Shown here: positions 1 through 64,000 of the stretch, piece after piece | Layout: every line of letters starts with the position of its first letter | How positions within the stretch are numbered: the stretch's first letter is position 1 | Origin: Planctomycetota bacterium | Lineage (GTDB): Bacteria; Planctomycetota; Planctomycetia; Pirellulales; PLA5 | DNA length: 64,000 nt | NCBI GenBank assembly: GCA_003576845.1 | Contig: QEVJ01000029.1 | Location: 1-64,000, forward strand | Reading direction: 5' to 3' | Notes under the pieces: generated by a model | Seen by the model: the letters and a program-made list of their open reading frames with translations, nothing else | Told to the model about the DNA's origin: nothing | Databases searched by the model: none | Made by a program: the position numbers and the translations under genes

Positions 1-1
1 T

Positions 2-325
2 GGCCAAGGCGGCGCGTTCATCCTGATTCCGTTAATGCTGCACGTGCTCAAGCTGCCGTTTCGAGTCGTCATTGGCAGCAGTCTGGCGATCGTCGCCTGC
101 TCGGCCGTGGCGAGTCTTTTCGGCAAGATCATCGCGGGGCAGGTGTCGGCCGAATTGGCAATCGCGGTGGCGCTCGGAGCGATTCCGGGCGCTCAGCTTG
201 GCAGCGCGCTGAGTTTCCAAACGAAGCCGATCTGGTTGCACCGCATACTCGCCGTCGTCATCGCCGCTTCGGCCGTGCATATCGCCGTTGAGGCGTGGCT
301 TGCTTGGCATCCTGTCCACTCGTAG
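2..325 (+). CDS. TauE/SafE family sulfite/anion exporter, C-terminal part
   Basis: The reading frame is open from the window edge, so only about the last 107 residues of this membrane permease are present. It starts with a GQGGAFILIP segment, which resembles the glycine-rich repeat motif of TauE/SafE transporters, followed by three to four hydrophobic helices and a short polar tail. The family exports sulfite, sulfoacetate or related anions across the inner membrane, but the substrate cannot be told from this fragment. It is followed 47 bases later by a truncated cupin gene on the same strand. The family call is based on the motif and helix pattern; the start lies outside the window. Confidence 0.75.
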   Translation, partial: GQGGAFILIPLMLHVLKLPFRVVIGSSLAIVACSAVASLFGKIIAGQVSAELAIAVALGAIPGAQLGSALSFQTKPIWLHRILAVVIAASAVHIAVEAWLAWHPVHS

Positions 326-372
326 TGTCGGTTTACGTGTCCACAACCCGCTTGTTCTATGAAATATTCGCC

Positions 373-768
373 ATGCGATTCCGAACTTTATTCGCAATTG
401 CCGTTGTCGTGTTTGCGGCGCCGTTGCCGACCAAGTCCGACGAACACACCGACAGCAAGGACGCCGGTTTCTTTGCTCCCAGCGAGATCAAATGGCAGGA
501 AGGACCGCGGTCGATCCCGCCGGGCGCGAAGCTCGCGGTGCTCGACGGTGACCCCAGCAAGGAAGGCCCTTTCGTCATGCGGCTGCGCCTTCCCGACGGT
601 TATTCGATTCCACCACACACCCATCCGAAGACCGAACGCCTGACCGTAATTACAGGCACGTTCAACATCGCGATGGGGGAAACACCCGACAAGAAATCGG
701 CGCGCAAGAGACACGAGAGACCGGCCATATTCTTTCATCGTCGCAGCGTATTCTTCCTTGATGGCTGA
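373..768 (+). pseudogene. Truncated exported cupin-domain protein
   Basis: The frame gives a signal peptide (MRFRTLFAIAVVVFAA) and the front half of a small cupin, including the metal-site segment PPHTHPKTERLTVITG with its His-x-His and Glu. Complete relatives of this type are about 155 residues and continue with the second cupin motif. Here the sequence loses resemblance after about residue 107 (near position 690) and ends in a basic tail at residue 131. I see no continuation in another frame before the kinase gene on the opposite strand. I chose ATG 373 over an earlier in-frame ATG because it begins the signal peptide. It is probably a decayed gene; a short functional variant cannot be excluded. 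Confidence 0.55.
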
Positions 769-828
769 ACGATCACGGCCAATTTGCGCACGAACTCCGT
801 CCCGAAATCGTCCGCCTAGTATTCTTCG

Positions 829-2238
829 TTACTCGCGCCCGAAAAGGCGTCGCCATGTGCGGTACCCAAACGACCCGACGTTCGGCCGAGCCGAATCGGG
901 CAGACAGCGTCGGATCGCCGCCGCAAGATCGGCCATTGTCTCGAAGCGCCGCTGCGGTTCGCGCGCCATGGCCCGAAGACAGACGGCCTCCAGCGACTTT
1001 GGCGCCATCGGGTTGCAGCGCCGAGGCCGCTCGAACCGCGCGTCGCGAACGTCTCGATGCCAGTCGTACGGGTGCCGGCCACCGTCGCGCGCGTATGGCC
1101 CGTTGCCCGTCAGCACCGCATATATCACCGCCCCAAGTCCAAAAATATCCGTGCGTGCGTCGACCGACCCGCACAACTGTTCGGGCGCCATGTACTCCGG
1201 CGTGCCTGTAATGCCGCGCGGCGTCGACGGTTTTCCGTTTGCATCGGGCAACGCCTTCGCGACTCGATCGGCACCGAGCCCACGACCGACGTTCGCTGCT
1301 GCTGATCCCAACTTGCGTGCGCTTCCCCAGTCGATAATGGCCGCCTCGCCGGTCGTCGTAATGAGAATATTTGCCGGAGTCAAATCGCCGTGGACGACGC
1401 CGCGAGCGTGGGCGTACTGCATCGCGCCGCCGGCGTAAGCGAGGCCGCTCAGCAACCGCCAAAGCGACGCGTGTGCCCCGTCTCGTCCGCCATTCGTCGC
1501 GGCCTCATGGTGATCGCGAATCGCGCCGAGATACGAATCGCCTTCTACCAGCCGCATGGCGTAGACCGGCGCCTCGCCTTCCACGTGAAATGAGCGCACG
1601 TTCACGATTCCAGGATGATCCAGACCGGACGTCAACCGAGCCTCGCCGGCGAGACGCTCCCAAGATTCGCTCTCGGTCGTCCAATCGTGGCGCGGAGCCT
1701 TCAAGGCCACCAGCGCACGTGTCTCGCGATCGAACGCCTCCCACACGTCCGCTTCCGCTCCAATGCCCGCTCTTCTCAATACGACGAATCGACCGTCCCC
1801 CCGCACGCGTCGCGCCATTAGGGAGATTGCATCGTCGCGATCGCCGAACCGTCGCCGAAACTCCGCGATGTCCGGCGCGTCGCCGAATGGCGCGCCGTAC
1901 CGCGCGACAAACTCTTCCTCGATGATTTCCGCCGGCGCTAGCGGAATCGCGCCCCCTCGTTGGATACTCGCGTTCAATATCGGCAGGTAGTCTTCGACGT
2001 GCCGACCCGCGCTTCGGCGCCACGATTGCTTCAAGTGCTCGCAGATCAGATCAACCAGTGCCTCGCGACGCTGGTCGTGCGGAACATCGTCGAGAAAGCT
2101 CGGAAGTCGCTCGATTTCGACCCCCGCCGGCCCCTGACAGGCCGCTCGCAACCGCGCAACGGCGGCCGCCCACGACGCGTACTCGTCGTGCCTTACGCAG
2201 GTCTCGGCTTGGATCCTAGCCACGAGCGGGATCAACAT
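829..2238 (-). CDS. Serine/threonine protein kinase
   Basis: A 469-residue Hanks-type kinase. An N-terminal helical region of about 145 residues precedes the kinase domain (about 150-447). Visible elements are a glycine-loop-like segment RAGIGAEADVW, the ATP-binding Lys180 in VALK, HGDLTPAN at 283-290 in place of the usual HRDLKPxN, Asp303 in IIDWG in place of DFG, and the APE motif at 351-353. There is no clear transmembrane helix or external sensor, so it is likely cytoplasmic. It starts 4 bases after the stop of the sigma factor gene, implying co-expression. Replacement of HRD by HGD makes it a non-RD-type kinase, so activity may not need activation-loop phosphorylation. The target is unknown. 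Confidence 0.9.
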   Translation of the reverse strand: MLIPLVARIQAETCVRHDEYASWAAAVARLRAACQGPAGVEIERLPSFLDDVPHDQRREALVDLICEHLKQSWRRSAGRHVEDYLPILNASIQRGGAIPLAPAEIIEEEFVARYGAPFGDAPDIAEFRRRFGDRDDAISLMARRVRGDGRFVVLRRAGIGAEADVWEAFDRETRALVALKAPRHDWTTESESWERLAGEARLTSGLDHPGIVNVRSFHVEGEAPVYAMRLVEGDSYLGAIRDHHEAATNGGRDGAHASLWRLLSGLAYAGGAMQYAHARGVVHGDLTPANILITTTGEAAIIDWGSARKLGSAAANVGRGLGADRVAKALPDANGKPSTPRGITGTPEYMAPEQLCGSVDARTDIFGLGAVIYAVLTGNGPYARDGGRHPYDWHRDVRDARFERPRRCNPMAPKSLEAVCLRAMAREPQRRFETMADLAAAIRRCLPDSARPNVGSFGYRTWRRLFGRE

Positions 2239-2242
2239 CGCG

Positions 2243-2866
2243 TCACCTGGGCAGAACCGGTATGCCCAACTTCGACCGGACGTGGCGCATTAGCCGGCGC
2301 ACGAGGCGCACGCCAAGTCCGAGCCGCAGCGCCACGTCGCGATCGTCGTAGCCCTCCAGCCGCAGCGCAAGTGCGGCAAGTGACGCATCGCTCGCGGTTT
2401 GCAGCGCCTCGCACAACTCGTCGAACCATCGCGCGAGCCGAACGAGGGCGCAGTTTTCGCTTGCCGTGTGCTCGAGCGACAACGATTCGAGACCGCCTTT
2501 TCCAAGTGGCTTGGCCTGGTCGGCGCAATCCGCGTCCATGTCCTCGCTGCATGTCCGAACGAGAAGGTCTTCGAGCGTGTGGCAAAGCCGCCGGCCATCC
2601 GAGAGGACGCGCCGTTCGTCGACGCCCAACAGAGGCCAGTAGCCATTCCACACAGCCGCAGCGATCGATGGCGAGTCGATCTGAGATCGCAAGGCCGTCT
2701 GACGAGCGCGGCGCAACTCGCCAATTAACCGTTGCAGCAACAAACGGGCCACCTGGTGCGCGATCACCTTATCGGCGTCGGCATTCACAAGTGGCGGGTC
2801 CGGCGTTGACGACAACTGCGACGCGCCGTTTCTGGAAGCGAACAAATCCAAAGCGAGGCCTTGCAT
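2243..2866 (-). CDS. ECF-like RNA polymerase sigma factor
   Basis: A 207-residue protein whose C-terminus (about 165-205, LRLEGYDDRDVALRLGLG) is a helix-turn-helix like region 4 of ECF sigma factors. The N-terminal half is helical and matches the region 2 position only loosely. It sits directly upstream of the kinase, in the arrangement seen in planctomycetes where a sigma factor and a Hanks kinase form one signalling unit. By inference, phosphorylation may control it or a partner. No anti-sigma gene is visible. Its target promoters are unknown; the neighbouring DUF1501/DUF1800 run is a possibility but nothing in the sequence proves it. Confidence 0.75.
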   Translation of the reverse strand: MQGLALDLFASRNGASQLSSTPDPPLVNADADKVIAHQVARLLLQRLIGELRRARQTALRSQIDSPSIAAAVWNGYWPLLGVDERRVLSDGRRLCHTLEDLLVRTCSEDMDADCADQAKPLGKGGLESLSLEHTASENCALVRLARWFDELCEALQTASDASLAALALRLEGYDDRDVALRLGLGVRLVRRLMRHVRSKLGIPVLPR

Positions 2867-3133
2867 TGTAGTTGGAGGAAGCCGGTCAACGTCCGTACTT
2901 GGACGTCTCGTTTCTTCAGCGCCGCACGCTCCTTTGTCCCGTATGATTCAAGCCGCCGACGAGACGAGCGCAAACCGCGTCCGAGCCATCTGCGTGCATC
3001 CCGGTTCCGTTTCGTCCGCCACGTCGCCGGCGACCGCGCGCCGGACGTGTCGCTGCGCTGCGGCATAACTCGAGAAGCGACGACGGTCGACGCGGCGCGT
3101 CCCAAGGTAGTCAGCGCTTCGGTCCACCTTACG

Positions 3134-4405
3134 CTATGCGGATTGCATCAAGCCCAACGGGGGCGACTTCGCCGAATACTCGGGGAACAGGCCCTCGCGA
3201 ATGCCGTCAAAGCCGAACAGCCCCTCGAGAACTTCGGCAAACACCACGCGAAAATCCGTATGCACGGGCAAGTCGCGGCTCTCGTACAACTGGTTTTCGT
3301 CCAATCCATTCCAAGTGCCGTATACCTTTTTTCCACAGACGCCCGCTCCGATCGCGAGCATGAAGCCGCCGTGCCCATGATCCGTGCCCTGATTGCCGTT
3401 CTCCTTGACCGTGCGTCCGAATTCGCTCATCACGAGCACGCAAACCCGATTTCCTGCGGCGTCGAGATCCTCATAGAATGCCCTCAACGATTCGCTCACG
3501 TCGCCGAGCATCCGGCCGAGTTGCCCCGTTGCCGGGCCTTCGTTGATGTGGTGATCCCAGCCGCCGTAATCGAGCGCCGTGACTTCCAACCCGCGGTTCG
3601 CCTTGACGACCTTGGCCAAATCGGCAAGTTGTCGCGAAAACTCGCTGTTGGGGTACTTCACTGTTGCCGCGGGCGACTTGTCGAGCACTTCCTGCAACTC
3701 GCGAAGCTGCTCGATCGTGCGCGCGCCGAACTGCTGAATTGCCCCGCGCGTCTGCGCGCCGAGAGGATCGCTTCGGCCGAACGTCTTGCGGGGCATTTCG
3801 CCCGGATAAAGCTTAGCGTAGGTCGAAAGCGCAAGCTCCGCCTTTTGGTCCGGCTTGGCGAGGACCGAGTACTTTCCCCGCATCGAGCGCGGCAACAACG
3901 GTTGAAGCGATATCGCCCGCAAGTTCGCGTCGCTCTTCGACTTCGTTGCCTCTAGATATCGATTGAGCCACCCCGTCGAGATCAGCTTCTCGCCCGGTGC
4001 GCCGCGTTCCATGAAATCCTGCGCGTCGAAATGGCTGCGCGTGCCGTGAGGAGACCCCACGCAGACGATTGGCGCGCAGTGGCCGCGCTCGTACATCGCA
4101 TGGAGCGCCGCCATATTCGGGTTGAATCCGAACGTGCCATCCGCAGGCAAAACGCGGTTCGGCCCGGCGCCGCCTGGCCCGGGCAGCGCCAGATTCGGCC
4201 GCCACCGGGCGAGGTTCGCGTCGGCGTACGGAACGATCGTTCCCAGCGGGTCGGCGCCGCCGCGCAGGTAAACTGCAATTAGCGTCGGCTTGGTTCGTTG
4301 AGTCGGTCGGCTTTCCGGCGGCGCCGCGCAAGCGACCGATGCCAGCGTTGCGCCGGCCGCGCACGCTCCGGCCTGGTGTAGGAAACCGCGACGTGTCGCA
4401 ACCAT
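3134..4405 (-). CDS. Tat-exported DUF1501 protein (pair 4)
   Basis: DUF1501 proteins have a sulfatase/alkaline-phosphatase-like fold, are exported, and have no established reaction. Here a TRRGFLHQ twin-arginine signal opens the protein. Conserved DUF1501 segments are LRGGADPL near the front, GGWDHHIN in the second half, and EFGRTVKENG followed by TDHGHGG. The His/Asp positions resemble a metal site. The ATG at 4405 has an AGGAGA ribosome site 6 bases upstream, so the longer frame to 4450 is not used. It is the last gene of the long minus-strand run and follows its DUF1800 partner by 53 bases. It is the most divergent of the four DUF1501 copies (WDHH instead of FDTH). Confidence 0.88.
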   Translation of the reverse strand: MVATRRGFLHQAGACAAGATLASVACAAPPESRPTQRTKPTLIAVYLRGGADPLGTIVPYADANLARWRPNLALPGPGGAGPNRVLPADGTFGFNPNMAALHAMYERGHCAPIVCVGSPHGTRSHFDAQDFMERGAPGEKLISTGWLNRYLEATKSKSDANLRAISLQPLLPRSMRGKYSVLAKPDQKAELALSTYAKLYPGEMPRKTFGRSDPLGAQTRGAIQQFGARTIEQLRELQEVLDKSPAATVKYPNSEFSRQLADLAKVVKANRGLEVTALDYGGWDHHINEGPATGQLGRMLGDVSESLRAFYEDLDAAGNRVCVLVMSEFGRTVKENGNQGTDHGHGGFMLAIGAGVCGKKVYGTWNGLDENQLYESRDLPVHTDFRVVFAEVLEGLFGFDGIREGLFPEYSAKSPPLGLMQSA

Positions 4406-4458
4406 GATCGTCTCCTCTCGTGAAGCGTGCGCCGCAATTGCACTGCGCACGTACCCGC

Positions 4459-5958
4459 CTATTGCTGTTGATATGCCGCCGAGCCAAGCGCCAGCGCAAC
4501 CATCTCACGAATGTCCCCGGTGTCGAGTAACAGTTTCTTTGTGGCCGTATCACTGACCGCCGGCAATACGTGTTCGAGAATCTTCTTCGTGCGCGTTTCT
4601 TGCGTTGCCTGCAGCACTTCCTCGGTGAACTCGTTGCCCACCTTGACGCCGTCCAGATTGCCGAGGACCAGCGCGATTGCGACATTCCACCGGTAAACCA
4701 TCACGCCCGGATCGAGCCACGCTTCGGCTTCGTCGTAATAGCCGGTCGGTTCCAGGCAACCATAGACCGGTTGGCCCATGATTTCCAACTCTTTGGCCAG
4801 CCGCTCCGTCGACTCGATTTCGGCCCCCGTCGTTCGCAACACGCTTACGACGAATTCGAACGGAGTCTTGAACTTCGAGCGGTAATGCCGCGCGCCGAGA
4901 AACTCCGGGCTGTTCGCGATCGCCCGATACACTTCGCGTAGGTCGCCGCCGGTGGCTAGGAACGTTTCGGCGATTCGCTCGACGAGCGCGTCCGACGGGT
5001 GATCGTCGATAAACCGAACGCACAGTTTCCGCGAGATGAACCGCGCCGTGTTCGGATGATTCGCCAGATGCCGGATCGTCCGCTCGCCGTCCGCCTCGCC
5101 GCCCGCCCCGTCGACATGCAACCCCATCACGCTCGCACTACCGGAATCGTGCATTTCCGACCGGAAAACAAAGCCGTACTCGCCGTCGCCGCGCTTGCCG
5201 CAAGTCCATCCCGTAAGTACGCGAGCGAGTTCCACGACGTCCTGCTGCGTATAGCCGTTGTCCACGCCCACCGTGTGAAGTTCCATCAGTTCGCGGGCAT
5301 AGTTCTCGTTGAGACGTCCAACTCGCGATACATGATTGTCCAGATACACGAGCATCGCGGGATGCCGCGCCGTGGCGAGCAGCAGATCTTCGAATTTGCC
5401 GAAAGCGTGCTTTCTTAGCACGTGCGTTTCGTAGTGCGACGCCAACAACGGAACCTTGTCGAAATACACGTTAAAGTGATTTCGCCAGAAGTCGACGACG
5501 GCTTCCTGCAATTGCCGCCGGCCATATGCGGCTCGCCAGATGGTCGACGCCACCAACTCGTCCTTGAGCTTCGCAACTCGTTTCTCGTCGGTTCCGATTT
5601 GCTGCAGCTCCGCGAGCGAAAGCGCCAGCGACGGACACTGCTTCCGAATCGTGGAATCGGCGAGATAATCGTTGATCGCTTCGGGACGCAATTGTTCGTC
5701 CACCCAGTTCTTCCAGCCCAGCGAACTGACGTAAGCCACGTCGCCGGGCCGCGGTCCGAACGCCAACCGATTCAAAACGTGACTGGTCGCTTCCTTTTCG
5801 GTCAACCGCCGAACCGCCGGCGGATCGGAAAAAGCGCCGGGCGCCAACCCAAGAAGGGCTACGAGGGAAAACAGCGAGGGCGCCCAGCGCGCGATACCCA
5901 GAGAGAATGTTGCCACGCGCTGCGTAGAGGAATCTGCACGAATCGAAGTGGGAAACAT
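4459..5958 (-). CDS. Exported DUF1800 protein (pair 4)
   Basis: A 499-residue DUF1800 protein with a signal peptide and then the family opening (EATSHVLNRLAFGPRPGD). Other family landmarks seen are FWRNHFNVYF, LVYLDNHVSRVGRLNENYARELMELHTVG, read here in parts, and LTGWTCG. The function of DUF1800 is unknown; genes of this family regularly sit beside DUF1501, which suggests a joint extracytoplasmic role. I chose ATG 5958, which has GAGG five bases upstream, over a TTG at 6000 that would overlap the preceding gene. It lacks the long coiled coil found in two of its paralogues. The gaps of 29 and 53 bases to its neighbours indicate one transcript. Confidence 0.88.
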   Translation of the reverse strand: MFPTSIRADSSTQRVATFSLGIARWAPSLFSLVALLGLAPGAFSDPPAVRRLTEKEATSHVLNRLAFGPRPGDVAYVSSLGWKNWVDEQLRPEAINDYLADSTIRKQCPSLALSLAELQQIGTDEKRVAKLKDELVASTIWRAAYGRRQLQEAVVDFWRNHFNVYFDKVPLLASHYETHVLRKHAFGKFEDLLLATARHPAMLVYLDNHVSRVGRLNENYARELMELHTVGVDNGYTQQDVVELARVLTGWTCGKRGDGEYGFVFRSEMHDSGSASVMGLHVDGAGGEADGERTIRHLANHPNTARFISRKLCVRFIDDHPSDALVERIAETFLATGGDLREVYRAIANSPEFLGARHYRSKFKTPFEFVVSVLRTTGAEIESTERLAKELEIMGQPVYGCLEPTGYYDEAEAWLDPGVMVYRWNVAIALVLGNLDGVKVGNEFTEEVLQATQETRTKKILEHVLPAVSDTATKKLLLDTGDIREMVALALGSAAYQQQ

Positions 5959-5987
5959 AAGTGCCTCGTCGCCGCTTGCACGGCGGG

Positions 5988-7229
5988 TCACGCCAGGCAA
6001 TCGAACGCCGCATAGTCGCCGCCCAGCACCGGTCTTGCCTGCATCGCCAAATGTCGCTCCAGGATTGCTGCGTACACCTGCCGAAAATCGATGGAGAACT
6101 TCAGGTTGCCTTTGTCGAGATCGGCAAGGTTAGGGGCCGGACCGTGAAGCCCCGGCTTCACGCACGGACCGATCAAAAACATGGGGCCGGCCGTTCCATG
6201 GTCCGTGCCGCCGCTGCCGTTCTCCTGGGCTCGCCGCCCAAACTCGCTGAACGCCATGGTCAACACCCGGTCGACGTTGCCTTGCGCCGTAAGGTCGCGC
6301 TGAAACGCGACGACGGCCTCGCTCATTTGTTGCATGAGCCGGTCGTGCCGGCCGCGCTGTCCGGCGTGCGTATCGAACCCGCCGTGAACGACATAATAGA
6401 TTCGCGTCTCCAACCCTCCGGCAATCAGCGCGCCGACGGTCTCGAGCGACTTTCCCAACGGTGTCGCAGGGTATTCCGACTTGCCGAGATGCTTCGATGC
6501 CAGCTCTCGTACGCGCTCGCTGCTCGCGTTCGCCGCGACCGACGTGCGCGTCACGTATTGCAGCGCATCGTTCTCCGCAAGCTCCCCTCCGTTCTGCTGG
6601 AGCGCCCGATACGCGCTCTCGCGGATTCGCTCGCCCCGGCCTCCGTTGAAGCGGAAGCCTTCCGGCTGTTGGAAACACAATCCCCGATGGCGCTCCCCTT
6701 CGACGGCGAGCGGGGCCGCCCCGGAACCAATCGCCACGCTCAGCGCAGGATTCGGTTCCTCTCCCCCCAAGGAATCGACGGCCCGTCCGAGCCAGCCCGC
6801 TCCCGCGCGGCGTCCCTTCGGATCCGCCGTGTGCCAAATATCCATGGAGTGAAAATGGCTCAAGTTCGGGTTCGGATACCCAACCGACCTTACGATCGCG
6901 AGCGACCGCGCATCCAACAAGTCGCGGAATCCGGTCAGGTTCGGGTGCAACCCGGCCTCGTCCGAGACCTTGAGCGCGTCTCGCTCGTCGATCCGCGTCG
7001 AACGGCGCAGCCGCCGATAGTCGTCGTTTCGTAACGGGACAACCGATGATAGCCCGTCGTTGCCGCCGCCGAGTTGCAACACCACGAGCACCGAACCGCC
7101 AGCCGGTTCGTTCGGCCCCGCCAGAGCCGATCTCACCAGGAACTGAGGCAACCCGCAGCCAATCCCGACAACGCCCAGCCCGGTCGCCAGGAACTCGCGC
7201 CGGGTTGCAATCCCGATTGAGCCTACCAT
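5988..7229 (-). CDS. Tat-exported DUF1501 protein (pair 3)
   Basis: A 413-residue DUF1501 protein. The twin-arginine signal is ATRREFLATGLGVVG, ending near ALAG. Family landmarks are LQLGGGNDGLS, NPNLSHFHSMDIWHTA, GGFDTHAGQ, FSEFGRRAQENG and GTDHGTAGPMF. The start is fixed by an AAGGAG ribosome site 7 bases before ATG 7229; the open frame extends further but without signals. It lies between its DUF1800 partner (74 bases upstream) and the next DUF1800 gene. The His/Asp clusters match an alkaline-phosphatase-like metal site, but the substrate is unknown. Confidence 0.9.
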   Translation of the reverse strand: MVGSIGIATRREFLATGLGVVGIGCGLPQFLVRSALAGPNEPAGGSVLVVLQLGGGNDGLSSVVPLRNDDYRRLRRSTRIDERDALKVSDEAGLHPNLTGFRDLLDARSLAIVRSVGYPNPNLSHFHSMDIWHTADPKGRRAGAGWLGRAVDSLGGEEPNPALSVAIGSGAAPLAVEGERHRGLCFQQPEGFRFNGGRGERIRESAYRALQQNGGELAENDALQYVTRTSVAANASSERVRELASKHLGKSEYPATPLGKSLETVGALIAGGLETRIYYVVHGGFDTHAGQRGRHDRLMQQMSEAVVAFQRDLTAQGNVDRVLTMAFSEFGRRAQENGSGGTDHGTAGPMFLIGPCVKPGLHGPAPNLADLDKGNLKFSIDFRQVYAAILERHLAMQARPVLGGDYAAFDCLA

Positions 7230-7303
7230 ATCGTGCTCCTTTGCTACGTCTCGACAGCGGTGATGCTCGTCGAGCCTTCGTCCGCCGTGTCGAGAATTCG
7301 CAC

Positions 7304-8881
7304 TCAGGTCACTTGGTATTCCGGCATGCATATCATCAACACGAGGACCGCCCGCAAACGCGCGTTTACTTCGTCCCGCTTCGAGTCCCATTCCTTGCTC
7401 GCCGGAAATGGCCGTCCGTTGTCCAGGTAATCGATCAATGCTTGCCGCTTCGATTCGGCGAGTGGCACCGACAGACACGCCCCGGCGAGATAGTCGACGA
7501 CCTCGCCCGCGTTAGCGAATCGCCGAGCCTCGACCGCCGCGATCACGTCGAAACCGCCTTCCGCTTGCCGCTTCCCGCGCCGCGAAGGGTCGACGAGATT
7601 GGCGAGCGAGTTATAGCGTGCGAACACGAGGCGGCTGTTGATCCAATCGCGACCTCCGGGCCAGCCTTTGACGTTGGGCGGCTGAAACAGGTCCTGGCCC
7701 ATGTTCCGCGCCGCCTGATACCCCGCCGCGAAGTCGCCCTCCTCAATGCCCAACACTCGATAGGTTCCGACGACGAGCTGGATCGGACTCTTGACCTGCG
7801 TGCCCATCGCCCGCGAACTATAGAATTCGGCCGACATGAACAGGTTCTTCAAAACCGGGGCGAGCCGGAATTCGTGCCGCCGAACCAGCGTCGAGAGCCG
7901 TTCGATCGTCTCTTCCGATGGCGAGTCGTGCGCGAAAAATGCAAACAATTTCGCGGCGACGAATCGCGACGTCTGCGGCTGACGCAGGATCAAATCGACC
8001 AACCCATCGCCATCGTACCGTCCCTTCTCGCCGAAAATCGTCTTTTCGCCCTCGTCGTGCTTGTTCTTCGCGAACCGGAATGTCGCGGCCTCGCGAACGA
8101 AGGTGTAGCCAGTGAGGGCTCGCGCCGCCTCACGAATGTCCTGCTCCGTGTAGTTCCCCTCGCCCATCGAAAACAGTTCCATGATCTCGCGGGCAAGATT
8201 CTCGTTGGGTCGCCGTCGCTCGTTACGGTTGTTGTCCAGATACCGCAGCATCGCCGGATCGCGGACGATGCCGCGAAGCAACGCCGCGAAGTCGTCCGCG
8301 TGCGTTCGCAGCATCTGGTTCTGCACCCACAGCGCGTAGCTGTCGCGAACGACCTGATGCTCCGTGGCAAAGTGCCCGTGCCAGAAAAGCGTCAGCTTCT
8401 CTTCGAGTGGCCGCGGCGACGCGATCATCCGCTGCATCCACCATGCCCGCAGCCGCGCTAACTGCGCTGCGTCCTTCTTGCGGCGTTCCTGGTCGAGACG
8501 CCGCCGCTCTTCTGGCGGCACCGACTTCGGATCGCGCCCGTCGCGAAACGCCGATTCCACGTCGATCGGCAGATCCCAGGCTGCATCGTCGCGAAACTCG
8601 ACGAGCTTATCGACGGCCCCCTCCAGGCCCAGCGCGTGCAGATTCCTTGCTTCGTCCGGAGTGCCGCCAAATCCGGCGCGCGACAACAGGTGCCGCGCCT
8701 TCGCGCGATCGAAATCGCCAGGGTCCAGACGCGCCAACCCCTCCGCCTCGACGACTCGCGCGCTCTGCGGCTCCGCAGTAACCGGCGGCGCGGCCTCACC
8801 CCTGCTCGACCATGCGACCAGCGCCACAACACCAATGGCGAAACAACCGGGCTTTGCGAACCTACTCATCGCCGCCACCAT
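7304..8881 (-). CDS. Exported DUF1800 protein (pair 3)
   Basis: A 525-residue DUF1800 protein with a signal peptide (cleavage near GEAA). Landmarks are KARHLLSRAGFGGTPDEA near residue 60, LFWHGHFATEHQ, LRYLDNNRNERRRPNENLAREIMELFSMGEGNYTE in parts, ALTGYTF and NVKGWPGG. It follows the diheme cytochrome gene by only 9 bases, a tight coupling that suggests translation from the same message. Two ATG codons (8881 and 8869) are possible starts and neither has a strong ribosome site. A short charged stretch stands where two paralogues carry a long coiled coil. Function unknown. Confidence 0.88.
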   Translation of the reverse strand: MVAAMSRFAKPGCFAIGVVALVAWSSRGEAAPPVTAEPQSARVVEAEGLARLDPGDFDRAKARHLLSRAGFGGTPDEARNLHALGLEGAVDKLVEFRDDAAWDLPIDVESAFRDGRDPKSVPPEERRRLDQERRKKDAAQLARLRAWWMQRMIASPRPLEEKLTLFWHGHFATEHQVVRDSYALWVQNQMLRTHADDFAALLRGIVRDPAMLRYLDNNRNERRRPNENLAREIMELFSMGEGNYTEQDIREAARALTGYTFVREAATFRFAKNKHDEGEKTIFGEKGRYDGDGLVDLILRQPQTSRFVAAKLFAFFAHDSPSEETIERLSTLVRRHEFRLAPVLKNLFMSAEFYSSRAMGTQVKSPIQLVVGTYRVLGIEEGDFAAGYQAARNMGQDLFQPPNVKGWPGGRDWINSRLVFARYNSLANLVDPSRRGKRQAEGGFDVIAAVEARRFANAGEVVDYLAGACLSVPLAESKRQALIDYLDNGRPFPASKEWDSKRDEVNARLRAVLVLMICMPEYQVT

Positions 8882-8890
8882 TGCTTGTCG

Positions 8891-10183
8891 CTATAGCGTC
8901 TTGAGCCATCCGGAAATCGCCTGTTGCAACTGAGCTGCCTGCTTCTGGTTCAGCTTTACGGTTGCGACGCCTTCGTGGTCCAGTTCGCCCTTGGCCTTGA
9001 GGACCAGCGGACTGCGCTCGACGTCGCCGGCCTTGATCTGAGGCAACAACGCCTGAATGTTCTCCGTCTTGTTGTACGTGCTCGGCTGCAAAACCCACGC
9101 CCCGTGCTCGCGCGGATCCTTGTCTTGAGGCGGTTTTCCGGTCGTGCAATGGCACCTCAAACACCCCAAGTTTCCCAACACGGCCGCGAAGTCGTCGTAA
9201 CCGGGCTTCAACCGCTCGATGTTGTCGGCGGAACCTGCAGTCAGCGATTGCCGCACGGCCGCCTCGTCGATCTTGTCGCCGTGCGCATCGAGAACGTGGC
9301 GCGCCGCCTCGCCGTAATTCGCCGAATCTGCCGCCGCCTTTGCCGCCTCGGGGCCGTTCTCGCGAGACTTTGCCTCCAAGTACAATGCCTGGCCCAGCAA
9401 CCGCCGATAAACGCCAGCGTGACTTCCCTCGTGACACAACAGGCACGACCGAATTCCAAAGCCGCCCCGCTCCTCGGCAACCACAAGCTGCGCCATCGTC
9501 AACTTGGCTTGCGGATAGTCCTCACGAAAGAGTTTCTTGGCGGCAAACCGAACCGTGGCATAGTACAACGGTTGGTCGAAACCTCCGTCGAAACGGTTTG
9601 TCGGGTTCAGACGCGCGTACATTGCGACGGCGTTCTCGCGCAACTTTCCGGGCAGAGAGTCCAAAGAAAGGTTCGGGTCGCGCTCTCCGACCAATACGAA
9701 GTCCAAATGCTCCCGAAGTGCGTTTCTCGCGCACAAGTACGCCGGTTGTTCCTCCACGGGTCGCCCTTCGACGATCTCCATGTCCGCCAGCCATGGATTG
9801 ATTAAATCCGATCCTAGCGGACCGAATACGGGCACCGAATCGCCCGTCGCCGGATCCTTCACGGGGCGAAACGGCGTCATTTCGGCCTGCTGGAAATCGT
9901 CGAAGCTCGTCAGGCCGCGTTCGTGGAGTTGGGCGTTGAACCCGCGCACGACTTCGCCAGTCGCCTTGCCGCCGCGCGAATCGCGGTACTTCGCGAATGC
10001 TTCGGCGAGGTGCTTGTTCCGCGCCTTTTTCGTTTCCTCAAAGGTTCGCAGCTCGATCGATTTGGCCTCGGCGATGACGGACAAGACGCCCGCATCACCG
10101 TCGGAACGGGCCGCGTCTGCGGCAATGCTGACCGCCACGATGCACATGCCGATTAACGCCCCAAGCACGCTTCCCTTCCACAT
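8891..10183 (-). CDS. Exported diheme cytochrome c-like protein
   Basis: A 430-residue exported protein with two c-type haem motifs: CLLCH at 247-251 and CLRCH at 341-345. The N-terminus is a hydrophobic signal (MWKGSVLGALIGMCIVAV). The region between is helical and charged, and I do not recognise the family. The start is set by a GGAG site 9 bases upstream of ATG 10183. The gene lies between a ferredoxin gene and a DUF1800 gene in the run that contains the putative NO dismutase, so it may carry electrons for the exported proteins around it; that is inference. The C-terminal 60 residues (VKLNQKQAAQLQQAISGWLKTL in part) are amphipathic helix. Confidence 0.8.
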   Translation of the reverse strand: MWKGSVLGALIGMCIVAVSIAADAARSDGDAGVLSVIAEAKSIELRTFEETKKARNKHLAEAFAKYRDSRGGKATGEVVRGFNAQLHERGLTSFDDFQQAEMTPFRPVKDPATGDSVPVFGPLGSDLINPWLADMEIVEGRPVEEQPAYLCARNALREHLDFVLVGERDPNLSLDSLPGKLRENAVAMYARLNPTNRFDGGFDQPLYYATVRFAAKKLFREDYPQAKLTMAQLVVAEERGGFGIRSCLLCHEGSHAGVYRRLLGQALYLEAKSRENGPEAAKAAADSANYGEAARHVLDAHGDKIDEAAVRQSLTAGSADNIERLKPGYDDFAAVLGNLGCLRCHCTTGKPPQDKDPREHGAWVLQPSTYNKTENIQALLPQIKAGDVERSPLVLKAKGELDHEGVATVKLNQKQAAQLQQAISGWLKTL

Positions 10184-10327
10184 TCGGAACGCTCCTATTC
10201 GAGTGACCGGTCTGGCGCGGAACCCCACCGAGGGCACATTCCTCGCCGAATTGCGTCGGCACGCGCCCCTACCGAACCGACGGTTCGTTTCGGAACCACA
10301 CGCGCCGCATCACATGACAATTTCAGT

Positions 10328-10651
10328 TCATCGGACAAACGCGCGTTTGATCGCGCTCCACATCGTGTGCGGTTCGGGGACCGCAGAATGTGGCGAATCG
10401 ACGCGCCATTGCCCCCGCTCGCCACACTCGTCCATGCCCACCCACTCCATGTGAATCGCGTCCTCCGGACAGGCCGTGGCGCACGCGCCCTCGCTGCCGC
10501 AGTCGTGTGGGCGAACGAGCGTTGCATACGACCAGACCATGTGCAAGCATCCGTGGTCGCACGCTTCGACGCACGTTGCGCACCCCGTACACGAGTCCTG
10601 GTCGACCACCGGAACGTACTTAAAACCGTCGTGCATATTCGTCGCTCGCAT
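10328..10651 (-). CDS. Ferredoxin-type 4Fe-4S protein
   Basis: A small iron-sulfur protein of about 107 residues. The first cysteine set is canonical (C21, C24, C27, C31 in CTGCATCVEAC). The second is unusual: C51-x5-C57-x3-C61-Pro, with an extra C35, so the second cluster may use a non-standard ligand spacing or be a 3Fe-4S centre. There is no signal peptide, so it should act in the cytoplasm, unlike its exported neighbours. Either ATG 10651 or ATG 10636 could be the start; I took the first, 17 bases after the DUF1326 gene. Its redox partner is unknown; the adjacent NO-converting membrane enzyme is one candidate. Confidence 0.8.
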   Translation of the reverse strand: MRATNMHDGFKYVPVVDQDSCTGCATCVEACDHGCLHMVWSYATLVRPHDCGSEGACATACPEDAIHMEWVGMDECGERGQWRVDSPHSAVPEPHTMWSAIKRAFVR

Positions 10652-10668
10652 CGCTCGGCGTCGACTCG

Positions 10669-11349
10669 TCAGCGGGAGAATCCCCCAACGCATGCCGTTG
10701 TCGGGAGTCCTGCCCGCGCGGAGCTCGGGTCTCTGGCGGTCCCCTCGGATTCGCGAGCCCGCGCGGCGCAGGACCAATCGACGGTAGCGGCCGTGTAGTT
10801 GTAATGGACGGACGACGAAGGGCGGACTTCACCGACGCCGCGGGCCTTCGCGGCAGCCCAATCGGCTTCCTCCATTCGCCGCGTCCGCAACGTGATGTCG
10901 CCGGCGTTCAGAACGACGTAACCCATCGCGCAGCCCTCGCCAACCCGCAAGTCGATCGGAGCGGTCTCGATCGCTCCGACGTCGCCCAACGCCTGTCCAG
11001 CCAGGCTCTTGATTAAATCGACGAGCGCAGCTTGCTGCGCCGCGTTGGCACGTTTGTCGACGAGCAAGGCAGTTCGCGACTTCGCGTTGCCTCGCCCGTC
11101 GTCGACTGCGTGCCGCACACCCACGACGCAGAGGCCGTCGAGTTCGACTCCGCCATGCGCGCCTTTTGTTACTTTCCAGCCGAGCAGTGCTTCTGGCCGT
11201 GCTGCAACGGCTTTCACCGCCACGAACGTCTGCGGAGCGACGACGACGGGCGCCGGAGCTTCCACGTACATCCCTCGAACGGTCTCCGCCGCGTTGGCAG
11301 GGCCAACGTGCAAAGCCATCGCCAACGCCAAAGTCGTAGCCAACCTCAT
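10669..11349 (-). CDS. Exported DUF1326-like protein
   Basis: A 226-residue protein with a signal peptide (MRLATTLALAMALHVGPANA). The mature part resembles DUF1326: VRGMYVEAPAP, an ALLGWKV segment, LCVVGV, LLVDKRANAAQQAALVDL and a C-terminal CAMGYVV segment. No biochemical role is known for this family. The final 35 residues (after Cys198 or so) are Ser/Arg rich and look poorly conserved. It is 107 bases downstream of the NO dismutase-like gene and just upstream of the ferredoxin gene. An AGG site lies about 7 bases before ATG 11349, and the frame upstream of this codon has no coding character. Confidence 0.7.
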   Translation of the reverse strand: MRLATTLALAMALHVGPANAAETVRGMYVEAPAPVVVAPQTFVAVKAVAARPEALLGWKVTKGAHGGVELDGLCVVGVRHAVDDGRGNAKSRTALLVDKRANAAQQAALVDLIKSLAGQALGDVGAIETAPIDLRVGEGCAMGYVVLNAGDITLRTRRMEEADWAAAKARGVGEVRPSSSVHYNYTAATVDWSCAARARESEGTARDPSSARAGLPTTACVGGFSR

Positions 11350-11456
11350 CGCGCACCTGCTTTCTCGGGATACGCATCTACAACCGATTGCCCGTCGCCG
11401 CGGGGCAGGGCGAGTTCGCCCCCGCGACGACGGAAGTCTCCGATCCCCCTCGAAGG

Positions 11457-13901
11457 TCAGAAGTTCGCGACGGGCACGCGATCCGGTTGCGCCGCCGGCC
11501 GCGTACCGTAAGTTGGCGCTTCCGGCGCCGCCAACACCGACTTCGGCACGACGAATTGCTCTTCCACGGTTTGCGCGTCTTTCAATCCAAACCACCGCGT
11601 GACCATGAACCAGGTCAACGGAAGAACGCCGCCGACGATGAAGATCAGCACACCCACTCCTCGCAGCCACGTTAGGTTCTGGAACGTAGCGCCGCCAAGG
11701 TATCCATTAGATCGCGAGTAGGCATAACCTTCCGTCATCGCGGCCATAAGTTGATGCACCCCTACCGGGAAAAGGTCCATCACAACCATCAGCATCAAGC
11801 CGATATTCAGCGACCAAAACGTCGTCTTGAGCAGTTTTGCGTTCCAGAGCTTCGGTCCGACGTTCCAGCGGGCACAGAACAACATCGTGGCGATCGCCAG
11901 ATTGCCGTACACGCCAAACAACGCCGCATGCCCGTGATTCACAGTCAGGTAGGTGCCGTGCTGGTAGTAATTCACGATCGGAAGATTGATCATGAACCCC
12001 AATACGCCCGCGCCCAGGAAGTTCCAGAAGTTGACGCCCACGAGATACAAGAACGGCTCGGCCAGCCCGAATGTGGCTTTTGCGCCGTTACCGTTGGCGC
12101 GCGCGAGCATGTGCTCCGGCATATGACGGAACCGCCATGCCTCGATAGTCAGGAGCACGAGAGGCGCAACCTGCAAGCTCGAAAGTACGCCGCCAAGCGC
12201 GACCGTTTCGATCGACTTGGCGTTCCAGTAGAAGTTGTGGCTGATGCCGATCAACCCCGACCCGAGGAACAGCACGGCCGCCAGGTAGACCACGCGTGCG
12301 GCGACGAGGTGGCTGACGAAGCCCATCAAGTACAGGAAGTACGCGACGATAATCGTCGTGAACACCTCGAAGAAGGCCTCGACCCACATGTGGATCGTGC
12401 ACCACCGCCAGAAGTCGGCGATGACGAAGTTCGTTTCCGGCTTGGCGACGAACGACGCCGTGAACATGAAGATGATCCCGGCGATCGAATACACGATCCA
12501 GTTCGGCAGGGTCCACGATTGCTTTTGCCGCAACACGGGCCACAATCCTCGCGCGACGATGATGAACCACGTAATGAACGACGCGAACAGAACGGTTTGA
12601 TACAGCCGTCCCATCTGCATGAACTCCCAGCCCTGAGCGCCGATCCAGCGCCACATCCCGCTGTCGCCCAGCAGACCCTTGACGCCCAACGGAATACCGA
12701 AGGCGACACCGGCTGCCACCGCCACGAGCATCCAGAACAAGGTGTTGATCCACTTGAGCTGGCCGGAAGGCTCCGGGCGGCAAATCAGCGGCAGCACCCA
12801 AATCGTCGCAGCAAACCAGCATACGGCCACCCACAACACCGAGATCTGCGTGTGCCACGCCCGCGAAATCGTCACGGGAATCAGCGTCTTGAGATCCGTT
12901 CCGAAATACTTGCCGAGATTGATGAAGTCGCTGATCGCCAACAAGCCGGCCAAGACCTGCACCAGGAATAGGATCGCGGCCACTGCGAAAAACTTGTAAG
13001 TCGCCCGCTGCGTGGGAGTCGGCTTGAATCGATCCACCAGGTCCGAGGTGGCCAGGGGCGGCAACTGCGCCGCCTGCTGCTCCAGGATCGCCTCGCGGTC
13101 CATTTTGCCGTAGTAATAGAAGATCACGCCGATCGTGAGGATCACGAACAACGTTCCGATCACGCTCCAGAGCACCAATCCGCCGTGCGGCAAGTTGCCC
13201 GCCAGTGGATCGTGCGGCCAGTTGTGGGTGTAGCTGTACGCATAGCCGGGTCGCTCCGCGGCGCACAACCAGCCGCCCCAATAGAAGAACGCCGACAATT
13301 CCTTGATCTTTTGCGGGTCGGTGATGTAGTTGTCGGGCTTGAATTGCTCGACTCCCACGAGGTCGCCGCCCTGACCGAATTTCTGGGAATAGAACTGCAC
13401 AAGCCGCTCGAACGCGAACTTCTGCCCCGCGGACATCACCACCGCGCCCGACTGATGCCGGTCCGCTTGGGTTGAGCCGGAAGCGTGGTCCTTGTCGTAA
13501 CGGTTCTCCTTGAGTTCGCGCTGCACCAACGACTGGACCACGGACTGCCGGACCTTCTCGTCGCTGAATGTATCGCGGTATTGGGCATCGTAATGCTCGT
13601 TCATCCATTTGGCGGTCAGATTAAGCGCCTCGCCGGTAAAGTCCGGCCCACGCATCCCGCCGTCGCCCAAATAGCTGCCGTAATCCATGAGCCCATAGCG
13701 AAAGAACACCTGCTGCCCATTGAGGATGTCGTCCGCCGAGAACACGACTTTTCCGTCCTCGTCGACAAAGTTGCAAATCGGCGGGGCGTACTCGTAGGTC
13801 TTGTAGCCGACGTAACCGACCACCGATACGCTCACGGCGAAGATGATGACGAACACCTTCCACCAGTGCTTGCGCTGATCGACCCATTTAATGATGTTCA
13901 C
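11457..13901 (-). CDS. nod: qNOR-family membrane enzyme, putative nitric oxide dismutase
   Basis: An 814-residue haem-copper family protein with one N-terminal helix, a periplasmic domain with no CxxCH (about 35-235) and about 13 further helices, as in quinol NO reductase (qNOR). Haem ligands are kept: H350 (SRAWHTQ) and the H656-G-H658 pair. Fe-B ligands H504 and H555 are kept, but the third is Asn556 (ISHNFYW, normally HH). E508 is kept; the second catalytic Glu is Gln577. At the quinol site the expected His and Glu are Ser324 and Asn328 (AISDFINLG). I recall the same substitutions in the Methylomirabilis proteins proposed to turn 2 NO into N2 and O2 without electrons from quinol. An ordinary or altered NO reductase remains possible. 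The GTG start has GGAGAG 8 bases upstream. It lies between DUF1501 and DUF1326 genes. Confidence 0.85.
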   Translation of the reverse strand: MNIIKWVDQRKHWWKVFVIIFAVSVSVVGYVGYKTYEYAPPICNFVDEDGKVVFSADDILNGQQVFFRYGLMDYGSYLGDGGMRGPDFTGEALNLTAKWMNEHYDAQYRDTFSDEKVRQSVVQSLVQRELKENRYDKDHASGSTQADRHQSGAVVMSAGQKFAFERLVQFYSQKFGQGGDLVGVEQFKPDNYITDPQKIKELSAFFYWGGWLCAAERPGYAYSYTHNWPHDPLAGNLPHGGLVLWSVIGTLFVILTIGVIFYYYGKMDREAILEQQAAQLPPLATSDLVDRFKPTPTQRATYKFFAVAAILFLVQVLAGLLAISDFINLGKYFGTDLKTLIPVTISRAWHTQISVLWVAVCWFAATIWVLPLICRPEPSGQLKWINTLFWMLVAVAAGVAFGIPLGVKGLLGDSGMWRWIGAQGWEFMQMGRLYQTVLFASFITWFIIVARGLWPVLRQKQSWTLPNWIVYSIAGIIFMFTASFVAKPETNFVIADFWRWCTIHMWVEAFFEVFTTIIVAYFLYLMGFVSHLVAARVVYLAAVLFLGSGLIGISHNFYWNAKSIETVALGGVLSSLQVAPLVLLTIEAWRFRHMPEHMLARANGNGAKATFGLAEPFLYLVGVNFWNFLGAGVLGFMINLPIVNYYQHGTYLTVNHGHAALFGVYGNLAIATMLFCARWNVGPKLWNAKLLKTTFWSLNIGLMLMVVMDLFPVGVHQLMAAMTEGYAYSRSNGYLGGATFQNLTWLRGVGVLIFIVGGVLPLTWFMVTRWFGLKDAQTVEEQFVVPKSVLAAPEAPTYGTRPAAQPDRVPVANF

Positions 13902-13961
13902 GGCATTTCTCTCCGTTGGGGGTTAATGGCGGGATTCATTCCGGTCATGCCGCCAGGGGGT

Positions 13962-15230
13962 TCAGGCCAGGAAATCGACCAGCGGGTATTGCTGGCCCAA
14001 CACTCCCTGGCTCGGGATCGCCAGCCATTTTTCGAGCACGGTTGCGTATACACTGCGGAAGTCCGTGGTCGGTTTGAGCCAATCGCCGCCGCCGCCGAAT
14101 ACGTCTTTGAGGCTCGGATGCGCTCCATGCACGCCCGGCTTCACCGGCCCGAACAGGAACATCGCAGCCGCGGCGCCGTGATCCGTACCTTGCCCGCCGT
14201 TCTCCTTGACCGTGCGGCCGAACTCGCTGGCGGTCATCGTCAGCACGCGGTGCGCCTGCTTATGCGCCCCGAGATCTTTGTAGAACGCGACGATCGCGTC
14301 GTTGAGCTCCTTCATCAGGTTGTCGTGGTGCGGCCGCTGATTGACGTGCGTGTCGAACCCGCCGCCGTGAAACGTGAAGTACATCCGCGTGCTCAATCCG
14401 CCCGCGACCAACCCGGCAATCGTCCGCAAGTGCCGACCCAGCCCTGTATTGGGATACTCGATCGTCGGCTTATAATCCTTCGCCAGCGTACGAATCCGAT
14501 CGCTCGTGGCATTTGCGGCCAGCGCCGTTTGCGAGACGTAATGCAATTCCGAGAGCGGCCCGGGCGCGTTGGGGCCCAGCTCGTGAAGCTGCTTGTATGC
14601 TTCCCCGCGCTTCGCGTCGCCCCGATTGCCGAAGAACCCGAATGCCTCGGGCGCGTCGAACGCGATTCCCTGGTGCCGTCGCCCCCACATTGCCATCGGC
14701 GTGCTGCCGGTTCCGACAGCGATTGCGCCGTCTACGGCAACCGTCTCCACATATGCCGCGTCGCAGGCCTTGCCGATCCAGCCGAACGGTCCTTCACCGG
14801 CCGGGCACAAACGCCCCCGCATATCCGCCGTGTGCCAGATGTCCGTCGAGTGAAAGTGGCTCAGATTCGGGTTCGGATACCCGACGCCCGGCAATGCCGC
14901 CAACGTTCCTTCGTCGAGCATCGTCTTGAAGCCCGCGAGGTTCGGATGCAATCCCAGTTCCGCGTTGATCTTGACGATCTCCTCGTCCTTGACGCGGGTC
15001 ACGTTCCGCGCCTTGGCGTACTCCGGGTGCCCGTAGGGAACCAGCGCACTCATCGCGTCGTGGCCGCCGTTGAATTGCACGACCACGAGCACGCGCTGTC
15101 CCGGTTCGGCTGTTTCGGCCGCCGCAGCGCCCCGAATCAAATAATTCGGCAGCGCCGCGCCGACCCCGACGATTCCGGCGCCGTACCGGACGAATTCCCG
15201 CCTCGTGACAATCTTGATCGGCGACATCAT
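13962..15230 (-). CDS. Tat-exported DUF1501 protein (pair 2)
   Basis: A 422-residue DUF1501 protein placed 60 bases upstream of the putative NO dismutase. It has a VTRREFVRYGAG twin-arginine signal, then VVQFNGGHDAMS, NPNLSHFHSTDIWHTA, GGGFDTHVNQ, ASEFGRTVKENGG and GTDHGAAAAMF. A strong AGGAGG site precedes ATG 15230. Relative to pair 3 it has an extra Gly before FDTH and a short C-terminal insertion (VFGGGGDW). Function is unknown; an exported phosphatase- or sulfatase-like hydrolase fold is the family expectation. Confidence 0.9.
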   Translation of the reverse strand: MMSPIKIVTRREFVRYGAGIVGVGAALPNYLIRGAAAAETAEPGQRVLVVVQFNGGHDAMSALVPYGHPEYAKARNVTRVKDEEIVKINAELGLHPNLAGFKTMLDEGTLAALPGVGYPNPNLSHFHSTDIWHTADMRGRLCPAGEGPFGWIGKACDAAYVETVAVDGAIAVGTGSTPMAMWGRRHQGIAFDAPEAFGFFGNRGDAKRGEAYKQLHELGPNAPGPLSELHYVSQTALAANATSDRIRTLAKDYKPTIEYPNTGLGRHLRTIAGLVAGGLSTRMYFTFHGGGFDTHVNQRPHHDNLMKELNDAIVAFYKDLGAHKQAHRVLTMTASEFGRTVKENGGQGTDHGAAAAMFLFGPVKPGVHGAHPSLKDVFGGGGDWLKPTTDFRSVYATVLEKWLAIPSQGVLGQQYPLVDFLA

Positions 15231-15319
15231 TCTTTCCTCCTACGCGCCGCAGCCGCACTCTTCGCGGCCGCGCCGCAAACAATGACCGCGTCCTTGCGTA
15301 AACCCGACTCGTCCTTGCG

Positions 15320-17659
15320 TCACGACACCTGATACGCGGGCGTACTCATCATCAATACCAACAGCGCTCGCAACCGGCCGTTGAGCTGGTCGCGCTGCGC
15401 GGTCCATTGATCGCCCGGTGGGAGTTCCCCCACGAACCCGATCAGCGTTTTCTTTTGTTCCGCAGTCAGTTCCACAGCCAGGCACGCGCCGGCGAGGTAC
15501 TCCACCAGTTCGGCCGCCGTTGCGGCCTTTCCCTGAACCATGCCCACGACGTCCACTTGCGGCTGTTCGACGAGATTCGCCACGCCGTTGTAGCGCAGCA
15601 GCACTCGATTCGCGCTGATCCAATACCGGCCCTCTTCCCAACCCGATACGTTAGGCGGCTGGAACAGCGTCATCCCCATGTTCTGGACCTGCCAATCCAA
15701 CGCTCCGTAATCGACGCTGCCGAGTTTCAACGTCCGGATCGCGCCGACCATGAGCTCGATGGGACTCTTGATGTGTTGTCCGCGCGAACGTTCGCTGTAG
15801 AACTCTTCCGACAGGAAGAGATTCTTGAGCATCGGACCCAGCTCGTACTGATTGCTCCGCAACACGTGGGCCAACCGATCGGTCAGTTCGTCCGCCGGCT
15901 GACGATACGCGAAGTATTCGAACAACTTTTTGGCGGCGTATCGGGCGGTCGAAGGATGACCCAGGATTACGTCGATCGCTTCGTCGCCGCTGAAGTTCCC
16001 GGTCCGCCCGAGCAGCGTCTTGGGACCCTCATCGTGTGCGGACGTATTGAATCGGAATTGATTCGTGTTCGGCACGTACGTGTAGCCGGTGAGTGCGCGC
16101 GACAATTCGCGCAAGTCCTGTTCCGAATAACCCTGGTCGCGGCCGAGAGAGAATAACTCCAACACCTCGCGCCCCAGGTTTTCGTTTCCACGCCCTTTGA
16201 CGTTCACGTGGTTGTCGAGGTAGATGATCATCGCGGGGTCGTGGATGATACCCCGCAACAAGGCGTCGAACTTGTCCGCGTGCTCGCGAAACAACTCGTT
16301 CTGCTTGAGCAAGATGTTCGATTGGTAAAGCTTGTCTTCGTAACCCGTCGCGAAATGGTCGTGCCAGAAGAGTGCGAGCTTTTCTTCCAACGGCCGCGGC
16401 GTTTCCACCATGCGTCTGAGCCACCATTGACGCAGTAATGCCTGCTGGACGCGTTCGCGATTAGTGCGTTCCTCGTTCAGGCGATTCTGCTCGCTCGAAT
16501 CGAGTCGGGCCTCATAGCCCAACGGACGTTCGGGCGGACGGATATCCACCGTCACGGTGCACGCCGGCTGCCGGTGATACTCGACCAGAAAATCGACGGC
16601 GCCATGCAAGCCCATCGCGTGCAACTTTGCCACGTCTTCCGGCGAGCCTCCAAAGCCGGCCCGGGCCAGCAGATGTCTGGCTTTGGCATAGTCCCATTGG
16701 CCAGATGCGATCGGTTTGAGGCCGCCCATCGCTTCCGCTTCGGCAACCGCCAAGTTATCCAGCGCCACAGCGACCGCCGCCGTTCTTTCGCCCGCTGTTT
16801 TTTCGGCGGCGGTGCGCTGGGCGCTGGTTTGCTCGAGAGCCGCCTTGGCTTTCGCCAGGTTATCGGCGGCCGTTTTTGCCATGTTGGTTTTTTCTGCCGC
16901 GGCCTGTTCGAGGGCGCGGCGTTCGGCTTCGAGACTCGCGGCGGTTTCGGCGAACGCTTTCTTCTTTTCCGCGTCTTGTTCGGTCGCGGCTTGTGCGCTC
17001 GCAGCGGTTGTGGCCGCGGCTTTTTCCGCGAGGGCTTTTGCCGCGGCTTCGGACTCGCCTCCGGCAAGCGCCGCGGCTTGTTGCGCGGCGGAGAATTGTT
17101 CGCCCGCGACGCGTGCGGCTTCCGCGGCCGCCGCTGCCTGTTTTTGAGCGGCGTCTCGCTCGGCGCCGGCCTGGCGAAGGGCCATGTTCGCGGCAAAGGC
17201 GCGTTCTGCGAGCACTTTTTCGGCCGCGTTCTTCGCGGCGGCGGCCCTGTCCGCGGCCGTTTTTTCGGCCGCCGTTTTTTCCGCGGCTAGTTTTTGGGCG
17301 ACCGCTTTCGCGGCCGCAACGGCCTGCTCCGCCGCCTGGGCGGCAGTCGTCGCTTTCACGGCGAGGTCCTTCGCCAACGGCGCGAGGTCGCCTCCAGCGG
17401 CCTTCGCCGCCTCGGCCGCCTTGGCTGCGGCGTCCTTGGCGGTGGCGACGATTTGCTCGGCGGCCGCGACGGCCGCGGCAGAATTCGCGGCGCGGTCCGT
17501 CGCTTCCGCCAGCGCCGTGGCCGCCGCGTCGCGCTCGGCATTGGCGGCCTGTGACGCCGCCAAAGCCTTCTCGACGATAGTCGGTTCGGCGGCCCGAACG
17601 AACGCCGGCGCCACCCACGCCAGCACCAAACTTCCGGCAATTACCACGCGCTTACGCAT
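15320..17659 (-). CDS. DUF1800 protein with long alanine-rich coiled coil (pair 2)
   Basis: A 779-residue exported protein. After a signal peptide (MRKRVVIAGSLVLAWVAPAFVRA) residues 25-312 are almost pure Ala/Lys/Glu helix, with repeated AAEKTAA-type units and few hydrophobics other than Ala, which predicts a very long coiled coil or single helix. DUF1800 follows from about residue 320 (DYAKARHLLARAGFGGSPED) to the end, with LFWHDHFATGY and LTGYTYV. The helix could hold the domain away from the membrane or join it to a partner. The start at 17659 was chosen because the signal peptide begins there. The low-complexity DNA (about 16720-17600) creates many false open frames on both strands. Confidence 0.88.
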   Translation of the reverse strand: MRKRVVIAGSLVLAWVAPAFVRAAEPTIVEKALAASQAANAERDAAATALAEATDRAANSAAAVAAAEQIVATAKDAAAKAAEAAKAAGGDLAPLAKDLAVKATTAAQAAEQAVAAAKAVAQKLAAEKTAAEKTAADRAAAAKNAAEKVLAERAFAANMALRQAGAERDAAQKQAAAAAEAARVAGEQFSAAQQAAALAGGESEAAAKALAEKAAATTAASAQAATEQDAEKKKAFAETAASLEAERRALEQAAAEKTNMAKTAADNLAKAKAALEQTSAQRTAAEKTAGERTAAVAVALDNLAVAEAEAMGGLKPIASGQWDYAKARHLLARAGFGGSPEDVAKLHAMGLHGAVDFLVEYHRQPACTVTVDIRPPERPLGYEARLDSSEQNRLNEERTNRERVQQALLRQWWLRRMVETPRPLEEKLALFWHDHFATGYEDKLYQSNILLKQNELFREHADKFDALLRGIIHDPAMIIYLDNHVNVKGRGNENLGREVLELFSLGRDQGYSEQDLRELSRALTGYTYVPNTNQFRFNTSAHDEGPKTLLGRTGNFSGDEAIDVILGHPSTARYAAKKLFEYFAYRQPADELTDRLAHVLRSNQYELGPMLKNLFLSEEFYSERSRGQHIKSPIELMVGAIRTLKLGSVDYGALDWQVQNMGMTLFQPPNVSGWEEGRYWISANRVLLRYNGVANLVEQPQVDVVGMVQGKAATAAELVEYLAGACLAVELTAEQKKTLIGFVGELPPGDQWTAQRDQLNGRLRALLVLMMSTPAYQVS

Positions 17660-17742
17660 GTTCGCATCCCTTACGCGAATTCCTATATGGCTCGGCCGTA
17701 CGACCAGCCACAAAATGGTTCGTTGGGGCCGACGTGCACGCC

Positions 17743-19005
17743 TCAAGCGACGCAGTCGACCAACGGATACTTTTGCCCAAGAATCGCCTCGCTCGGAGCG
17801 CATAGCCACTTCTCCAGAATGGCCGCGTACACTCCGCGGAAATCGACTTGCATTTTCAGGTTGCCGCGTTCGTCCAAATCGGTAAGGCTGGGTTGCTTGC
17901 CGTGCACCCCGGCTTTGACTCCCGGACCAAATAGGAACATGGGCTGAGCGAGTCCGTGGTCGGTGCCGCCGCTGAAATTCTCTTGCACGCGCCGCCCGAA
18001 CTCACTGTACGTGAGCGTCAACACGCGCTTGTCGTTGCCGCAACGGCAAAGGTCTTCGTAGAAGGCCGAAATCGTCTGGTCGAGTTCGCCCAACAGCGTA
18101 TCCAAACGTCTTGGTTGGTCGGCGTGCGTGTCGTAACCGCCGAAGACTGCGATGCCTTGCGCCGCGTAATAGGCGCGGGCCTGAAGGCCGCTGTTGATCA
18201 ACCCGGCGATCATTCGTACCGAGTTGCCGAACAGCGTGTCGGGATAGCTGACGTTCGTGCGGTACTTGCTGGCCAAGTCGCGGATTCGCTCGCTCGCCGA
18301 GTTCGCGTGGACGGCCGTCTGCTGAACGAATTGCAGGTCGGTCCGTTTCTGCATCGCATCGACCTGGTTGAGTTTGCGATAGAGTTCCTCGCCTTTGGCC
18401 GTCTGCAATCCGCGAAAGCGGAACGAGTCGGGAGACTCGAAGCCGACGCCCGGGTGCGTCTTGCCGGTGATGATCAGCGGCTGCCGCCCCGGCCCGACCG
18501 CTACGTTCAACAGCGGGTCCGGGCAATCGGCGCAGGCGTGATCGAGGTATCGTCCGAGCCAACCGGCCGAGCCAAGTCTTCCGGAGACATTGCGATTGTC
18601 TCCCGCCTCCCAAAAGTCGCGAGAGACAAAGTGACTAAGGTCGAAGTTCGGATAAGCAGTGCCCAGCACCACGGCCATGGCGTTCTGGTCCAGAAGCTTC
18701 TTGAAACCGGTCAACCGTGGATGCAGCGAAACTTCGTCGTTCAGGCGAATCGCCTTCGCCCGGTCGACTGCCAGCGTCGGGCGGTGTTTGCTATAAGCGT
18801 CGTGTCCCAATGGCGGCACAAGGCTCAACCCGTCGGGGCCGCCCGTAAGCAGCAAAGCAACCACGATCCGTTGTTCGGCTGTGTTGTCGCCGCTAGCGCC
18901 GAGAGCCGTGCGCACGAGGAAATCGGGCAAGGCCGAGCCGGCACCCACGATGCCCAAACCGGTGCGGAGCAATTCGCGCCGCGTAGCGACCTGCAGATCG
19001 TTCAT
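17743..19005 (-). CDS. Tat-exported DUF1501 protein (pair 1)
   Basis: A 420-residue DUF1501 protein with a twin-arginine signal (ATRRELLRTGLG). Landmarks are LLLTGGPDGLS, NFDLSHFVSRDFWEA, GGYDTHADQ, YSEFGRRVQENFSGGTDHG and a C-terminal KYPLVDCVA. The ribosome site AAGGAG lies 8 bases before ATG 19005. A cluster of cysteines (HACADCPDP and LCRCGND) distinguishes it from the other three copies. It is the partner of the DUF1800 gene 99 bases upstream. As for the others, the enzymatic activity is not known. Confidence 0.9.
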   Translation of the reverse strand: MNDLQVATRRELLRTGLGIVGAGSALPDFLVRTALGASGDNTAEQRIVVALLLTGGPDGLSLVPPLGHDAYSKHRPTLAVDRAKAIRLNDEVSLHPRLTGFKKLLDQNAMAVVLGTAYPNFDLSHFVSRDFWEAGDNRNVSGRLGSAGWLGRYLDHACADCPDPLLNVAVGPGRQPLIITGKTHPGVGFESPDSFRFRGLQTAKGEELYRKLNQVDAMQKRTDLQFVQQTAVHANSASERIRDLASKYRTNVSYPDTLFGNSVRMIAGLINSGLQARAYYAAQGIAVFGGYDTHADQPRRLDTLLGELDQTISAFYEDLCRCGNDKRVLTLTYSEFGRRVQENFSGGTDHGLAQPMFLFGPGVKAGVHGKQPSLTDLDERGNLKMQVDFRGVYAAILEKWLCAPSEAILGQKYPLVDCVA

Positions 19006-19104
19006 ATCGAAACTCCTTGCCGGGGAAACCTGTGTCTAGTCGAACTCGTTATCATGGGGCGTCTGGACAGACGTTCCCCAACCACCTTGGACTCAATGCG
19101 GGCG

Positions 19105-21366
19105 TCAGTTGAACTGATAGTCCGGTATGCTGAGCATCACGATCAGCAACTCTTGCAATTTCGCGTTCGTTTCGTCGCGCCGACTAGACCATTGGTCGGC
19201 GGCAGGTAAGTCGCGCTCCAGGTCCGCGAAATCTTTCAACCGCTCCTCCGCCAGTGGCGGCGAAAAACACGCCTTGGACAGATAGCCGGCGGGATGCGAT
19301 ACCGCCTCCGGACCGCCGGCTTGTACGAACGCCACGAGGTCCACTCCGGACCGGCCGGGCTGGGGAACGCCGCGAACCGCGTCCGCGACGGCGTTGTATC
19401 TCGTGAACAGCCGCGCCGTGCTAATCCAACTCTGTCCATACCGCCAGCCTTTGACATCCGGCGGCTCGAACACGTCCTGACCCATTTCGCGCAACGCGCC
19501 CTCCAAGCCGCCGTAATTTGACAGTCGCTTGACGCCCAAATCGCGCAACGCGCCCACGGCTAGCTGGATGGGACACTTGATTTGAGTCCCCACGGCGCGG
19601 GCACCGTAGAACTCCGCGGATAAGAACAGATTCTTGAGCGCCGGTTCGAGTTCATAGTTGTGGTACCGCAATACCGTCGCCAATCGATCGACGGTCTCCG
19701 TCGACGGCTCGTCGTAGGCGAAGAACTCCCACAGCTTTGTCGACACGAACCGCGCCGTCGCCGGCTGTGCGAGGATCAACCGCACCAGATCGTCGCCGTT
19801 CCACGGCCCCTTCGCGCCAAATACCGTCTTTTCGTCCGTGTCGTGCGCGCTCTGCACAACGCGAAACGATCCGGCGCCGTCGAACGTATACCCCGTAAGC
19901 GTCCGGGCCGCCTGGACGATGTCCGCTTCCGTGTAGCCCTGATTCACCCCCATCGAGAACAACTCCATGATCTCGCGGGCCAAGTTTTCGTTCGGGCTTC
20001 CCTTGACGTTGCGGTTGTTGTCGAGATAGCGAAGCATCGCGGGATCGTGAACGACGCCGTAGAGCAAGGCCCCGAAGTTCCCGGCCGCGTTCTCGCGCAG
20101 CAACTGGTTTTGGTGGTACATCGCGTAGCTGTTCTGCACGACGCTGTCTTGCGTCGCGAAATGCCCGTGCCAGAGCAGTGTGAGCTTTTCCTGCAGCGGT
20201 CGCGGCGACTCGACCATTCGCTTGAGCCACCATTGCCGCAGTTGCCCCATCTGGCCGCGCTCCACTCCGGCTCTTGCGCCGGCCACTTGTCCGCGAATGA
20301 AGTCGCCCCGCAATTTGCCTTCGAGCGCGTCTGCCGGAATCGGAGGCACGACCTCGAACGGCGCGTCGGCCGCAGGGCGTCGATAGAACTCGACCAGGTG
20401 GTCGACCGCCTTATAGAGCCCCATGGCGCACAGCGCATCGACTTCCTGTGGCGTCCCCCCGAATCCGGCGCGCACCAGCAGATGCCGCGCCTTCTCACGA
20501 TTCCATTCTTGAGGGGGTAACGGCGTCAAACCGCCGATCGCCGCCGCGCGCAACGGGTAAATCTCCGCGGTTGCCGCTTCGATTTCGGCATTCTTGCGTG
20601 CAATCCGCTGATCGGCAGCCGCCTTAACCGCCTGCTGAGCCTTGACGAACTCTGCCAGTCGCGATTTCGACTGGGCGTCGGTTTCCACCGCCGCAATGCG
20701 ACCCGCGATGTCTGCGGCGCCCGCCGCCTGTTCGACGAGCTGGTGTGTCGTCGAAATCTGCACGGCAGCCCATTGCTGCCGCTCCCATGCCGCTAGGCAC
20801 TGGCTTTCGAACACGGCCTTGCGAGCCGCGTCGGCGTCTGCGGTCCCGGCCTTCTCGGCGTCCTGCGCCTTGATTTCCAGGACCGCACACTCGGCCGCAC
20901 GGCGGGCGGCCATCTTGTCGCGGTAGGCATCTTCCGATGGATAAAGCTGGTCGGTCGCCCGATTGGCTGTGTCGGTCTCGGTCATGAGCCGTTCGGCCGC
21001 AGACCGCATTGTCGCCGACTTCTGTTCGAGTTCCTTGCGGACCGCTTCAACGTCGCTGCCCGCCGCCTCGGCATTCTTCAGCGCACCTTGGAGGGCAATC
21101 AAGCTTTGCAATACCTCTTCGGTCCGCTGCCGCTCGGATCGCGCGATCTCGCGAGTTGCCGATCGAGACATCTCGAGCGAATTCCACTCCGTCCAAATCG
21201 CCCCCTCTTCGTCGGCCGCCTTCTTTGCAGCGGCTTCAGCTGCAGTTAGATCGGCGGCAGCGACGCGGGTCGCCGAGCACACGATCAAGGCCATGCCGAC
21301 GAACGTGGACATCGCAACGAACCGCCGTCGACATTTCCACTTCGCTCGCAATCGTTTCGCTAGCAT
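19105..21366 (-). CDS. DUF1800 protein with coiled-coil N-terminus (pair 1)
   Basis: A 753-residue exported protein and the first gene of the long minus-strand run. The signal peptide is followed by a charged helical region (about 38-272) rich in Ala, Glu, Gln and Lys, with more varied sequence than the alanine-rich coil of pair 2. DUF1800 starts near residue 287 (REKARHLLVRAGFGGTPQE) and includes LLWHGHFATQD, LRYLDNNRNVKGSPNEN and LTGYTFDG. The start ATG 21366 has GGAGGG 8 bases upstream. A sigma-70-type promoter lies at 21471-21500. The coil-plus-DUF1800 layout is shared only with pair 2, suggesting those two arose by local duplication. Confidence 0.9.
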   Translation of the reverse strand: MLAKRLRAKWKCRRRFVAMSTFVGMALIVCSATRVAAADLTAAEAAAKKAADEEGAIWTEWNSLEMSRSATREIARSERQRTEEVLQSLIALQGALKNAEAAGSDVEAVRKELEQKSATMRSAAERLMTETDTANRATDQLYPSEDAYRDKMAARRAAECAVLEIKAQDAEKAGTADADAARKAVFESQCLAAWERQQWAAVQISTTHQLVEQAAGAADIAGRIAAVETDAQSKSRLAEFVKAQQAVKAAADQRIARKNAEIEAATAEIYPLRAAAIGGLTPLPPQEWNREKARHLLVRAGFGGTPQEVDALCAMGLYKAVDHLVEFYRRPAADAPFEVVPPIPADALEGKLRGDFIRGQVAGARAGVERGQMGQLRQWWLKRMVESPRPLQEKLTLLWHGHFATQDSVVQNSYAMYHQNQLLRENAAGNFGALLYGVVHDPAMLRYLDNNRNVKGSPNENLAREIMELFSMGVNQGYTEADIVQAARTLTGYTFDGAGSFRVVQSAHDTDEKTVFGAKGPWNGDDLVRLILAQPATARFVSTKLWEFFAYDEPSTETVDRLATVLRYHNYELEPALKNLFLSAEFYGARAVGTQIKCPIQLAVGALRDLGVKRLSNYGGLEGALREMGQDVFEPPDVKGWRYGQSWISTARLFTRYNAVADAVRGVPQPGRSGVDLVAFVQAGGPEAVSHPAGYLSKACFSPPLAEERLKDFADLERDLPAADQWSSRRDETNAKLQELLIVMLSIPDYQFN

Positions 21367-21705
21367 GTTCGCGCCCTCCTAGGACGAAGTTTGACGGAAA
21401 GCCTGTGGTGCGATGGGGAATCGGTTCCGATTCGCAAGGCTGCCGATTCCCGGTCCCCGCTCGATCGCTTATTATACATAAACCAGACTTGATTTATCAA
21501 CTTTGTGTGAGGTTAAGCCGACACCGGCACGCTTGTCAATACCCTCGCGCGAAAAACGGGGACGCTCCGGATCGAGGCCACCCCACCCCACCCCTTTTCT
21601 TAAATGCCGCCAGCTTGGACCGAACCCGCAATGGCGACGAGCGCTCGCCGCGTCAGGCCACCGCCATTTTTTTCCCATGCCCGCCATTTTCTTAAGGAGC
21701 TACCC
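21367..21705. other. Divergent intergenic region
   Basis: This 339-base gap separates the minus-strand DUF1800/DUF1501 run from the plus-strand esterase gene. It is AT-rich at 21470-21515, where the leftward promoter lies. The part from 21515 to 21690 has no convincing gene. A strong ribosome site (AAGGAG) for the rightward gene ends it. I could not identify a good rightward promoter. Confidence 0.7.
21471..21500 (-). promoter_or_regulatory. Sigma-70-type promoter of the NO dismutase/DUF1800 run
   Basis: On the minus strand TTGATA (21495-21500) and TATAAT (21471-21476) are separated by 18 bases. Transcription should start near 21464, about 100 bases before the ATG at 21366. The -35 overlaps a perfect palindrome, TTGATTTATCAA (21489-21500), which could be an operator. 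The surrounding DNA is markedly AT-rich for this genome. Confidence 0.7.
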
Positions 21706-24309
21706 ATGAACTCCCCATCCTGCCCTCGACCGTTCACCGGTGTTGTCGGCTTGACCGTTCTCTGGGTTTGCACTTTCCACCTGCTATGTTCGGTTTCGTT
21801 CGCCAGAGCCCAGGAACTCGTCAGAACACGGCGATTTGACGCCGCGTCGGCGCGTGAAGCGCGAACCTGGCAAGGCGAAACTCGCGAACGCCTTTGGATG
21901 TTGCTCGCCGGCGGCAAGCGGCCGGCCATTCCCGCTCCCGACGCGCAAGTCCTTCGTCGCGAAGTAGTTTCCCGCGGCGGCTACGTGCTTGAAGAACTGT
22001 CCCTGAAGACGCTCGACGACCGCCGCGCCCACGTGTGGGTCGCGATTCCCGCGCGGCGCGTCGGTACCCTTCCGGCCGTGCTTACGATCCACGGACACGG
22101 CGGAACGGGCGAGCAGATCGTCCGCGGCCAGGGCCTGTATTGGTACGGCCGCGCGTTGATCGAAATGGGCTACGTGGTCGTCGCGCCCGACGTGGGTTCG
22201 CACGAATTGCAACACAAACAGTGGACGCTGATGGGCGAACGTGTGTGGGATTGCCTGCGGGCGCTCGACTATGTGGAAACGCGCGACGAGGTGGATCGTA
22301 AACGGCTGGCCGTGGCCGGCCTGTCCCTTGGAGGTGAGACGGCGATGTACGTCGCGGCGCTCGACGAGCGGATCCAAGTCGCTTGTTGTAGCGGGTGGCT
22401 TACGACCGTGGCGAACATGGAAAACGGACATTGCGATTGCTGGCAAGTGCCGGGGTTCAAACAGGAATTCGACTTCGCCGACGTTTACGCCTGTGTCGCG
22501 CCTAGGCCGATCGTGTTCGAGATCGGCCAGCGCGAGCGGGCACCGGGCGGATTTCCCGTCGAAGCCGCGAAGACAGTATTCGAAGACCTCTCGCGAAGCT
22601 ATCGCGTCTTTGGCGCGGCGGAACAGGCAACGTTGATGATCCACCCGGACGGCCACGTATTCGATGGCACGCAGTTCTGGCCACGGTTGCGTGGAGCCGT
22701 CGGGACCGCGCATCCATGGCCCTCGCCGACCGGCGACGCAAACATAGCACCGTCCAAGCCGGTCGATACGACGGAATTGCTCCGCCGCGGGGAAATCGGC
22801 CGGCGAGCTCGGGCCCGCGCGCTCGGCGTGTTCGACGGATGGTGGGCGACGCGCGATGAGACGACTGGCCTGTTCCCGCGCCGCCTGGATCAGCCCGTCT
22901 GGGCGCCCCAGGACAACGCGGCCGACATGTTACCCTTCCTCTTTCTTACGGCACACTACCTGGCGCCAGAAAGGCTCGCCGAACTAACGCCGATCCTCGA
23001 ACGGGAACAAAAGCTCACGAATCGCATGGGACCACTGCCGGACTGGTACGACATCCCCGCACGGCGCTTCGTGTACGAGCAGCCCGACGTGCATCGCGCG
23101 ATCTTCAACGCCGCGGAGTATTGCAAGGACGGTCTGCTGCCGATGACCGAAGTCATGGGACCGGGACCGTGGTTGGCGCGGATGCGGGAGCTCGTCGACG
23201 CGGTTTGGCAGCACGCCCCGATCGAAAGCGACTTCGGCAAACTCCCTGCCGACGACACTGAAGTCAACGGCGATCTGTTGCAGACTCTCGCGCGGTTGTA
23301 TTGCACGACGGAGGACCGGAAGTATTTCGACTGGGCGGCTCGGCTCGGCGATGCCTATTGCTCGGAAGTGTTGCCGAGAAACGGCGGTCTGCCGCCACAC
23401 CGCTGGGATTTCGCCGCCCATCGTCCGATCGTCGACATATTGAATCTAAACGACCACGGCAACGAGCTGATCGGCGGTCTCGCGGAGTTGTACGTCGTTT
23501 CTCAAAAGGTGGATCCATCCCGCGCCGAACGGTATCGCCCTCCCTTGCTCGCGATGTTTCGGCGTCTTTCCGAGCGGGCGCGCAACGAGGATGGCTTGTG
23601 GTTCGCGGCGCTAAAAGCCTCGACCGCGGAACCGACGAATCGGGCGACGCCCGACACGTGGGGTTATCCGCTCGCCGCGATGGCGGCGTTTGCAGCAGCC
23701 GCGCGGGACGCAACGCTCGCTGAGAACGTCCGATGCGCTCTGGCGCGCATCGACCAGCCGCGCTATGCGGTTTGGTCGGGCGCGGATTCCTATGCCGACT
23801 CGATCGAGGGCGGATTGATACTGCTCAACCGATTCCCCGAGCCGACGCTGCAATCCTGGCTCGAAAAGACGCTGCCGCTGTTCCTTGCCAAGCAACGCGA
23901 CGATGGGATCGTCGAGGGCTGGTACGGCGACGGAAACTATGCGCGAACGGCCCTCATGGTCGGCCAATATTATTCGCGCGGCGCTTCGATCGTACCCTGG
24001 CGCGACGACGTGCGGTTCGGGGCGGACGCCGACGCGAATACATTTCGGATGGCGATCCAAGCCGACAAGCCGTGGCGCGGCGTCGTGCGGTTCGACACGC
24101 CGCGCCATCGGCTCAACTTGCACTTGCCGGTAAATTATCCCCGGCTCAACGAGTTTCCCGAGTGGTACGTCGTCGAACCCGGCGCGACGTATGAAATATC
24201 CGTCAACGGAGAACCGTCTCGGCGCGTTAGTGCCGAATCTCTAGCGACGGGTTTTGCGATCGACGTCGCGGGGAACCAAGTCGTGGAAATCGTCGTGCGC
24301 CGCCAATGA
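21706..24309 (+). CDS. Exported alpha/beta hydrolase fused to an alpha-toroid glycosidase-like domain
   Basis: An 867-residue exported protein. Residues about 35-345 form an alpha/beta hydrolase of the acetyl-esterase type: IHGHGGTGEQ (oxyanion region), GLSLGGE (nucleophile Ser), a later Asp, and HPDGHVF carrying the catalytic His. The rest (about 370-780) looks like an all-helical toroid of the kind found in unsaturated-glucuronyl hydrolases and similar glycosidases (NGDLLQTLARLYC, WGYPLAAMAAFAAA, SYADSIEGGLILLNRFPE in part), ending in a small beta domain. This suggests a two-activity enzyme on acetylated sugars; the substrate is inference. The start at 21706 has a strong AAGGAG site 7 bases upstream and begins the signal peptide. 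It faces the minus-strand run divergently. Confidence 0.8.
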   Translation: MNSPSCPRPFTGVVGLTVLWVCTFHLLCSVSFARAQELVRTRRFDAASAREARTWQGETRERLWMLLAGGKRPAIPAPDAQVLRREVVSRGGYVLEELSLKTLDDRRAHVWVAIPARRVGTLPAVLTIHGHGGTGEQIVRGQGLYWYGRALIEMGYVVVAPDVGSHELQHKQWTLMGERVWDCLRALDYVETRDEVDRKRLAVAGLSLGGETAMYVAALDERIQVACCSGWLTTVANMENGHCDCWQVPGFKQEFDFADVYACVAPRPIVFEIGQRERAPGGFPVEAAKTVFEDLSRSYRVFGAAEQATLMIHPDGHVFDGTQFWPRLRGAVGTAHPWPSPTGDANIAPSKPVDTTELLRRGEIGRRARARALGVFDGWWATRDETTGLFPRRLDQPVWAPQDNAADMLPFLFLTAHYLAPERLAELTPILEREQKLTNRMGPLPDWYDIPARRFVYEQPDVHRAIFNAAEYCKDGLLPMTEVMGPGPWLARMRELVDAVWQHAPIESDFGKLPADDTEVNGDLLQTLARLYCTTEDRKYFDWAARLGDAYCSEVLPRNGGLPPHRWDFAAHRPIVDILNLNDHGNELIGGLAELYVVSQKVDPSRAERYRPPLLAMFRRLSERARNEDGLWFAALKASTAEPTNRATPDTWGYPLAAMAAFAAAARDATLAENVRCALARIDQPRYAVWSGADSYADSIEGGLILLNRFPEPTLQSWLEKTLPLFLAKQRDDGIVEGWYGDGNYARTALMVGQYYSRGASIVPWRDDVRFGADADANTFRMAIQADKPWRGVVRFDTPRHRLNLHLPVNYPRLNEFPEWYVVEPGATYEISVNGEPSRRVSAESLATGFAIDVAGNQVVEIVVRRQ

Positions 24310-24493
24310 AGCAACAATTGATTTCGCGACCCGCTCAACGGAATCTCAAGAGCGTATACCGCACCTATAGCAACGGCGCAGCAAGGCTCCTATTTGTCGG
24401 TATCAAGCGTTGCCCTAGGTCCAAACCAGCACCGCCGCGACGTTTCCGCGTGCGGTTACCGGAGGCTCATCGTTCGTACTTCGACGAATACCG

Positions 24494-25480
24494 TCACCGT
24501 CCGTCCGCGCGCCGAAGCCAGTCGTCCGCGTTCTGACGTAACTGCGCTGCGTCACCGGCGCCCCGATGAACGACTAGCCGATACGCCACCTTCGCCGGGG
24601 TTTCCGGTTGAAGCGTCGCCGCGTCCGCTTCGGGCGAGCCGACGCCCAAGAAACCGTACTCGCGCGTGATCCAGTTCGGATACTTTCCTTCGGTTCCGCG
24701 TTGCGCAAAAACCGCCACACCGCTCGTCCCCTTGGCGCCCTCGAATCGGGCGCTCAGATCGGCCCATGCCATCCGCTTGAGATTTGCGTCTTCGTGCAGC
24801 TTTCCGCTGTCGGCGATAACCGCGGTTTCCTTTCGCGGCGCGAACCGCAGGCTCAAGCCGCCATAGCCCTTGCCCTCCGCGCCGCCGAGCGTCACCGGCC
24901 GTTCGAGAGCCGTCAGCGTTAGCTGAAAGTCAATGGTTCGCTCGTCGCCGCGTGTCGCCTGGACCACGAACCGAACCTCTTCCTTGACGATTCGCCGCTC
25001 CCCTACATACCAGCCATTTTCGACCGCCAGCACGGCGCGCTCGGCGCCAACAGACCGCTCAATCCACCGCTCGAAGTGCTGACGTATACCGCGGAGCATC
25101 CACAGATCGTATTGCTTCCCGTCGACCGCGACGTGCGGCCACGCCCAGAACAGCCCACGGTGGTGAAAGTGATCGCGGGGAAAGTCGTCGGTGAGCGTTT
25201 CGCCATCGAGACCGTAGAGCGGATGCACGTAGGTGCTTCGCCGACGGTCGCGCGGCGCCTCGCGGTGCTCGCGGATGCCGTGATTGTAGACGAACACCGG
25301 ACGATCGCGTTCCCACAGACCGAGCGCCCCCGCGTCAACCGCGGCAAAATGAAAGCGGTTGCTACCGGCCGAATCGGCGGCGGGCTTGTCGTCAGCGGCG
25401 ACCGAATAGGGTGTCGCCCCGAGAAGGACAACCAGCACAACCGGCAGTGCCGGCCAGGCAGGAGATGATGCGGAGTTCAT
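24494..25480 (-). CDS. Exported DUF6807 (PmoA-like) protein, copy 2
   Basis: A 328-residue exported protein of the DUF6807/PmoA-like family, often found with planctomycete sugar-utilisation genes. Landmarks are FVYNHGIREHREAP, YVHPLYGLDGETLTDDFPRDHFHHRGLFWAW in parts, and a C-terminal VAYRLVVHRG. The His cluster DHFHHRG is a likely ligand-binding site; the reaction is unknown. Its first 89 bases overlap the 3' end of the preceding DUF6807 gene in another frame. It converges on the esterase gene, with 184 bases between that hold nothing I recognise. Confidence 0.85.
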   Translation of the reverse strand: MNSASSPAWPALPVVLVVLLGATPYSVAADDKPAADSAGSNRFHFAAVDAGALGLWERDRPVFVYNHGIREHREAPRDRRRSTYVHPLYGLDGETLTDDFPRDHFHHRGLFWAWPHVAVDGKQYDLWMLRGIRQHFERWIERSVGAERAVLAVENGWYVGERRIVKEEVRFVVQATRGDERTIDFQLTLTALERPVTLGGAEGKGYGGLSLRFAPRKETAVIADSGKLHEDANLKRMAWADLSARFEGAKGTSGVAVFAQRGTEGKYPNWITREYGFLGVGSPEADAATLQPETPAKVAYRLVVHRGAGDAAQLRQNADDWLRRADGR

Positions 25481-26558
25481 CGTTGCTAACCTTGCGGTGA
25501 TTCGTTTGCGACGCGCGACGGCTCGTCCGCGCGCTCCTCACATTCGCGCCTTCACAGTAGTCCTTATAGCGTTCTGCGACGCGACCGCCGAGCACGTCGC
25601 CGCGATGCACGAGCACGCCAACGCGCTGAGAAAGCGATTCTCCCTTACTCAGGACGAACGGGCGGCCGCTCTTCGAGTCTTCCCGTCGAGGGCCGAACGT
25701 ACCGTAATCGCGGGTCAGCCAGCGATGGGGATGCGCATTGCCGGGGTGACTCAACAGAGCCAAACCCTCCGTGCGCCCAGCGACGGTATTCGAATAATCG
25801 ACCCATTGGGCAACCTTACCATTGGTTTGCGACTGGTTTTTCCCGCCGTTTGAATCGACGATCGTTCCACCTTCGTCGACGGACCACTCCTTCGCCATCC
25901 GAACGTAAGGCCAGGCATAATGCACAGCGTCGCTGACGAATCGCACGTCGCCGTAGCTCGCCGTCAGCGTAAACGTGAGGTCCATGAAATACTCGCCGTC
26001 GCCCAGTGCAACGAACTTCACTTCCCGCCGCTCGTCGACTACGGGGACTTTCTCGTCCATCTCCCAAACGAGTCGCATTACGGCGCTCGCACGATTGCCT
26101 TCGACGTCGCCGAGCGAAAAGTCAACGTGCCGCACGCGGTCGCGGAATGCGCCCTTCTCGTCCTTGCCCTCGCGGCGCGAGTAATAGGCGTCGTAAAGCG
26201 AAACCTTCCGCCGACCGGCAAGTTCGACGGTATCTGCAAACCACAACGACCGGTGGTGAGGATATGGCTCGGTTTTATCGACGGTCAACGCTCGCCCCGA
26301 CGGACTTCGTAGCGGGTAAAAATGCGGCAGATCGACGTCCGTCCCGTGGCGATAGGTGACGGCTTCTCGGCCATCGATGAGAAATACGACTTCGGCCCTC
26401 GGGTCGTCTCGTCGAACCTCGACGCGTGGCTCGGCAGCCAAGCCGATTTGCGTCACCAACATACCCAGCGCCAGCGCCGCCAAGAAGCCGGCGTCTCGGC
26501 GTCGCTCCGCGAGTCGGCTAGTCGCCGCGGCTTTCTTCAGTAGCGCCATCTCAATCAT
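25392..26558 (-). CDS. Exported DUF6807 (PmoA-like) protein, copy 1
   Basis: A 388-residue paralogue of the next gene, with a different front half: DGREAVTYRHG, DLPHFYPLRSPSGRALT in part, and EPYPHHRSLWFADT, where the PHHRS cluster corresponds to DHFHHRG in copy 2. The family core ends near residue 345 (RVAERYKDYCEG). The last 40 residues overlap the next gene, look unrelated to the family and are probably the result of a lost stop codon. ATG 26558 is preferred because GGAG lies 6 bases upstream; a TTG 12 bases earlier has no site. Its own promoter is at 26646-26674, divergent from an oxidoreductase gene. Confidence 0.83.
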   Translation of the reverse strand: MIEMALLKKAAATSRLAERRRDAGFLAALALGMLVTQIGLAAEPRVEVRRDDPRAEVVFLIDGREAVTYRHGTDVDLPHFYPLRSPSGRALTVDKTEPYPHHRSLWFADTVELAGRRKVSLYDAYYSRREGKDEKGAFRDRVRHVDFSLGDVEGNRASAVMRLVWEMDEKVPVVDERREVKFVALGDGEYFMDLTFTLTASYGDVRFVSDAVHYAWPYVRMAKEWSVDEGGTIVDSNGGKNQSQTNGKVAQWVDYSNTVAGRTEGLALLSHPGNAHPHRWLTRDYGTFGPRREDSKSGRPFVLSKGESLSQRVGVLVHRGDVLGGRVAERYKDYCEGANVRSARTSRRASQTNHRKVSNDELRIISCLAGTAGCAGCPSRGDTLFGRR

Positions 26559-26633
26559 CTTCGACTCCAAACGCGGATGGGTTCCCGTCGTCGGAGACCG
26601 GCGACCCGCGGGTGATTCGCGCCGGACGACATG

Positions 26634-26662
26634 TTGACAATACTACTTATAAGGAGTCTACT
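26634..26662 (+). promoter_or_regulatory. Rightward promoter for the oxidoreductase/enolase genes
   Basis: TTGACA (26634-26639) and TCTACT (26657-26662) are 17 bases apart. Transcription would begin near 26669, about 100 bases before the ATG at 26770. It overlaps the leftward promoter at 26646-26674, so the two directions probably compete or are controlled together. Confidence 0.55.
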
Positions 26663-26674
26663 TTATTATGTAAA
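26646..26674 (-). promoter_or_regulatory. Leftward promoter for the DUF6807 genes
   Basis: On the minus strand TTTACA (26669-26674) and TATAAG (26646-26651) are 17 bases apart, with the ATG about 90 bases downstream. The -35 lies within the inverted repeat CTTTATTATGTAAAG (26661-26675), which has 5-base arms; a similar repeat occurs at 34811-34825. Confidence 0.6.
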
Positions 26675-26769
26675 GAGCACGATGGACGCAGCTTCGCCGC
26701 AGTCCGGCCGCCAGTCTGCGTGCGAAATCTGCCGAAGACCGGCCCGCGACACGGCACAGGAGCGCTCGC

Positions 26770-28089
26770 ATGGATAGTGAAGTCTGCCTCTCCCGGCGAA
26801 GATTCCTTCAGCAGAGCGTGGTGATTGCAGGAGCCTGCCAGTGCGAGCGGCTTATTGAGACCGTAGCGGCGGAACGCATGGGGGCGAGCGACATCGTTCG
26901 CGTCGGATACATCGGCGCCGGCCGCCGGGCGCATCAGCTAATGGAACTCCCTCCGGACGCGCGGATCGTCGCCATTTGCGATGTGAACCTCGCGCGCGCC
27001 GAGAAGACGGCTGCGGCGCACGGCGCCCGCGCCTTCCAGGATTATCGCAAACTGCTCGACGCGACCGACATCGACGCCGTCGTCGTCGCCACGCCCGACC
27101 ATTGGCACGCGCTGCCGGCCATCCACGCCTGTCAGGCGGGAAAGGACGTGTACTGCGAAAAGCCGCTGTCGCTTACCGTCGTCGAAGGCCGCCGCATGGT
27201 CGAGGCGGCTCGGAAGTACGATCGCGTGTTCCAAACGGGAACCCAGCAGCGATCGCTCGCCGTCAACCGAGTCGCCTGCGCCGCCGTGCGCGACGGACGC
27301 CTGGGCAAGCTACGCCGGGTCGTTGCCCATAACTATCCGAGTCCTTGGGAATGCGCTCTTCCCGGCGGGAAGCCGCCCGCTTCGCTCGACTGGAACGCAT
27401 GGTGTGGCAGCGCGGAATGGAGGCCTTACCACGACGACTTGTACGAGCCGCGTGTGAAACCAGGCTGGATTTCATTTCGGCCCTATTCGGGCGGCGAAAT
27501 GACGGCCTGGGGCGCCCACGGGTTCGATCAGATCCAATGGGCACTCGGCGCGGACGATTCGGGCCCCGTCGAGATCTGGACGGAAGGGGAACCCTTTGCT
27601 CCGCCGACCTATCGGAAGCCGATGCGGCGCGATGAGGGCGACGCCGCGTGTAGTCGTCCCAAAATCGTATATCGTTACGCCGACGGGACGATCGTCGCGC
27701 TCGAAGATGGTCCCGCGGGCGGGGCACGGTTCGTCGGATCGGACACAACGTTGACGATCGATCGTGGCCGCTTCGAGACCGGAGAATCCGAACTCGCGGC
27801 AGAACTCAAAGCACAATCGACTGTGGAGCCGCCGGCGCCGGCGAACTCTGACACCGCCGCGCATCTGGCCCATTGGATCGAGTGCATCAAGTCGCGACGG
27901 CGGCCCGTGGCGGACGTGGAGATTGGGCACCGGTCCGCGACCGTCTGCCATTTGGGGAACATTGCTCGTTGGACCGGGCGGCGGTTACGATGGGATCCCG
28001 CGAGCGAGACCTTCCCGGAAGATAAGGCCGCTCTTGCATTACTCGATCGCGAGCGACGCAAGCCCTACGAACTTCCCAGCCAAGTATGA
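26770..28089 (+). CDS. Tat-exported Gfo/Idh/MocA family oxidoreductase
   Basis: A 439-residue NAD(P)-binding oxidoreductase. The signal is SRRRFLQQS (twin-arginine). The Rossmann motif is VGYIGAGRRAHQL; the family EKPLSLT segment, with its catalytic-region Lys, is near residue 130. The planctomycete C-terminus HWIECIKSRRRPVADVEIGHRS is present in part form and typical. These enzymes oxidise or reduce sugars and inositols; the substrate here is unknown. AGGAG lies 8 bases before ATG 26770. The stop overlaps the start of the enolase-superfamily gene (ATGA), so the two are translationally coupled. Confidence 0.9.
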   Translation: MDSEVCLSRRRFLQQSVVIAGACQCERLIETVAAERMGASDIVRVGYIGAGRRAHQLMELPPDARIVAICDVNLARAEKTAAAHGARAFQDYRKLLDATDIDAVVVATPDHWHALPAIHACQAGKDVYCEKPLSLTVVEGRRMVEAARKYDRVFQTGTQQRSLAVNRVACAAVRDGRLGKLRRVVAHNYPSPWECALPGGKPPASLDWNAWCGSAEWRPYHDDLYEPRVKPGWISFRPYSGGEMTAWGAHGFDQIQWALGADDSGPVEIWTEGEPFAPPTYRKPMRRDEGDAACSRPKIVYRYADGTIVALEDGPAGGARFVGSDTTLTIDRGRFETGESELAAELKAQSTVEPPAPANSDTAAHLAHWIECIKSRRRPVADVEIGHRSATVCHLGNIARWTGRRLRWDPASETFPEDKAALALLDRERRKPYELPSQV

Positions 28090-29354
28090 AGACGCTCCGC
28101 TGCGATGATTCCCGAGTTCCGAGACGCCTCAACGAAGGAAGCATTGCGCGGCGCCGGTTTCTCGCCGCGGCCGGAATCGCGATCTGTGGGTTGCCGCGAC
28201 CGCTGCTTGCCGAGGAAAGTCCTGTGAAGATCGATCGTGTGGAGTTGTTCCCCGTTGCGTATCCTACGGTGGGACATTTCAAGTTTCTCTCGTCGCCGCG
28301 CGGTCGTTCGCAGCGCCCCGCCGTGATCGTCAAGGTCACCGCCGATAACGGCGTCGTCGGATGGGGGCAAAGCGTGCCGCTGCCCGCCTGGAGTTATGAG
28401 ACGCTCGAAACCTCTCATATCGTTCTCCGAGACTATCTGGCACCGGTCCTTGTGGGTCGCGATCCACTTGATATCGACGGCGCCCATCGCGCCCTCGACC
28501 GAGCCTTGGCCGGTTCCTTCTCCACGGGAATGCCGATCGCCCGGGCGGGGCTGGACATTGCGCTTCACGACCTGGAAGGCCGCCTCACGGGCAAGTCGCT
28601 TGCACAAATGCTGGGTCAAAACTCATTGCCCGAGCTAACGCTAAGCTGGACGGTCAACCCGCCATCGCTCGATGCGGCGGAAGCGCTCGTCGAGGATGGA
28701 TTGCGCCGCGGTTACCGCCATTTCAATATCAAAGTCGCGCCGGACGTCGATGCCGACGTGGCATTGGCCAGGGTCGTCCGCCGGCGCATCGGCGATGGTT
28801 TTCTGTGGGCCGACGCCAATGGCGGTTACGAAGTCGCTGCCGCTCTCGCTGCCGCGCCCAAGTTGGCTGATGCCGGTGTGAATGTGCTCGAAGCGCCGGT
28901 AAAGCCGAATCGCCTGCGCGGTTACCAAGCGCTTAAGAAGCTCGCCGCGATACCGATCTACATGGACGAGGGCGTGGTCTCGCCGGTCGAACTTGAGGAG
29001 TTTATTGAGTTGGGGATGCTCGACGGCGTAGCGATGAAGCCATCCCGCTGCGGTGGGATCGCACCAGCCAGGAAACAAATCGAACTCCTGGTTGCCAAAG
29101 GCCTGCGGTGGCTCGGAAGCGGGTTGACCGATCCCGACATTTCCCTTGCCGCGAGCCTGGCGCTGTATGGAGCGTATCGCCTTGAAAAGCCGGCCGCGCT
29201 AAACGGTCCGCAGTTCCTGGCATTCGACATACTCGAGCGGCCGATCGAAGTCGTCGACGGACGCTCCAAGATTCCAACGGGTCCTGGCCTGGGAATCGAC
29301 GTAGACGAGGATAAATTGCGCGAACTCGTGGCGCGTTCTCCGCGCGTCGGATAG
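28086..29354 (+). CDS. Exported mandelate racemase/muconate lactonizing enzyme family protein
   Basis: A 422-residue enolase-superfamily protein with an ARRRFLAAAG Tat-like signal. The barrel shows the expected acid/base and metal positions: FNIKVA (Lys), WADANGG (Asp), LEAPVKP (Glu), YMDEG (Asp-Glu) and MKPSRCGG (Lys). The enzyme should abstract a proton next to a carboxylate, as in sugar-acid dehydratases or dipeptide epimerases. Its exact reaction is not clear. It is coupled by a 4-base overlap to the upstream oxidoreductase, so both probably act on one sugar-derived pathway. Export of such an enzyme is unusual outside Planctomycetota. Confidence 0.87.
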   Translation: MKTLRCDDSRVPRRLNEGSIARRRFLAAAGIAICGLPRPLLAEESPVKIDRVELFPVAYPTVGHFKFLSSPRGRSQRPAVIVKVTADNGVVGWGQSVPLPAWSYETLETSHIVLRDYLAPVLVGRDPLDIDGAHRALDRALAGSFSTGMPIARAGLDIALHDLEGRLTGKSLAQMLGQNSLPELTLSWTVNPPSLDAAEALVEDGLRRGYRHFNIKVAPDVDADVALARVVRRRIGDGFLWADANGGYEVAAALAAAPKLADAGVNVLEAPVKPNRLRGYQALKKLAAIPIYMDEGVVSPVELEEFIELGMLDGVAMKPSRCGGIAPARKQIELLVAKGLRWLGSGLTDPDISLAASLALYGAYRLEKPAALNGPQFLAFDILERPIEVVDGRSKIPTGPGLGIDVDEDKLRELVARSPRVG

Positions 29355-29675
29355 GGCGTGACCAATCGCTTGGCAAGAAGCTCGGCTCGCCGCGGGCCGG
29401 CGCCGATCGTCCGTCGTTGAATGCCTCTTCATCGAGCAGTGAGTGGATAGATGAGTGTAGACGCGAACGGCTACTCACCCATACCAAGTCATGCCGATAC
29501 CGCGCGACAACGCCCAGCCGATCGCAAACCACGCAGTAACCGAAGTTTTACGCAACGATTACCTGCGGTGCACGGCGATCCTCGCCATGTCCGGTAGAAT
29601 GTCTGGCAGGGCCGCGGTCCTCGCGGACTAGAGTGTTTCCGTGACGTCGCCGGCAATACCCGATGGAGCGCCCGC
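29355..29675. other. Intergenic region without recognised feature
   Basis: The 321 bases between the enolase-superfamily gene and the flavoprotein gene contain no plausible gene on either strand. A TAGAAT hexamer at 29595-29600 could be a -10 element for the downstream gene, but no matching -35 is visible. I saw no strong terminator hairpin. Confidence 0.5.
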
Positions 29676-31154
29676 ATGAGGCGAATTGCGATGTCCTCGG
29701 CAACGAGTCGAGTGGAGCCCGTAATCATCCAAGGCGGAATGGGAGTCGCCGTTTCCGGGTGGCCGCTCGCGAGGGCCGTCTCGCACGCGGGACAATTGGG
29801 CGTCGTCTCGGGCACGGCGCTCGACGTCGTGCTGGCGCGTCGGCTGCAACTGGGCGACATCGGCGGGCACATGCGTCGCGCCCTGGCAGAGTTCCCGTAT
29901 CCGAGAATGGCGCAGCGGATTCTCGGCCGATATTTCGTGAGCGGCGGGTGCGGCGCGAATCGAAGATTTCTGCCGACGCGCGCACTGTCCCCGGAACCTA
30001 CCCAAGAAGAGCAAGAATTGGTCGTCGCGGCCAATTTCGTCGAAGTGTTTCTAGCGAAAGAAGGACACGACGGCGTCGTCGGGATTAACTACCTAGAAAA
30101 AATTCAGACGCCGACGCTCGCTTCGCTGTTCGGGGCGATGTTGGCTCGGGTCGACTACGTGTTGATGGGAGCGGGAATTCCGCGAGCCATCCCGGGTGTG
30201 CTCGACGAACTTGCGGACGGTCACGCCGTCGAGTTGCCCCTCAACGTTCTCGGCGCGGAAGCGGACGACCATTTCGTTGCGCGGTTCGATCCGCTGCGGT
30301 TGAGTGGCGGCGCGATTCCCTGGACGGAACGCCCCAAGTTCCTGGCAATCATTGCTTCCGCCACGCTCGCCAACATGCTCGCTCGCAAGGCCAGCGGTCG
30401 CGTCGACGGCTTCGTTATCGAAGGTCCGACGGCCGGCGGACACAACGCGCCGCCGCGCGGCCCTGCGGTATCGAACGATCGCGGCGAACCGATCTACGGC
30501 GAACGCGACGTGGTCGATCTCGAAGCGATCCGCGCCCTCGGACTGCCGTTCTGGCTGGCGGGCTCGTTCGGGTCGCCGCAGCGAATCGCCGAAGCATTGG
30601 ACGCGGGAGCCGCCGGCGTTCAAGTCGGCACCGCGTTCGCATTCTGCGAGGAATCGGGCCTCACCGCGGACATCAAACGTCGCGTCATCGAAGCTTGTCG
30701 CCGCCGCGAACTCGACGTGTTCACTGACCCCGTCGCCTCACCCACCGGTTTTCCGTTCAAGGTGCTGCGTTTGCCGGGAACGATGTCGGAGTCGGCGCAG
30801 TACGAAACGCGGCAGCGCATCTGCGATTTGGGTTTTCTCCGCCAGGCGTTTCGCCAGAACGATGGAACCGTCGGCTGGCGATGTCCGGGAGAGCCGGTCG
30901 CGACTTACGTCCGCAAGGGTGGCGCCGCCGAAGATACTTGCGGTCGCAAGTGTTTGTGCAACGGCCTGTTGGCCAACGTCGGCCTCGGGCAGCGGCGACC
31001 AAACGGTCAGTCGGAACTTCCGCTGGTCACGTGCGGCGACGACGTACCGAGCATCGTTCAGTTTCTCAAGTCGCCGGAAGCCACGAGCTACTCCGCCGAC
31101 GACGTTGTGACGCATCTGCTAGCCGGCGTTGCAGCACCGGCGACGGCATCGTGA
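29676..31154 (+). CDS. Nitronate monooxygenase/2-nitropropane dioxygenase family flavoprotein
   Basis: A 492-residue FMN-binding TIM barrel of the NPD family. Signature parts are IIQGGMGVAVSGWPLA at the start, FVIEGPTAGGHNAP (phosphate/catalytic His region), FWLAGSFGSPQR and AAGVQVGTAFAFCEESGL. No signal peptide, so cytoplasmic. Family members oxidise nitronates or act as enoyl-ACP reductase-like enzymes; length and sequence here fit the large subgroup common in planctomycetes. A cysteine-rich tail segment (DTCGRKCLCNG) near residue 430 is typical of that subgroup. GGAG lies 8 bases before ATG 29676. Whether it has any link to the nitrogen-oxide genes elsewhere in the window is not shown. Confidence 0.85.
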   Translation: MRRIAMSSATSRVEPVIIQGGMGVAVSGWPLARAVSHAGQLGVVSGTALDVVLARRLQLGDIGGHMRRALAEFPYPRMAQRILGRYFVSGGCGANRRFLPTRALSPEPTQEEQELVVAANFVEVFLAKEGHDGVVGINYLEKIQTPTLASLFGAMLARVDYVLMGAGIPRAIPGVLDELADGHAVELPLNVLGAEADDHFVARFDPLRLSGGAIPWTERPKFLAIIASATLANMLARKASGRVDGFVIEGPTAGGHNAPPRGPAVSNDRGEPIYGERDVVDLEAIRALGLPFWLAGSFGSPQRIAEALDAGAAGVQVGTAFAFCEESGLTADIKRRVIEACRRRELDVFTDPVASPTGFPFKVLRLPGTMSESAQYETRQRICDLGFLRQAFRQNDGTVGWRCPGEPVATYVRKGGAAEDTCGRKCLCNGLLANVGLGQRRPNGQSELPLVTCGDDVPSIVQFLKSPEATSYSADDVVTHLLAGVAAPATAS

Positions 31155-31197
31155 ACGAGACGCGATTTAGCAAAACAAGTCGCCGACATACGCCTCG

Positions 31198-33105
31198 CTA
31201 CGGTTCCCGACGATTCAGGCTGTTGGGCCAGCGTTCAAGTGAGACATCTTCGATCGCAACCAGCGGCTTATCCGCGACAATCGGCTGTAGCAGCGCGCTC
31301 AGCACGACATCCGCGTTGTCTTTCGGCTCGACGCGGATCGCCAGAAGCGAAGTGCCTTCGTTCTGGTTCTCCTTGGATGTCGCCGGTCGGTTCGGAAGCA
31401 CTTCGAACCGGGCATCCGATGGAGAGAGGATTTCCGCCCGAAGCTGCTTTCCATCTTGGCTCAGCACCGCCGTGGCACCGCTTGCATCGACGCTCGCGGC
31501 AGTGACCATTGCCCAGCGAATGGGGCCGGTAGCCCCGGCGATTTCATCGCGCACGTGAATGGCTCGCCGCTCGACGAGTTCCACACCGCGGCGTACCGAG
31601 CGGGCCGCGCTACGGTACGCGCGGGTCATGTCGACGACGCACGCCGCACGCCCGGCGTCACTGTGGTAGGCGATAACATCGGCGCGGTCATCGTGCTCCT
31701 GATCGCGGCCGTCGATCACGAGCGTGTTGTGGCTGTGGTTGGTGAGTCGATAGTACCGCCATCGCTGCCGACCGAAATAGCCGGGTAGGTTGTAGTCGTC
31801 GGCCCCGAGGTCGACGGCCCATCGCACGCCGGCGGCGTCGTACACGAACGATCCGATGTCCAAATGCCCGTGGTTGGCCCGATTATCTCCGGCCTTGAAT
31901 CCGACGAACGCGGCGTTTCGGTCGTCGCAATCGCCGCGCATCGTAACGACGTCCTGCTGGCTCTCGAAGAAGGCATCGCGCGGCAACTCTTGCGGTGTGG
32001 GGGCGGCTCCGCGCGGATCGTACCACACGATTTCCAGCGGAAAGAACCGATCCTGCCGCGAAGGCCGAACTTCGCGCCCTTCGGCTACGAGGCCAGAGAG
32101 CCGACGGCGATGCCACCACGCCCAAGCCGGTTCGTCGAAGGCTCGCGACAAGAAGAACATCGCGGCGGCCGGACGCGAGCCAGTGCCCCCATCCGCGTAG
32201 TTGAAATACATGCTGGTTGGCCCGATCGTGTGAATCCTGAACCAGCCGGTTTTCGACAGGCCGGGCGTCTCGTGCAAGCCGAAGTCGTCGCCGAGCGCCG
32301 ACCGCAATGCCGCGATCGTCAGGCAAGTGTACGACGTGCCGTATTCCCAATAACTCGGACCCTCTGGATACGCGCCACTCGGCCGATAGACTCCCAGACC
32401 GTGCGGCGCGCTCGCGACGGCGTATCGCACGACCTCGGCGGCCAATTCGGGATGTTCTTCGGCTACCGCCAGTGCGCCGAGCACCATGCCGCCGTTGCAG
32501 ACCTGGTTCCAATTGTTATCGCGTGCGGGCCAGCCTTTTCCGCTACGGTAAACCACCATGCCCTCCTTCAACCCCAACTCGACAATCGCCGTGCGAATCG
32601 TGCGGCGATCGTCGGGCGGAATCGACGAGTAAAGCCAATCGTATCCAATGGCCAGCGCCGCGGTCATCTCGGCCGTGTCGAGGAAGTGCCCGGGATTCCA
32701 ATCCTTGAACTTCGCCGCGACGAGCATCTCGCGAACGGCGCCGTCGACGAACCTCCGTTCTCCGGAAAGCCGCCCGGCCATCGCCATCGCCACCACGCGC
32801 TCGATACACTTGCGGCTCTGTGCGAGCAACCGCTTGCCGTCCGGAATCTCATACCGGACGCTCGGCTCGTCGAGCATTCGCGCCGCGTTGACGCGGTTCT
32901 GCTCGATCAACCGGGCAAGCAGCGCTTCTGTCTCGGCCAACTCTGCAACGCGTTTCTCGTCGTCGGCCGTCCACAACAATCGCGGATGCGCGGCTCGCAG
33001 GGAACTCAGGGCTGTCGCAAGCTCGGGCGGATCGGCGAAGGCCGCATTGGACTGCAAGATACAAACGACGAACAGCGCGTTGACGCAAAGGTGCAAACGG
33101 TTCAT
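31198..33105 (-). CDS. Exported heparinase II/III family protein
   Basis: A 635-residue exported polysaccharide-lyase-like protein: signal peptide, an alpha-toroid (about 45-370, with HPRLLWTADDE and NNWNQVCNGG), and a C-terminal beta-sheet domain opening with the NRANHGHLDIGSFVYDA segment typical of heparinase II/III. The Asn, His and Tyr residues needed for beta-elimination of uronic-acid polymers are present in NNWNQ, NHGH and the Tyr-rich segment. The likely substrate is a uronate-containing polysaccharide. GGAGG lies 9 bases before ATG 33105. It converges on the flavoprotein gene and follows an oxidoreductase gene 136 bases upstream. Confidence 0.85.
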   Translation of the reverse strand: MNRLHLCVNALFVVCILQSNAAFADPPELATALSSLRAAHPRLLWTADDEKRVAELAETEALLARLIEQNRVNAARMLDEPSVRYEIPDGKRLLAQSRKCIERVVAMAMAGRLSGERRFVDGAVREMLVAAKFKDWNPGHFLDTAEMTAALAIGYDWLYSSIPPDDRRTIRTAIVELGLKEGMVVYRSGKGWPARDNNWNQVCNGGMVLGALAVAEEHPELAAEVVRYAVASAPHGLGVYRPSGAYPEGPSYWEYGTSYTCLTIAALRSALGDDFGLHETPGLSKTGWFRIHTIGPTSMYFNYADGGTGSRPAAAMFFLSRAFDEPAWAWWHRRRLSGLVAEGREVRPSRQDRFFPLEIVWYDPRGAAPTPQELPRDAFFESQQDVVTMRGDCDDRNAAFVGFKAGDNRANHGHLDIGSFVYDAAGVRWAVDLGADDYNLPGYFGRQRWRYYRLTNHSHNTLVIDGRDQEHDDRADVIAYHSDAGRAACVVDMTRAYRSAARSVRRGVELVERRAIHVRDEIAGATGPIRWAMVTAASVDASGATAVLSQDGKQLRAEILSPSDARFEVLPNRPATSKENQNEGTSLLAIRVEPKDNADVVLSALLQPIVADKPLVAIEDVSLERWPNSLNRREP

Positions 33106-33241
33106 CCAGTCGCCTCCGGGAAAAATAAGCCGGGCCCACCCGCCGGTACGCAATGCCGACTTTGATTCAAGCCGGCTGTCGCGCCTGTGGCGAGTCCTTC
33201 GCCGCGAGTTTGCTCCCGGGCCGGGGCACGCGGCGCCGACT

Positions 33242-34678
33242 TCAACCGACGTCCGGCAGTTCGTAACCCGCTCGCCGTGGCCGGCTGAGCAATTGGTTCG
33301 CTTCGTCGCAATTCGTGAACCGTTCGGCGGCAGAGTCCCATTTCAACGCCTCGCCGACGCGCCCGACATCGCGGACGATGTTCACGAGATGGCACAGAGT
33401 CGTCGCTCGCTGCCCAATTTCCACATCGGCGTGGCATGTCCCGCGCGACTTGATGCACTCGATCCAGTTTTCGAGGTGATAGGCCGACTCCGCGCGGCGA
33501 TTCGGGCCAGGATTGTCGGGCGAATCGATCAATTCGCGTGGATTCGCGGCTACCTTGTTCCGATTTATCTCAAGCTTGCCCTTTTCGCCGATAAAGATCG
33601 CACCCAACCCCGGGCCGCGGTCGCCGTCGAGGTGTAGTTTCAATTCGGCGCCGTTGGCAAACCGCATCGTAATGCGCGCCCGAGGACCTTCCAACTGGGC
33701 CATAGCGTGGTACTCCGTGCCAGTATCGACGTCGCCGGTTTCGCCGACGACAGCGCCGCCGACGCTCTTTCTCGGCGCGAACTTTCCCGTCGTGCGGATC
33801 GCGGCCGGCTCTTCAAGCACGATTTCCGTGGGACCCGTGTCGTCCGTTCCGAGCGCACGATTGACCTGATCGAACGAATGCGTTCCCCAACCCGTGACGC
33901 CGAAGCACAAACCGCCGCCGTCGTAATCGCGCCAACGAGCCCATCCCGAGTGAATATCGCTCTTGTACGGCCGCAACGGGGCCTGGTTCGTCCACACGTC
34001 CCACCACGGCTCCACCGCCGCGCCGCCGCCTGCGTCCTTGTCGAGCCAAGGAAACGGCCCGACAAAGTTCGGCGCAAGTACGGTCTTGATTTTGCCGAGC
34101 GCACCGCTTTTCACCAAGTCACTGGCCCAGTTGTTGATCGGCATCGACCGCTGTTGCGTGCCGACCTGTGTCACGCGGGCGTACTTCCGGGCGGCACGAA
34201 CGATTGCCCGGCCCTCGGAGATCGTCAGGCTCATCGGCTTTTCGATATACGCGTCCAGGCCAGCCTGCATGGCGATGATCGCGATCCATGCGCGGGCGTG
34301 CGTGGTGGTTTCCACCATCACGCCGTCGAGTTGCTCGCGGTCGATCATCTGTCGAAAACCGTCGTAGACGCCCCACGCGGCCCCGTTGGATAGGTCTCGG
34401 GCAAACGCTTCGGCTCGCGAGCGCATGCAATCGCACGCGGCCACGACGCGAAAGCCTTTGACGTCGGAACCTTCCTGGACGAACCGTGCTCGGCCTCCGC
34501 AGCCGATCACGCCCACGCGGACGGTCTCGCTTGGCGGGGCGCGGCCATTGCGGCCGAGCACGTGCCCCGGAATTAGCCAGGGCGCGGCCGCAGCGCCGAC
34601 AAGGGCGCAGACGGCTTGGCGCCGGTTTGGGTTGCGGTTTGGCTTACGGTTCGCCGCGCGAGGTGTCGATGCTGTCAC
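33242..34678 (-). CDS. Gfo/Idh/MocA family oxidoreductase with signal sequence
   Basis: A 478-residue oxidoreductase with the Rossmann motif VGVIGCGGRARFVQ, YIEKPMSLT, TQVGTQQRSMPINNWAS and the C-terminal NWIECIKSRGTCHADVEIGQ segment seen in the planctomycete subgroup. A basic NRRQAVCALVG segment suggests Tat export. No ATG precedes the signal at a suitable place; GTG 34678 with AGGAG 10 bases upstream is the best start. It is a different subgroup from the copy at 26770. The neighbouring heparinase-like and DUF1080 genes suggest it handles a sugar released from a polysaccharide. Confidence 0.85.
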   Translation of the reverse strand: MTASTPRAANRKPNRNPNRRQAVCALVGAAAAPWLIPGHVLGRNGRAPPSETVRVGVIGCGGRARFVQEGSDVKGFRVVAACDCMRSRAEAFARDLSNGAAWGVYDGFRQMIDREQLDGVMVETTTHARAWIAIIAMQAGLDAYIEKPMSLTISEGRAIVRAARKYARVTQVGTQQRSMPINNWASDLVKSGALGKIKTVLAPNFVGPFPWLDKDAGGGAAVEPWWDVWTNQAPLRPYKSDIHSGWARWRDYDGGGLCFGVTGWGTHSFDQVNRALGTDDTGPTEIVLEEPAAIRTTGKFAPRKSVGGAVVGETGDVDTGTEYHAMAQLEGPRARITMRFANGAELKLHLDGDRGPGLGAIFIGEKGKLEINRNKVAANPRELIDSPDNPGPNRRAESAYHLENWIECIKSRGTCHADVEIGQRATTLCHLVNIVRDVGRVGEALKWDSAAERFTNCDEANQLLSRPRRAGYELPDVG

Positions 34679-34774
34679 GGGACGCGATCTCCTGCGAACG
34701 TAGAGGTAGTTCGGGCGGGGCAGACATTCGGGCAACTCGATGTGGAGCGGACGACGCGTCCGAAAAGCCCGCAA

Positions 34775-34803
34775 TTGACGGCACCGGTGGCAGTTACTAA
34801 ACT
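34775..34803 (+). promoter_or_regulatory. Candidate promoter for the DUF1080 gene
   Basis: TTGACG (34775-34780) and TAAACT (34798-34803) are 17 bases apart, about 60 bases before the ATG at 34866. Just downstream lies the inverted repeat CTTTAATGCATAAAG (34811-34825), at the expected transcription start, where a bound repressor would block initiation. Confidence 0.45.
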
Positions 34804-34810
34804 GGACTTA

Positions 34811-34825
34811 CTTTAATGCATAAAG
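34811..34825. promoter_or_regulatory. Inverted repeat, possible operator
   Basis: CTTTAATGCATAAAG has 5-base arms (CTTTA/TAAAG) around a 5-base centre. With its flanking TA it matches 13 of 17 positions of the repeat at 26661-26675, also in a divergent sugar-gene promoter region. A shared regulator is possible but the motif is short. Confidence 0.35.
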
Positions 34826-34865
34826 GTTTCCGCGGCAAGCGCGCTCACGAATTGGGGGCCTCGCG

Positions 34866-35498
34866 ATGAGTAGTCACTTCCTGACGAAAACAGCCGTGCT
34901 GCTCCTTCTCGCGATGCCGTCGGACATCCGTGCCGCGGAGCCCGCAGCCGACGCGGCGGACCGGCCCGTCGCCCTGTTCAACGGCAAGGACCTCACCGGC
35001 TGGAAAGCCGAAGGCCGCGCCGTTTGGGAGGTTCGCGACGGCGCCATCGTCGGCCGCCAAGGACCGGGCGGAACCGCCGGCGACCTACTGTCCGAAAAGG
35101 AATACGACGACTTCGAGTTGACCGTGACGTTCAAGGTCGAGTGGCCCGCCAACACCGGCGTCTGGTATCGTTACCAGTCGGCCGACAAAGCGTTCCAAGC
35201 CGATATCCTCGAATACAAGCAGCCGTATGCATTGACGGGAAGTCTTTATTGCACGGGCAAGATGTTCCTTACGACGAATCGAGACCCGAAGCTCGTCCGT
35301 CGCGAGGACTGGAACACGTTCGTAATACGCGCGGTCGGGAACGATCACGCGATTCTGCTCAACGGAACGAAAGTCGCGGAGGTTCGCGACGACACTAGCG
35401 GCAAGGGACGCATCGGATTCCAGGTCCACGCCGGCGATGAATTCGCCAAGATGAAGGTGTCGATCAAGCAAGTCGAACTGCGCCGCCTCGCGAAGTAG
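34866..35498 (+). CDS. Exported DUF1080 (3-keto-disaccharide hydrolase family) protein
   Basis: A 210-residue exported protein consisting of one DUF1080 domain, a concanavalin-like beta-sandwich. Landmarks are ALFNGKDLTGWKAEGRAVWEV, read in parts, YDDFELTVTFKVE, GVWYRYQ and the closing GRIGFQVHAGDEFAKMKVSIK in parts. Some family members cleave 3-keto-glycosides made by Gfo/Idh/MocA-type oxidation, which fits the two oxidoreductase genes nearby. The exact substrate is unknown. Only a weak ribosome site precedes ATG 34866, but the signal peptide begins at that codon. Confidence 0.87.
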   Translation: MSSHFLTKTAVLLLLAMPSDIRAAEPAADAADRPVALFNGKDLTGWKAEGRAVWEVRDGAIVGRQGPGGTAGDLLSEKEYDDFELTVTFKVEWPANTGVWYRYQSADKAFQADILEYKQPYALTGSLYCTGKMFLTTNRDPKLVRREDWNTFVIRAVGNDHAILLNGTKVAEVRDDTSGKGRIGFQVHAGDEFAKMKVSIKQVELRRLAK

Positions 35499-35569
35499 TC
35501 CCGCGCATCGCGGCGTTTCGGCAGCGGCGAAAGCGTCGCGAGCCTCGGACTGGCAAACGTGAGGGTGCG

Positions 35570-37061
35570 ATGAGGAAGTTTCGGATCGTTGCGAAATGGA
35601 ATCGCGTGCTGTGGTTGCCGATGGGAAGCCTGTTACTCGGACTCGGTATTGCAGCCGGCGCGACGGCGCAGAGTGTGCGACAAACGTTGCCGCCGGGTAC
35701 GCAACTCGTGAAGGACGACGCAGCAGGACTAGCACGGACCGCGTTTCGCAAGGATCAGCCGATCGTTGGGACGTATTATTTCTACTGGTACGACGATCGA
35801 ACGAAGGAGCACTTCGTCGACCACGATGGCACCGACGCGCTAACCGACCATCCCGCCGAGCCGACCGGTTACAGTTATCGCTCGGTCGACTGGCATCGCC
35901 GCGAGCTTAGGGAAATGCACGCCGCCGGTCTGGATTTCGCGATGCCCGTGTACTGGGGCTATCCAGGCGACTACGAGAGCTGGAAACCGGAGCGGAGTTC
36001 ATGCCGACCTCGCCACCGACGCCGGCAAGGAATGGCTGTACGTGACCGTGCGCGACTTCTTCGTCCACGTGCCGGCGGAATTCTGGGCCACCGTCGAAGG
36101 ACGCCCGATCGTTTGGCTCTATACGGCCGCCTTCGCGAAACGCCAGGATGAAGCGGCGCTCGATTATCTCCGTGCCGAGTTTGCGCGCGATTTCGGCGTC
36201 GAGCCGTTCGTCGTGAAGGAGGCATCCTGGCAAGGTCGCGCCGACGCAAGCTATGCCTGGGGTGCGGCGCTCAAGCCGAATCTCTACGACGTCGCCGCAG
36301 TCGGCCCCGGATACGATCACTCGGCCGTGCCGGGGCGAACGCCGCTGGTCCGCCAGCGCGAAGAAGGCGCGTTTTATCGCCGCAGTTGGGAGTGGATGCT
36401 GTCGCGCGACCCGGCAAAGCGCCCGGCCATCGCGGTCGTCGAAACGTGGAACGAGTGGCACGAGGGAACCGACATCGCGCCGAGCAAGGAGTACGGACGA
36501 AAGTACGTCGACCTGACCCGGCACTATGCCGAGCTCTGGCACGCACGAAAACGCGTTTCCCGCCAGGGAAAGTTCGCCGGCGCCACGAGCGTTTCGGCCA
36601 CTCTGGGCGATCCGCCGACGTTCGCAGGGCTGTCGCTGCACGCTTGGGAGGACGGCAAGACGGAACCGACGCGGGTCGCCGGCAAGGCCGCGCGGACGAC
36701 CGCTCCGACGAAGTTCACCGGTCGCTACTTCTACTTCGACGTCGACGACGCGTTTTTCTTCCAAGACGACGAAACCGTCGAGATTGAAGTCGAGTACCTC
36801 GACCGTGCGAAAGGAACGCTCGTGCTCGAATACGATTCGACCGACGTAAACGCTCCCCATCGGGGAGCATTCAAGTCTCGCGAAGTGGCAGTGCTGCGGG
36901 GCACGAACGCGTGGCGAACCGCCCGCGTGCGGCTCGAAGACGCGGCCTTCTCCGGACGGGGAAACGGCGGCGACTTCCGCTTCTCGGTGTCGCCGGGAGA
37001 TCTCGTGCTGACCAAGTGCCTCGTGCGAAAGGCGTCCAAAGCACGAGCTGCGACGCGATGA
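35570..37061 (+). pseudogene. DUF5010-like glycoside-hydrolase-type gene broken by an internal deletion
   Basis: Two open frames encode the two ends of one protein. The first (35570 to about 35990) has a signal peptide, then VGTYYFYWYDDRTKEHF, DGTDALTDHP and FAMPVYWGYPGDYESW. The second, in another frame, resumes at about 35997 with VHADLATDAGKEWLYVTVRDFF and continues through VVETWNEWHEGTDIAPS to 37061. Related proteins have about 40 extra residues at the join, so the break looks like a deletion of roughly 130 bases that also shifted the frame. The first frame then runs out of frame to a stop at 36151. GAGGG precedes ATG 35570. The family call (DUF5010) is from memory of its opening motif. 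Confidence 0.7.
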
Positions 37062-37135
37062 CCAGCGCTCGCCGAACTCGATCGAGGACGCGCAGCGGTT
37101 CCTGCGGATGGCTTGCGGACGAGTATCGGCTCGGC

Positions 37136-38497
37136 TCACGCGTGCGCCGGTAAGTACATCGCCCGAATCATCCGGTCGACGCGCGGCAGACCCGCCATCG
37201 TCACGCTCAGCGTGCGGTCGTCCCACGTGAGCATGCCCCGGCGGCGAAACTCCTGCAGAGCCGGCGAGAACCGGGCGATGATGTCGACGCCGAACTTGCG
37301 GCGAAAATACTCTCGCGACACGCGGACCAGCTTCAATTGCAGCAAGAACTCGCGGGCCATCTGCTCCTCGCGCGTCAGGGCGTAGGCGCGTTCGAGCGGA
37401 AGCTCACCGCGTTCGAGCGGCGCGTAGTATTCGTCCACGGTCGACGCATTCTGATAATGCACGCCGCTGAAATACGAAAACGACGCGACACCCAAGCCCA
37501 ACAGATCGGCGCCGCGGTATTGCGCGTCCTGGTAGAGGAACTGATCGCGTTCGAGGTCGCGCACCGCGGCGTAGGCGCTGCGCAGCGCATAGCCGCTGTC
37601 GACGAGACATCGCATGGCCGCGCCCAATCGTTGGTGCTTGACGTCCCAAGGGGCGAGCGCTACGGCCGCGGTTCTATCCTGCACGGCGCGGTACAGCGGC
37701 GTGTTGTGCGGGATTTCGAGTTGATAGATCGTGACGCCTTCCGGTTCGAGCGTCAGCGTCCGTTCGATGCTATGTTGGAACGTGGCGTCGGTCTCGCCGA
37801 CCAATCCGACCATCAGGTCGATATTGACCGTCGGGAACGCCCGCTCCCGAATCGCGCGATACGCCCGTTCGATGCTGTGCACGCGGTGGACGCGACCGTT
37901 GGCTTCGAATACCCGGTCGTCGAACTGTTGAACGCCGAGACTGATGCGCGTCACGCCGCCGAGCTTGAGGGCGTCGAGTTTGTCGGGATGCACGCTGTCC
38001 GGCGCACACTCGAACGTGGCCTCTTCGACCTCGCCCCAGGGGAAGTATCGCTTTACCGAGTCGAGCAACTTGCGAATCTGGTCCGCCGTGAGGAGCGAGG
38101 GCGTGCCGCCGCCGAAGTACACGAACTTGACCTTGCGCCCGGCAATGGCCGGCATCTCGGAATAAAGAGCCAGCTCGCGGTCGAGAGAATCCAGGTAACG
38201 CTCGCGATCCGAGTGCGTCGAATCGGCGTACGATTTGTAATAGCAATAGTCGCAGCGGCGAACGCAGAACGGAAAATGAACGTACAACCCGAGCACCTCG
38301 CTCGATTTGGCCTCGGAAGACAAAACGGACCGCGCCGCGTCTGCCGCGTCGGGCTTCCATAGGCCAAACGGCGGGTAGGCGCAGATAAAATACTTGCCGA
38401 GTTCCTGCTCGTCGCCCGAGCCACAGGAAAATGCTGGCGGCGCCTGCGGCGTGGCGACGGTCGCGGTTGCAATCGGATTTGACGCGGTGGTGGACAT
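37136..38497 (-). CDS. HemN/HemW-like radical SAM protein
   Basis: A 453-residue radical SAM enzyme. The cluster motif is C78-x3-C82-x2-C85 (CVRRCDYCYY), followed by FGGGTPSLL and LGVQQFDD as in oxygen-independent coproporphyrinogen oxidase and the haem chaperone HemW. The C-terminal HemN domain (about 370-445) is present. It follows the siroheme-dependent reductase by 38 bases, which suggests a role in supplying or loading a tetrapyrrole. True HemN activity is uncertain because family members differ widely. ATG 38497 with GGAGG about 11 bases upstream is preferred; the longer frame overlaps the reductase gene. Confidence 0.85.
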   Translation of the reverse strand: MSTTASNPIATATVATPQAPPAFSCGSGDEQELGKYFICAYPPFGLWKPDAADAARSVLSSEAKSSEVLGLYVHFPFCVRRCDYCYYKSYADSTHSDRERYLDSLDRELALYSEMPAIAGRKVKFVYFGGGTPSLLTADQIRKLLDSVKRYFPWGEVEEATFECAPDSVHPDKLDALKLGGVTRISLGVQQFDDRVFEANGRVHRVHSIERAYRAIRERAFPTVNIDLMVGLVGETDATFQHSIERTLTLEPEGVTIYQLEIPHNTPLYRAVQDRTAAVALAPWDVKHQRLGAAMRCLVDSGYALRSAYAAVRDLERDQFLYQDAQYRGADLLGLGVASFSYFSGVHYQNASTVDEYYAPLERGELPLERAYALTREEQMAREFLLQLKLVRVSREYFRRKFGVDIIARFSPALQEFRRRGMLTWDDRTLSVTMAGLPRVDRMIRAMYLPAHA

Positions 38498-38535
38498 AAT
38501 TGTTCGGCCTCCAAGAGAATCGGCTCGTCGTCGTC

Positions 38536-40263
38536 CTACTCCTCGAACCGCGCGGCGGCGTATCGCAACGCGCCGACTCCGACGCGAGCACAGTAGGCGC
38601 CAAACGTCTCGTCCGGAAGTCGGTCTTGCCGATACAGTCTGAGTAGCGGCGTCAACGCTGCGATGATCCGCGACGATGGCACGAGGTCGTGATACAAAGC
38701 CGCCAGGCGTGTGCCACACCGATCGCCACCGACATAGATCGCATATTTTCCTTCGTAGGAATCCGTGCAAATCGTACGGCCGACGATTGCGATTTCGGCC
38801 ATATACGAGCGCGTGCAACCCGCGGAGCAGGCCGCGACGCGCACACAAAGCGGCTCGTCGCCGAGTCCCAGTTCATCGAGCACGTGCTCAAGGCAATCGA
38901 GCAAGCCCGGCGCCAGGCGGTGCGACTCGGTAATCGCACGTCCGCACATCGGCAAGCCGGAACAGGCGTCCGACCAGCGACGGATAGGCGTAACCTGGGA
39001 CAGCGACTTGACCCCGTGCGCGTCGAGGATCGACTCAACGGCCCGGCGGTCTACGTCCGCTACGCCGCCGAGAAGCAGGCGCCGGCGCGGCGAGATGCGG
39101 AGCGTAACTGGACAGCTGGAGAACAACGTCCGCAACGCGGTCTTGAGCCGAAGTTCGGAAGTGTCTGCGACCAGGCCGTCGACGACGTGCAAGCCGACGG
39201 CCCAGCGGCCGTCGCCGCCCAGCGTCCATTCGGAATGGTCTAAACACGTGCCAGGCGTCATCTCGCGTGGCAGTGCGAGATACCATCCCAAATCCGCTTC
39301 GAGATGCTCGCGAATGCGCGCGATCCCCCAATCGTGGACCAGATACTTCAGCCGCCCGCGGCTGCGGCAAGATCGATCGCCGTGGTCGCGGTACAATCGC
39401 ACGATTGCGTGAATGAGCGGCAGCACTTCGCCGGGCGAGACGTAAGCCAGCGGCGTCGCAAGCCGGGGAAAGCTTCGCGGCCCACTGGGAATGTGCCCCA
39501 GCCCGCCGCCAACGAGTACGGTGTAGCCCTTGACGCATGCGCCGTCGATATCGGCCACCAAGCCGACATCTTGCGCGAACGCATCCGCGCAGTTGTCGTC
39601 CGCCGTTGCCACTGCGATCTTGAACTTGTGAGGCAGAAAAGCCGCCCCGTAGGGGAAGCTTGTTTCGGCACCTGCGACCGAAGAATCGGCAGGCTCGTCC
39701 CGGGAAGGCAGACGCCACGTTTCGCGATAGCCAGCGGAGTCCGGCCGCAACGAATCGGAAATCGCGGCGGCAAGGCTGTCCAACTCGCCGACGATCTGCG
39801 GCGCGAGTGCCGGCGGTGGGCAACACATCACGTTGCAATTCAAGTCACCGCCCGATCCAATAGAAGTCAACCCGATCGCGGCGATTCCCTGTAGCAGCCG
39901 AGCAAGCCGATCCTTTGGCACTCCCGGGATTTGCACACCTTGACGCGACGTGAGCTGGACCGTCGCAGCGCCGTACCGGTCGGCAAGATCGAAGACCGCG
40001 AGCCAATGTTCGGCGGTTAACTTTCCGGCGGGAGCCTTCAGCCGAACCATGTATTCGGTAAAACCGGAATTGCTTTCATTGTCCGCAGCCGCGCGCCGAT
40101 CTCGATCTGCCTGCTGAAAGACTCCATGATGCTTCAGTAGCAAAGCGCTCGAGGGCGTGAAGGGGACGCGCCCCCGCTTCAACTCGTCACGTAGCCTCCC
40201 CCGCAGGCCGCTGCTGGTGGCCTTGACGTGTTCGACCAGCGGTTGAGAGCGTTTCGTCGACAT
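38536..40263 (-). CDS. Siroheme sulfite/nitrite reductase (NirA/CysI-like)
   Basis: A 575-residue ferredoxin-type sulfite or nitrite reductase with two pseudo-symmetrical halves. The 4Fe-4S/siroheme ligands are C434, C440 (CSGLPMC), C479 and C483 (CSAGC), followed by TRSYMAEIAIVGR. TSRQGVQIPGV in the first half is also family-typical. The usual TGCPNGC is AACSAGC here, an altered surrounding of the bridging cysteine. It reduces sulfite to sulfide or nitrite to ammonia in the cytoplasm with six electrons; sequence alone does not decide which. It is divergent from an Rrf2 regulator and followed by the radical SAM gene. Confidence 0.87.
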   Translation of the reverse strand: MSTKRSQPLVEHVKATSSGLRGRLRDELKRGRVPFTPSSALLLKHHGVFQQADRDRRAAADNESNSGFTEYMVRLKAPAGKLTAEHWLAVFDLADRYGAATVQLTSRQGVQIPGVPKDRLARLLQGIAAIGLTSIGSGGDLNCNVMCCPPPALAPQIVGELDSLAAAISDSLRPDSAGYRETWRLPSRDEPADSSVAGAETSFPYGAAFLPHKFKIAVATADDNCADAFAQDVGLVADIDGACVKGYTVLVGGGLGHIPSGPRSFPRLATPLAYVSPGEVLPLIHAIVRLYRDHGDRSCRSRGRLKYLVHDWGIARIREHLEADLGWYLALPREMTPGTCLDHSEWTLGGDGRWAVGLHVVDGLVADTSELRLKTALRTLFSSCPVTLRISPRRRLLLGGVADVDRRAVESILDAHGVKSLSQVTPIRRWSDACSGLPMCGRAITESHRLAPGLLDCLEHVLDELGLGDEPLCVRVAACSAGCTRSYMAEIAIVGRTICTDSYEGKYAIYVGGDRCGTRLAALYHDLVPSSRIIAALTPLLRLYRQDRLPDETFGAYCARVGVGALRYAAARFEE

Positions 40264-40295
40264 GTTCCGCGGGTATGAATCGGACGACGTAAGAT

Positions 40296-40324
40296 TTGAC
40301 TAAGCGGCAAATAAACCGTATAAA
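40296..40324 (+). promoter_or_regulatory. Sigma-70-type promoter of the Rrf2 gene
   Basis: TTGACT (40296-40301) and TATAAA (40319-40324) are 17 bases apart, predicting a start near 40331. An imperfect inverted repeat, AAACCG (40313-40318) to CGGTT about 25 bases on, spans the -10 and could be the regulator's own operator. The divergent reductase gene starts at 40263, so one bound protein could affect both. Confidence 0.7.
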
Positions 40325-40356
40325 TTGAATCGTATTCGGTTATCTTTCCCACCCGC

Positions 40357-40896
40357 ATGAAGGGCGTCGCCGTGTCTCTAGGTCAGTTCTTCTCGCAGCG
40401 ATTTGGTTACGGCGTTCATGCACTGGCGTACATGGCCAAGAAGCCCGCCGGCGCGATCACCACCGTGCCGGAGCTTTCCGGATGGCTGAAGTCCGTGTGG
40501 CCGTCGACCTCGCATACGTACTTGTCCAACGTCATTCAGCGCATGGCGCGGGGTGGAATACTTCGCAGCCATCGCGGAATCTCCGGCGGCTATTCGCTTG
40601 CGCGTCCTGGAGACCAGATCACGCTGCGCGACGTCGTCGAGTTGCTCGAAGGGGTCGATATCGACCGCTGCGCCCTGTCGCTCGAGAGCGAGTGCCCCGC
40701 CGGTGGGCATTGCTCGATTCAGCGCAAGCTGCGCCGTATGGAACTGGAATACTTGAAGCTCTTGGGAAGCGTGTCGATCGAGGCACTGTCGAAGGATGTC
40801 GCCGTGACGCATATTACGCTTTCCGTCGAAAAGCCGGCCGGCGCGAAAACCGCGCGCGCCAAGGCGCCGCGCATCAAAACGGCGCCCGCCAAATAG
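40357..40896 (+). CDS. Rrf2 family transcriptional regulator
   Basis: A 179-residue Rrf2 regulator. The winged helix covers about 12-85 (YGVHALAYMA, GGYSLARP). Three cysteines, C105, C113 and C119, stand where IscR and NsrR bind an iron-sulfur cluster, but with spacing C-x7-C-x5-C. It could sense NO, iron-sulfur status or sulfur supply. Because it is divergent from a sulfite/nitrite reductase, control of that gene is likely. The tail is Lys/Ala rich. GTG 40372 has AAGG 8 bases upstream and gives a typical Rrf2 N-terminus, so translation may begin there instead of at ATG 40357. Confidence 0.87.
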   Translation: MKGVAVSLGQFFSQRFGYGVHALAYMAKKPAGAITTVPELSGWLKSVWPSTSHTYLSNVIQRMARGGILRSHRGISGGYSLARPGDQITLRDVVELLEGVDIDRCALSLESECPAGGHCSIQRKLRRMELEYLKLLGSVSIEALSKDVAVTHITLSVEKPAGAKTARAKAPRIKTAPAK

Positions 40897-41030
40897 CCGA
40901 CGCAAGGTATGCGGTTTCAATGCGCTTCCCCCTGCGCTCCGGGCAATCGGCGCGATCGAAATGCCGTGGGCGGTGATCGATGCCATGTCGGGCCTCGCCG
41001 GTTTCATGCGCCGGCGCGTTAATTCATTCA

Positions 41031-42974
41031 TTACAGCGACAGCAAAAAAGCGACGACGTCATCGATCTGTTGTGGCGAGAGGTCACCGACGTTGCCGTGG
41101 CGACCTTTAGGATTGTAGATCGTTAGAACGTCTTTGAGCGTTTCCGCGCGACCGTCGTGCAGGTAGGGCGCCGTGCGATAGGCCTCGAGTAACGACGGCG
41201 TGTCGTAGCGACCATCCGGTTCGTTCTCGCTTAGGACACCCACGTTGTGCATCTTGCGGTCGGTGAAATACGGTCCCGGATGACACCGCGCACAACCGGC
41301 CGTGCCCTCGAATAGCGCCTTGCCGCGGGCGGCGGATTCGGTGAGCGCGCCGTCCTTGCCGAGGTGCGGACTAGCCACCGGCCGCAACGAAATCAGGTAC
41401 GTGTACAAGTCGTCGACGTCCCGGTCGGTCGCCACAAGCATGTTCGTGCCTTCGAGACCGTTGCGCGTGCATTGCTTCGCGGTGGGAACTGTGGCCCGGC
41501 GGTTCTGCGGCTCCGTTTGGTCGAAGTGCAACAGGCTGATCGTATCCTTTGCATTGCCGATGCCGTCGCCGAGAAAATCCCAACGCAACCCGTCGACGCG
41601 GCCCTCGTTCGGATGGCAGGAAGCGCAACTGTGCCAGCGTTGAAATGCTTTCGTCGCATCGTGGAAAATAATCTCACCGCGCCGCCGGGAATCGGGCGGA
41701 GTTTGCGGACCCACGTCGAACGTACCCAGAGCCTTCCCCGCCGCTGCGTCGAGCACGGCGATTTTTCCGTCGTAGTAGTTGGCGACGAACAGCCTCGTGC
41801 CGTCCGGCGACAGAGCCAGGCCGCGCGGGCCTTTGCCGCCCGTGGCGAAACGCCGAATCGCGCCGCCGATGTACAGCGCCGTCAGGTCGTTTTCCAATTC
41901 TGCGATCTGCGTCTTGTCGTCGCGAATCCGAACCCAAATGTTCGGCAACGACCCGTCGCGCAAGGAAACGAGACTCTCCGGCAGTTTTCCGTTCAGGTAT
42001 TCGTGAATGCGGGCAATTTCGACGAGCGACACCTCGTGCACGCCGGCGTGGGAAATCCACAACCGTCCGCCGTCGCGCGAGCACGCGACCGAATGCGGGT
42101 CCGCCGCGCCCTGAGTCAAGTCGTCGAGCAGCATCGTCGCCGCGCGACTGCACGTCGCGACGTCGACGACGCTCAGGGCGAACGTGTTGACCCAGCCGCG
42201 TTCGAGTTGCGTAATCGGCAAATTGAAGCGCCCCAGACCGTGGACCACGTAAGCCCACTTGCCGTCGGGGCTGACGCAGACCCCGCGAACGCACGACGAA
42301 CCGGGAGGCAGCTTTGCGTGGCCGACGACTGCTAGCTTCTCGGCGTCGATCACCGATACCTCGGCGGCCAGTTTGGGATCCGTCCCCACGCCGACGGGCA
42401 GCAGATTCGCAACCACCACACGCCGTTCGTCCGGGGTAATGGCCAGCGAAACCGGTTCCCGCCGCACCTCGACCCGCGCTACGCAGGCCTGCGGGGCAGC
42501 CGCCAGGTCGATTACACGGACACTGTGGTCCTCTTGATCGGCGACGTACAGTCGGCGCCCCTTCTCGGCCAACGCCAGCGCGGCCGGAAAGCGTCCGACT
42601 GGAATCCGCGCCGCAACGGATTTCGCGGCCAGATCCACAACCGCCACGGTTCCCGTGCCGTACTCGCCGATGTAGGCAGTGCGTCCGTCGGCCGAAAGCG
42701 CGACGCTTTGGGGATTTCCGTTCAACGCAATCGACGCGGAAATCGCGCCTTTGGCCGAGTCGATTACCACGAGGGCAGCTCCAGTCGCGTCGGCGACGTA
42801 GACGGTTTGGCCGTCCGGGGAGATGGCCAGCGCCGAGGGCGAATGAAAGACCGGCGTTTCGGAAGTCGCACGATCCTCGACCGCCGCCGGATCGGCAAGC
42901 GCCCACGCCAGGCAGCACCCGCCGACAACCAGCGCACCGAGACAAGACCGAGTGGTAATTGCTGCAAGATTCAT
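41031..42974 (-). CDS. YVTN beta-propeller / cytochrome c peroxidase-like diheme protein
   Basis: A 647-residue exported protein. The first two thirds are a YVTN-type seven-bladed propeller (SPSALAISPDGQTVYVADA and similar repeats). The C-terminal third is of the MauG/cytochrome c peroxidase type, with haem motifs CASCH (450-454) and CARCH (561-565) and the family segment MHNVGV. Such proteins oxidise small periplasmic proteins or peroxides. The gene starts 24 bases after an HzsA-like gene with GGAG 8 bases before ATG 42974, so the two are likely one transcript and may exchange electrons. This propeller-peroxidase fusion is common in planctomycetes; the substrate is unknown. Confidence 0.85.
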   Translation of the reverse strand: MNLAAITTRSCLGALVVGGCCLAWALADPAAVEDRATSETPVFHSPSALAISPDGQTVYVADATGAALVVIDSAKGAISASIALNGNPQSVALSADGRTAYIGEYGTGTVAVVDLAAKSVAARIPVGRFPAALALAEKGRRLYVADQEDHSVRVIDLAAAPQACVARVEVRREPVSLAITPDERRVVVANLLPVGVGTDPKLAAEVSVIDAEKLAVVGHAKLPPGSSCVRGVCVSPDGKWAYVVHGLGRFNLPITQLERGWVNTFALSVVDVATCSRAATMLLDDLTQGAADPHSVACSRDGGRLWISHAGVHEVSLVEIARIHEYLNGKLPESLVSLRDGSLPNIWVRIRDDKTQIAELENDLTALYIGGAIRRFATGGKGPRGLALSPDGTRLFVANYYDGKIAVLDAAAGKALGTFDVGPQTPPDSRRRGEIIFHDATKAFQRWHSCASCHPNEGRVDGLRWDFLGDGIGNAKDTISLLHFDQTEPQNRRATVPTAKQCTRNGLEGTNMLVATDRDVDDLYTYLISLRPVASPHLGKDGALTESAARGKALFEGTAGCARCHPGPYFTDRKMHNVGVLSENEPDGRYDTPSLLEAYRTAPYLHDGRAETLKDVLTIYNPKGRHGNVGDLSPQQIDDVVAFLLSL

Positions 42975-42998
42975 GATCCGTGCTCCATTGGCCAGTGG

Positions 42999-45404
42999 CT
43001 ATCGACGCAAACCGTCGACGGGCTTGGATTGAGGACGATACCAGAACGTCTGCCAGTAAGCGCGGTCGAGCGCGTAATAATCGACGTTCTGGCGTTCATC
43101 ATCGTTGGTGCCGAGAATGCCGTAGCGACGCATCTCGCGCAGGTAATGTTCGTTGGGCACAAAGCCTGGCATGTCGAACCGCTTGTGCGTTTTGAGCTGA
43201 TCCGCCGCAGCGCGGATGCCCGCGAGCAGCTTGCCGTAGTCGGCATCGCTCTTGTCGGCGAACACCGCGCGGGAGCAGGCCGAGAGACCGCCGTGCTCGG
43301 CATTCAGCGGCGCGCGCAGCAGCAAGGACTTGTCGGGGTGCGTCAGGTTCACGAGCGACTCGTACGAGCGCCGGCCGAACCTGAACGCCTTGCGCTCCGG
43401 TTTGCCGTCTTGCTGTTTGTCGCCGTGACACTCGCCGCAACGCTTTTCGAGTAATCGAGCGGGCCAGGGCGTCGGATAGTACATGCCACAACCGAGCGCA
43501 GCATAAGTGCCGGGATACGGCGCGCTCGATTCGATCCATAGCCTCACGACCTTCCGCTCGCGCTCGCTGGGGCGGGCGCCGTGATGGCTGCCGTCCATCA
43601 GCTTCAGCAAGCGGCTGGCCGAACTACCGATGGTTCGCGGCGCGCGATTGCCGTAGGGCTGATTGCGTCCGTCGGCGACGAGGCCGCGCTCGAACAATGT
43701 CGCATAAGCGATCGAGTAGGCCGGCGCGTGGTCGCCGACGAGTTCGACATCTCCTTCGCGGCGATCCGGATGGTGACACGAAACGCAATGTGCGTCGAGA
43801 ATCGGCTGGATGTCGCGCGGGAAATCCAACACGTCGGGAGCATCGGTGATCGGCTCGATGCGGCTCGGAGCGCGACTTAGCGCTGACATCGCGTGACGCT
43901 CGAAGCTCGTCGTGCGGGTCCGCTGCTCGTGGCAACCGATGCAACTCGTCCGTTCGCCCGGTTGCAACGTCACGAAGCTCTGCATCCGCTTGACGGCCAG
44001 GTCGTCCTTGTCGAGAGCGACAAAGAACAGCGACCGCATCGCCGGCAACTCCATGTACGCCGAACCATCGGGTTCGACAGGAACGGTTCCCAAGATGCGG
44101 GCCAGGGTGAATGAGCCGCCCATCGTCAGCGGTTCCATGCCGCCGGAGAAGTGGACCGGTTCGGGGAGTTGCTCCAACACCAGCAACTTCTTGATCTCGC
44201 CCCGTTCCACGCCTGTCATGTTGCGGCCCGCGGTAACATCGGCCAGCACGAGTTCACCCGTCTCCTTGGTCGGGTCGACTCGCGAAGGGATGACGGGCTC
44301 GCGCGGACGCGCGCGGACCGGCTGGGGTTCGTGCGGCTCCAGCGAGCCGTCTTCCTTGCGATGCTTGTAGACGGTAGCCAAATCTCCATCGCCGTCCATG
44401 ACGTACACGCCTTGTCCGTCGGCGACGAGAAAACACGCTTCCGACACGGCGTAAGGGTCGCGAAACATGCGACCGCCGCGACTGACCTGTCGGGCGGTCG
44501 ACTCGACGTCGGGACCGCCGCGCGGGTCGACCACCGTCACATATCCCAAGTGCTCGTTTACGCCGTGCCCGGGCGAGAACGACGCGACAATCTTCTCGGT
44601 GCCGGGGATCGGCTTGGCATCGAGCATCGCGATGCCGCCCTTTTCGTTGCCGTAATAGACCATCTGGCTTGTGCCGTCCGGGTTGATCGTCCAGAGGTGA
44701 TGAAAGTGGACCTGGCTGCGATCGACGTACTCCCAGCGCATGTACAAGATTCGGCCGTCCGGCAGCACCCACGGCGTGTTGTCGTGGTCGTTGTTGCTGG
44801 AGACCATGCGGATGTGCTGGCCGTTCGCATCGCACCGATGTAGCGTCGCCACGTGCGTGTACCAGCAATTGACGTAGCGGCGGCAGCGGCTGGAGCAGAA
44901 GATGATATCGCCGTCGGGCAGGTACGTCGGCTCGATGTCGTCGAAGTCTCCTTCGGTCAATTGCCGCAGGCCCGTGCCGTCGACGTTGATTTCGTACAGG
45001 TGAAAGAACGGCTGTCCCCCGCGGCGATAGGAAAACAGAATCTTCTTGCCGTCGTAATGGACCTGTGGATCGCGTACGCCGCCCTCGGGATCGTCGATCA
45101 GTAGTTTCAACTCGCCCGTCCGCAGATTCAGCCGGCAGAGTCGCCCGCCGTCGGCGTACATCTTCTTGCTGGGATCGGGGCACCAATACCCGAAGTTCGC
45201 ATACCAGTGCGGATCTTGCCCTCGTTGCCGCATCGCGAACACGACCTCGTCCACGCCGGCGAGCGGACCTGCAATTGCAGTCGACAGCACGTCATTGCCG
45301 GTCGGTTCGGCAAGCGCGAGGCTGCCGGCAACCATGAACCAAGCGCATATCAAGAAACAACACGCCGTGCAGAGCCGCGCGACACGATGGGAGGGATCGC
45401 ACAC
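42999..45404 (-). CDS. HzsA-like propeller/cytochrome c protein 1 (three haem motifs)
   Basis: An 801-residue exported protein with the layout of the hydrazine synthase alpha subunit: a beta-propeller (about 50-385, repeats such as DDIEPTYLPDGDIIFCSSR in parts), a middle domain with CIGCH (488-492), and a C-terminal part with CVSCH (540-544). A third motif, CGECH (656-660), is not shared with the other three copies. The DGSHHGA segment (near 604-610) matches an HHG segment in all copies and may supply a haem ligand. Function outside anammox bacteria is unknown. The GTG at 45404 has AAGGAG 8 bases upstream and opens a signal peptide. The strong promoter at 45622-45650 drives it with the peroxidase-like gene. 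Confidence 0.8.
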   Translation of the reverse strand: MCDPSHRVARLCTACCFLICAWFMVAGSLALAEPTGNDVLSTAIAGPLAGVDEVVFAMRQRGQDPHWYANFGYWCPDPSKKMYADGGRLCRLNLRTGELKLLIDDPEGGVRDPQVHYDGKKILFSYRRGGQPFFHLYEINVDGTGLRQLTEGDFDDIEPTYLPDGDIIFCSSRCRRYVNCWYTHVATLHRCDANGQHIRMVSSNNDHDNTPWVLPDGRILYMRWEYVDRSQVHFHHLWTINPDGTSQMVYYGNEKGGIAMLDAKPIPGTEKIVASFSPGHGVNEHLGYVTVVDPRGGPDVESTARQVSRGGRMFRDPYAVSEACFLVADGQGVYVMDGDGDLATVYKHRKEDGSLEPHEPQPVRARPREPVIPSRVDPTKETGELVLADVTAGRNMTGVERGEIKKLLVLEQLPEPVHFSGGMEPLTMGGSFTLARILGTVPVEPDGSAYMELPAMRSLFFVALDKDDLAVKRMQSFVTLQPGERTSCIGCHEQRTRTTSFERHAMSALSRAPSRIEPITDAPDVLDFPRDIQPILDAHCVSCHHPDRREGDVELVGDHAPAYSIAYATLFERGLVADGRNQPYGNRAPRTIGSSASRLLKLMDGSHHGARPSERERKVVRLWIESSAPYPGTYAALGCGMYYPTPWPARLLEKRCGECHGDKQQDGKPERKAFRFGRRSYESLVNLTHPDKSLLLRAPLNAEHGGLSACSRAVFADKSDADYGKLLAGIRAAADQLKTHKRFDMPGFVPNEHYLREMRRYGILGTNDDERQNVDYYALDRAYWQTFWYRPQSKPVDGLRR

Positions 45405-45986
45405 GGGAGGTCTCCTTGCTGGCTGGCATAGATGCGGCCGCCGGGTTTCCGCCGGGAAAACCGACGATCCGCCCGACGCATCGCAGGTTCGATAACCGAG
45501 GCGGGATCGCGTGTGTGCCGGCCGCCGGTGGCGGCGGCCGTTTCGAACGCGCGACGACAAAGGGCGGGACTTGCCGAGGAGCCGACCTGCAAGCTCCTGT
45601 AACTTCGCATAGACGACTGTCTTTATACAGTTATTGCGTGGCGGTGTCAACCCATTTTTGCGTCGCGACCGCCAAAGGATCGGAATTCGCGGCCGCGTCG
45701 CAAGTCGCAGCGGCGCATCGGGATCGGGCGCGCCTGGCGATCCGACTTCCCACGGGCGCGGCAAGTCTACGGAGGCCGTGGATTCACTCCACGGCGCCAA
45801 AGGCACGGCCGCGGAGGGCCTCGTTGCCCGCCGCGACCGCGTGCCGCACACACGTCGCTGCCTTCAATGCGAGGTGGAAGACCATCCGTCGCGTCGATTC
45901 CCGCAACGCGAAATCCGTCGCCACGACGTATGGTTCGTTGCGCGCTGACCGATCGTCCTGCGTGATGTCCTATTGCGAAACTTGCT
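45405..45986. other. Intergenic region with promoter only
   Basis: These 582 bases separate the HzsA-like gene 1 from the cysteine-rich gene. Only the promoter at 45622-45650 is recognisable. Open frames on both strands are arginine-rich and have no signal, ribosome site or family resemblance, so I do not call a gene. A decayed gene cannot be excluded. Confidence 0.55.
45622..45650 (-). promoter_or_regulatory. Sigma-70-type promoter of HzsA-like gene 1
   Basis: On the minus strand TTGACA (45645-45650) and TATAAA (45622-45627) are 17 bases apart, an almost consensus promoter. The leader to the GTG at 45404 would be about 210 bases. The -10 is inside the inverted repeat ACTGT-N6-ACAGT (45616-45631), a possible operator. 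Confidence 0.75.
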
Positions 45987-46565
45987 TCAATCGCGGGCGT
46001 CAATCGACTCGCGGCGCGTTTCCGGCTCAACTCCGTCCTCCCGAACCTCGTGCGATACATCGTCTTCGATCGCTTCGGCCACCACGTAATAGGTGGTCGT
46101 CGTGCGCGCTTCCGGAAACGTCCCGCCACAGCCGTTGCGCGCGGAAGTCGTTATGCGATAACCGCCCGCGCACCCTTCGCACGCAACAAACCGGTGGTCG
46201 CCGTAACATCCGTGGCACGCGGCGCCGCCATAGCAGCGGCCGTAGCAACTGCTGTACCCGCCGTAGCATCCCGAGCAGGATGCCGGCGATGGTTGCCACG
46301 GATAGAAGGCGTGATAGAGGAAGCGTCTGACGGGATAGTTCCACTGCCAGCTCGTCTCGCCGTAGCAGCCGATGCAGCTTGCGTACACGACGCGGCCCTG
46401 GCACCCGTGACATGCACCGCCGCCGCAGCAACCGTGACAACCGTAACACGTTGGATAACCGAGGCAGCCCGACTGAGCGGTCGCGCGACGTGTGCCGCCG
46501 TCCGCGAGAGCAAAGCCGACCAGCGCGACGAAGCTGCCTAATCCAACGAGCAAGAGACGGTTCAT
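45987..46565 (-). CDS. Secreted cysteine/glycine-rich small protein
   Basis: A 192-residue protein: a signal peptide (MNRLLLVGLGSFVALVGFALA), a Cys/Gly/Tyr-rich middle with 18 cysteines in C-x-G-C steps (CYGCHGCCGG, CHGCQG, CSGCYGGYSSC, CHGCYG), and an acidic, cysteine-free tail. One segment, CYGCH, matches the haem c motif, but the repeat pattern suggests metal binding or a disulfide-linked wall or spore-coat-like material. I do not recognise a named family; similar proteins occur in Pirellulales. It has its own promoter (46679-46707) and a palindrome at the transcription start, so it is probably regulated separately from its neighbours. Confidence 0.75.
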   Translation of the reverse strand: MNRLLLVGLGSFVALVGFALADGGTRRATAQSGCLGYPTCYGCHGCCGGGACHGCQGRVVYASCIGCYGETSWQWNYPVRRFLYHAFYPWQPSPASCSGCYGGYSSCYGRCYGGAACHGCYGDHRFVACEGCAGGYRITTSARNGCGGTFPEARTTTTYYVVAEAIEDDVSHEVREDGVEPETRRESIDARD

Positions 46566-46652
46566 GGCGGATATCCCGTGGAGAAAATGCGCAACCGGGC
46601 GCGGCGTCGCACCGACGCCGGGCGCGGTTGCCGAACGGAGACAAAACATGTT

Positions 46653-46668
46653 AAACACAGTTGTGTTT
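46653..46668. promoter_or_regulatory. Palindrome AAACAC-AGTT-GTGTTT, possible operator
   Basis: AAACACAGTTGTGTTT has perfect 6-base arms around AGTT. It lies just downstream of the predicted start of transcription (near 46672) for the cysteine-rich protein, the place where a repressor would act. The regulator is unknown. Confidence 0.5.
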
Positions 46669-46678
46669 GGCGTATTTA

Positions 46679-46707
46679 TGTATAGATTACGAAATCGGCG
46701 CAGGCAA
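46679..46707 (-). promoter_or_regulatory. Promoter of the cysteine-rich protein gene
   Basis: On the minus strand TTGCCT (46702-46707) and TATACA (46679-46684) are 17 bases apart. The region is AT-rich and about 110 bases ahead of the ATG at 46565. Confidence 0.55.
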
Positions 46708-46815
46708 ATCGCGAGCGCACGGATGTGCTTTCCGATGCGAGGACCCGCGACGGCCCGTGCGGCGCCGCGACGCGCGATGGCGTCGACGTGCCACGCGCAA
46801 GCCAAACCGCCGCAG

Positions 46816-46849
46816 GCCGTCGGCGGCGCTGTGCAATTCCGCCGACGGC
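46816..46849 (-). terminator. Hairpin after HzsA-like gene 2
   Basis: GCCGTCGGCGG (46816-46826) and CCGCCGACGGC (46839-46849) form a perfect 11-pair stem with a 12-base loop, about 40 bases after the stop of the gene at 46886. There is no long T run, so it may slow transcription or protect the RNA end instead of acting as a classic intrinsic terminator. Confidence 0.5.
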
Positions 46850-46885
46850 GGGACCCCTACGCGCCGGAGTAGCCGAGTCGACGAT

Positions 46886-49800
46886 TCAGCGAGAGCGGCG
46901 TTCCCTTTGCACCACGCGGAAGCCGACGTCAAAGACTCGTTGCCACTGCGGGTAATGCCAGCGGTAACTGGCCCGCGCGTCTTGCGGCCGATCGTACCAC
47001 GAGCCGCCCCGGACGACCTTCCGCGCATCGTTCGCCCCGTTCGATTGCTCGTCGGTCGCGGGGTAGGGATAGGGACGATACGTCGAGCTGGTCCATTCGG
47101 CCACGTTGCCGTGCATGTCGTAGAGCCCCCAAGGATTGGCCGCGTAGCTGCCGACGGGGGCCGACACGCGATGTCCGTCGTCGACGCGCTCTATGGCAGG
47201 TCGCCACGGCGGGATTGCCCCCGATGGCAAGTTCCAGGTAAACGTTTCGATTTGCCGGAGCCGCTTGTCCGCCAGGTTGGCGTGCCGCGAGAAATCGGCG
47301 TCCACCGAGCCGTACGACATGGCCGTCCGCGCGTCGGCCCGACAGGCGTACTCCCATTCCGCTTCGGTCGGCAGGTCGAATGTGTGCCCCGTTCGTTCGG
47401 AGAGCCACCGACAAAACGCTTTTGCTTCGCCCCAGCTCACGCGACAGACGGGCTGCTTGGGCAAATCGACGCGGTCGCCGCGTTCGCGCTCGTTGAAGTG
47501 CAGGAAGTCTCCGACCTCAAGGCGGCTATCGTGCCGCGGATCGAAGCGCGCGAATTGCTCGTTGGTTACTTCATAACTGCCGATCCACAAGCCGCGGCCG
47601 ATCTCGATCTCGGCCGCAGGTTGCTCGTCGCCGTGCCCGTTCGGGTCGCCGAGAACGAATCGCCCCGCGGGAACCTGCGTCAGCTCCAACGTCACTTCCG
47701 CGCCTAAGTCGACGGTTTGCCGAGCGACGTCGCGCTTGACCTGTGGCGCCTCCGGCGCAGGAGACGCGGTTCCGGCAACGGGATTCTTGGACGTGGGACC
47801 GTTGGCGCCAGGTTCTTTGGTCGGCTCGACGGGGCGATTCTCCTCGGGCGATTCTACGACGGTCGGCACGTACTCGGGGTCATCGTCGACGCGGGCATAT
47901 CGCTGGTCCATCGCCCGCCGTCGGTCTCGCTGCGGAAAGGCGCGGTTTTCACCCACGATTTCCTGCCAGGTTCCATGGGCGGGCGTATTCAAGTCGATCC
48001 AAGTGACCATGCGGCTCCAGTCCTCGGCGCCGAGCGCAACGCCGTGGTGCCCTTTCCGCAACAGACGCACCAAACGCGTGGTCTCGGCGTGGAATTCGCC
48101 GGGCGTAAGCAGGTGTAAGTCGCTTTCGATCGTGGCGGCGCGAACGAACTGGCGCAATTCGAGATAAGCCGGCGGAAACGGCGTCTGCGTCGTGTATGCA
48201 GGCTCGTTCGCGGCTATGCGAACATTTGGCCGTCGCCGAAAATCCAGCGCTGTGAAGGCGTCGTCGGACGGCCCTTGCCGATCGCCCTTTCCTGCATGGC
48301 AACGAACGCAGTGGCGATCGAGAACGGGCTGGACCTCGCGATTGAAGCTGAATCCGCGCGGCGGCCCCAACCAGGGCGCAAGGGCCGACGGCTCGCGGCG
48401 CACGGCGAGAGTATCGGACGAAGCCGTCCCGGCACGACTCTCGGAATCGTGGCAGCCCAAGCAAGACACGGTTTCGCCAGGCATCGCGGTGAGCCAACTG
48501 CGCATCAATTGGAGGGCATGGCCCTCGCCGTCGAGCGGTTGAAGCGACACGGGCGTGTTGGCAGGAATGCGAAAGTAAGCCGAGCCGTCGGGTTCGACGG
48601 GCGCGGCGCCCAAGACCCGCTTGACGTCCCACGGCCCGTCGAGTCCGACGCGATTGACTTGCCCGCCCATCCCGCGAAAGGCGAACTCATATCCGACCAC
48701 GCGCAGACTCTTGACGACGCCGCGAGGCACGCCCGCGAGACCTTCTCCGGCGTAGATATCCGCAATGTGCACGAGCGCTTCCTTGCTCGTCGGGTCGACG
48801 CGATTCGGCAGCACGGGGGGCGTCGGGCGAGGGCGTAGCGGAATCGGCTCAAGCATGGCGTAGCCGGCCTCAGCGTGCAGTAACGTGACGTTGTCGAATG
48901 CGTCGACGAGGTAGACGCCCCACGGCGCGGAAGGCTCCGGTTTCATCGACACGAGGAAGTACTTGTCGCTGAGCGGCCAGGGGTGCAGGAACTTCGGCCA
49001 ACTGGCGTCGACCAGCTCGTCGCGGAAGATCGGTTCGACTTTCTTGCCGCGGCCGGGAATGCGCTGCACCGCGCCGTCGGCCTCGAACTGTCCGCGCGAT
49101 TGGTCGAACAACACGAGTTCGCCCATCCTCGGCACACCGTGATGCCCCCCGACGACCGCCGCGAACTTCGATGGATGGCCGGGAATCGGACGAGCGTAAA
49201 ACAGTGCGTTGGGCCAATACGAATTGCTTCCGTAGAACGCCCGCTGCCGCGTGCCGTCCGGATTCATGGTGAACAGGAGTCGGGAGGCAAAATGCGGCAG
49301 GTCGGCGTACTCCCACCGCTGATACAGAACCCGCCCGTCTTCGAGCACGGTCGGGCACCAGTCGTGGTCCTGCTCGAACGTCAACCGGCGAATCTTCTCG
49401 TGACGATCGAAAAGGTACAGATTGGCCACGGGAGCGGCGCCGCCGACGCAGGGAACGCCGATGAACGGCGCCGTCGACGTGAACACGACCTCGCCGCTGG
49501 GCAGGTAACAGGCGTCGTAGTTGTCGACGTCCGCTTCGTCGATGAGCGCTAGCTCGCGCAACTTTCCGGCGGCAATCTCGCGTTCGTAGATTCGCCACGG
49601 GCCTTGCGGCGAGGGCATCGAAAAGAGAAGACGCGTGGCGTCGAAATGCAAGTCGACGTCGCCGACAAAGCGGCCGCCGTCCGGCGCGTACAGCGTATCC
49701 CTGCGTGGAGTGCCGTGCAGGGATGACACGACGGCGATTTCGTTGTCGTAGCCCGTCCGCGGCAGGCTGGCATTGCCCTCCCAGTTCTGCGGCAGGCCGA

Positions 49801-50254
49801 GGCGATCCTCCTTCCGCCGCACGACGACGAGCCGCACGGCGCCGTCGGGAGACGACGGATCATCCAACAGGGGGTTAGCCAGTAACGCTGCGCGGGCGAA
49901 CGCGACGAACTCCTCCGCGGTAGCCAGCGCCTCGCGTTCTCCGGCCGCAACGCCGCGTTCGAGATCCGTCCAACGGCGCTCATAGTCGTCGAGCCGGGCG
50001 ACCGTTCGCGGACCGTCGGCGTACTTTGTGCCAAACGTGCGCATCATGTCGTCGATGGCAGCACGCAACGCGACGCGATTGACGCCGGCCATTCGCTGCT
50101 GGAGATCGCGGATCTGCTCCGCCGTTGCGCGGTCGGGCGCGGCCGCAGCGTCGGCCGATGGAGCCAACGCGATGCCGGTCACACCCGAAAGCACGTAGAC
50201 CGCGACCCCGACGACAACTCTCAGTACAACGGCTCGACAGGATGACGCTAACAC
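46886..50254 (-). CDS. HzsA-like propeller/diheme protein 2 fused to an FGE-sulfatase-type domain
   Basis: A 1122-residue exported protein. After a signal peptide and a helical stretch (45-130) comes a propeller (about 170-490), a middle domain with CLGCH (598-602), a second haem CVRCH (649-653), and KGHHGVALG near 734-742. A Pro/Glu-rich linker (795-845) joins an FGE-sulfatase domain (about 850-1117: FVLGDPNGHGDEQPA, PTEAEWEYACR, MHGNVAEWTSS, VVRGGSWYD). The paired cysteines of true formylglycine-generating enzyme are absent (DARASYRWHY), so it is more likely a binding or other oxidase variant. GTG 50254 with GGAGGTGG upstream opens the signal peptide. It follows HzsA-like gene 3 by 45 bases. 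Confidence 0.82.
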   Translation of the reverse strand: MLASSCRAVVLRVVVGVAVYVLSGVTGIALAPSADAAAAPDRATAEQIRDLQQRMAGVNRVALRAAIDDMMRTFGTKYADGPRTVARLDDYERRWTDLERGVAAGEREALATAEEFVAFARAALLANPLLDDPSSPDGAVRLVVVRRKEDRLGLPQNWEGNASLPRTGYDNEIAVVSSLHGTPRRDTLYAPDGGRFVGDVDLHFDATRLLFSMPSPQGPWRIYEREIAAGKLRELALIDEADVDNYDACYLPSGEVVFTSTAPFIGVPCVGGAAPVANLYLFDRHEKIRRLTFEQDHDWCPTVLEDGRVLYQRWEYADLPHFASRLLFTMNPDGTRQRAFYGSNSYWPNALFYARPIPGHPSKFAAVVGGHHGVPRMGELVLFDQSRGQFEADGAVQRIPGRGKKVEPIFRDELVDASWPKFLHPWPLSDKYFLVSMKPEPSAPWGVYLVDAFDNVTLLHAEAGYAMLEPIPLRPRPTPPVLPNRVDPTSKEALVHIADIYAGEGLAGVPRGVVKSLRVVGYEFAFRGMGGQVNRVGLDGPWDVKRVLGAAPVEPDGSAYFRIPANTPVSLQPLDGEGHALQLMRSWLTAMPGETVSCLGCHDSESRAGTASSDTLAVRREPSALAPWLGPPRGFSFNREVQPVLDRHCVRCHAGKGDRQGPSDDAFTALDFRRRPNVRIAANEPAYTTQTPFPPAYLELRQFVRAATIESDLHLLTPGEFHAETTRLVRLLRKGHHGVALGAEDWSRMVTWIDLNTPAHGTWQEIVGENRAFPQRDRRRAMDQRYARVDDDPEYVPTVVESPEENRPVEPTKEPGANGPTSKNPVAGTASPAPEAPQVKRDVARQTVDLGAEVTLELTQVPAGRFVLGDPNGHGDEQPAAEIEIGRGLWIGSYEVTNEQFARFDPRHDSRLEVGDFLHFNERERGDRVDLPKQPVCRVSWGEAKAFCRWLSERTGHTFDLPTEAEWEYACRADARTAMSYGSVDADFSRHANLADKRLRQIETFTWNLPSGAIPPWRPAIERVDDGHRVSAPVGSYAANPWGLYDMHGNVAEWTSSTYRPYPYPATDEQSNGANDARKVVRGGSWYDRPQDARASYRWHYPQWQRVFDVGFRVVQRERRSR

Positions 50255-50299
50255 GATTCCACCTCCGTTATGCGGCCGATCCAAGCGCGCCCGAGCATT

Positions 50300-53200
50300 T
50301 CACGGACGAGCGACCTGCGGCGGTTCGCGACACTGGGGACTCTCGACGGTTCGAACGTCGTCGAGTCCGCGGAACGGACCGTTCGCGTCGATCCATCCGG
50401 CAAGAATGCGACGGGTCTTTTCGTCGACCGCGACGCCGTGGTGTTTGCCGCCGGCCGCCAGCTCCAGCAAGCGGCTGCGGTACGATAAGCTCGTCATGGG
50501 CGGCAGGGTCTTGTACGCCGCCGGGTCGCGCTGGTCGTATTGCTCCGCCTGAATGACCCCGGCCAAGCCGCTGCGAATCAAGTGCAGATAGCTCGTGTAA
50601 AAGACGCTCTCCGCACCGGTCCCGGGGCGCTTGCTGAGCACCGGTTCGGTCGCTTGCGGTCCTCCGTCGTGACATTTCACGCAATACCGATCGAGTACCG
50701 GCTGGACGAGCCGCGGGAAACTGATCGTCTCTTCGCCCCAGGGCGGCGGTTCAAGTCGCGAGGCCCCGCGGCGCAGCGCTATCGCGTCGTTGGCAGCGGG
50801 AGTTCGTCCGCGACCTTCGTGGCAACCCACGCAGCCGCGCCGCTCTCCGGGCATCAAGCCGGTGAACGATCGCATCGTCTGCACGGCGCGGTAGTTCTCG
50901 TCGAGCAACTGGAAATGGACCGTTCGACCCGATGGAACTTCCACGTGAAACGAGCCATCCGCTTCGACCGGAGCTGTGCCAAGAATGCGTTTGACGTTAT
51001 CCGCCTCGACGGCGCTGATCGCCGGGCCCTCGAAGCGAAAGTCGCGATCCCATGTCGTGAACGTCGTGTTGACGGCTTCGACGACTTGTACGTGTTTGAC
51101 TAGGCCGCGGGGAATGTCGGAGCCTTCGTACACGTCCGCCGAAAAGAACGTTCCAGGCGCTTGCCGCGACCCGTCGCTGGACGGCCATTGGACCGTGCTC
51201 TTGAGCGCCACCGGAGTCGGGCGCTTTCTTACGGGCTGCGCGTACCAGAGATTGTGTTGACCGTGGTAGATCAACTCGCGGTTTCCGTAGACGTCCATGA
51301 AATAGAGACTGTACGGCCCTGCGTCGATCGACACGAGGAAATACTCCTCGGACAGCGGATAGGGCGACTTGTAGTTGCCCTTGCGCCCCCGGTGCCGATA
51401 CGGGGGAAAGGCAATCTCAGCGTCGTTCGGACCAGGACCGCATTCGGGCCACGGGATTTCGGGCGTGATCTGCGTCAGGCCCGCGGGGTAATTGAGGCCC
51501 CGTTTGGGGTCGATGATTCCGAGCGTTCCGGCGAAATAGTCGTGATGGGCCATCGCGGTGAACAGCACTTTGTCGCTGTCCGGTATCTGCCGCGCCTCGC
51601 CGAGGTGATCGGGCCACACGCTCTGATTGCCGTAGAACGTTTCGTGCTGCGTGCCGTCTGGCCGCGCGGTCCACAAGCTTTGGATCCGCCACAGCGCCTT
51701 GTCGGTGTATTCCCACCGCGAGTAAAGCAAGCGGCCGTCGTCGAGCTGGGCCGGCGTCCAATCGGGTTCGTTGTTGTGGGAAATGAAGCGAATATCGGAG
51801 CCGTCCGCGTCCATCCGGCACAACGTGTACACGTAGGTGTAGGGCATGCAACGCACGTAAGTTTGCGTGCGCGTCGACACGAACGCAATTCCGCCGTCGG
51901 CCAGATAGATCGGGTCGAGATCGTCGTGCGGGCCGTGCGTGAGTTGCCGCACGGCGCCGGTATCGAGATCGGTCTCGTAGATGTGGAACGCTTCCTCGTC
52001 GGCCCGCTTGTAGCAGAACAAGACGCGCCGAGCGTCGTGGGACAGGTCCGGCTTCCAATAGCTGCCGGCCGGCAGGTCGACGACCTTGCGGAGTTTTCCC
52101 GCGGGCGAAAGTCCCTCCAAAAGCAACAGTCGCCCGCCCGGCGTCGCCATCATGCCGTTGCGGTGGCGAGCCTGATGCTGCCACTCGCGGCCGTGAGGAT
52201 AGGGTTGATCGATGAACAGCACGCGGTCGAAATCGAGCAGCGGATTGGACATCACGATCGCGCGCTTTACGCGCCGAACCGCGAGGTAAAGCTCCTTGCC
52301 ATTCGACGCCCGGCTTGAATCGCGCAGACGCCGCTCAAGTTCGTCGAGTTCGGCGAGCCGCGATCGAAACTCGAGCGACGGCGCCATTGCAGCCAATCTG
52401 GCGGTGGCTTCGCGGGCGGATTGAATCTCTTCCGCTGCCCGGACTTCGAAAGTCCCGCCTTCGGCTTGCTTGAGATAGTCTTCGGCGAGCACGGCGTCGG
52501 CTTGCTCGGGCGTCAACGTCACCGTCGGCGGCTCGGCTGCATAGGCCGATTTTTTCGGCTCGAACGAAGGCGCCTGCGGCCATTGCGACCGCGGGACGCC
52601 GCTGGCGCCGGCCAACTGCCGCTGGGATGGCCACACGCCCGACCAACCGCTCGCGGGCGGAGTCAATCCGGCGAGCACGCATGTCCAGCCGCTTGCCGCG
52701 TCGACGACCGAAAAGCCGTCGATACTCGGGTCGAGAGCGGCGACGTCGTCCTCGTGCGAGTGATCGGCTTCGAAGTTGGCGTAGACGCTCAACCGCACGT
52801 CGACGATCGGCTCTTTGCCGACGTTGGTCAGGACGTACTCTTGGATTACGCAAGCTGCGTTGCCGAGCGTCGTGCGGATTTCGAGTTGCAGACGCCCGTC
52901 GGCCGTCGCGAGGGCCGTGATGGCGGAGTCGTCGGAGTCCGCCCGGGTAGGCGCGACGATTCGGATTCCGTCGTGTCTTGGCTGGCCGTCGATGCGGATG
53001 CCGGCCCGGCGTTCCTCGGAGTCTCTGTAATGTAGGTAGAAGCTGAGGCGGCTTAGCTGTCCGGCCCAGTTCTCGGCGGAAAGCGCCGGAGGAGTCCATT
53101 CCTTGCCGATACTTCGACCGGCAACGGGGCGGCTAAGCGCTTGTTGACCGCCACCCTCCCAGAAAAATGCCCCGTCCGGCGCCAATGCGAAATCAGTATG

Positions 53201-53536
53201 CGCGTTGCGCAGCCAAACGTCTTTTTCCGCGCCTCCTTCCAAAGCTGCTCCAGGCGCGGCGAGTTTTTCGCGAGTCTTTCGCTCCGGTGCACGCTTTCGC
53301 CTTAATTCGGCAAGTCGCTCTGCGGCCGCTTCGGGAGAGCTCGCGTGGAGCCAGAAGACGACTTGCGACGCGGGACGCCCCGTTTCGAGCCGCGGGAACG
53401 ACCACGTCAGAAACCCATCGACATTACCGCTAGACCGAAGCCCGCGGTCTTCGGCGGCGAGTCGATGTGCCGTTAGGAGCGCGGTCAAGGTCGCGGCCAC
53501 GGTTATCCAGAATCGCCTTTGAGAGCAAATCACGAT
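50300..53536 (-). CDS. HzsA-like propeller/diheme protein 3 with unique N-terminus
   Basis: A 1078-residue exported protein. The C-terminal 700 residues match the other HzsA-like proteins: a propeller with DDLDPIYLADGGIAFVSTR-type repeats in parts, CVGCH (902-906), CVKCH (952-956) and GKHHGVAVD near 1030. The N-terminal 350 residues are not shared with the paralogues; they contain beta-rich segments (LSRLSFYLHYRDS, VRLSVYANFEADHSHEDD) that look like a carbohydrate- or ligand-binding sandwich. The GTG at 53536 is preceded by GGAGGTG, the same start context as gene 2. It follows the beta-helix gene by 84 bases. Function unknown. Confidence 0.8.
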   Translation of the reverse strand: MVICSQRRFWITVAATLTALLTAHRLAAEDRGLRSSGNVDGFLTWSFPRLETGRPASQVVFWLHASSPEAAAERLAELRRKRAPERKTREKLAAPGAALEGGAEKDVWLRNAHTDFALAPDGAFFWEGGGQQALSRPVAGRSIGKEWTPPALSAENWAGQLSRLSFYLHYRDSEERRAGIRIDGQPRHDGIRIVAPTRADSDDSAITALATADGRLQLEIRTTLGNAACVIQEYVLTNVGKEPIVDVRLSVYANFEADHSHEDDVAALDPSIDGFSVVDAASGWTCVLAGLTPPASGWSGVWPSQRQLAGASGVPRSQWPQAPSFEPKKSAYAAEPPTVTLTPEQADAVLAEDYLKQAEGGTFEVRAAEEIQSAREATARLAAMAPSLEFRSRLAELDELERRLRDSSRASNGKELYLAVRRVKRAIVMSNPLLDFDRVLFIDQPYPHGREWQHQARHRNGMMATPGGRLLLLEGLSPAGKLRKVVDLPAGSYWKPDLSHDARRVLFCYKRADEEAFHIYETDLDTGAVRQLTHGPHDDLDPIYLADGGIAFVSTRTQTYVRCMPYTYVYTLCRMDADGSDIRFISHNNEPDWTPAQLDDGRLLYSRWEYTDKALWRIQSLWTARPDGTQHETFYGNQSVWPDHLGEARQIPDSDKVLFTAMAHHDYFAGTLGIIDPKRGLNYPAGLTQITPEIPWPECGPGPNDAEIAFPPYRHRGRKGNYKSPYPLSEEYFLVSIDAGPYSLYFMDVYGNRELIYHGQHNLWYAQPVRKRPTPVALKSTVQWPSSDGSRQAPGTFFSADVYEGSDIPRGLVKHVQVVEAVNTTFTTWDRDFRFEGPAISAVEADNVKRILGTAPVEADGSFHVEVPSGRTVHFQLLDENYRAVQTMRSFTGLMPGERRGCVGCHEGRGRTPAANDAIALRRGASRLEPPPWGEETISFPRLVQPVLDRYCVKCHDGGPQATEPVLSKRPGTGAESVFYTSYLHLIRSGLAGVIQAEQYDQRDPAAYKTLPPMTSLSYRSRLLELAAGGKHHGVAVDEKTRRILAGWIDANGPFRGLDDVRTVESPQCREPPQVARP

Positions 53537-53620
53537 CGCACCTCCATCTGGTCGCCGCGGCGAGACTGCGTTCATTGGGCCGAAACGGCTTCGGCGGGCG
53601 AGTTCTCGCGCGTGGTGGCG

Positions 53621-55483
53621 TTACTTCCGATTCGTCTCCAGGATTCCGGCCCCAATCTCGGCCGGTTGCGGCGGATTCCACGAGTCGGCCGCGGGCGTGG
53701 CGTTTCGCTCGAAGGTCATCGTGGATTCATCCGTGTTGTTGTAACGAAACGCCGGCATGTCCTTCGGAAGGACGAGTACGTTGTCGCGAATCGAGTTGCG
53801 CTGCGCGCGATGAAAGCGGATCGGGCTACGGTCGGTGGCGTAGATCACGTTGCGCTCGATCGCGATTTCCGAACTGCCCTCGTCGATGAACATGCCGTTG
53901 CTTTCCGCGCGGCCGGCGTTTAGCGGAACGTCGTGAATCAAGTTTCCGCGCAAGACAGAACCTTCCTGACGGCCGAGCGTATAGATGCCACCGCCGTCGG
54001 AGAGGATTTGCATGACGTGGTGGATGTGGTTGAACTCGATGCGATTTGCCCGGCAGGGCGAAGGGGTCGGGTTCCAGACCCAGCCGACGGACACGCCCGA
54101 GTACGGCAAATCGCGGATTTCGTTGTGGGAAACGATCGTGCTGTCAGTGATTCCGACCCACACGCCGACGCAGCCGTGGAACGTCGCGCCGCAATGGTGA
54201 ATGCGGTTGTTGCTCACTTCGTTCCCCTTGGCAATGAGGGCCGGGTCGGAACTCGGCTCGCCGACCATAACGCCGTTGCCGCCGACATCGGCGATTTCGT
54301 TGCCGACGACGGCGTTGCCTTGCGAGGGGCCTTCGATTGCGATCGCGGACGCCCCGACATGGACGATGCGCCCGTGCTCGAAACGGCAGTTGACCGTCGA
54401 GTCGAACACGACCGCGGCCGACATTCGACCGCGCTTGGGGACATCCGCAGACGGCTGGCGGACTTCGTGGAACCCGGCTTGCACGCCGGCGTATCCGCCG
54501 GGAAACTGCGTCGCAGCGGCGTGTGCGAAGGTGAGCCCAACGAACCGCAGGTTTTGCACCGGCTTACTGCCACGAGCGTCGCCCCGAACGACGAGCAAGC
54601 TCTCGGCCGCGGGGGCGATCGCCTCGAACGTCTCGATGTTTTCACCGGGTAAAGGCATGTAGCGAAGAACGCCGCGCGAGTCCAGATGCCACTCGCCGGG
54701 CGCGTCGAGCAACTCGATGGCGTTCTCGATTCGATAGCGAGGGTGCGGCTCGAATCCAGTGATCCGAAAGAAATCGGCTCCGGCGCCGATCGGGTGGGCT
54801 AGCGTGAGCACGTTGCGCTTGTGATCGACGCTCTTGATGCTAACACGCGACACGGACCAGTCGTGCAGAAACAAGATTTCGGCGCCGCCGAGATCGGCGA
54901 TCCGCGGCACGTCGCCGGGTTCGAATTGGAAGCTCGTGCGGTTGTCGGGACCGGCTGCGGCCACGCGGTGATAGCCGACGTTAGGCCCTCGGGCGCGCGG
55001 CCTTCGCTCGCCCGCGACGAACAGCTGGTCGAATCGCCACTTGCCGTCTCGAACATCCGCTATTTCGACCTCCCAATGCGTCGGCGTTTTCTTCCAACCG
55101 CGAATCGCGCGGCCGCCACTAAAAAACGGGGTTTCGCCGGGAAAGGCCACATAGGTAATTGTGCGTCCCTCCGGGGCCGAGTCGTCCGGAGAGAATTCGA
55201 TGGGCCTGTCGAGCGTGTAGGTTCCGCCGCGGATGTAAACCACGACGTCGCGCCCTGCGTTGGCCGCGCTCGAAGCACGTGCGACGTCGCGCGCGCCGCG
55301 TACCGTGGCGAACGGCTTGTCCTTATTACCGGCGTTGGCGTCGCTGCCGTCGACGGCGACGTAATACTCGGTCACCGGGCGTTGCTCGCCACCGGCCGGT
55401 TGGGCCATCGCAGACATGCTACCCGATCCGCTCGCGAGAATTAGCCATACGAACCAATCAAGACGTGTGCGCGGCCGGTTCAT
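53621..55483 (-). CDS. Exported right-handed beta-helix protein (polysaccharide lyase-like)
   Basis: A 620-residue exported protein. It opens with a signal peptide and the segment YYVAVDGSDANAGNKDKPFATV, read in parts, which begins many parallel beta-helix enzymes (DUF1565-type start), then helix rungs with repeated N-x-I-x-x-x units (NEIADVGGNGVMVG, NEVSNNRIHHCG, NLIHDVPLN). Such proteins cleave or bind acidic polysaccharides such as pectin, alginate or chondroitin. Catalytic residues cannot be assigned by eye. ATG 55483 was chosen because it begins the signal peptide. It probably shares a transcript with the PEP-CTERM gene upstream and HzsA-like genes 3 and 2 downstream. Confidence 0.82.
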   Translation of the reverse strand: MNRPRTRLDWFVWLILASGSGSMSAMAQPAGGEQRPVTEYYVAVDGSDANAGNKDKPFATVRGARDVARASSAANAGRDVVVYIRGGTYTLDRPIEFSPDDSAPEGRTITYVAFPGETPFFSGGRAIRGWKKTPTHWEVEIADVRDGKWRFDQLFVAGERRPRARGPNVGYHRVAAAGPDNRTSFQFEPGDVPRIADLGGAEILFLHDWSVSRVSIKSVDHKRNVLTLAHPIGAGADFFRITGFEPHPRYRIENAIELLDAPGEWHLDSRGVLRYMPLPGENIETFEAIAPAAESLLVVRGDARGSKPVQNLRFVGLTFAHAAATQFPGGYAGVQAGFHEVRQPSADVPKRGRMSAAVVFDSTVNCRFEHGRIVHVGASAIAIEGPSQGNAVVGNEIADVGGNGVMVGEPSSDPALIAKGNEVSNNRIHHCGATFHGCVGVWVGITDSTIVSHNEIRDLPYSGVSVGWVWNPTPSPCRANRIEFNHIHHVMQILSDGGGIYTLGRQEGSVLRGNLIHDVPLNAGRAESNGMFIDEGSSEIAIERNVIYATDRSPIRFHRAQRNSIRDNVLVLPKDMPAFRYNNTDESTMTFERNATPAADSWNPPQPAEIGAGILETNRK

Positions 55484-55659
55484 CGCGTTCGGCTTTCGTC
55501 GAGTTTTTCGGTATTTACCAGGAAGCTGCTTGGCTACAGCAAGGCTTCGGCATTCGCGCCCAAGTCGGTCGCCATCGCAACGCGATGGCGACCAGGGCAC
55601 GGTTCCCGTGCGATTTGACTCGTGTCGGTCGCTTCAGGAGGTTCGCATTGCCGATCGCC

Positions 55660-56187
55660 TTAGGCACTTGCGGCTCCATTGCGTCGCGACCTCCGGCGTC
55701 TAGCGGCGGCAAGACAACCGAGCGCAACCAATCCAGTTCCCGCTGCTGCAATCGAGTTTGGCTCCGGCACACATTGGTGGCTGAACACGCCGGTGACTTC
55801 GATTGGCCCACCCGCGGCGCGAAGGTCCAGACTCACCAATTGCGGACAGAACGGGATCGTGTATTCGAGATCAAGCGGCAGAAACTCGTGCGGGGGCACG
55901 GGGATTGTCGTCGGCGGCGAGTAGGCGGGACCACCGGCGGGATCCAACCAATCGAAGAACACCGTCAGCTCGGCCGGATCAACGCCGCCACCGACGATTC
56001 CGTGAAACCGCAACACCTTCGGGTGAAACGGATCGAACACGTTCGGCCTGACGATCTCGATTGGCTGGTCGGGCACGACGATGAGTCCGACGGGAAACTC
56101 CTCGCCTTGCGGCGGTTCCTGTGCACGAGCGGAAGCCGCCGATGCGAGCAGGGCCGCGGCGATAACAACAAGTTTCAGCACGTTCAC
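55660..56187 (-). CDS. PEP-CTERM sorting-signal protein
   Basis: A 175-residue exported protein with a signal peptide (ending SARAQ) and a C-terminal sorting signal: VPEP, a hydrophobic helix, then RRRRSRR. PEP-CTERM proteins are cut by exosortase and placed at the cell surface or in the exopolysaccharide matrix. The middle (about 25-140) is beta-rich and not assigned to a family. The GTG 56187 with AAGGAG 6 bases upstream begins the signal peptide. A near-consensus promoter lies at 56317-56345. Its position ahead of the beta-helix gene suggests a role at the surface with polysaccharides. Confidence 0.82.
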   Translation of the reverse strand: MNVLKLVVIAAALLASAASARAQEPPQGEEFPVGLIVVPDQPIEIVRPNVFDPFHPKVLRFHGIVGGGVDPAELTVFFDWLDPAGGPAYSPPTTIPVPPHEFLPLDLEYTIPFCPQLVSLDLRAAGGPIEVTGVFSHQCVPEPNSIAAAGTGLVALGCLAAARRRRSRRNGAASA

Positions 56188-56316
56188 GAGTCGCTCCTTT
56201 GAAAATGAGAGGAGGGCGGGAAAGGGAACACCTTGTGGATCCAGTCGAAATACGGCATTCGCTGCAATTCGACCGAGGTTTTCGCAAGTCCGAGCATCAC
56301 ATGAGCCGAAAGCCAA

Positions 56317-56345
56317 ATTATAATAAACACGCCTTTATTTGTCTA
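56317..56345 (-). promoter_or_regulatory. Sigma-70-type promoter of the PEP-CTERM gene
   Basis: On the minus strand TAGACA (56340-56345) and TATAAT (56317-56322) are 17 bases apart. Transcription should begin near 56310, with a leader of about 120 bases to the GTG at 56187. It could also serve the beta-helix and HzsA-like genes 3 and 2 downstream. Confidence 0.75.
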
Positions 56346-56457
56346 GTATCCTTTCGCAAGGCGGTCGGCACTTCCTATGACCTGCGAATCGGTGCGTGCG
56401 CGCACCCGATGTCGTTCTTCGACGCCAGCGACGACGCACGGCATATTCCCCGCCGTA

Positions 56458-59376
56458 TCATGGAGACATCGACTGGGCTGCCTTCGCGCTCTCCAGTATC
56501 CGGGATCGCTCCGGCCGGAACTGGTAATCCGGCCACAACGGACAATTCAAGTCGATCCAACATTTCACGGCGTGCGTTTCGTCGGGGGAGAACTTGACGC
56601 CGTGATGACCTGCGTCGAGCAGTCGCCAAAGCTTGCTCTGAAGCGTGCCGAACGACTTTGGTTCTGCCTTGTGATGGCGGAGATTCCACGTGCAATCGAA
56701 GTAGTGTACCCAGCCGCCTTCGATCAGCGCTCGATACGAGGCCGGAACCTTGTCGGCATCGACGGAACCGGCCAGGTTGATCCGCTCCTTCTGCGCAGCG
56801 CCGTGACAGCGAACGCAGTGGGTATTCCAGACCGGTTGCACGACGCGCTCGTAGGCGAACGGTCGATCTCCCCACGGAGGCGGCGTCACGGGCGTTGCCG
56901 GGCGGCTAGCAGTGAGGCACATTGCCGGACCGGCGTCGCGGCGACTTTCGTGACACCCGACGCAACTGCGCCGCTCGCCGGCTTGAAGTTGCACGACACT
57001 GCGCATGCGCTGCAATTCGTTGAACTGCTCGTCGAGCACCTCGAAGTAGAGCGTCCGGCCGGCCGGCACCTCGAAGGTCGCGGAGCCGTCCTCGGACAAC
57101 GGCACCAGTCCCAGCGACGCTTTGGCGACGTAGCTCGGCCAGCCGTGCGGCCCGCGCACGCGATGCGTCGGCGTCGCGTACCAGTCCTGAAACTCGACGT
57201 GATCCGCCTGGCACTGTCCGTCGGGCAGCTTCAGCAGGTCGGCGCGAACCTCCTGGCAAACGCGTAGGTATTTCACTTCGCCCCGTCGCACGTGCGGTTC
57301 GAGTCCGCGATAGACGTCAACGAGCGTCACCTCCGCCTTGCCGGCTTTGGCCAGCGCCGGGTCCAGCGACGAAGCGAGCACCGGAGGTCGGGAAACAGGC
57401 CGAAGCGGCGTCGGCGACACGGCGTCGATCTCGGGATCGAGGTACAGCAATTCGCGATTGCCGTAGCGGTCGATGACGTAGATGCCGAACCGGTCGGCGG
57501 CCGCGTGACTCACGAGAAAATAATCGCGAGCGACCGGCGTCGGGTCGCGAAAGCACTCGTAGCGCGGCCAACTCATGTTGTAGTGCGGCTTGACGTCCGG
57601 CGTGATGTTCGTCACCGCGCCGCTGTCGAATGGCCCCTGCCCGCGGTCGACCAGGCCGATCGGCCCGTTGTGGTCGCCGCCGTGAGAAAACAGCGTGCAG
57701 CAGATTTCGCGGGAATCGGGCACTTCGCGGCCGTTGATGTAGCAGTTGGGCGTGTTGTTGCCGAACACGAGCTCGGCGTGCGTGCCGTCGGGCCGGATCG
57801 CCCACAGGGTGTGGCCGAAATCGGCGCCCTTATCCAAATACTCCGAGCGCGTCCAGAGGATTCGTCCGTCGCGCATCGGCGCGGGAGTCCATTCGCTCAG
57901 ATTTGCAAAGCTCAGCGGGCGGATGCCGGTTCCGTCGGCATCCATGCGGTAGAGCATGAAGGCCTGAGGCCGCCAGCATAGGAATCGCGCGTTGGCGCGC
58001 GTGGAAATGAACGCCATGCCGCCGTCGGGGAGCGGGCACGGGTAATAGTCGTGAAAGGGGCCATCGGTCAACTGCTGCGACGCGCCGCCGCTCGCGTCCA
58101 CGGCCATCAAATGCCAGTACGGCGTCCATCCCGCGACAGGACTCTTGTCCGGACGATAGGCATAGTAGATTTTTCGCGCATCGAAATCGGCAACCGCATC
58201 GCGCGCAATGCCATCCGTCGCATCGGCGAGCATCTTGAGCTTTCCGGCCTCCGGATCGAGTCGACCGTCGCGGCGGGGAATCTCCAGCACGAACACGCCG
58301 CCTCCGGGCCGAAACTGCGAGTCGAGCACGTCGCTGTAGTTGTGCGACGAGAGATAGGGATGCCGCTTGACGAGCAGAACCCGCCCGAGCGATTCGAGAT
58401 CGGGGTCGCGCAGCATCAATTGACGCTTTGCGCGGCGAGCTTCGAGATAGAGTTCTTCTTCGGCATCAGGCGATTTTGGGCCATCCGCTGCTAGGGCGGC
58501 ACACCTTCGTCTTAGTTCCGCCACTTCCTTACGCTCTGCGGCAACGTCCAGGCTTTTTAATGCGAGGCGCTCGATCAGGTCGGAATACTGTTCGAGCGTG
58601 CGCGACAACGGGTCGAGGCGAGCGATCCGCGACCAGTACGGTGCGCCGCCGGGCACCGCAGGGCGGTCGACGCGCAGCGGCGAAAGGTGATCGTCGGCCG
58701 AGATGCGCGACCAGGTGTGACGTTCGCAGCGAAAGGCGTAGGTAAGCAATTCCGTCCAGGTCGGAGCGGCGCCTAGCGTATAGGGCGGTACGTAGTCGGC
58801 CGCTCCGGAAACGACGACGGCCGGGCGACCGCGGAGTCGGCAGACCGATTGCCAGGTATTGCCGTCGAGCGACAGCAGTACCTCGATGTCGATGGGTACG
58901 CGGTCGTGGAAGTTGCCCTCGCGATCGCGCGAAACGACGACGCGGTCCACCTTCGCGGCGGCGGGAAGCTCGACTTGCGCCCATTCGCGTCCGCTTCCGG
59001 CGGCGATCCAACTGTGGCCGTTTCCATATTGCCCATCGTTGATGTGCTCGATCTTGTGGATCGGATATCCCGCGAGGGACGACGACGCCGTGGCTTTTGC
59101 GCCCCGCGCTGCAAGGGCCAGGTTCGCGTCGGAACCGGGGGCGTAGACCTCGATTTCGTCCAGGCAAGGCTCGCCGCCGCTGGAGCGATGCACGACCACA
59201 CGTACGAAGTGCGCATCACGGGCATCGAATGCCAGCGCTATCGGCTGATCCGCACGCAACACCGAGTCGGGTTTCTTTTCAGCGGCGCGCGCGGACGAAG
59301 CGAGCGCGATTGCTCCGGCAAGGCAAGCCAGGCGTGAGAGAACGCGCCCCGTTCCAACTCTCGGGCGACATCTCAT
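56458..59376 (-). CDS. HzsA-like propeller/diheme protein 4 with discoidin domain
   Basis: A 972-residue exported protein. After a signal peptide (MRCRPRVGTGRVLSRLACLAG) comes an F5/8-type C (discoidin) domain (about 35-210: DEIEVYAPGSDANLALAARGAKATASSS in parts, SWIAAGSGREWAQVELP), a galactose-binding fold that suggests attachment to sugars. The propeller follows (about 330-720), then CVGCH (805-809), CVRCH (854-858) and DAGHHGVKFS near 921-930. AGGAG lies 7 bases before ATG 59376; the longer frame has no signals. It is a single-gene unit with its own promoter (59450-59478) and ends before the PEP-CTERM transcript. Function unknown. Confidence 0.82.
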   Translation of the reverse strand: MRCRPRVGTGRVLSRLACLAGAIALASSARAAEKKPDSVLRADQPIALAFDARDAHFVRVVVHRSSGGEPCLDEIEVYAPGSDANLALAARGAKATASSSLAGYPIHKIEHINDGQYGNGHSWIAAGSGREWAQVELPAAAKVDRVVVSRDREGNFHDRVPIDIEVLLSLDGNTWQSVCRLRGRPAVVVSGAADYVPPYTLGAAPTWTELLTYAFRCERHTWSRISADDHLSPLRVDRPAVPGGAPYWSRIARLDPLSRTLEQYSDLIERLALKSLDVAAERKEVAELRRRCAALAADGPKSPDAEEELYLEARRAKRQLMLRDPDLESLGRVLLVKRHPYLSSHNYSDVLDSQFRPGGGVFVLEIPRRDGRLDPEAGKLKMLADATDGIARDAVADFDARKIYYAYRPDKSPVAGWTPYWHLMAVDASGGASQQLTDGPFHDYYPCPLPDGGMAFISTRANARFLCWRPQAFMLYRMDADGTGIRPLSFANLSEWTPAPMRDGRILWTRSEYLDKGADFGHTLWAIRPDGTHAELVFGNNTPNCYINGREVPDSREICCTLFSHGGDHNGPIGLVDRGQGPFDSGAVTNITPDVKPHYNMSWPRYECFRDPTPVARDYFLVSHAAADRFGIYVIDRYGNRELLYLDPEIDAVSPTPLRPVSRPPVLASSLDPALAKAGKAEVTLVDVYRGLEPHVRRGEVKYLRVCQEVRADLLKLPDGQCQADHVEFQDWYATPTHRVRGPHGWPSYVAKASLGLVPLSEDGSATFEVPAGRTLYFEVLDEQFNELQRMRSVVQLQAGERRSCVGCHESRRDAGPAMCLTASRPATPVTPPPWGDRPFAYERVVQPVWNTHCVRCHGAAQKERINLAGSVDADKVPASYRALIEGGWVHYFDCTWNLRHHKAEPKSFGTLQSKLWRLLDAGHHGVKFSPDETHAVKCWIDLNCPLWPDYQFRPERSRILESAKAAQSMSP

Positions 59377-59735
59377 TTGAGTCTCCTGTTCGCAAGCGAG
59401 CGCAACCATCTTTGGCGAGAGCGCCACCAGGGCGTGGACAACAACGTCCTTAGTATCGTCTTTGCAGTCTAAAGTCAACTTTGTTTGTATACAATTCGCT
59501 GCTGGAGGGCACGGGGCAGGGGCGTCCACAAGCGGCAGGGTGAGCGCGTGCTTCTTGGTCGATGGCGGAGCGAAACGCGAAGCGTGGACTACGATCGTCG
59601 GCCTCGATGGCAAAGCCGCGCTTTCGCACACCAGTGGAAGCGGTGCGACGAGATGCTTTTTCCATCAAGACCAACGGTGTTTGCCTTGACGTTCGAACGA
59701 ACGCCGGGTCGACGCGGTGAGCGCGGTGGCCCTGG
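59377..59735. other. Intergenic region with promoter
   Basis: This 359-base gap lies between the HzsA-like gene 4 and the outer-membrane barrel gene. It contains the promoter at 59450-59478. The rest (59480-59735) shows no plausible gene or hairpin. Confidence 0.6.
59450..59478 (-). promoter_or_regulatory. Sigma-70-type promoter of HzsA-like gene 4
   Basis: On the minus strand TTGACT (59473-59478) and TACTAA (59450-59455) are 17 bases apart, with the ATG about 70 bases downstream. TCAACTTTGTTTG (59475-59487) beside the -35 matches 12 of 13 bases at 21497-21509, beside the promoter of the NO dismutase run. Confidence 0.7.
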
Positions 59736-61007
59736 TCAAAAACCGTAAGCGAAGGACAGGCGGATGCCGGAAAGAGAGGCGGCCGCCAGCGGCTTGCCGT
59801 CGGGGTCGACGCCCGTCGTGTCCGCGTTGATGTATCCGGCGTTAAAACTGAGGCCGCGGGAAAAGTCGTATCGCAGCCCCGCCGTTGTCACCATTCCGAC
59901 ATCGCCGTCGTCCACGGCATTCCACAGCACTCCCCCTCCCAAGCTGACTTGCTGCCATTTCCATCCCGCCCCCAGGCTGGCTCCTTGCCGGTCAAACGTG
60001 TCGGAACCGCTGCGTGGATCCAACTGTTCCCACGTTAGCCCCAAGGTCAGGTCCCAGCTTCCGTATATCAGTTGATATCCCGCGCTAAGGGCATGGCGAT
60101 CATAGAGCCCGCTAAATTCGCCGCCACCGTAATTGAGCGACAAGGCCCTCTCAATAAACCCTATCTTGGTGCGCTGCTGCAAGGCCGCATCCCAACTGTC
60201 GGCGTTCTCGTCGACGGCCAAATCCACGAGCCAGCTGCTGTAGCGCGCCCGATAACGAAAGGCCCGCTCCAATGACGGGCTGAGGTAGCCGGCAAAAATC
60301 AGGTTGGCCTCACCGACGAGGCTAGTGCGGCCAGAGATCAACAGCGCGTCCCGCGCATCGAAATCGCCGTAGGACAACTGCCCCCAAATGCCGCGCAGGT
60401 AGACGTCGAAACGGCCCTCGGTCCGTCGATCCAGTACCGTCGTGGGGTCGCCGACCTTAGGATCGCGAGTCACCAGGCGGCCGTTGACCCCATACGTCAA
60501 GGCATTGGGTAATTTGCGCGCCACAGTCGCATTGTATATCCCGGAATAAATAAACTCCGCTTCCTCCGGATTGGTGCCCGGCGTTTCCGAGTCGAACAGA
60601 TACTGTGAGCCCAGGACGGTGATGCCGGTGAATTCCAGGGTATGATCGTGAACATCGTAAGCCAGGGACTTTTGAAAAATGGACTTCGGCCCGACTCTTT
60701 GATCGATTTCAGAGACGTACCGCTCTTCATCAGAGAAATAGAATTCGGGAAGCGCCTGCGAGTCTGGGTCCGAATCGTCAGCCATGGTCTGCGGCACATC
60801 CTCCAATGGAGCCGGATTGAAGATCGTCGTCGGTTCGCCATCGATGACCGATGACGTTGAGGCTTGCCACTGGTCCACCGACTCGTGATGCTCCCGATCT
60901 TCCGCTTGGGCAACCGCCGCAGCCGGTGGCATCAAGGCTACAAAGGTCACCAGCCACGCAATACGTCTGGGATGTGCGGCCGTGAGGATCTCGTAAACAA
61001 CCGACAT
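59736..61007 (-). CDS. Outer-membrane beta-barrel (porin-like) protein
   Basis: A 423-residue exported protein. After a signal peptide (ending AAAVAQA) and an acidic stretch, residues about 110-423 alternate polar and hydrophobic residues in amphipathic strands (SGRTSLVGEANLIFAG, ALSAGYQLIYGSWDLTLGL in part), and the last residue is Phe (LSFAYGF), the usual outer-membrane assembly signal. It should form a barrel in the outer membrane. The transported compound is unknown. It starts 14 bases after the haloperoxidase gene, so the two are co-transcribed. Sequence character here differs somewhat from the window average (less GC, fewer Arg-rich shadow frames). Confidence 0.72.
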   Translation of the reverse strand: MSVVYEILTAAHPRRIAWLVTFVALMPPAAAVAQAEDREHHESVDQWQASTSSVIDGEPTTIFNPAPLEDVPQTMADDSDPDSQALPEFYFSDEERYVSEIDQRVGPKSIFQKSLAYDVHDHTLEFTGITVLGSQYLFDSETPGTNPEEAEFIYSGIYNATVARKLPNALTYGVNGRLVTRDPKVGDPTTVLDRRTEGRFDVYLRGIWGQLSYGDFDARDALLISGRTSLVGEANLIFAGYLSPSLERAFRYRARYSSWLVDLAVDENADSWDAALQQRTKIGFIERALSLNYGGGEFSGLYDRHALSAGYQLIYGSWDLTLGLTWEQLDPRSGSDTFDRQGASLGAGWKWQQVSLGGGVLWNAVDDGDVGMVTTAGLRYDFSRGLSFNAGYINADTTGVDPDGKPLAAASLSGIRLSFAYGF

Positions 61008-61021
61008 GATGAAGCCCGCTC

Positions 61022-62443
61022 TCAGGCCATGGGAAGGTAATTCTGGAACACATGTCGGGCGATGGCCCGCCCTTTGGCATCGCCGTGCAAATGATCCGAC
61101 GGCCAGTGCACACCGCCGTAGATTCGGCTCCAGCCGTTCTCCTCGGCAGCCTGGGTGAAACTGGTAAAGCTCCGAGTGACCCCGACTAGGCGCGTCGGCC
61201 AGTTAACCAAGTCCAAGGGACTCAGCGTGAATTCGGCACGGTCGGAGTCAAACCACAGCTTGAGCATCTCGGCGCCGGCGCCCCCGAAAGTCGAGTGCCC
61301 CGATACGTAGGCCGGAAACGGCGGAGTGACGATCAGACTCCGCCAATGACGGTCCACTTTGACTCGGGGATCGGGATTGCAGAAAGCGGAGGCCGAGTAT
61401 CGGATCGCCGTTTCCGGACGAAGGATGTCCAGGTCATACTTGGTATGCCACGCCGCGATACCTCCGTCGCACATTGCCACGCTCAGCAACGCCAGCAAGC
61501 GGGATCGTTCCAGGAGTGAATAGTGCCCCCGCTCGTTCATGAGGTGCAGCCCCAGCAACAGCCACCACGCGGGGACGGTCGCGCCGCGCGGACCATCCTC
61601 CCAGAAGAACGCGATCTGCGTCTCGTCCTCGGTCCGTACCGTGCTGTTCCATGCCCCCGACGTGTGAACCTCGACAAATTCCTCGGCGAACTCCTGCGAC
61701 TTCACGTCGGGAAACGGAGGGGTTGGAAACTCGTACTTGGAGTCGAATGAAAATGGCTGCATGTTTCCCAGGTTCGGGAGCGCGCCGCGCTCGTAACTGG
61801 GAAATCGTGGTCCAACACCCGATTCGAAGTGAGGAAGGGTCAGCGACCAACTGTCCACGGTGCGCCGCGGCGTATAGTTCGGATCCAGATAGACGTTCGC
61901 CTTTTCCGGATGTCCCCCGTCGATGGTCCTCCTCCGCTGAACCACCTTTCCAACCGCCTCGCCCCAGCGGACCCCTTTCTCAATAGATTCTCCCGGCTCG
62001 GGAAGTTGCTTCAGGTAGCGTATCCGGTCGAAAACTAATGGCGTCTGCAGGGCCTCCGCTGCGGCCACCGAGACTGCGGCTGCGTAAGCCGCCCGCGACG
62101 ATGCGCCCGCTGGCGCCGTCGCGATCTCCGGGTACGGACTCGCGTAGCAGCCGCCTTCGATGCCGTTGACCGCCAGAAAACCGGCCAAGTGACCAAACGC
62201 GTAAACGCGGGCCGCCAACGGCGGCCCCAGCTTCTGGTCGCGCACACCTTGAAACATCACGTCCGTCCAGAATGCGTCCGGCTCCAGAACGCTCCCCGTG
62301 CCCACGAGATCGCTGAAATAGGATCGTCGGGAACCCACGGGCGCGGCGCAGCCGGCAAGTCCCCCAAGAGCCGTGGCCAACGTCCCCGCGATAAACGAAC
62401 GACGAGATGGATTGCGGAAATGCTCGCCTTCAAGACTAGCCAT
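61022..62443 (-). CDS. Vanadium-dependent haloperoxidase/PAP2-type phosphatase
   Basis: A 473-residue Tat-exported (PSRRSFIAGTLATALGG) protein. It carries all three vanadate/phosphate-binding motifs: K335-x6-R342-P, S381-G-H383 (AYVSGHSTFGG), and S439-R440-x5-H446. This combination binds vanadate in haloperoxidases and phosphate in acid phosphatases. A Cys in SFIAGTLATALGGLAGC suggests a lipoprotein alternative. The length and KYDLDILRPETAIR segment fit the bacterial haloperoxidase-like group, so oxidation of halide by peroxide is the likely reaction. GAAGGG lies 9 bases before ATG 62443. The barrel protein gene follows it. Confidence 0.83.
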   Translation of the reverse strand: MASLEGEHFRNPSRRSFIAGTLATALGGLAGCAAPVGSRRSYFSDLVGTGSVLEPDAFWTDVMFQGVRDQKLGPPLAARVYAFGHLAGFLAVNGIEGGCYASPYPEIATAPAGASSRAAYAAAVSVAAAEALQTPLVFDRIRYLKQLPEPGESIEKGVRWGEAVGKVVQRRRTIDGGHPEKANVYLDPNYTPRRTVDSWSLTLPHFESGVGPRFPSYERGALPNLGNMQPFSFDSKYEFPTPPFPDVKSQEFAEEFVEVHTSGAWNSTVRTEDETQIAFFWEDGPRGATVPAWWLLLGLHLMNERGHYSLLERSRLLALLSVAMCDGGIAAWHTKYDLDILRPETAIRYSASAFCNPDPRVKVDRHWRSLIVTPPFPAYVSGHSTFGGAGAEMLKLWFDSDRAEFTLSPLDLVNWPTRLVGVTRSFTSFTQAAEENGWSRIYGGVHWPSDHLHGDAKGRAIARHVFQNYLPMA

Positions 62444-62815
62444 CGACGTGATCCCTTCCGAACGCCTTGTTGACAGGTTAGTCGGCAATGCTTGCGATCC
62501 ATACCCGCGACACCAGATGGCGGCGGGTGTTACATGTGAAAGCTGCTTCGCGCCGCACAATGCCAACGGGCGACTCACAACGGATGCGAGTGTCCGTTCC
62601 CGCACCTTGTTGCGCGTGCGCGTGGCAGCGGTCCCGCCAATTGACGCAATTCGTCCTCGATCCGCCGAGTAAGCTGTTTGCTCCGTCAGTCCTGAAGCGG
62701 CTCCGGCGACCGGGTCACACTCCCGTCGTTCACGAACGCGCTCTGCCGAGAAAATCCCCATTTTCCCTGGTGCCGGACGGTCCGTCCCTTCGGTTGTATC
62801 GGAAGTATCGGTGAT

Positions 62816-62847
62816 GCCAGTTAGGCAAAGAACGCCGGTTAGGCAAA
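62816..62847. repeat. Tandem direct repeat, possible regulator site
   Basis: GCCAGTTAGGCAAA (62816-62829) and GCCGGTTAGGCAAA (62834-62847) match at 13 of 14 bases and begin 18 bases apart, just under two DNA turns, so a dimeric protein could bind both on one face. The second runs into AAAAAATGGTTTTTT (62845-62859). Confidence 0.5.
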
Positions 62848-62970
62848 AAATGGTTTTTTCGGATTCTCTTAGACCAGATTAAATCGGCCGTTGAGCGCGA
62901 GCCTACGTTTGCCTTGCGATTTGCGGCAAACCGGACACGAGCGCGCCCCGGTTGATGCGTACGGCGTTCT

Positions 62971-62989
62971 GGGTACGTTCTACGTACCC
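62971..62989. repeat. Perfect inverted repeat with 3-base loop
   Basis: GGGTACGTTCTACGTACCC has perfect 8-base arms around TCT. It is strong enough to form a hairpin in RNA or DNA, or serve as an operator. It lies 280 bases after the PepSY gene stop, too far for that gene's terminator unless the transcript has a long tail. Confidence 0.45.
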
Positions 62990-63268
62990 GCACGCGTTCA
63001 GCAGGTTGCACGCTTCGCGACCAAGTCAGCGATACATCGGGGGTAAGCGACCCAGAAAAACGATGGCACGGGGCCTTGGCTCAGTTCGGCAAACCCTTTG
63101 CCTGGGCGTCGGCGACCAAAGTGCCGACGATAGCGCCTAGCGAATCCGGTTGCGAAGCCGCAGTTCAAAAGCACCTTGCCTCGAATTGTCGGCGGGCGGT
63201 CCGCTGCCCTGCGCTGCGAGGCTGGAACGCGCGATGGCGATGGGAGTCGCGCGTCACAGGCGCCGCAG

Positions 63269-63817
63269 TCAAGAGAGGCACATCGCGGCCAATGGCGCGA
63301 TTAGGCCGGCCCCCACGAGCCATTTGCCGCGGCCGGTCAAACCATATCTGCCGCGGGCGATAAACAGGCCGGTAAGCGCGATCAGCACCAATGCTCCGGC
63401 AAAGATATCGGAGAAAAGGAGCCACCACGTTTCCGGGTTTACGTGCAACATGTTGAAGTGATGCAGCACGGGGCGGCGGCGAATCGTTTCGCGAACACCG
63501 TAGCCGTCGCCGAGGCCAGCGACAATATCGCCGTCCTTGAGGTAGACCTTTATCTTTTCGGCACTCGGAAAAGCATAACTTCTAAGGTTATCTGCTTCTC
63601 CGAGGGGCCCAAGTGCCTGGGCGACCGTATGGACATCGATTTCGGCTCTGTTACGCGGCAAGTCGAGGCGGACGTCGCTCTGTTCGACAATGAAGTTCGA
63701 GTTCCAGTCATCAGCGTGATTGACCGAAATCCCGGAAATCGCATACACGACAACGACGCCGGTGAAGAAATAGCCGACGTCGCGGTGCACGGCAACGATC
63801 CATTTGCGAAGTGTCAT
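63269..63817 (-). CDS. PepSY-associated transmembrane protein
   Basis: A 182-residue membrane protein with a helix at about 16-36 (VGYFFTGVVVVYAISGISVNH in part), an external PepSY-like stretch, then two helices near the end (WLLFSDIFAGALVLIALTGL in part and the last 20 residues). The short PepSY_TM group is often linked to iron uptake or external redox proteins, but no role is proven. GAAGG lies 9 bases before ATG 63817. The preceding gene on the minus strand ends 14 bases upstream, so they form an operon. Conserved HH in LHHFNMLHVNPE may bind metal or haem. Confidence 0.77.
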   Translation of the reverse strand: MTLRKWIVAVHRDVGYFFTGVVVVYAISGISVNHADDWNSNFIVEQSDVRLDLPRNRAEIDVHTVAQALGPLGEADNLRSYAFPSAEKIKVYLKDGDIVAGLGDGYGVRETIRRRPVLHHFNMLHVNPETWWLLFSDIFAGALVLIALTGLFIARGRYGLTGRGKWLVGAGLIAPLAAMCLS

Positions 63818-63831
63818 GATGTATTCCTTCG

Positions 63832-63999
63832 TTACGGCGACGTCGTGGGCCTGATTTCATTGAGGGTCTTACGGGTGACCGAGATGACCCATTCTTCAAG
63901 CGTCGGGTCCGGCAAGATGGCGTCGGGAACGTAAGCGATCGCGTCGCCGCGGCCCAATTCCGCGATGGCTTCGCCGATCAGTGCGTCCTGGAAACGTTC
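63832..63999 (-). CDS. Unidentified protein, C-terminal part
   Basis: The frame is open from the window edge to a TAA at 63832-63834 and gives 55 residues ending VTRKTLNEIRPTTSP. The preceding residues include GEAIAELGRGDAIAYVPDAI, which is soluble and acidic in character. I do not recognise the family. The stop is 14 bases before the PepSY gene, so both probably lie in one transcript. Confidence 0.55.
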   Translation of the reverse strand, partial: ERFQDALIGEAIAELGRGDAIAYVPDAILPDPTLEEWVISVTRKTLNEIRPTTSP

Positions 64000-64000
64000 G

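Follow-up and report, generated by a model that had tools for sequence, protein, structure and literature searches.

A nitric oxide dismutase-type protein with a ferredoxin neighbour in a non-anammox planctomycete

Results

The window, as we call the whole 64,000-nucleotide stretch of DNA analysed here, belongs to a planctomycete assembly of 7.05 Mb in 289 contigs that is 99% complete. An open reading frame at 11457–13901 (−) starts with GTG just after a GGAGAG motif, runs for 814 codons without an internal stop and encodes an 814-residue protein related to the NO reductases of the qNOR type; its gene is referred to below as nod. Pfam assigns residues 45–230 to PF22085, the NorB cytochrome-c-like domain, which is haem-less, and residues 300–752 to PF00115, while none of the NCBIfam models matches the protein. 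Solved qNORs align to it from end to end, with that of Geobacillus stearothermophilus (Gs; PDB 3ayf) first (E=1e-136), followed by those of A. xylosoxidans and N. meningitidis. An AlphaFold model built from a 22-sequence alignment (pLDDT 82, pTM 0.85) has only qNORs among its ten best PDB matches, again with 3ayf at the top (TM 0.84/0.91). Full-length similarity to qNOR, which includes the N-terminal cytochrome-c-like domain, makes it unlikely that the protein is an eNOR, sNOR, gNOR or nNOR.

Residues were matched by a pairwise alignment with 3ayf and by an 85-sequence alignment in Gs qNOR numbering. An earlier note on this DNA had claimed that both haem ligand sets and the Fe-B ligands H504 and H555 are kept, and alignment and codons bear this out: H350, H504, E508, E512, H555, H656 and H658 are all retained, with H504 (CAC; Gs H508) and the catalytic-site residues Glu508 and Glu512 encoded within 12366–12392 (−). 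The substitutions that it had reported at the active site are equally real. In the Fe-B ligand pair H555 (CAC)-N556 at 12234–12239 (−), opposite Gs H559-H560, asparagine (AAC, 12234–12236) takes the place of the third Fe-B ligand, and Q577 (CAG, 12171–12173 (−)) lies opposite the catalytic Glu581 of Gs qNOR. The former quinol site (12918–12932 (−)) has S324 (AGC, 12930–12932) and N328 (AAT, 12918–12920) opposite Gs H328 and E332, as the note had it, and the third quinol-site residue, Asp746, is also lost, being replaced by V751 (11649–11651 (−)); Y332 stands opposite the quinol-site residue F336. The classical qNOR set of His328, Glu332, His559-His560 and Glu581 is therefore not intact. Both alignments agree on every key residue, without any shift from the positions first proposed, which rules out misalignment; a frameshift or assembly error is ruled out by the open frame and by the conservation of the family.

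The nod684F primer (PMC6636425) has a site in the gene at 13216–13233 (−) with 0/18 mismatches, which encodes YTHNWP; classical qNORs have YTNNWP at this position, with His or Gln in some planctomycetes. The primer for FYWIAKP has two mismatches; the motif that follows His-Asn is FYWNAKS rather than the FYWIAKP of the primer-defined NO dismutase (NOD) subtype. A literature text search for the motif HNFYW matched no paper.

The genome encodes four COX1-family proteins, one of which is the window protein; the others are an A-type oxidase, a further haem-copper protein and a second qNOR on contig C245 (L003). This paralogue has His, Glu, His-His, Glu and Asp at every position altered in the window protein, and it is adjoined by a divergently read Rrf2-family regulator gene. 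With a canonical, Rrf2-flanked qNOR encoded separately, ordinary NO reduction does not require nod.

Relatives were collected by a scan of 84,980 genomes, from which the best 80 of 226 stretches were taken. Asn556 and Gln577 occur in all of these 80 wherever the contig covers both sites, although the scan leans towards the HN motif, which was held by one of its six search patterns and not by the other five; no NC10 sequence is among these best 80 of 226. The closest relatives, clade A, are 64–75% identical to the window protein and come from about 20 species, mostly planctomycete MAGs, including Scalindua- and Pirellulales-labelled MAGs and two labelled Verrucomicrobia. A second group, B, of about 50% identity is found in Bacteroidota, planctomycetes, Acidobacteriota and Pseudomonadota. 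Position 324 is mostly His or Asn in group B, with Gly at 751 where checked, whereas clade A has Ser, Ala, Ile, Gly or Met at 324 and Val at 751 where checked. Group N, at about 45% identity, consists of L130 and L131 together with a second copy in each of G177, G207, G280 and G319 (392 planctomycete genomes surveyed). At the quinol site L130 and L131 read NDFVR, and they also contain SHNFYWIAKP; because FYWIAKP is the peptide of the general nod primer of Zhu et al. (PMC6636425), group N stands in for the primer-defined NOD. The same primer-type NOD (NDFVR, FYWIAKP) was seen in six genomes of one planctomycete family (G079, G177, G207, G280, G319 and G291; L135–L139 and L131), four of which also encode a group-B NOD-type gene.

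Trees of 64 and 54 sequences (LG+C20 PMSF), with the root assumed on the qNOR side, unite the proteins with N556 and Q577 in one clade (support 100/100, branch length 0.93), apart from 16 classical qNORs that include the genome's own paralogue. Placement within classical qNOR, which the earlier note had named as fatal to its reading, was thus not found. The window protein falls in clade A (100/100), which is planctomycete-centred and distinct from the branch with the FYWIAKP primer peptide; group N branches outside A+B (92/82). Among 57 other surveyed genomes of the window's order a clade-A gene is present in one (G044, 77% identity), and a member of the window's genus carries a classical qNOR only, which indicates a patchy distribution that presumably arose by transfer and loss. 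A search for further clade-A members in the class of G172 covered 23 genomes. Three loci of the window's order (L087, L088 and L091) encode qNOR variants in which the quinol-site Glu332 is replaced by His (HYTVH) and the active-site His-His and Glu are retained, and these form a separate, odd qNOR lineage.

Among viral contigs, a single-protein query found no relative and an alignment query one weak viral relative; plasmids yielded only NORs of at most 38% identity, and phages no match. A 231-kb contig catalogued as viral (IMG/VR UViG 3300035492_000331; L134) has a NOD-like frame with YTHNWP and VMDFADP that is missing the middle of the protein, including the Fe-B region.

Downstream of nod lie a gene for a DUF1326-like protein (10669–11349 (−); PF07040, E=5e-10) and then one for a ferredoxin-like protein (10328–10636 (−)) with the motifs CxxCxxCxxxC and CxxExxCxxxCP. 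A related ferredoxin gene directly follows nod in eight clade-A genomes, namely that of the window, G044, L005, L007, G287, L009, L015 and L010, and the other copies are 38–56% identical to that of the window. The second cluster motif is one Cys short in most copies, with Glu, Asp or Ser instead, and L010 has all four. No ferredoxin gene was found beside nod at about ten other clade-A loci, roughly half of the clade, or at any group B or group N locus read. The nod–ferredoxin pair was not found mentioned in the openly accessible literature searched. No pmo genes are among the neighbours examined.

On either side of nod (3134–8881 and 13962–21366 of the window) lie gene pairs of the DUF1501/DUF1800 type, at least four in all, and similar pairs occur near nod in some clade-A relatives; these are repeated families common in planctomycetes, and we see no link between them and nod. 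Another clade-A genome, L014, has an Rrf2-like regulator gene divergent to nod, which hints at control that depends on NO or Fe-S. Elsewhere in the window (37136–40896), genes for an assimilatory sulfite-reductase-like protein and a HemN-type radical SAM protein stand divergent to a gene for an Rrf2-family regulator with weak NsrR/RirA similarity.

The contig that carries nod also has, about 3–12 kb past the end of the window, a nitrite oxidoreductase cluster (G000:C227:67114–75568; L167:5115–13569) that encodes NxrA, NxrB, an NxrC-like EB_dh/cytochrome c protein and a chaperone, followed by a truncated globin. NxrA matches that of PDB 7b04 over its full length (1586 bits) and is close to the solved anammox enzyme; the host is a planctomycete outside the anammox group, and other non-anammox planctomycetes with nxr genes have been reported (PMC10732223). 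NarG (1396 bits to TIGR01580) is present with a NarK-type transporter. In this 99%-complete genome NirK and NosZ were not found, NrfA gave no convincing match (best 24 bits), and the search for NirS found only propeller fragments: the matches to the cytochrome-d1 family are short beta-propeller pieces, one of them lactonase-like (41031–42974 of the window).

Of the 20 clade-A genomes, 12 have NxrA, compared with 7 of 44 planctomycetes that lack NOD (Fisher p 0.0008) and 7 of 37 genomes with a group B or N NOD (Fisher p 0.003), p values that are optimistic because the genomes compared are related, in a tally that counts gaps in MAGs as absences. It is present in seven of the eight genomes with nod and ferredoxin, and the copy in G287, one of the 12, is a 43% paralogue. 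The association of nitrite oxidoreductase with clade-A nod is a lead rather than a finding.

Discussion

Ettwig et al. (2012) defined putative NODs by marks that include a His to Asn and a Glu to Gln exchange, the absence of a quinol site and the retention of the other His ligands, and proposed from this residue pattern that NO is dismutated to N2 and O2 (PMC3413370). By the published description (PMC3413370), the window protein resembles DAMO_2434 and DAMO_2437 of M. oxyfera and the proteins of HdN1 and Muricauda in the Fe-B His to Asn and Glu to Gln exchanges and the loss of quinol residues, as well as in the other His ligands and the N-terminal domain without haem c; by primer, it also shares the YTHNWP motif. 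Classical qNORs (3ayf, 8bgw of A. xylosoxidans and the paralogue L003) share its fold and haem ligands at 31–35% identity, but they keep the quinol His, Glu and Asp together with the third His ligand of Fe-B and the second Glu, all of which it lacks. The earlier note had recognised here the pattern of the Methylomirabilis proteins. This stands as far as the 2012 marks named above and the position outside classical qNOR are concerned; the window branch differs from the primer-type NOD (FYWNAKS and DFINLGK instead of the FYWIAKP and DFVGGGP of M. oxyfera, as known from primers). Membership in the NOD-type family, as judged from sequence, is well supported.

The note had also proposed a putative NOD in a planctomycete, and the NOD-type signature and clade agree with this, but it is not the first. 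The literature already describes nod in NC10, Pseudomonadota, Bacteroidota and other groups, and two MAGs of the planctomycete Candidatus Scalindua with nod have been published (PMC10359470); these may be of the type of L006 and L008 or of the group-B type (L074). The Scalindua-labelled L006 and L008 lie within clade A at 69% identity and differ from the window locus in having no ferredoxin beside nod and anammox-labelled hosts. Group B, which we equate with 'qnorB-like' and perhaps with 'unknown qNor-related' genes, shares N556 and Q577 and one clade with the window protein. No description of the clade-A branch, its ferredoxin neighbour or its nitrite oxidoreductase company was found in the openly accessible papers searched.

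A mechanism is proposed in which a membrane enzyme of the N/Q-signature branch of the qNORs would bind haem b, haem b3 and a non-haem Fe-B. We infer that Fe-B has two His and one Asn as its ligands and that the usual entry of electrons from quinol is gone, and one Glu of the catalytic site is lost. Two molecules of NO would meet at the binuclear site and be converted into N2 and O2 without net electron input. In the host, the enzyme could remove NO that comes from outside or from side reactions, the likely main sources since neither NirS nor NirK was found, and it might provide a small supply of O2 to the cell's haem-copper oxidase.

Dismutation is the most likely reaction of the window protein, but we give it only about an even chance, because NOR activity has been argued for the family, no NOD has been isolated or purified and the results on the family conflict (PMC13386854). 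The failure to find a nitrite reductase that would form NO in this 99%-complete genome, and FYWNAKS where the primer-type NOD has FYWIAKP, also weigh against it. NOD-type genes are abundant where N2O is made and genes for methane oxidation are rare, and the N/Q active site is common to all 'qnorB-like' genes, a large and widely distributed set; from these sites and this shared active site NOR activity has been inferred (Fuchsman 2017; PMC5723336, argued from N2O profiles). A reductase with altered electron entry, which would convert 2 NO into N2O with electrons perhaps from the neighbouring ferredoxin, directly or via a partner, is thus a serious contender, if a less probable one. Both haems and Glu508/Glu512 are retained, and the conserved ferredoxin gene, confined to clade A among the loci read, hints at an electron input that dismutation does not need and somewhat favours such input in this branch. 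Yet no ferredoxin adjoins nod in about half of clade A or at any group B or N locus read, the Glu581 to Gln and Fe-B His to Asn exchanges affect residues tied to catalysis, and a canonical qNOR is already encoded in the genome. It is, moreover, not obvious how a soluble ferredoxin in the cytoplasm would reach the side of haem b that is used by quinol or cytochrome c.

It is unlikely that the protein binds NO with little turnover, as a means of detoxifying or sensing it, serving NO tolerance instead of respiration or oxygen production. The Rrf2 regulator divergent to nod in L014, the NO-responsive regulators that adjoin nod elsewhere (PMC13386854) and the apparent lack of nirK and nirS would suit this role, but the strict conservation of the catalytic ligands across phyla argues for a demanding reaction, and M. 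oxyfera expresses its NODs at high levels (PMC3413370). That the gene encodes a classical qNOR altered by chance, or is in decay, is hardly credible: the 31–36% identity to classical qNORs speaks for it, but it is refuted by the invariance of N556 and Q577 in relatives, beside a paralogue with the full His, Glu, His-His, Glu and Asp set, and by the separate clade, together with the intact frame.

If NOD-type enzymes truly dismutate NO, dark oxygen would be possible without methane or hydrocarbons in a planctomycete, probably of the order Pirellulales to judge by its relatives, that also has nitrate reductase and nitrite oxidoreductase as well as a canonical qNOR and an aerobic oxidase. Two features offer handles on dismutation versus reduction with another donor: nod shares its genome with a canonical qNOR, and it forms a pair with a ferredoxin gene. 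Planctomycetes are the dominant contributors to the nxrA pool in two oxygen-deficient zones (PMC10359470). A far-reaching and very improbable extension is that clade-A planctomycetes with anammox-type Nxr and NOD keep up nitrite oxidation in anoxic water, with O2 made by NOD feeding the haem-copper oxidase; if true, it would help to explain the nitrite oxidation seen in apparently oxygen-free waters. Two of the clade-A genomes, L009 and L015, have ARS as their isolate label, which possibly stands for Arabian Sea.
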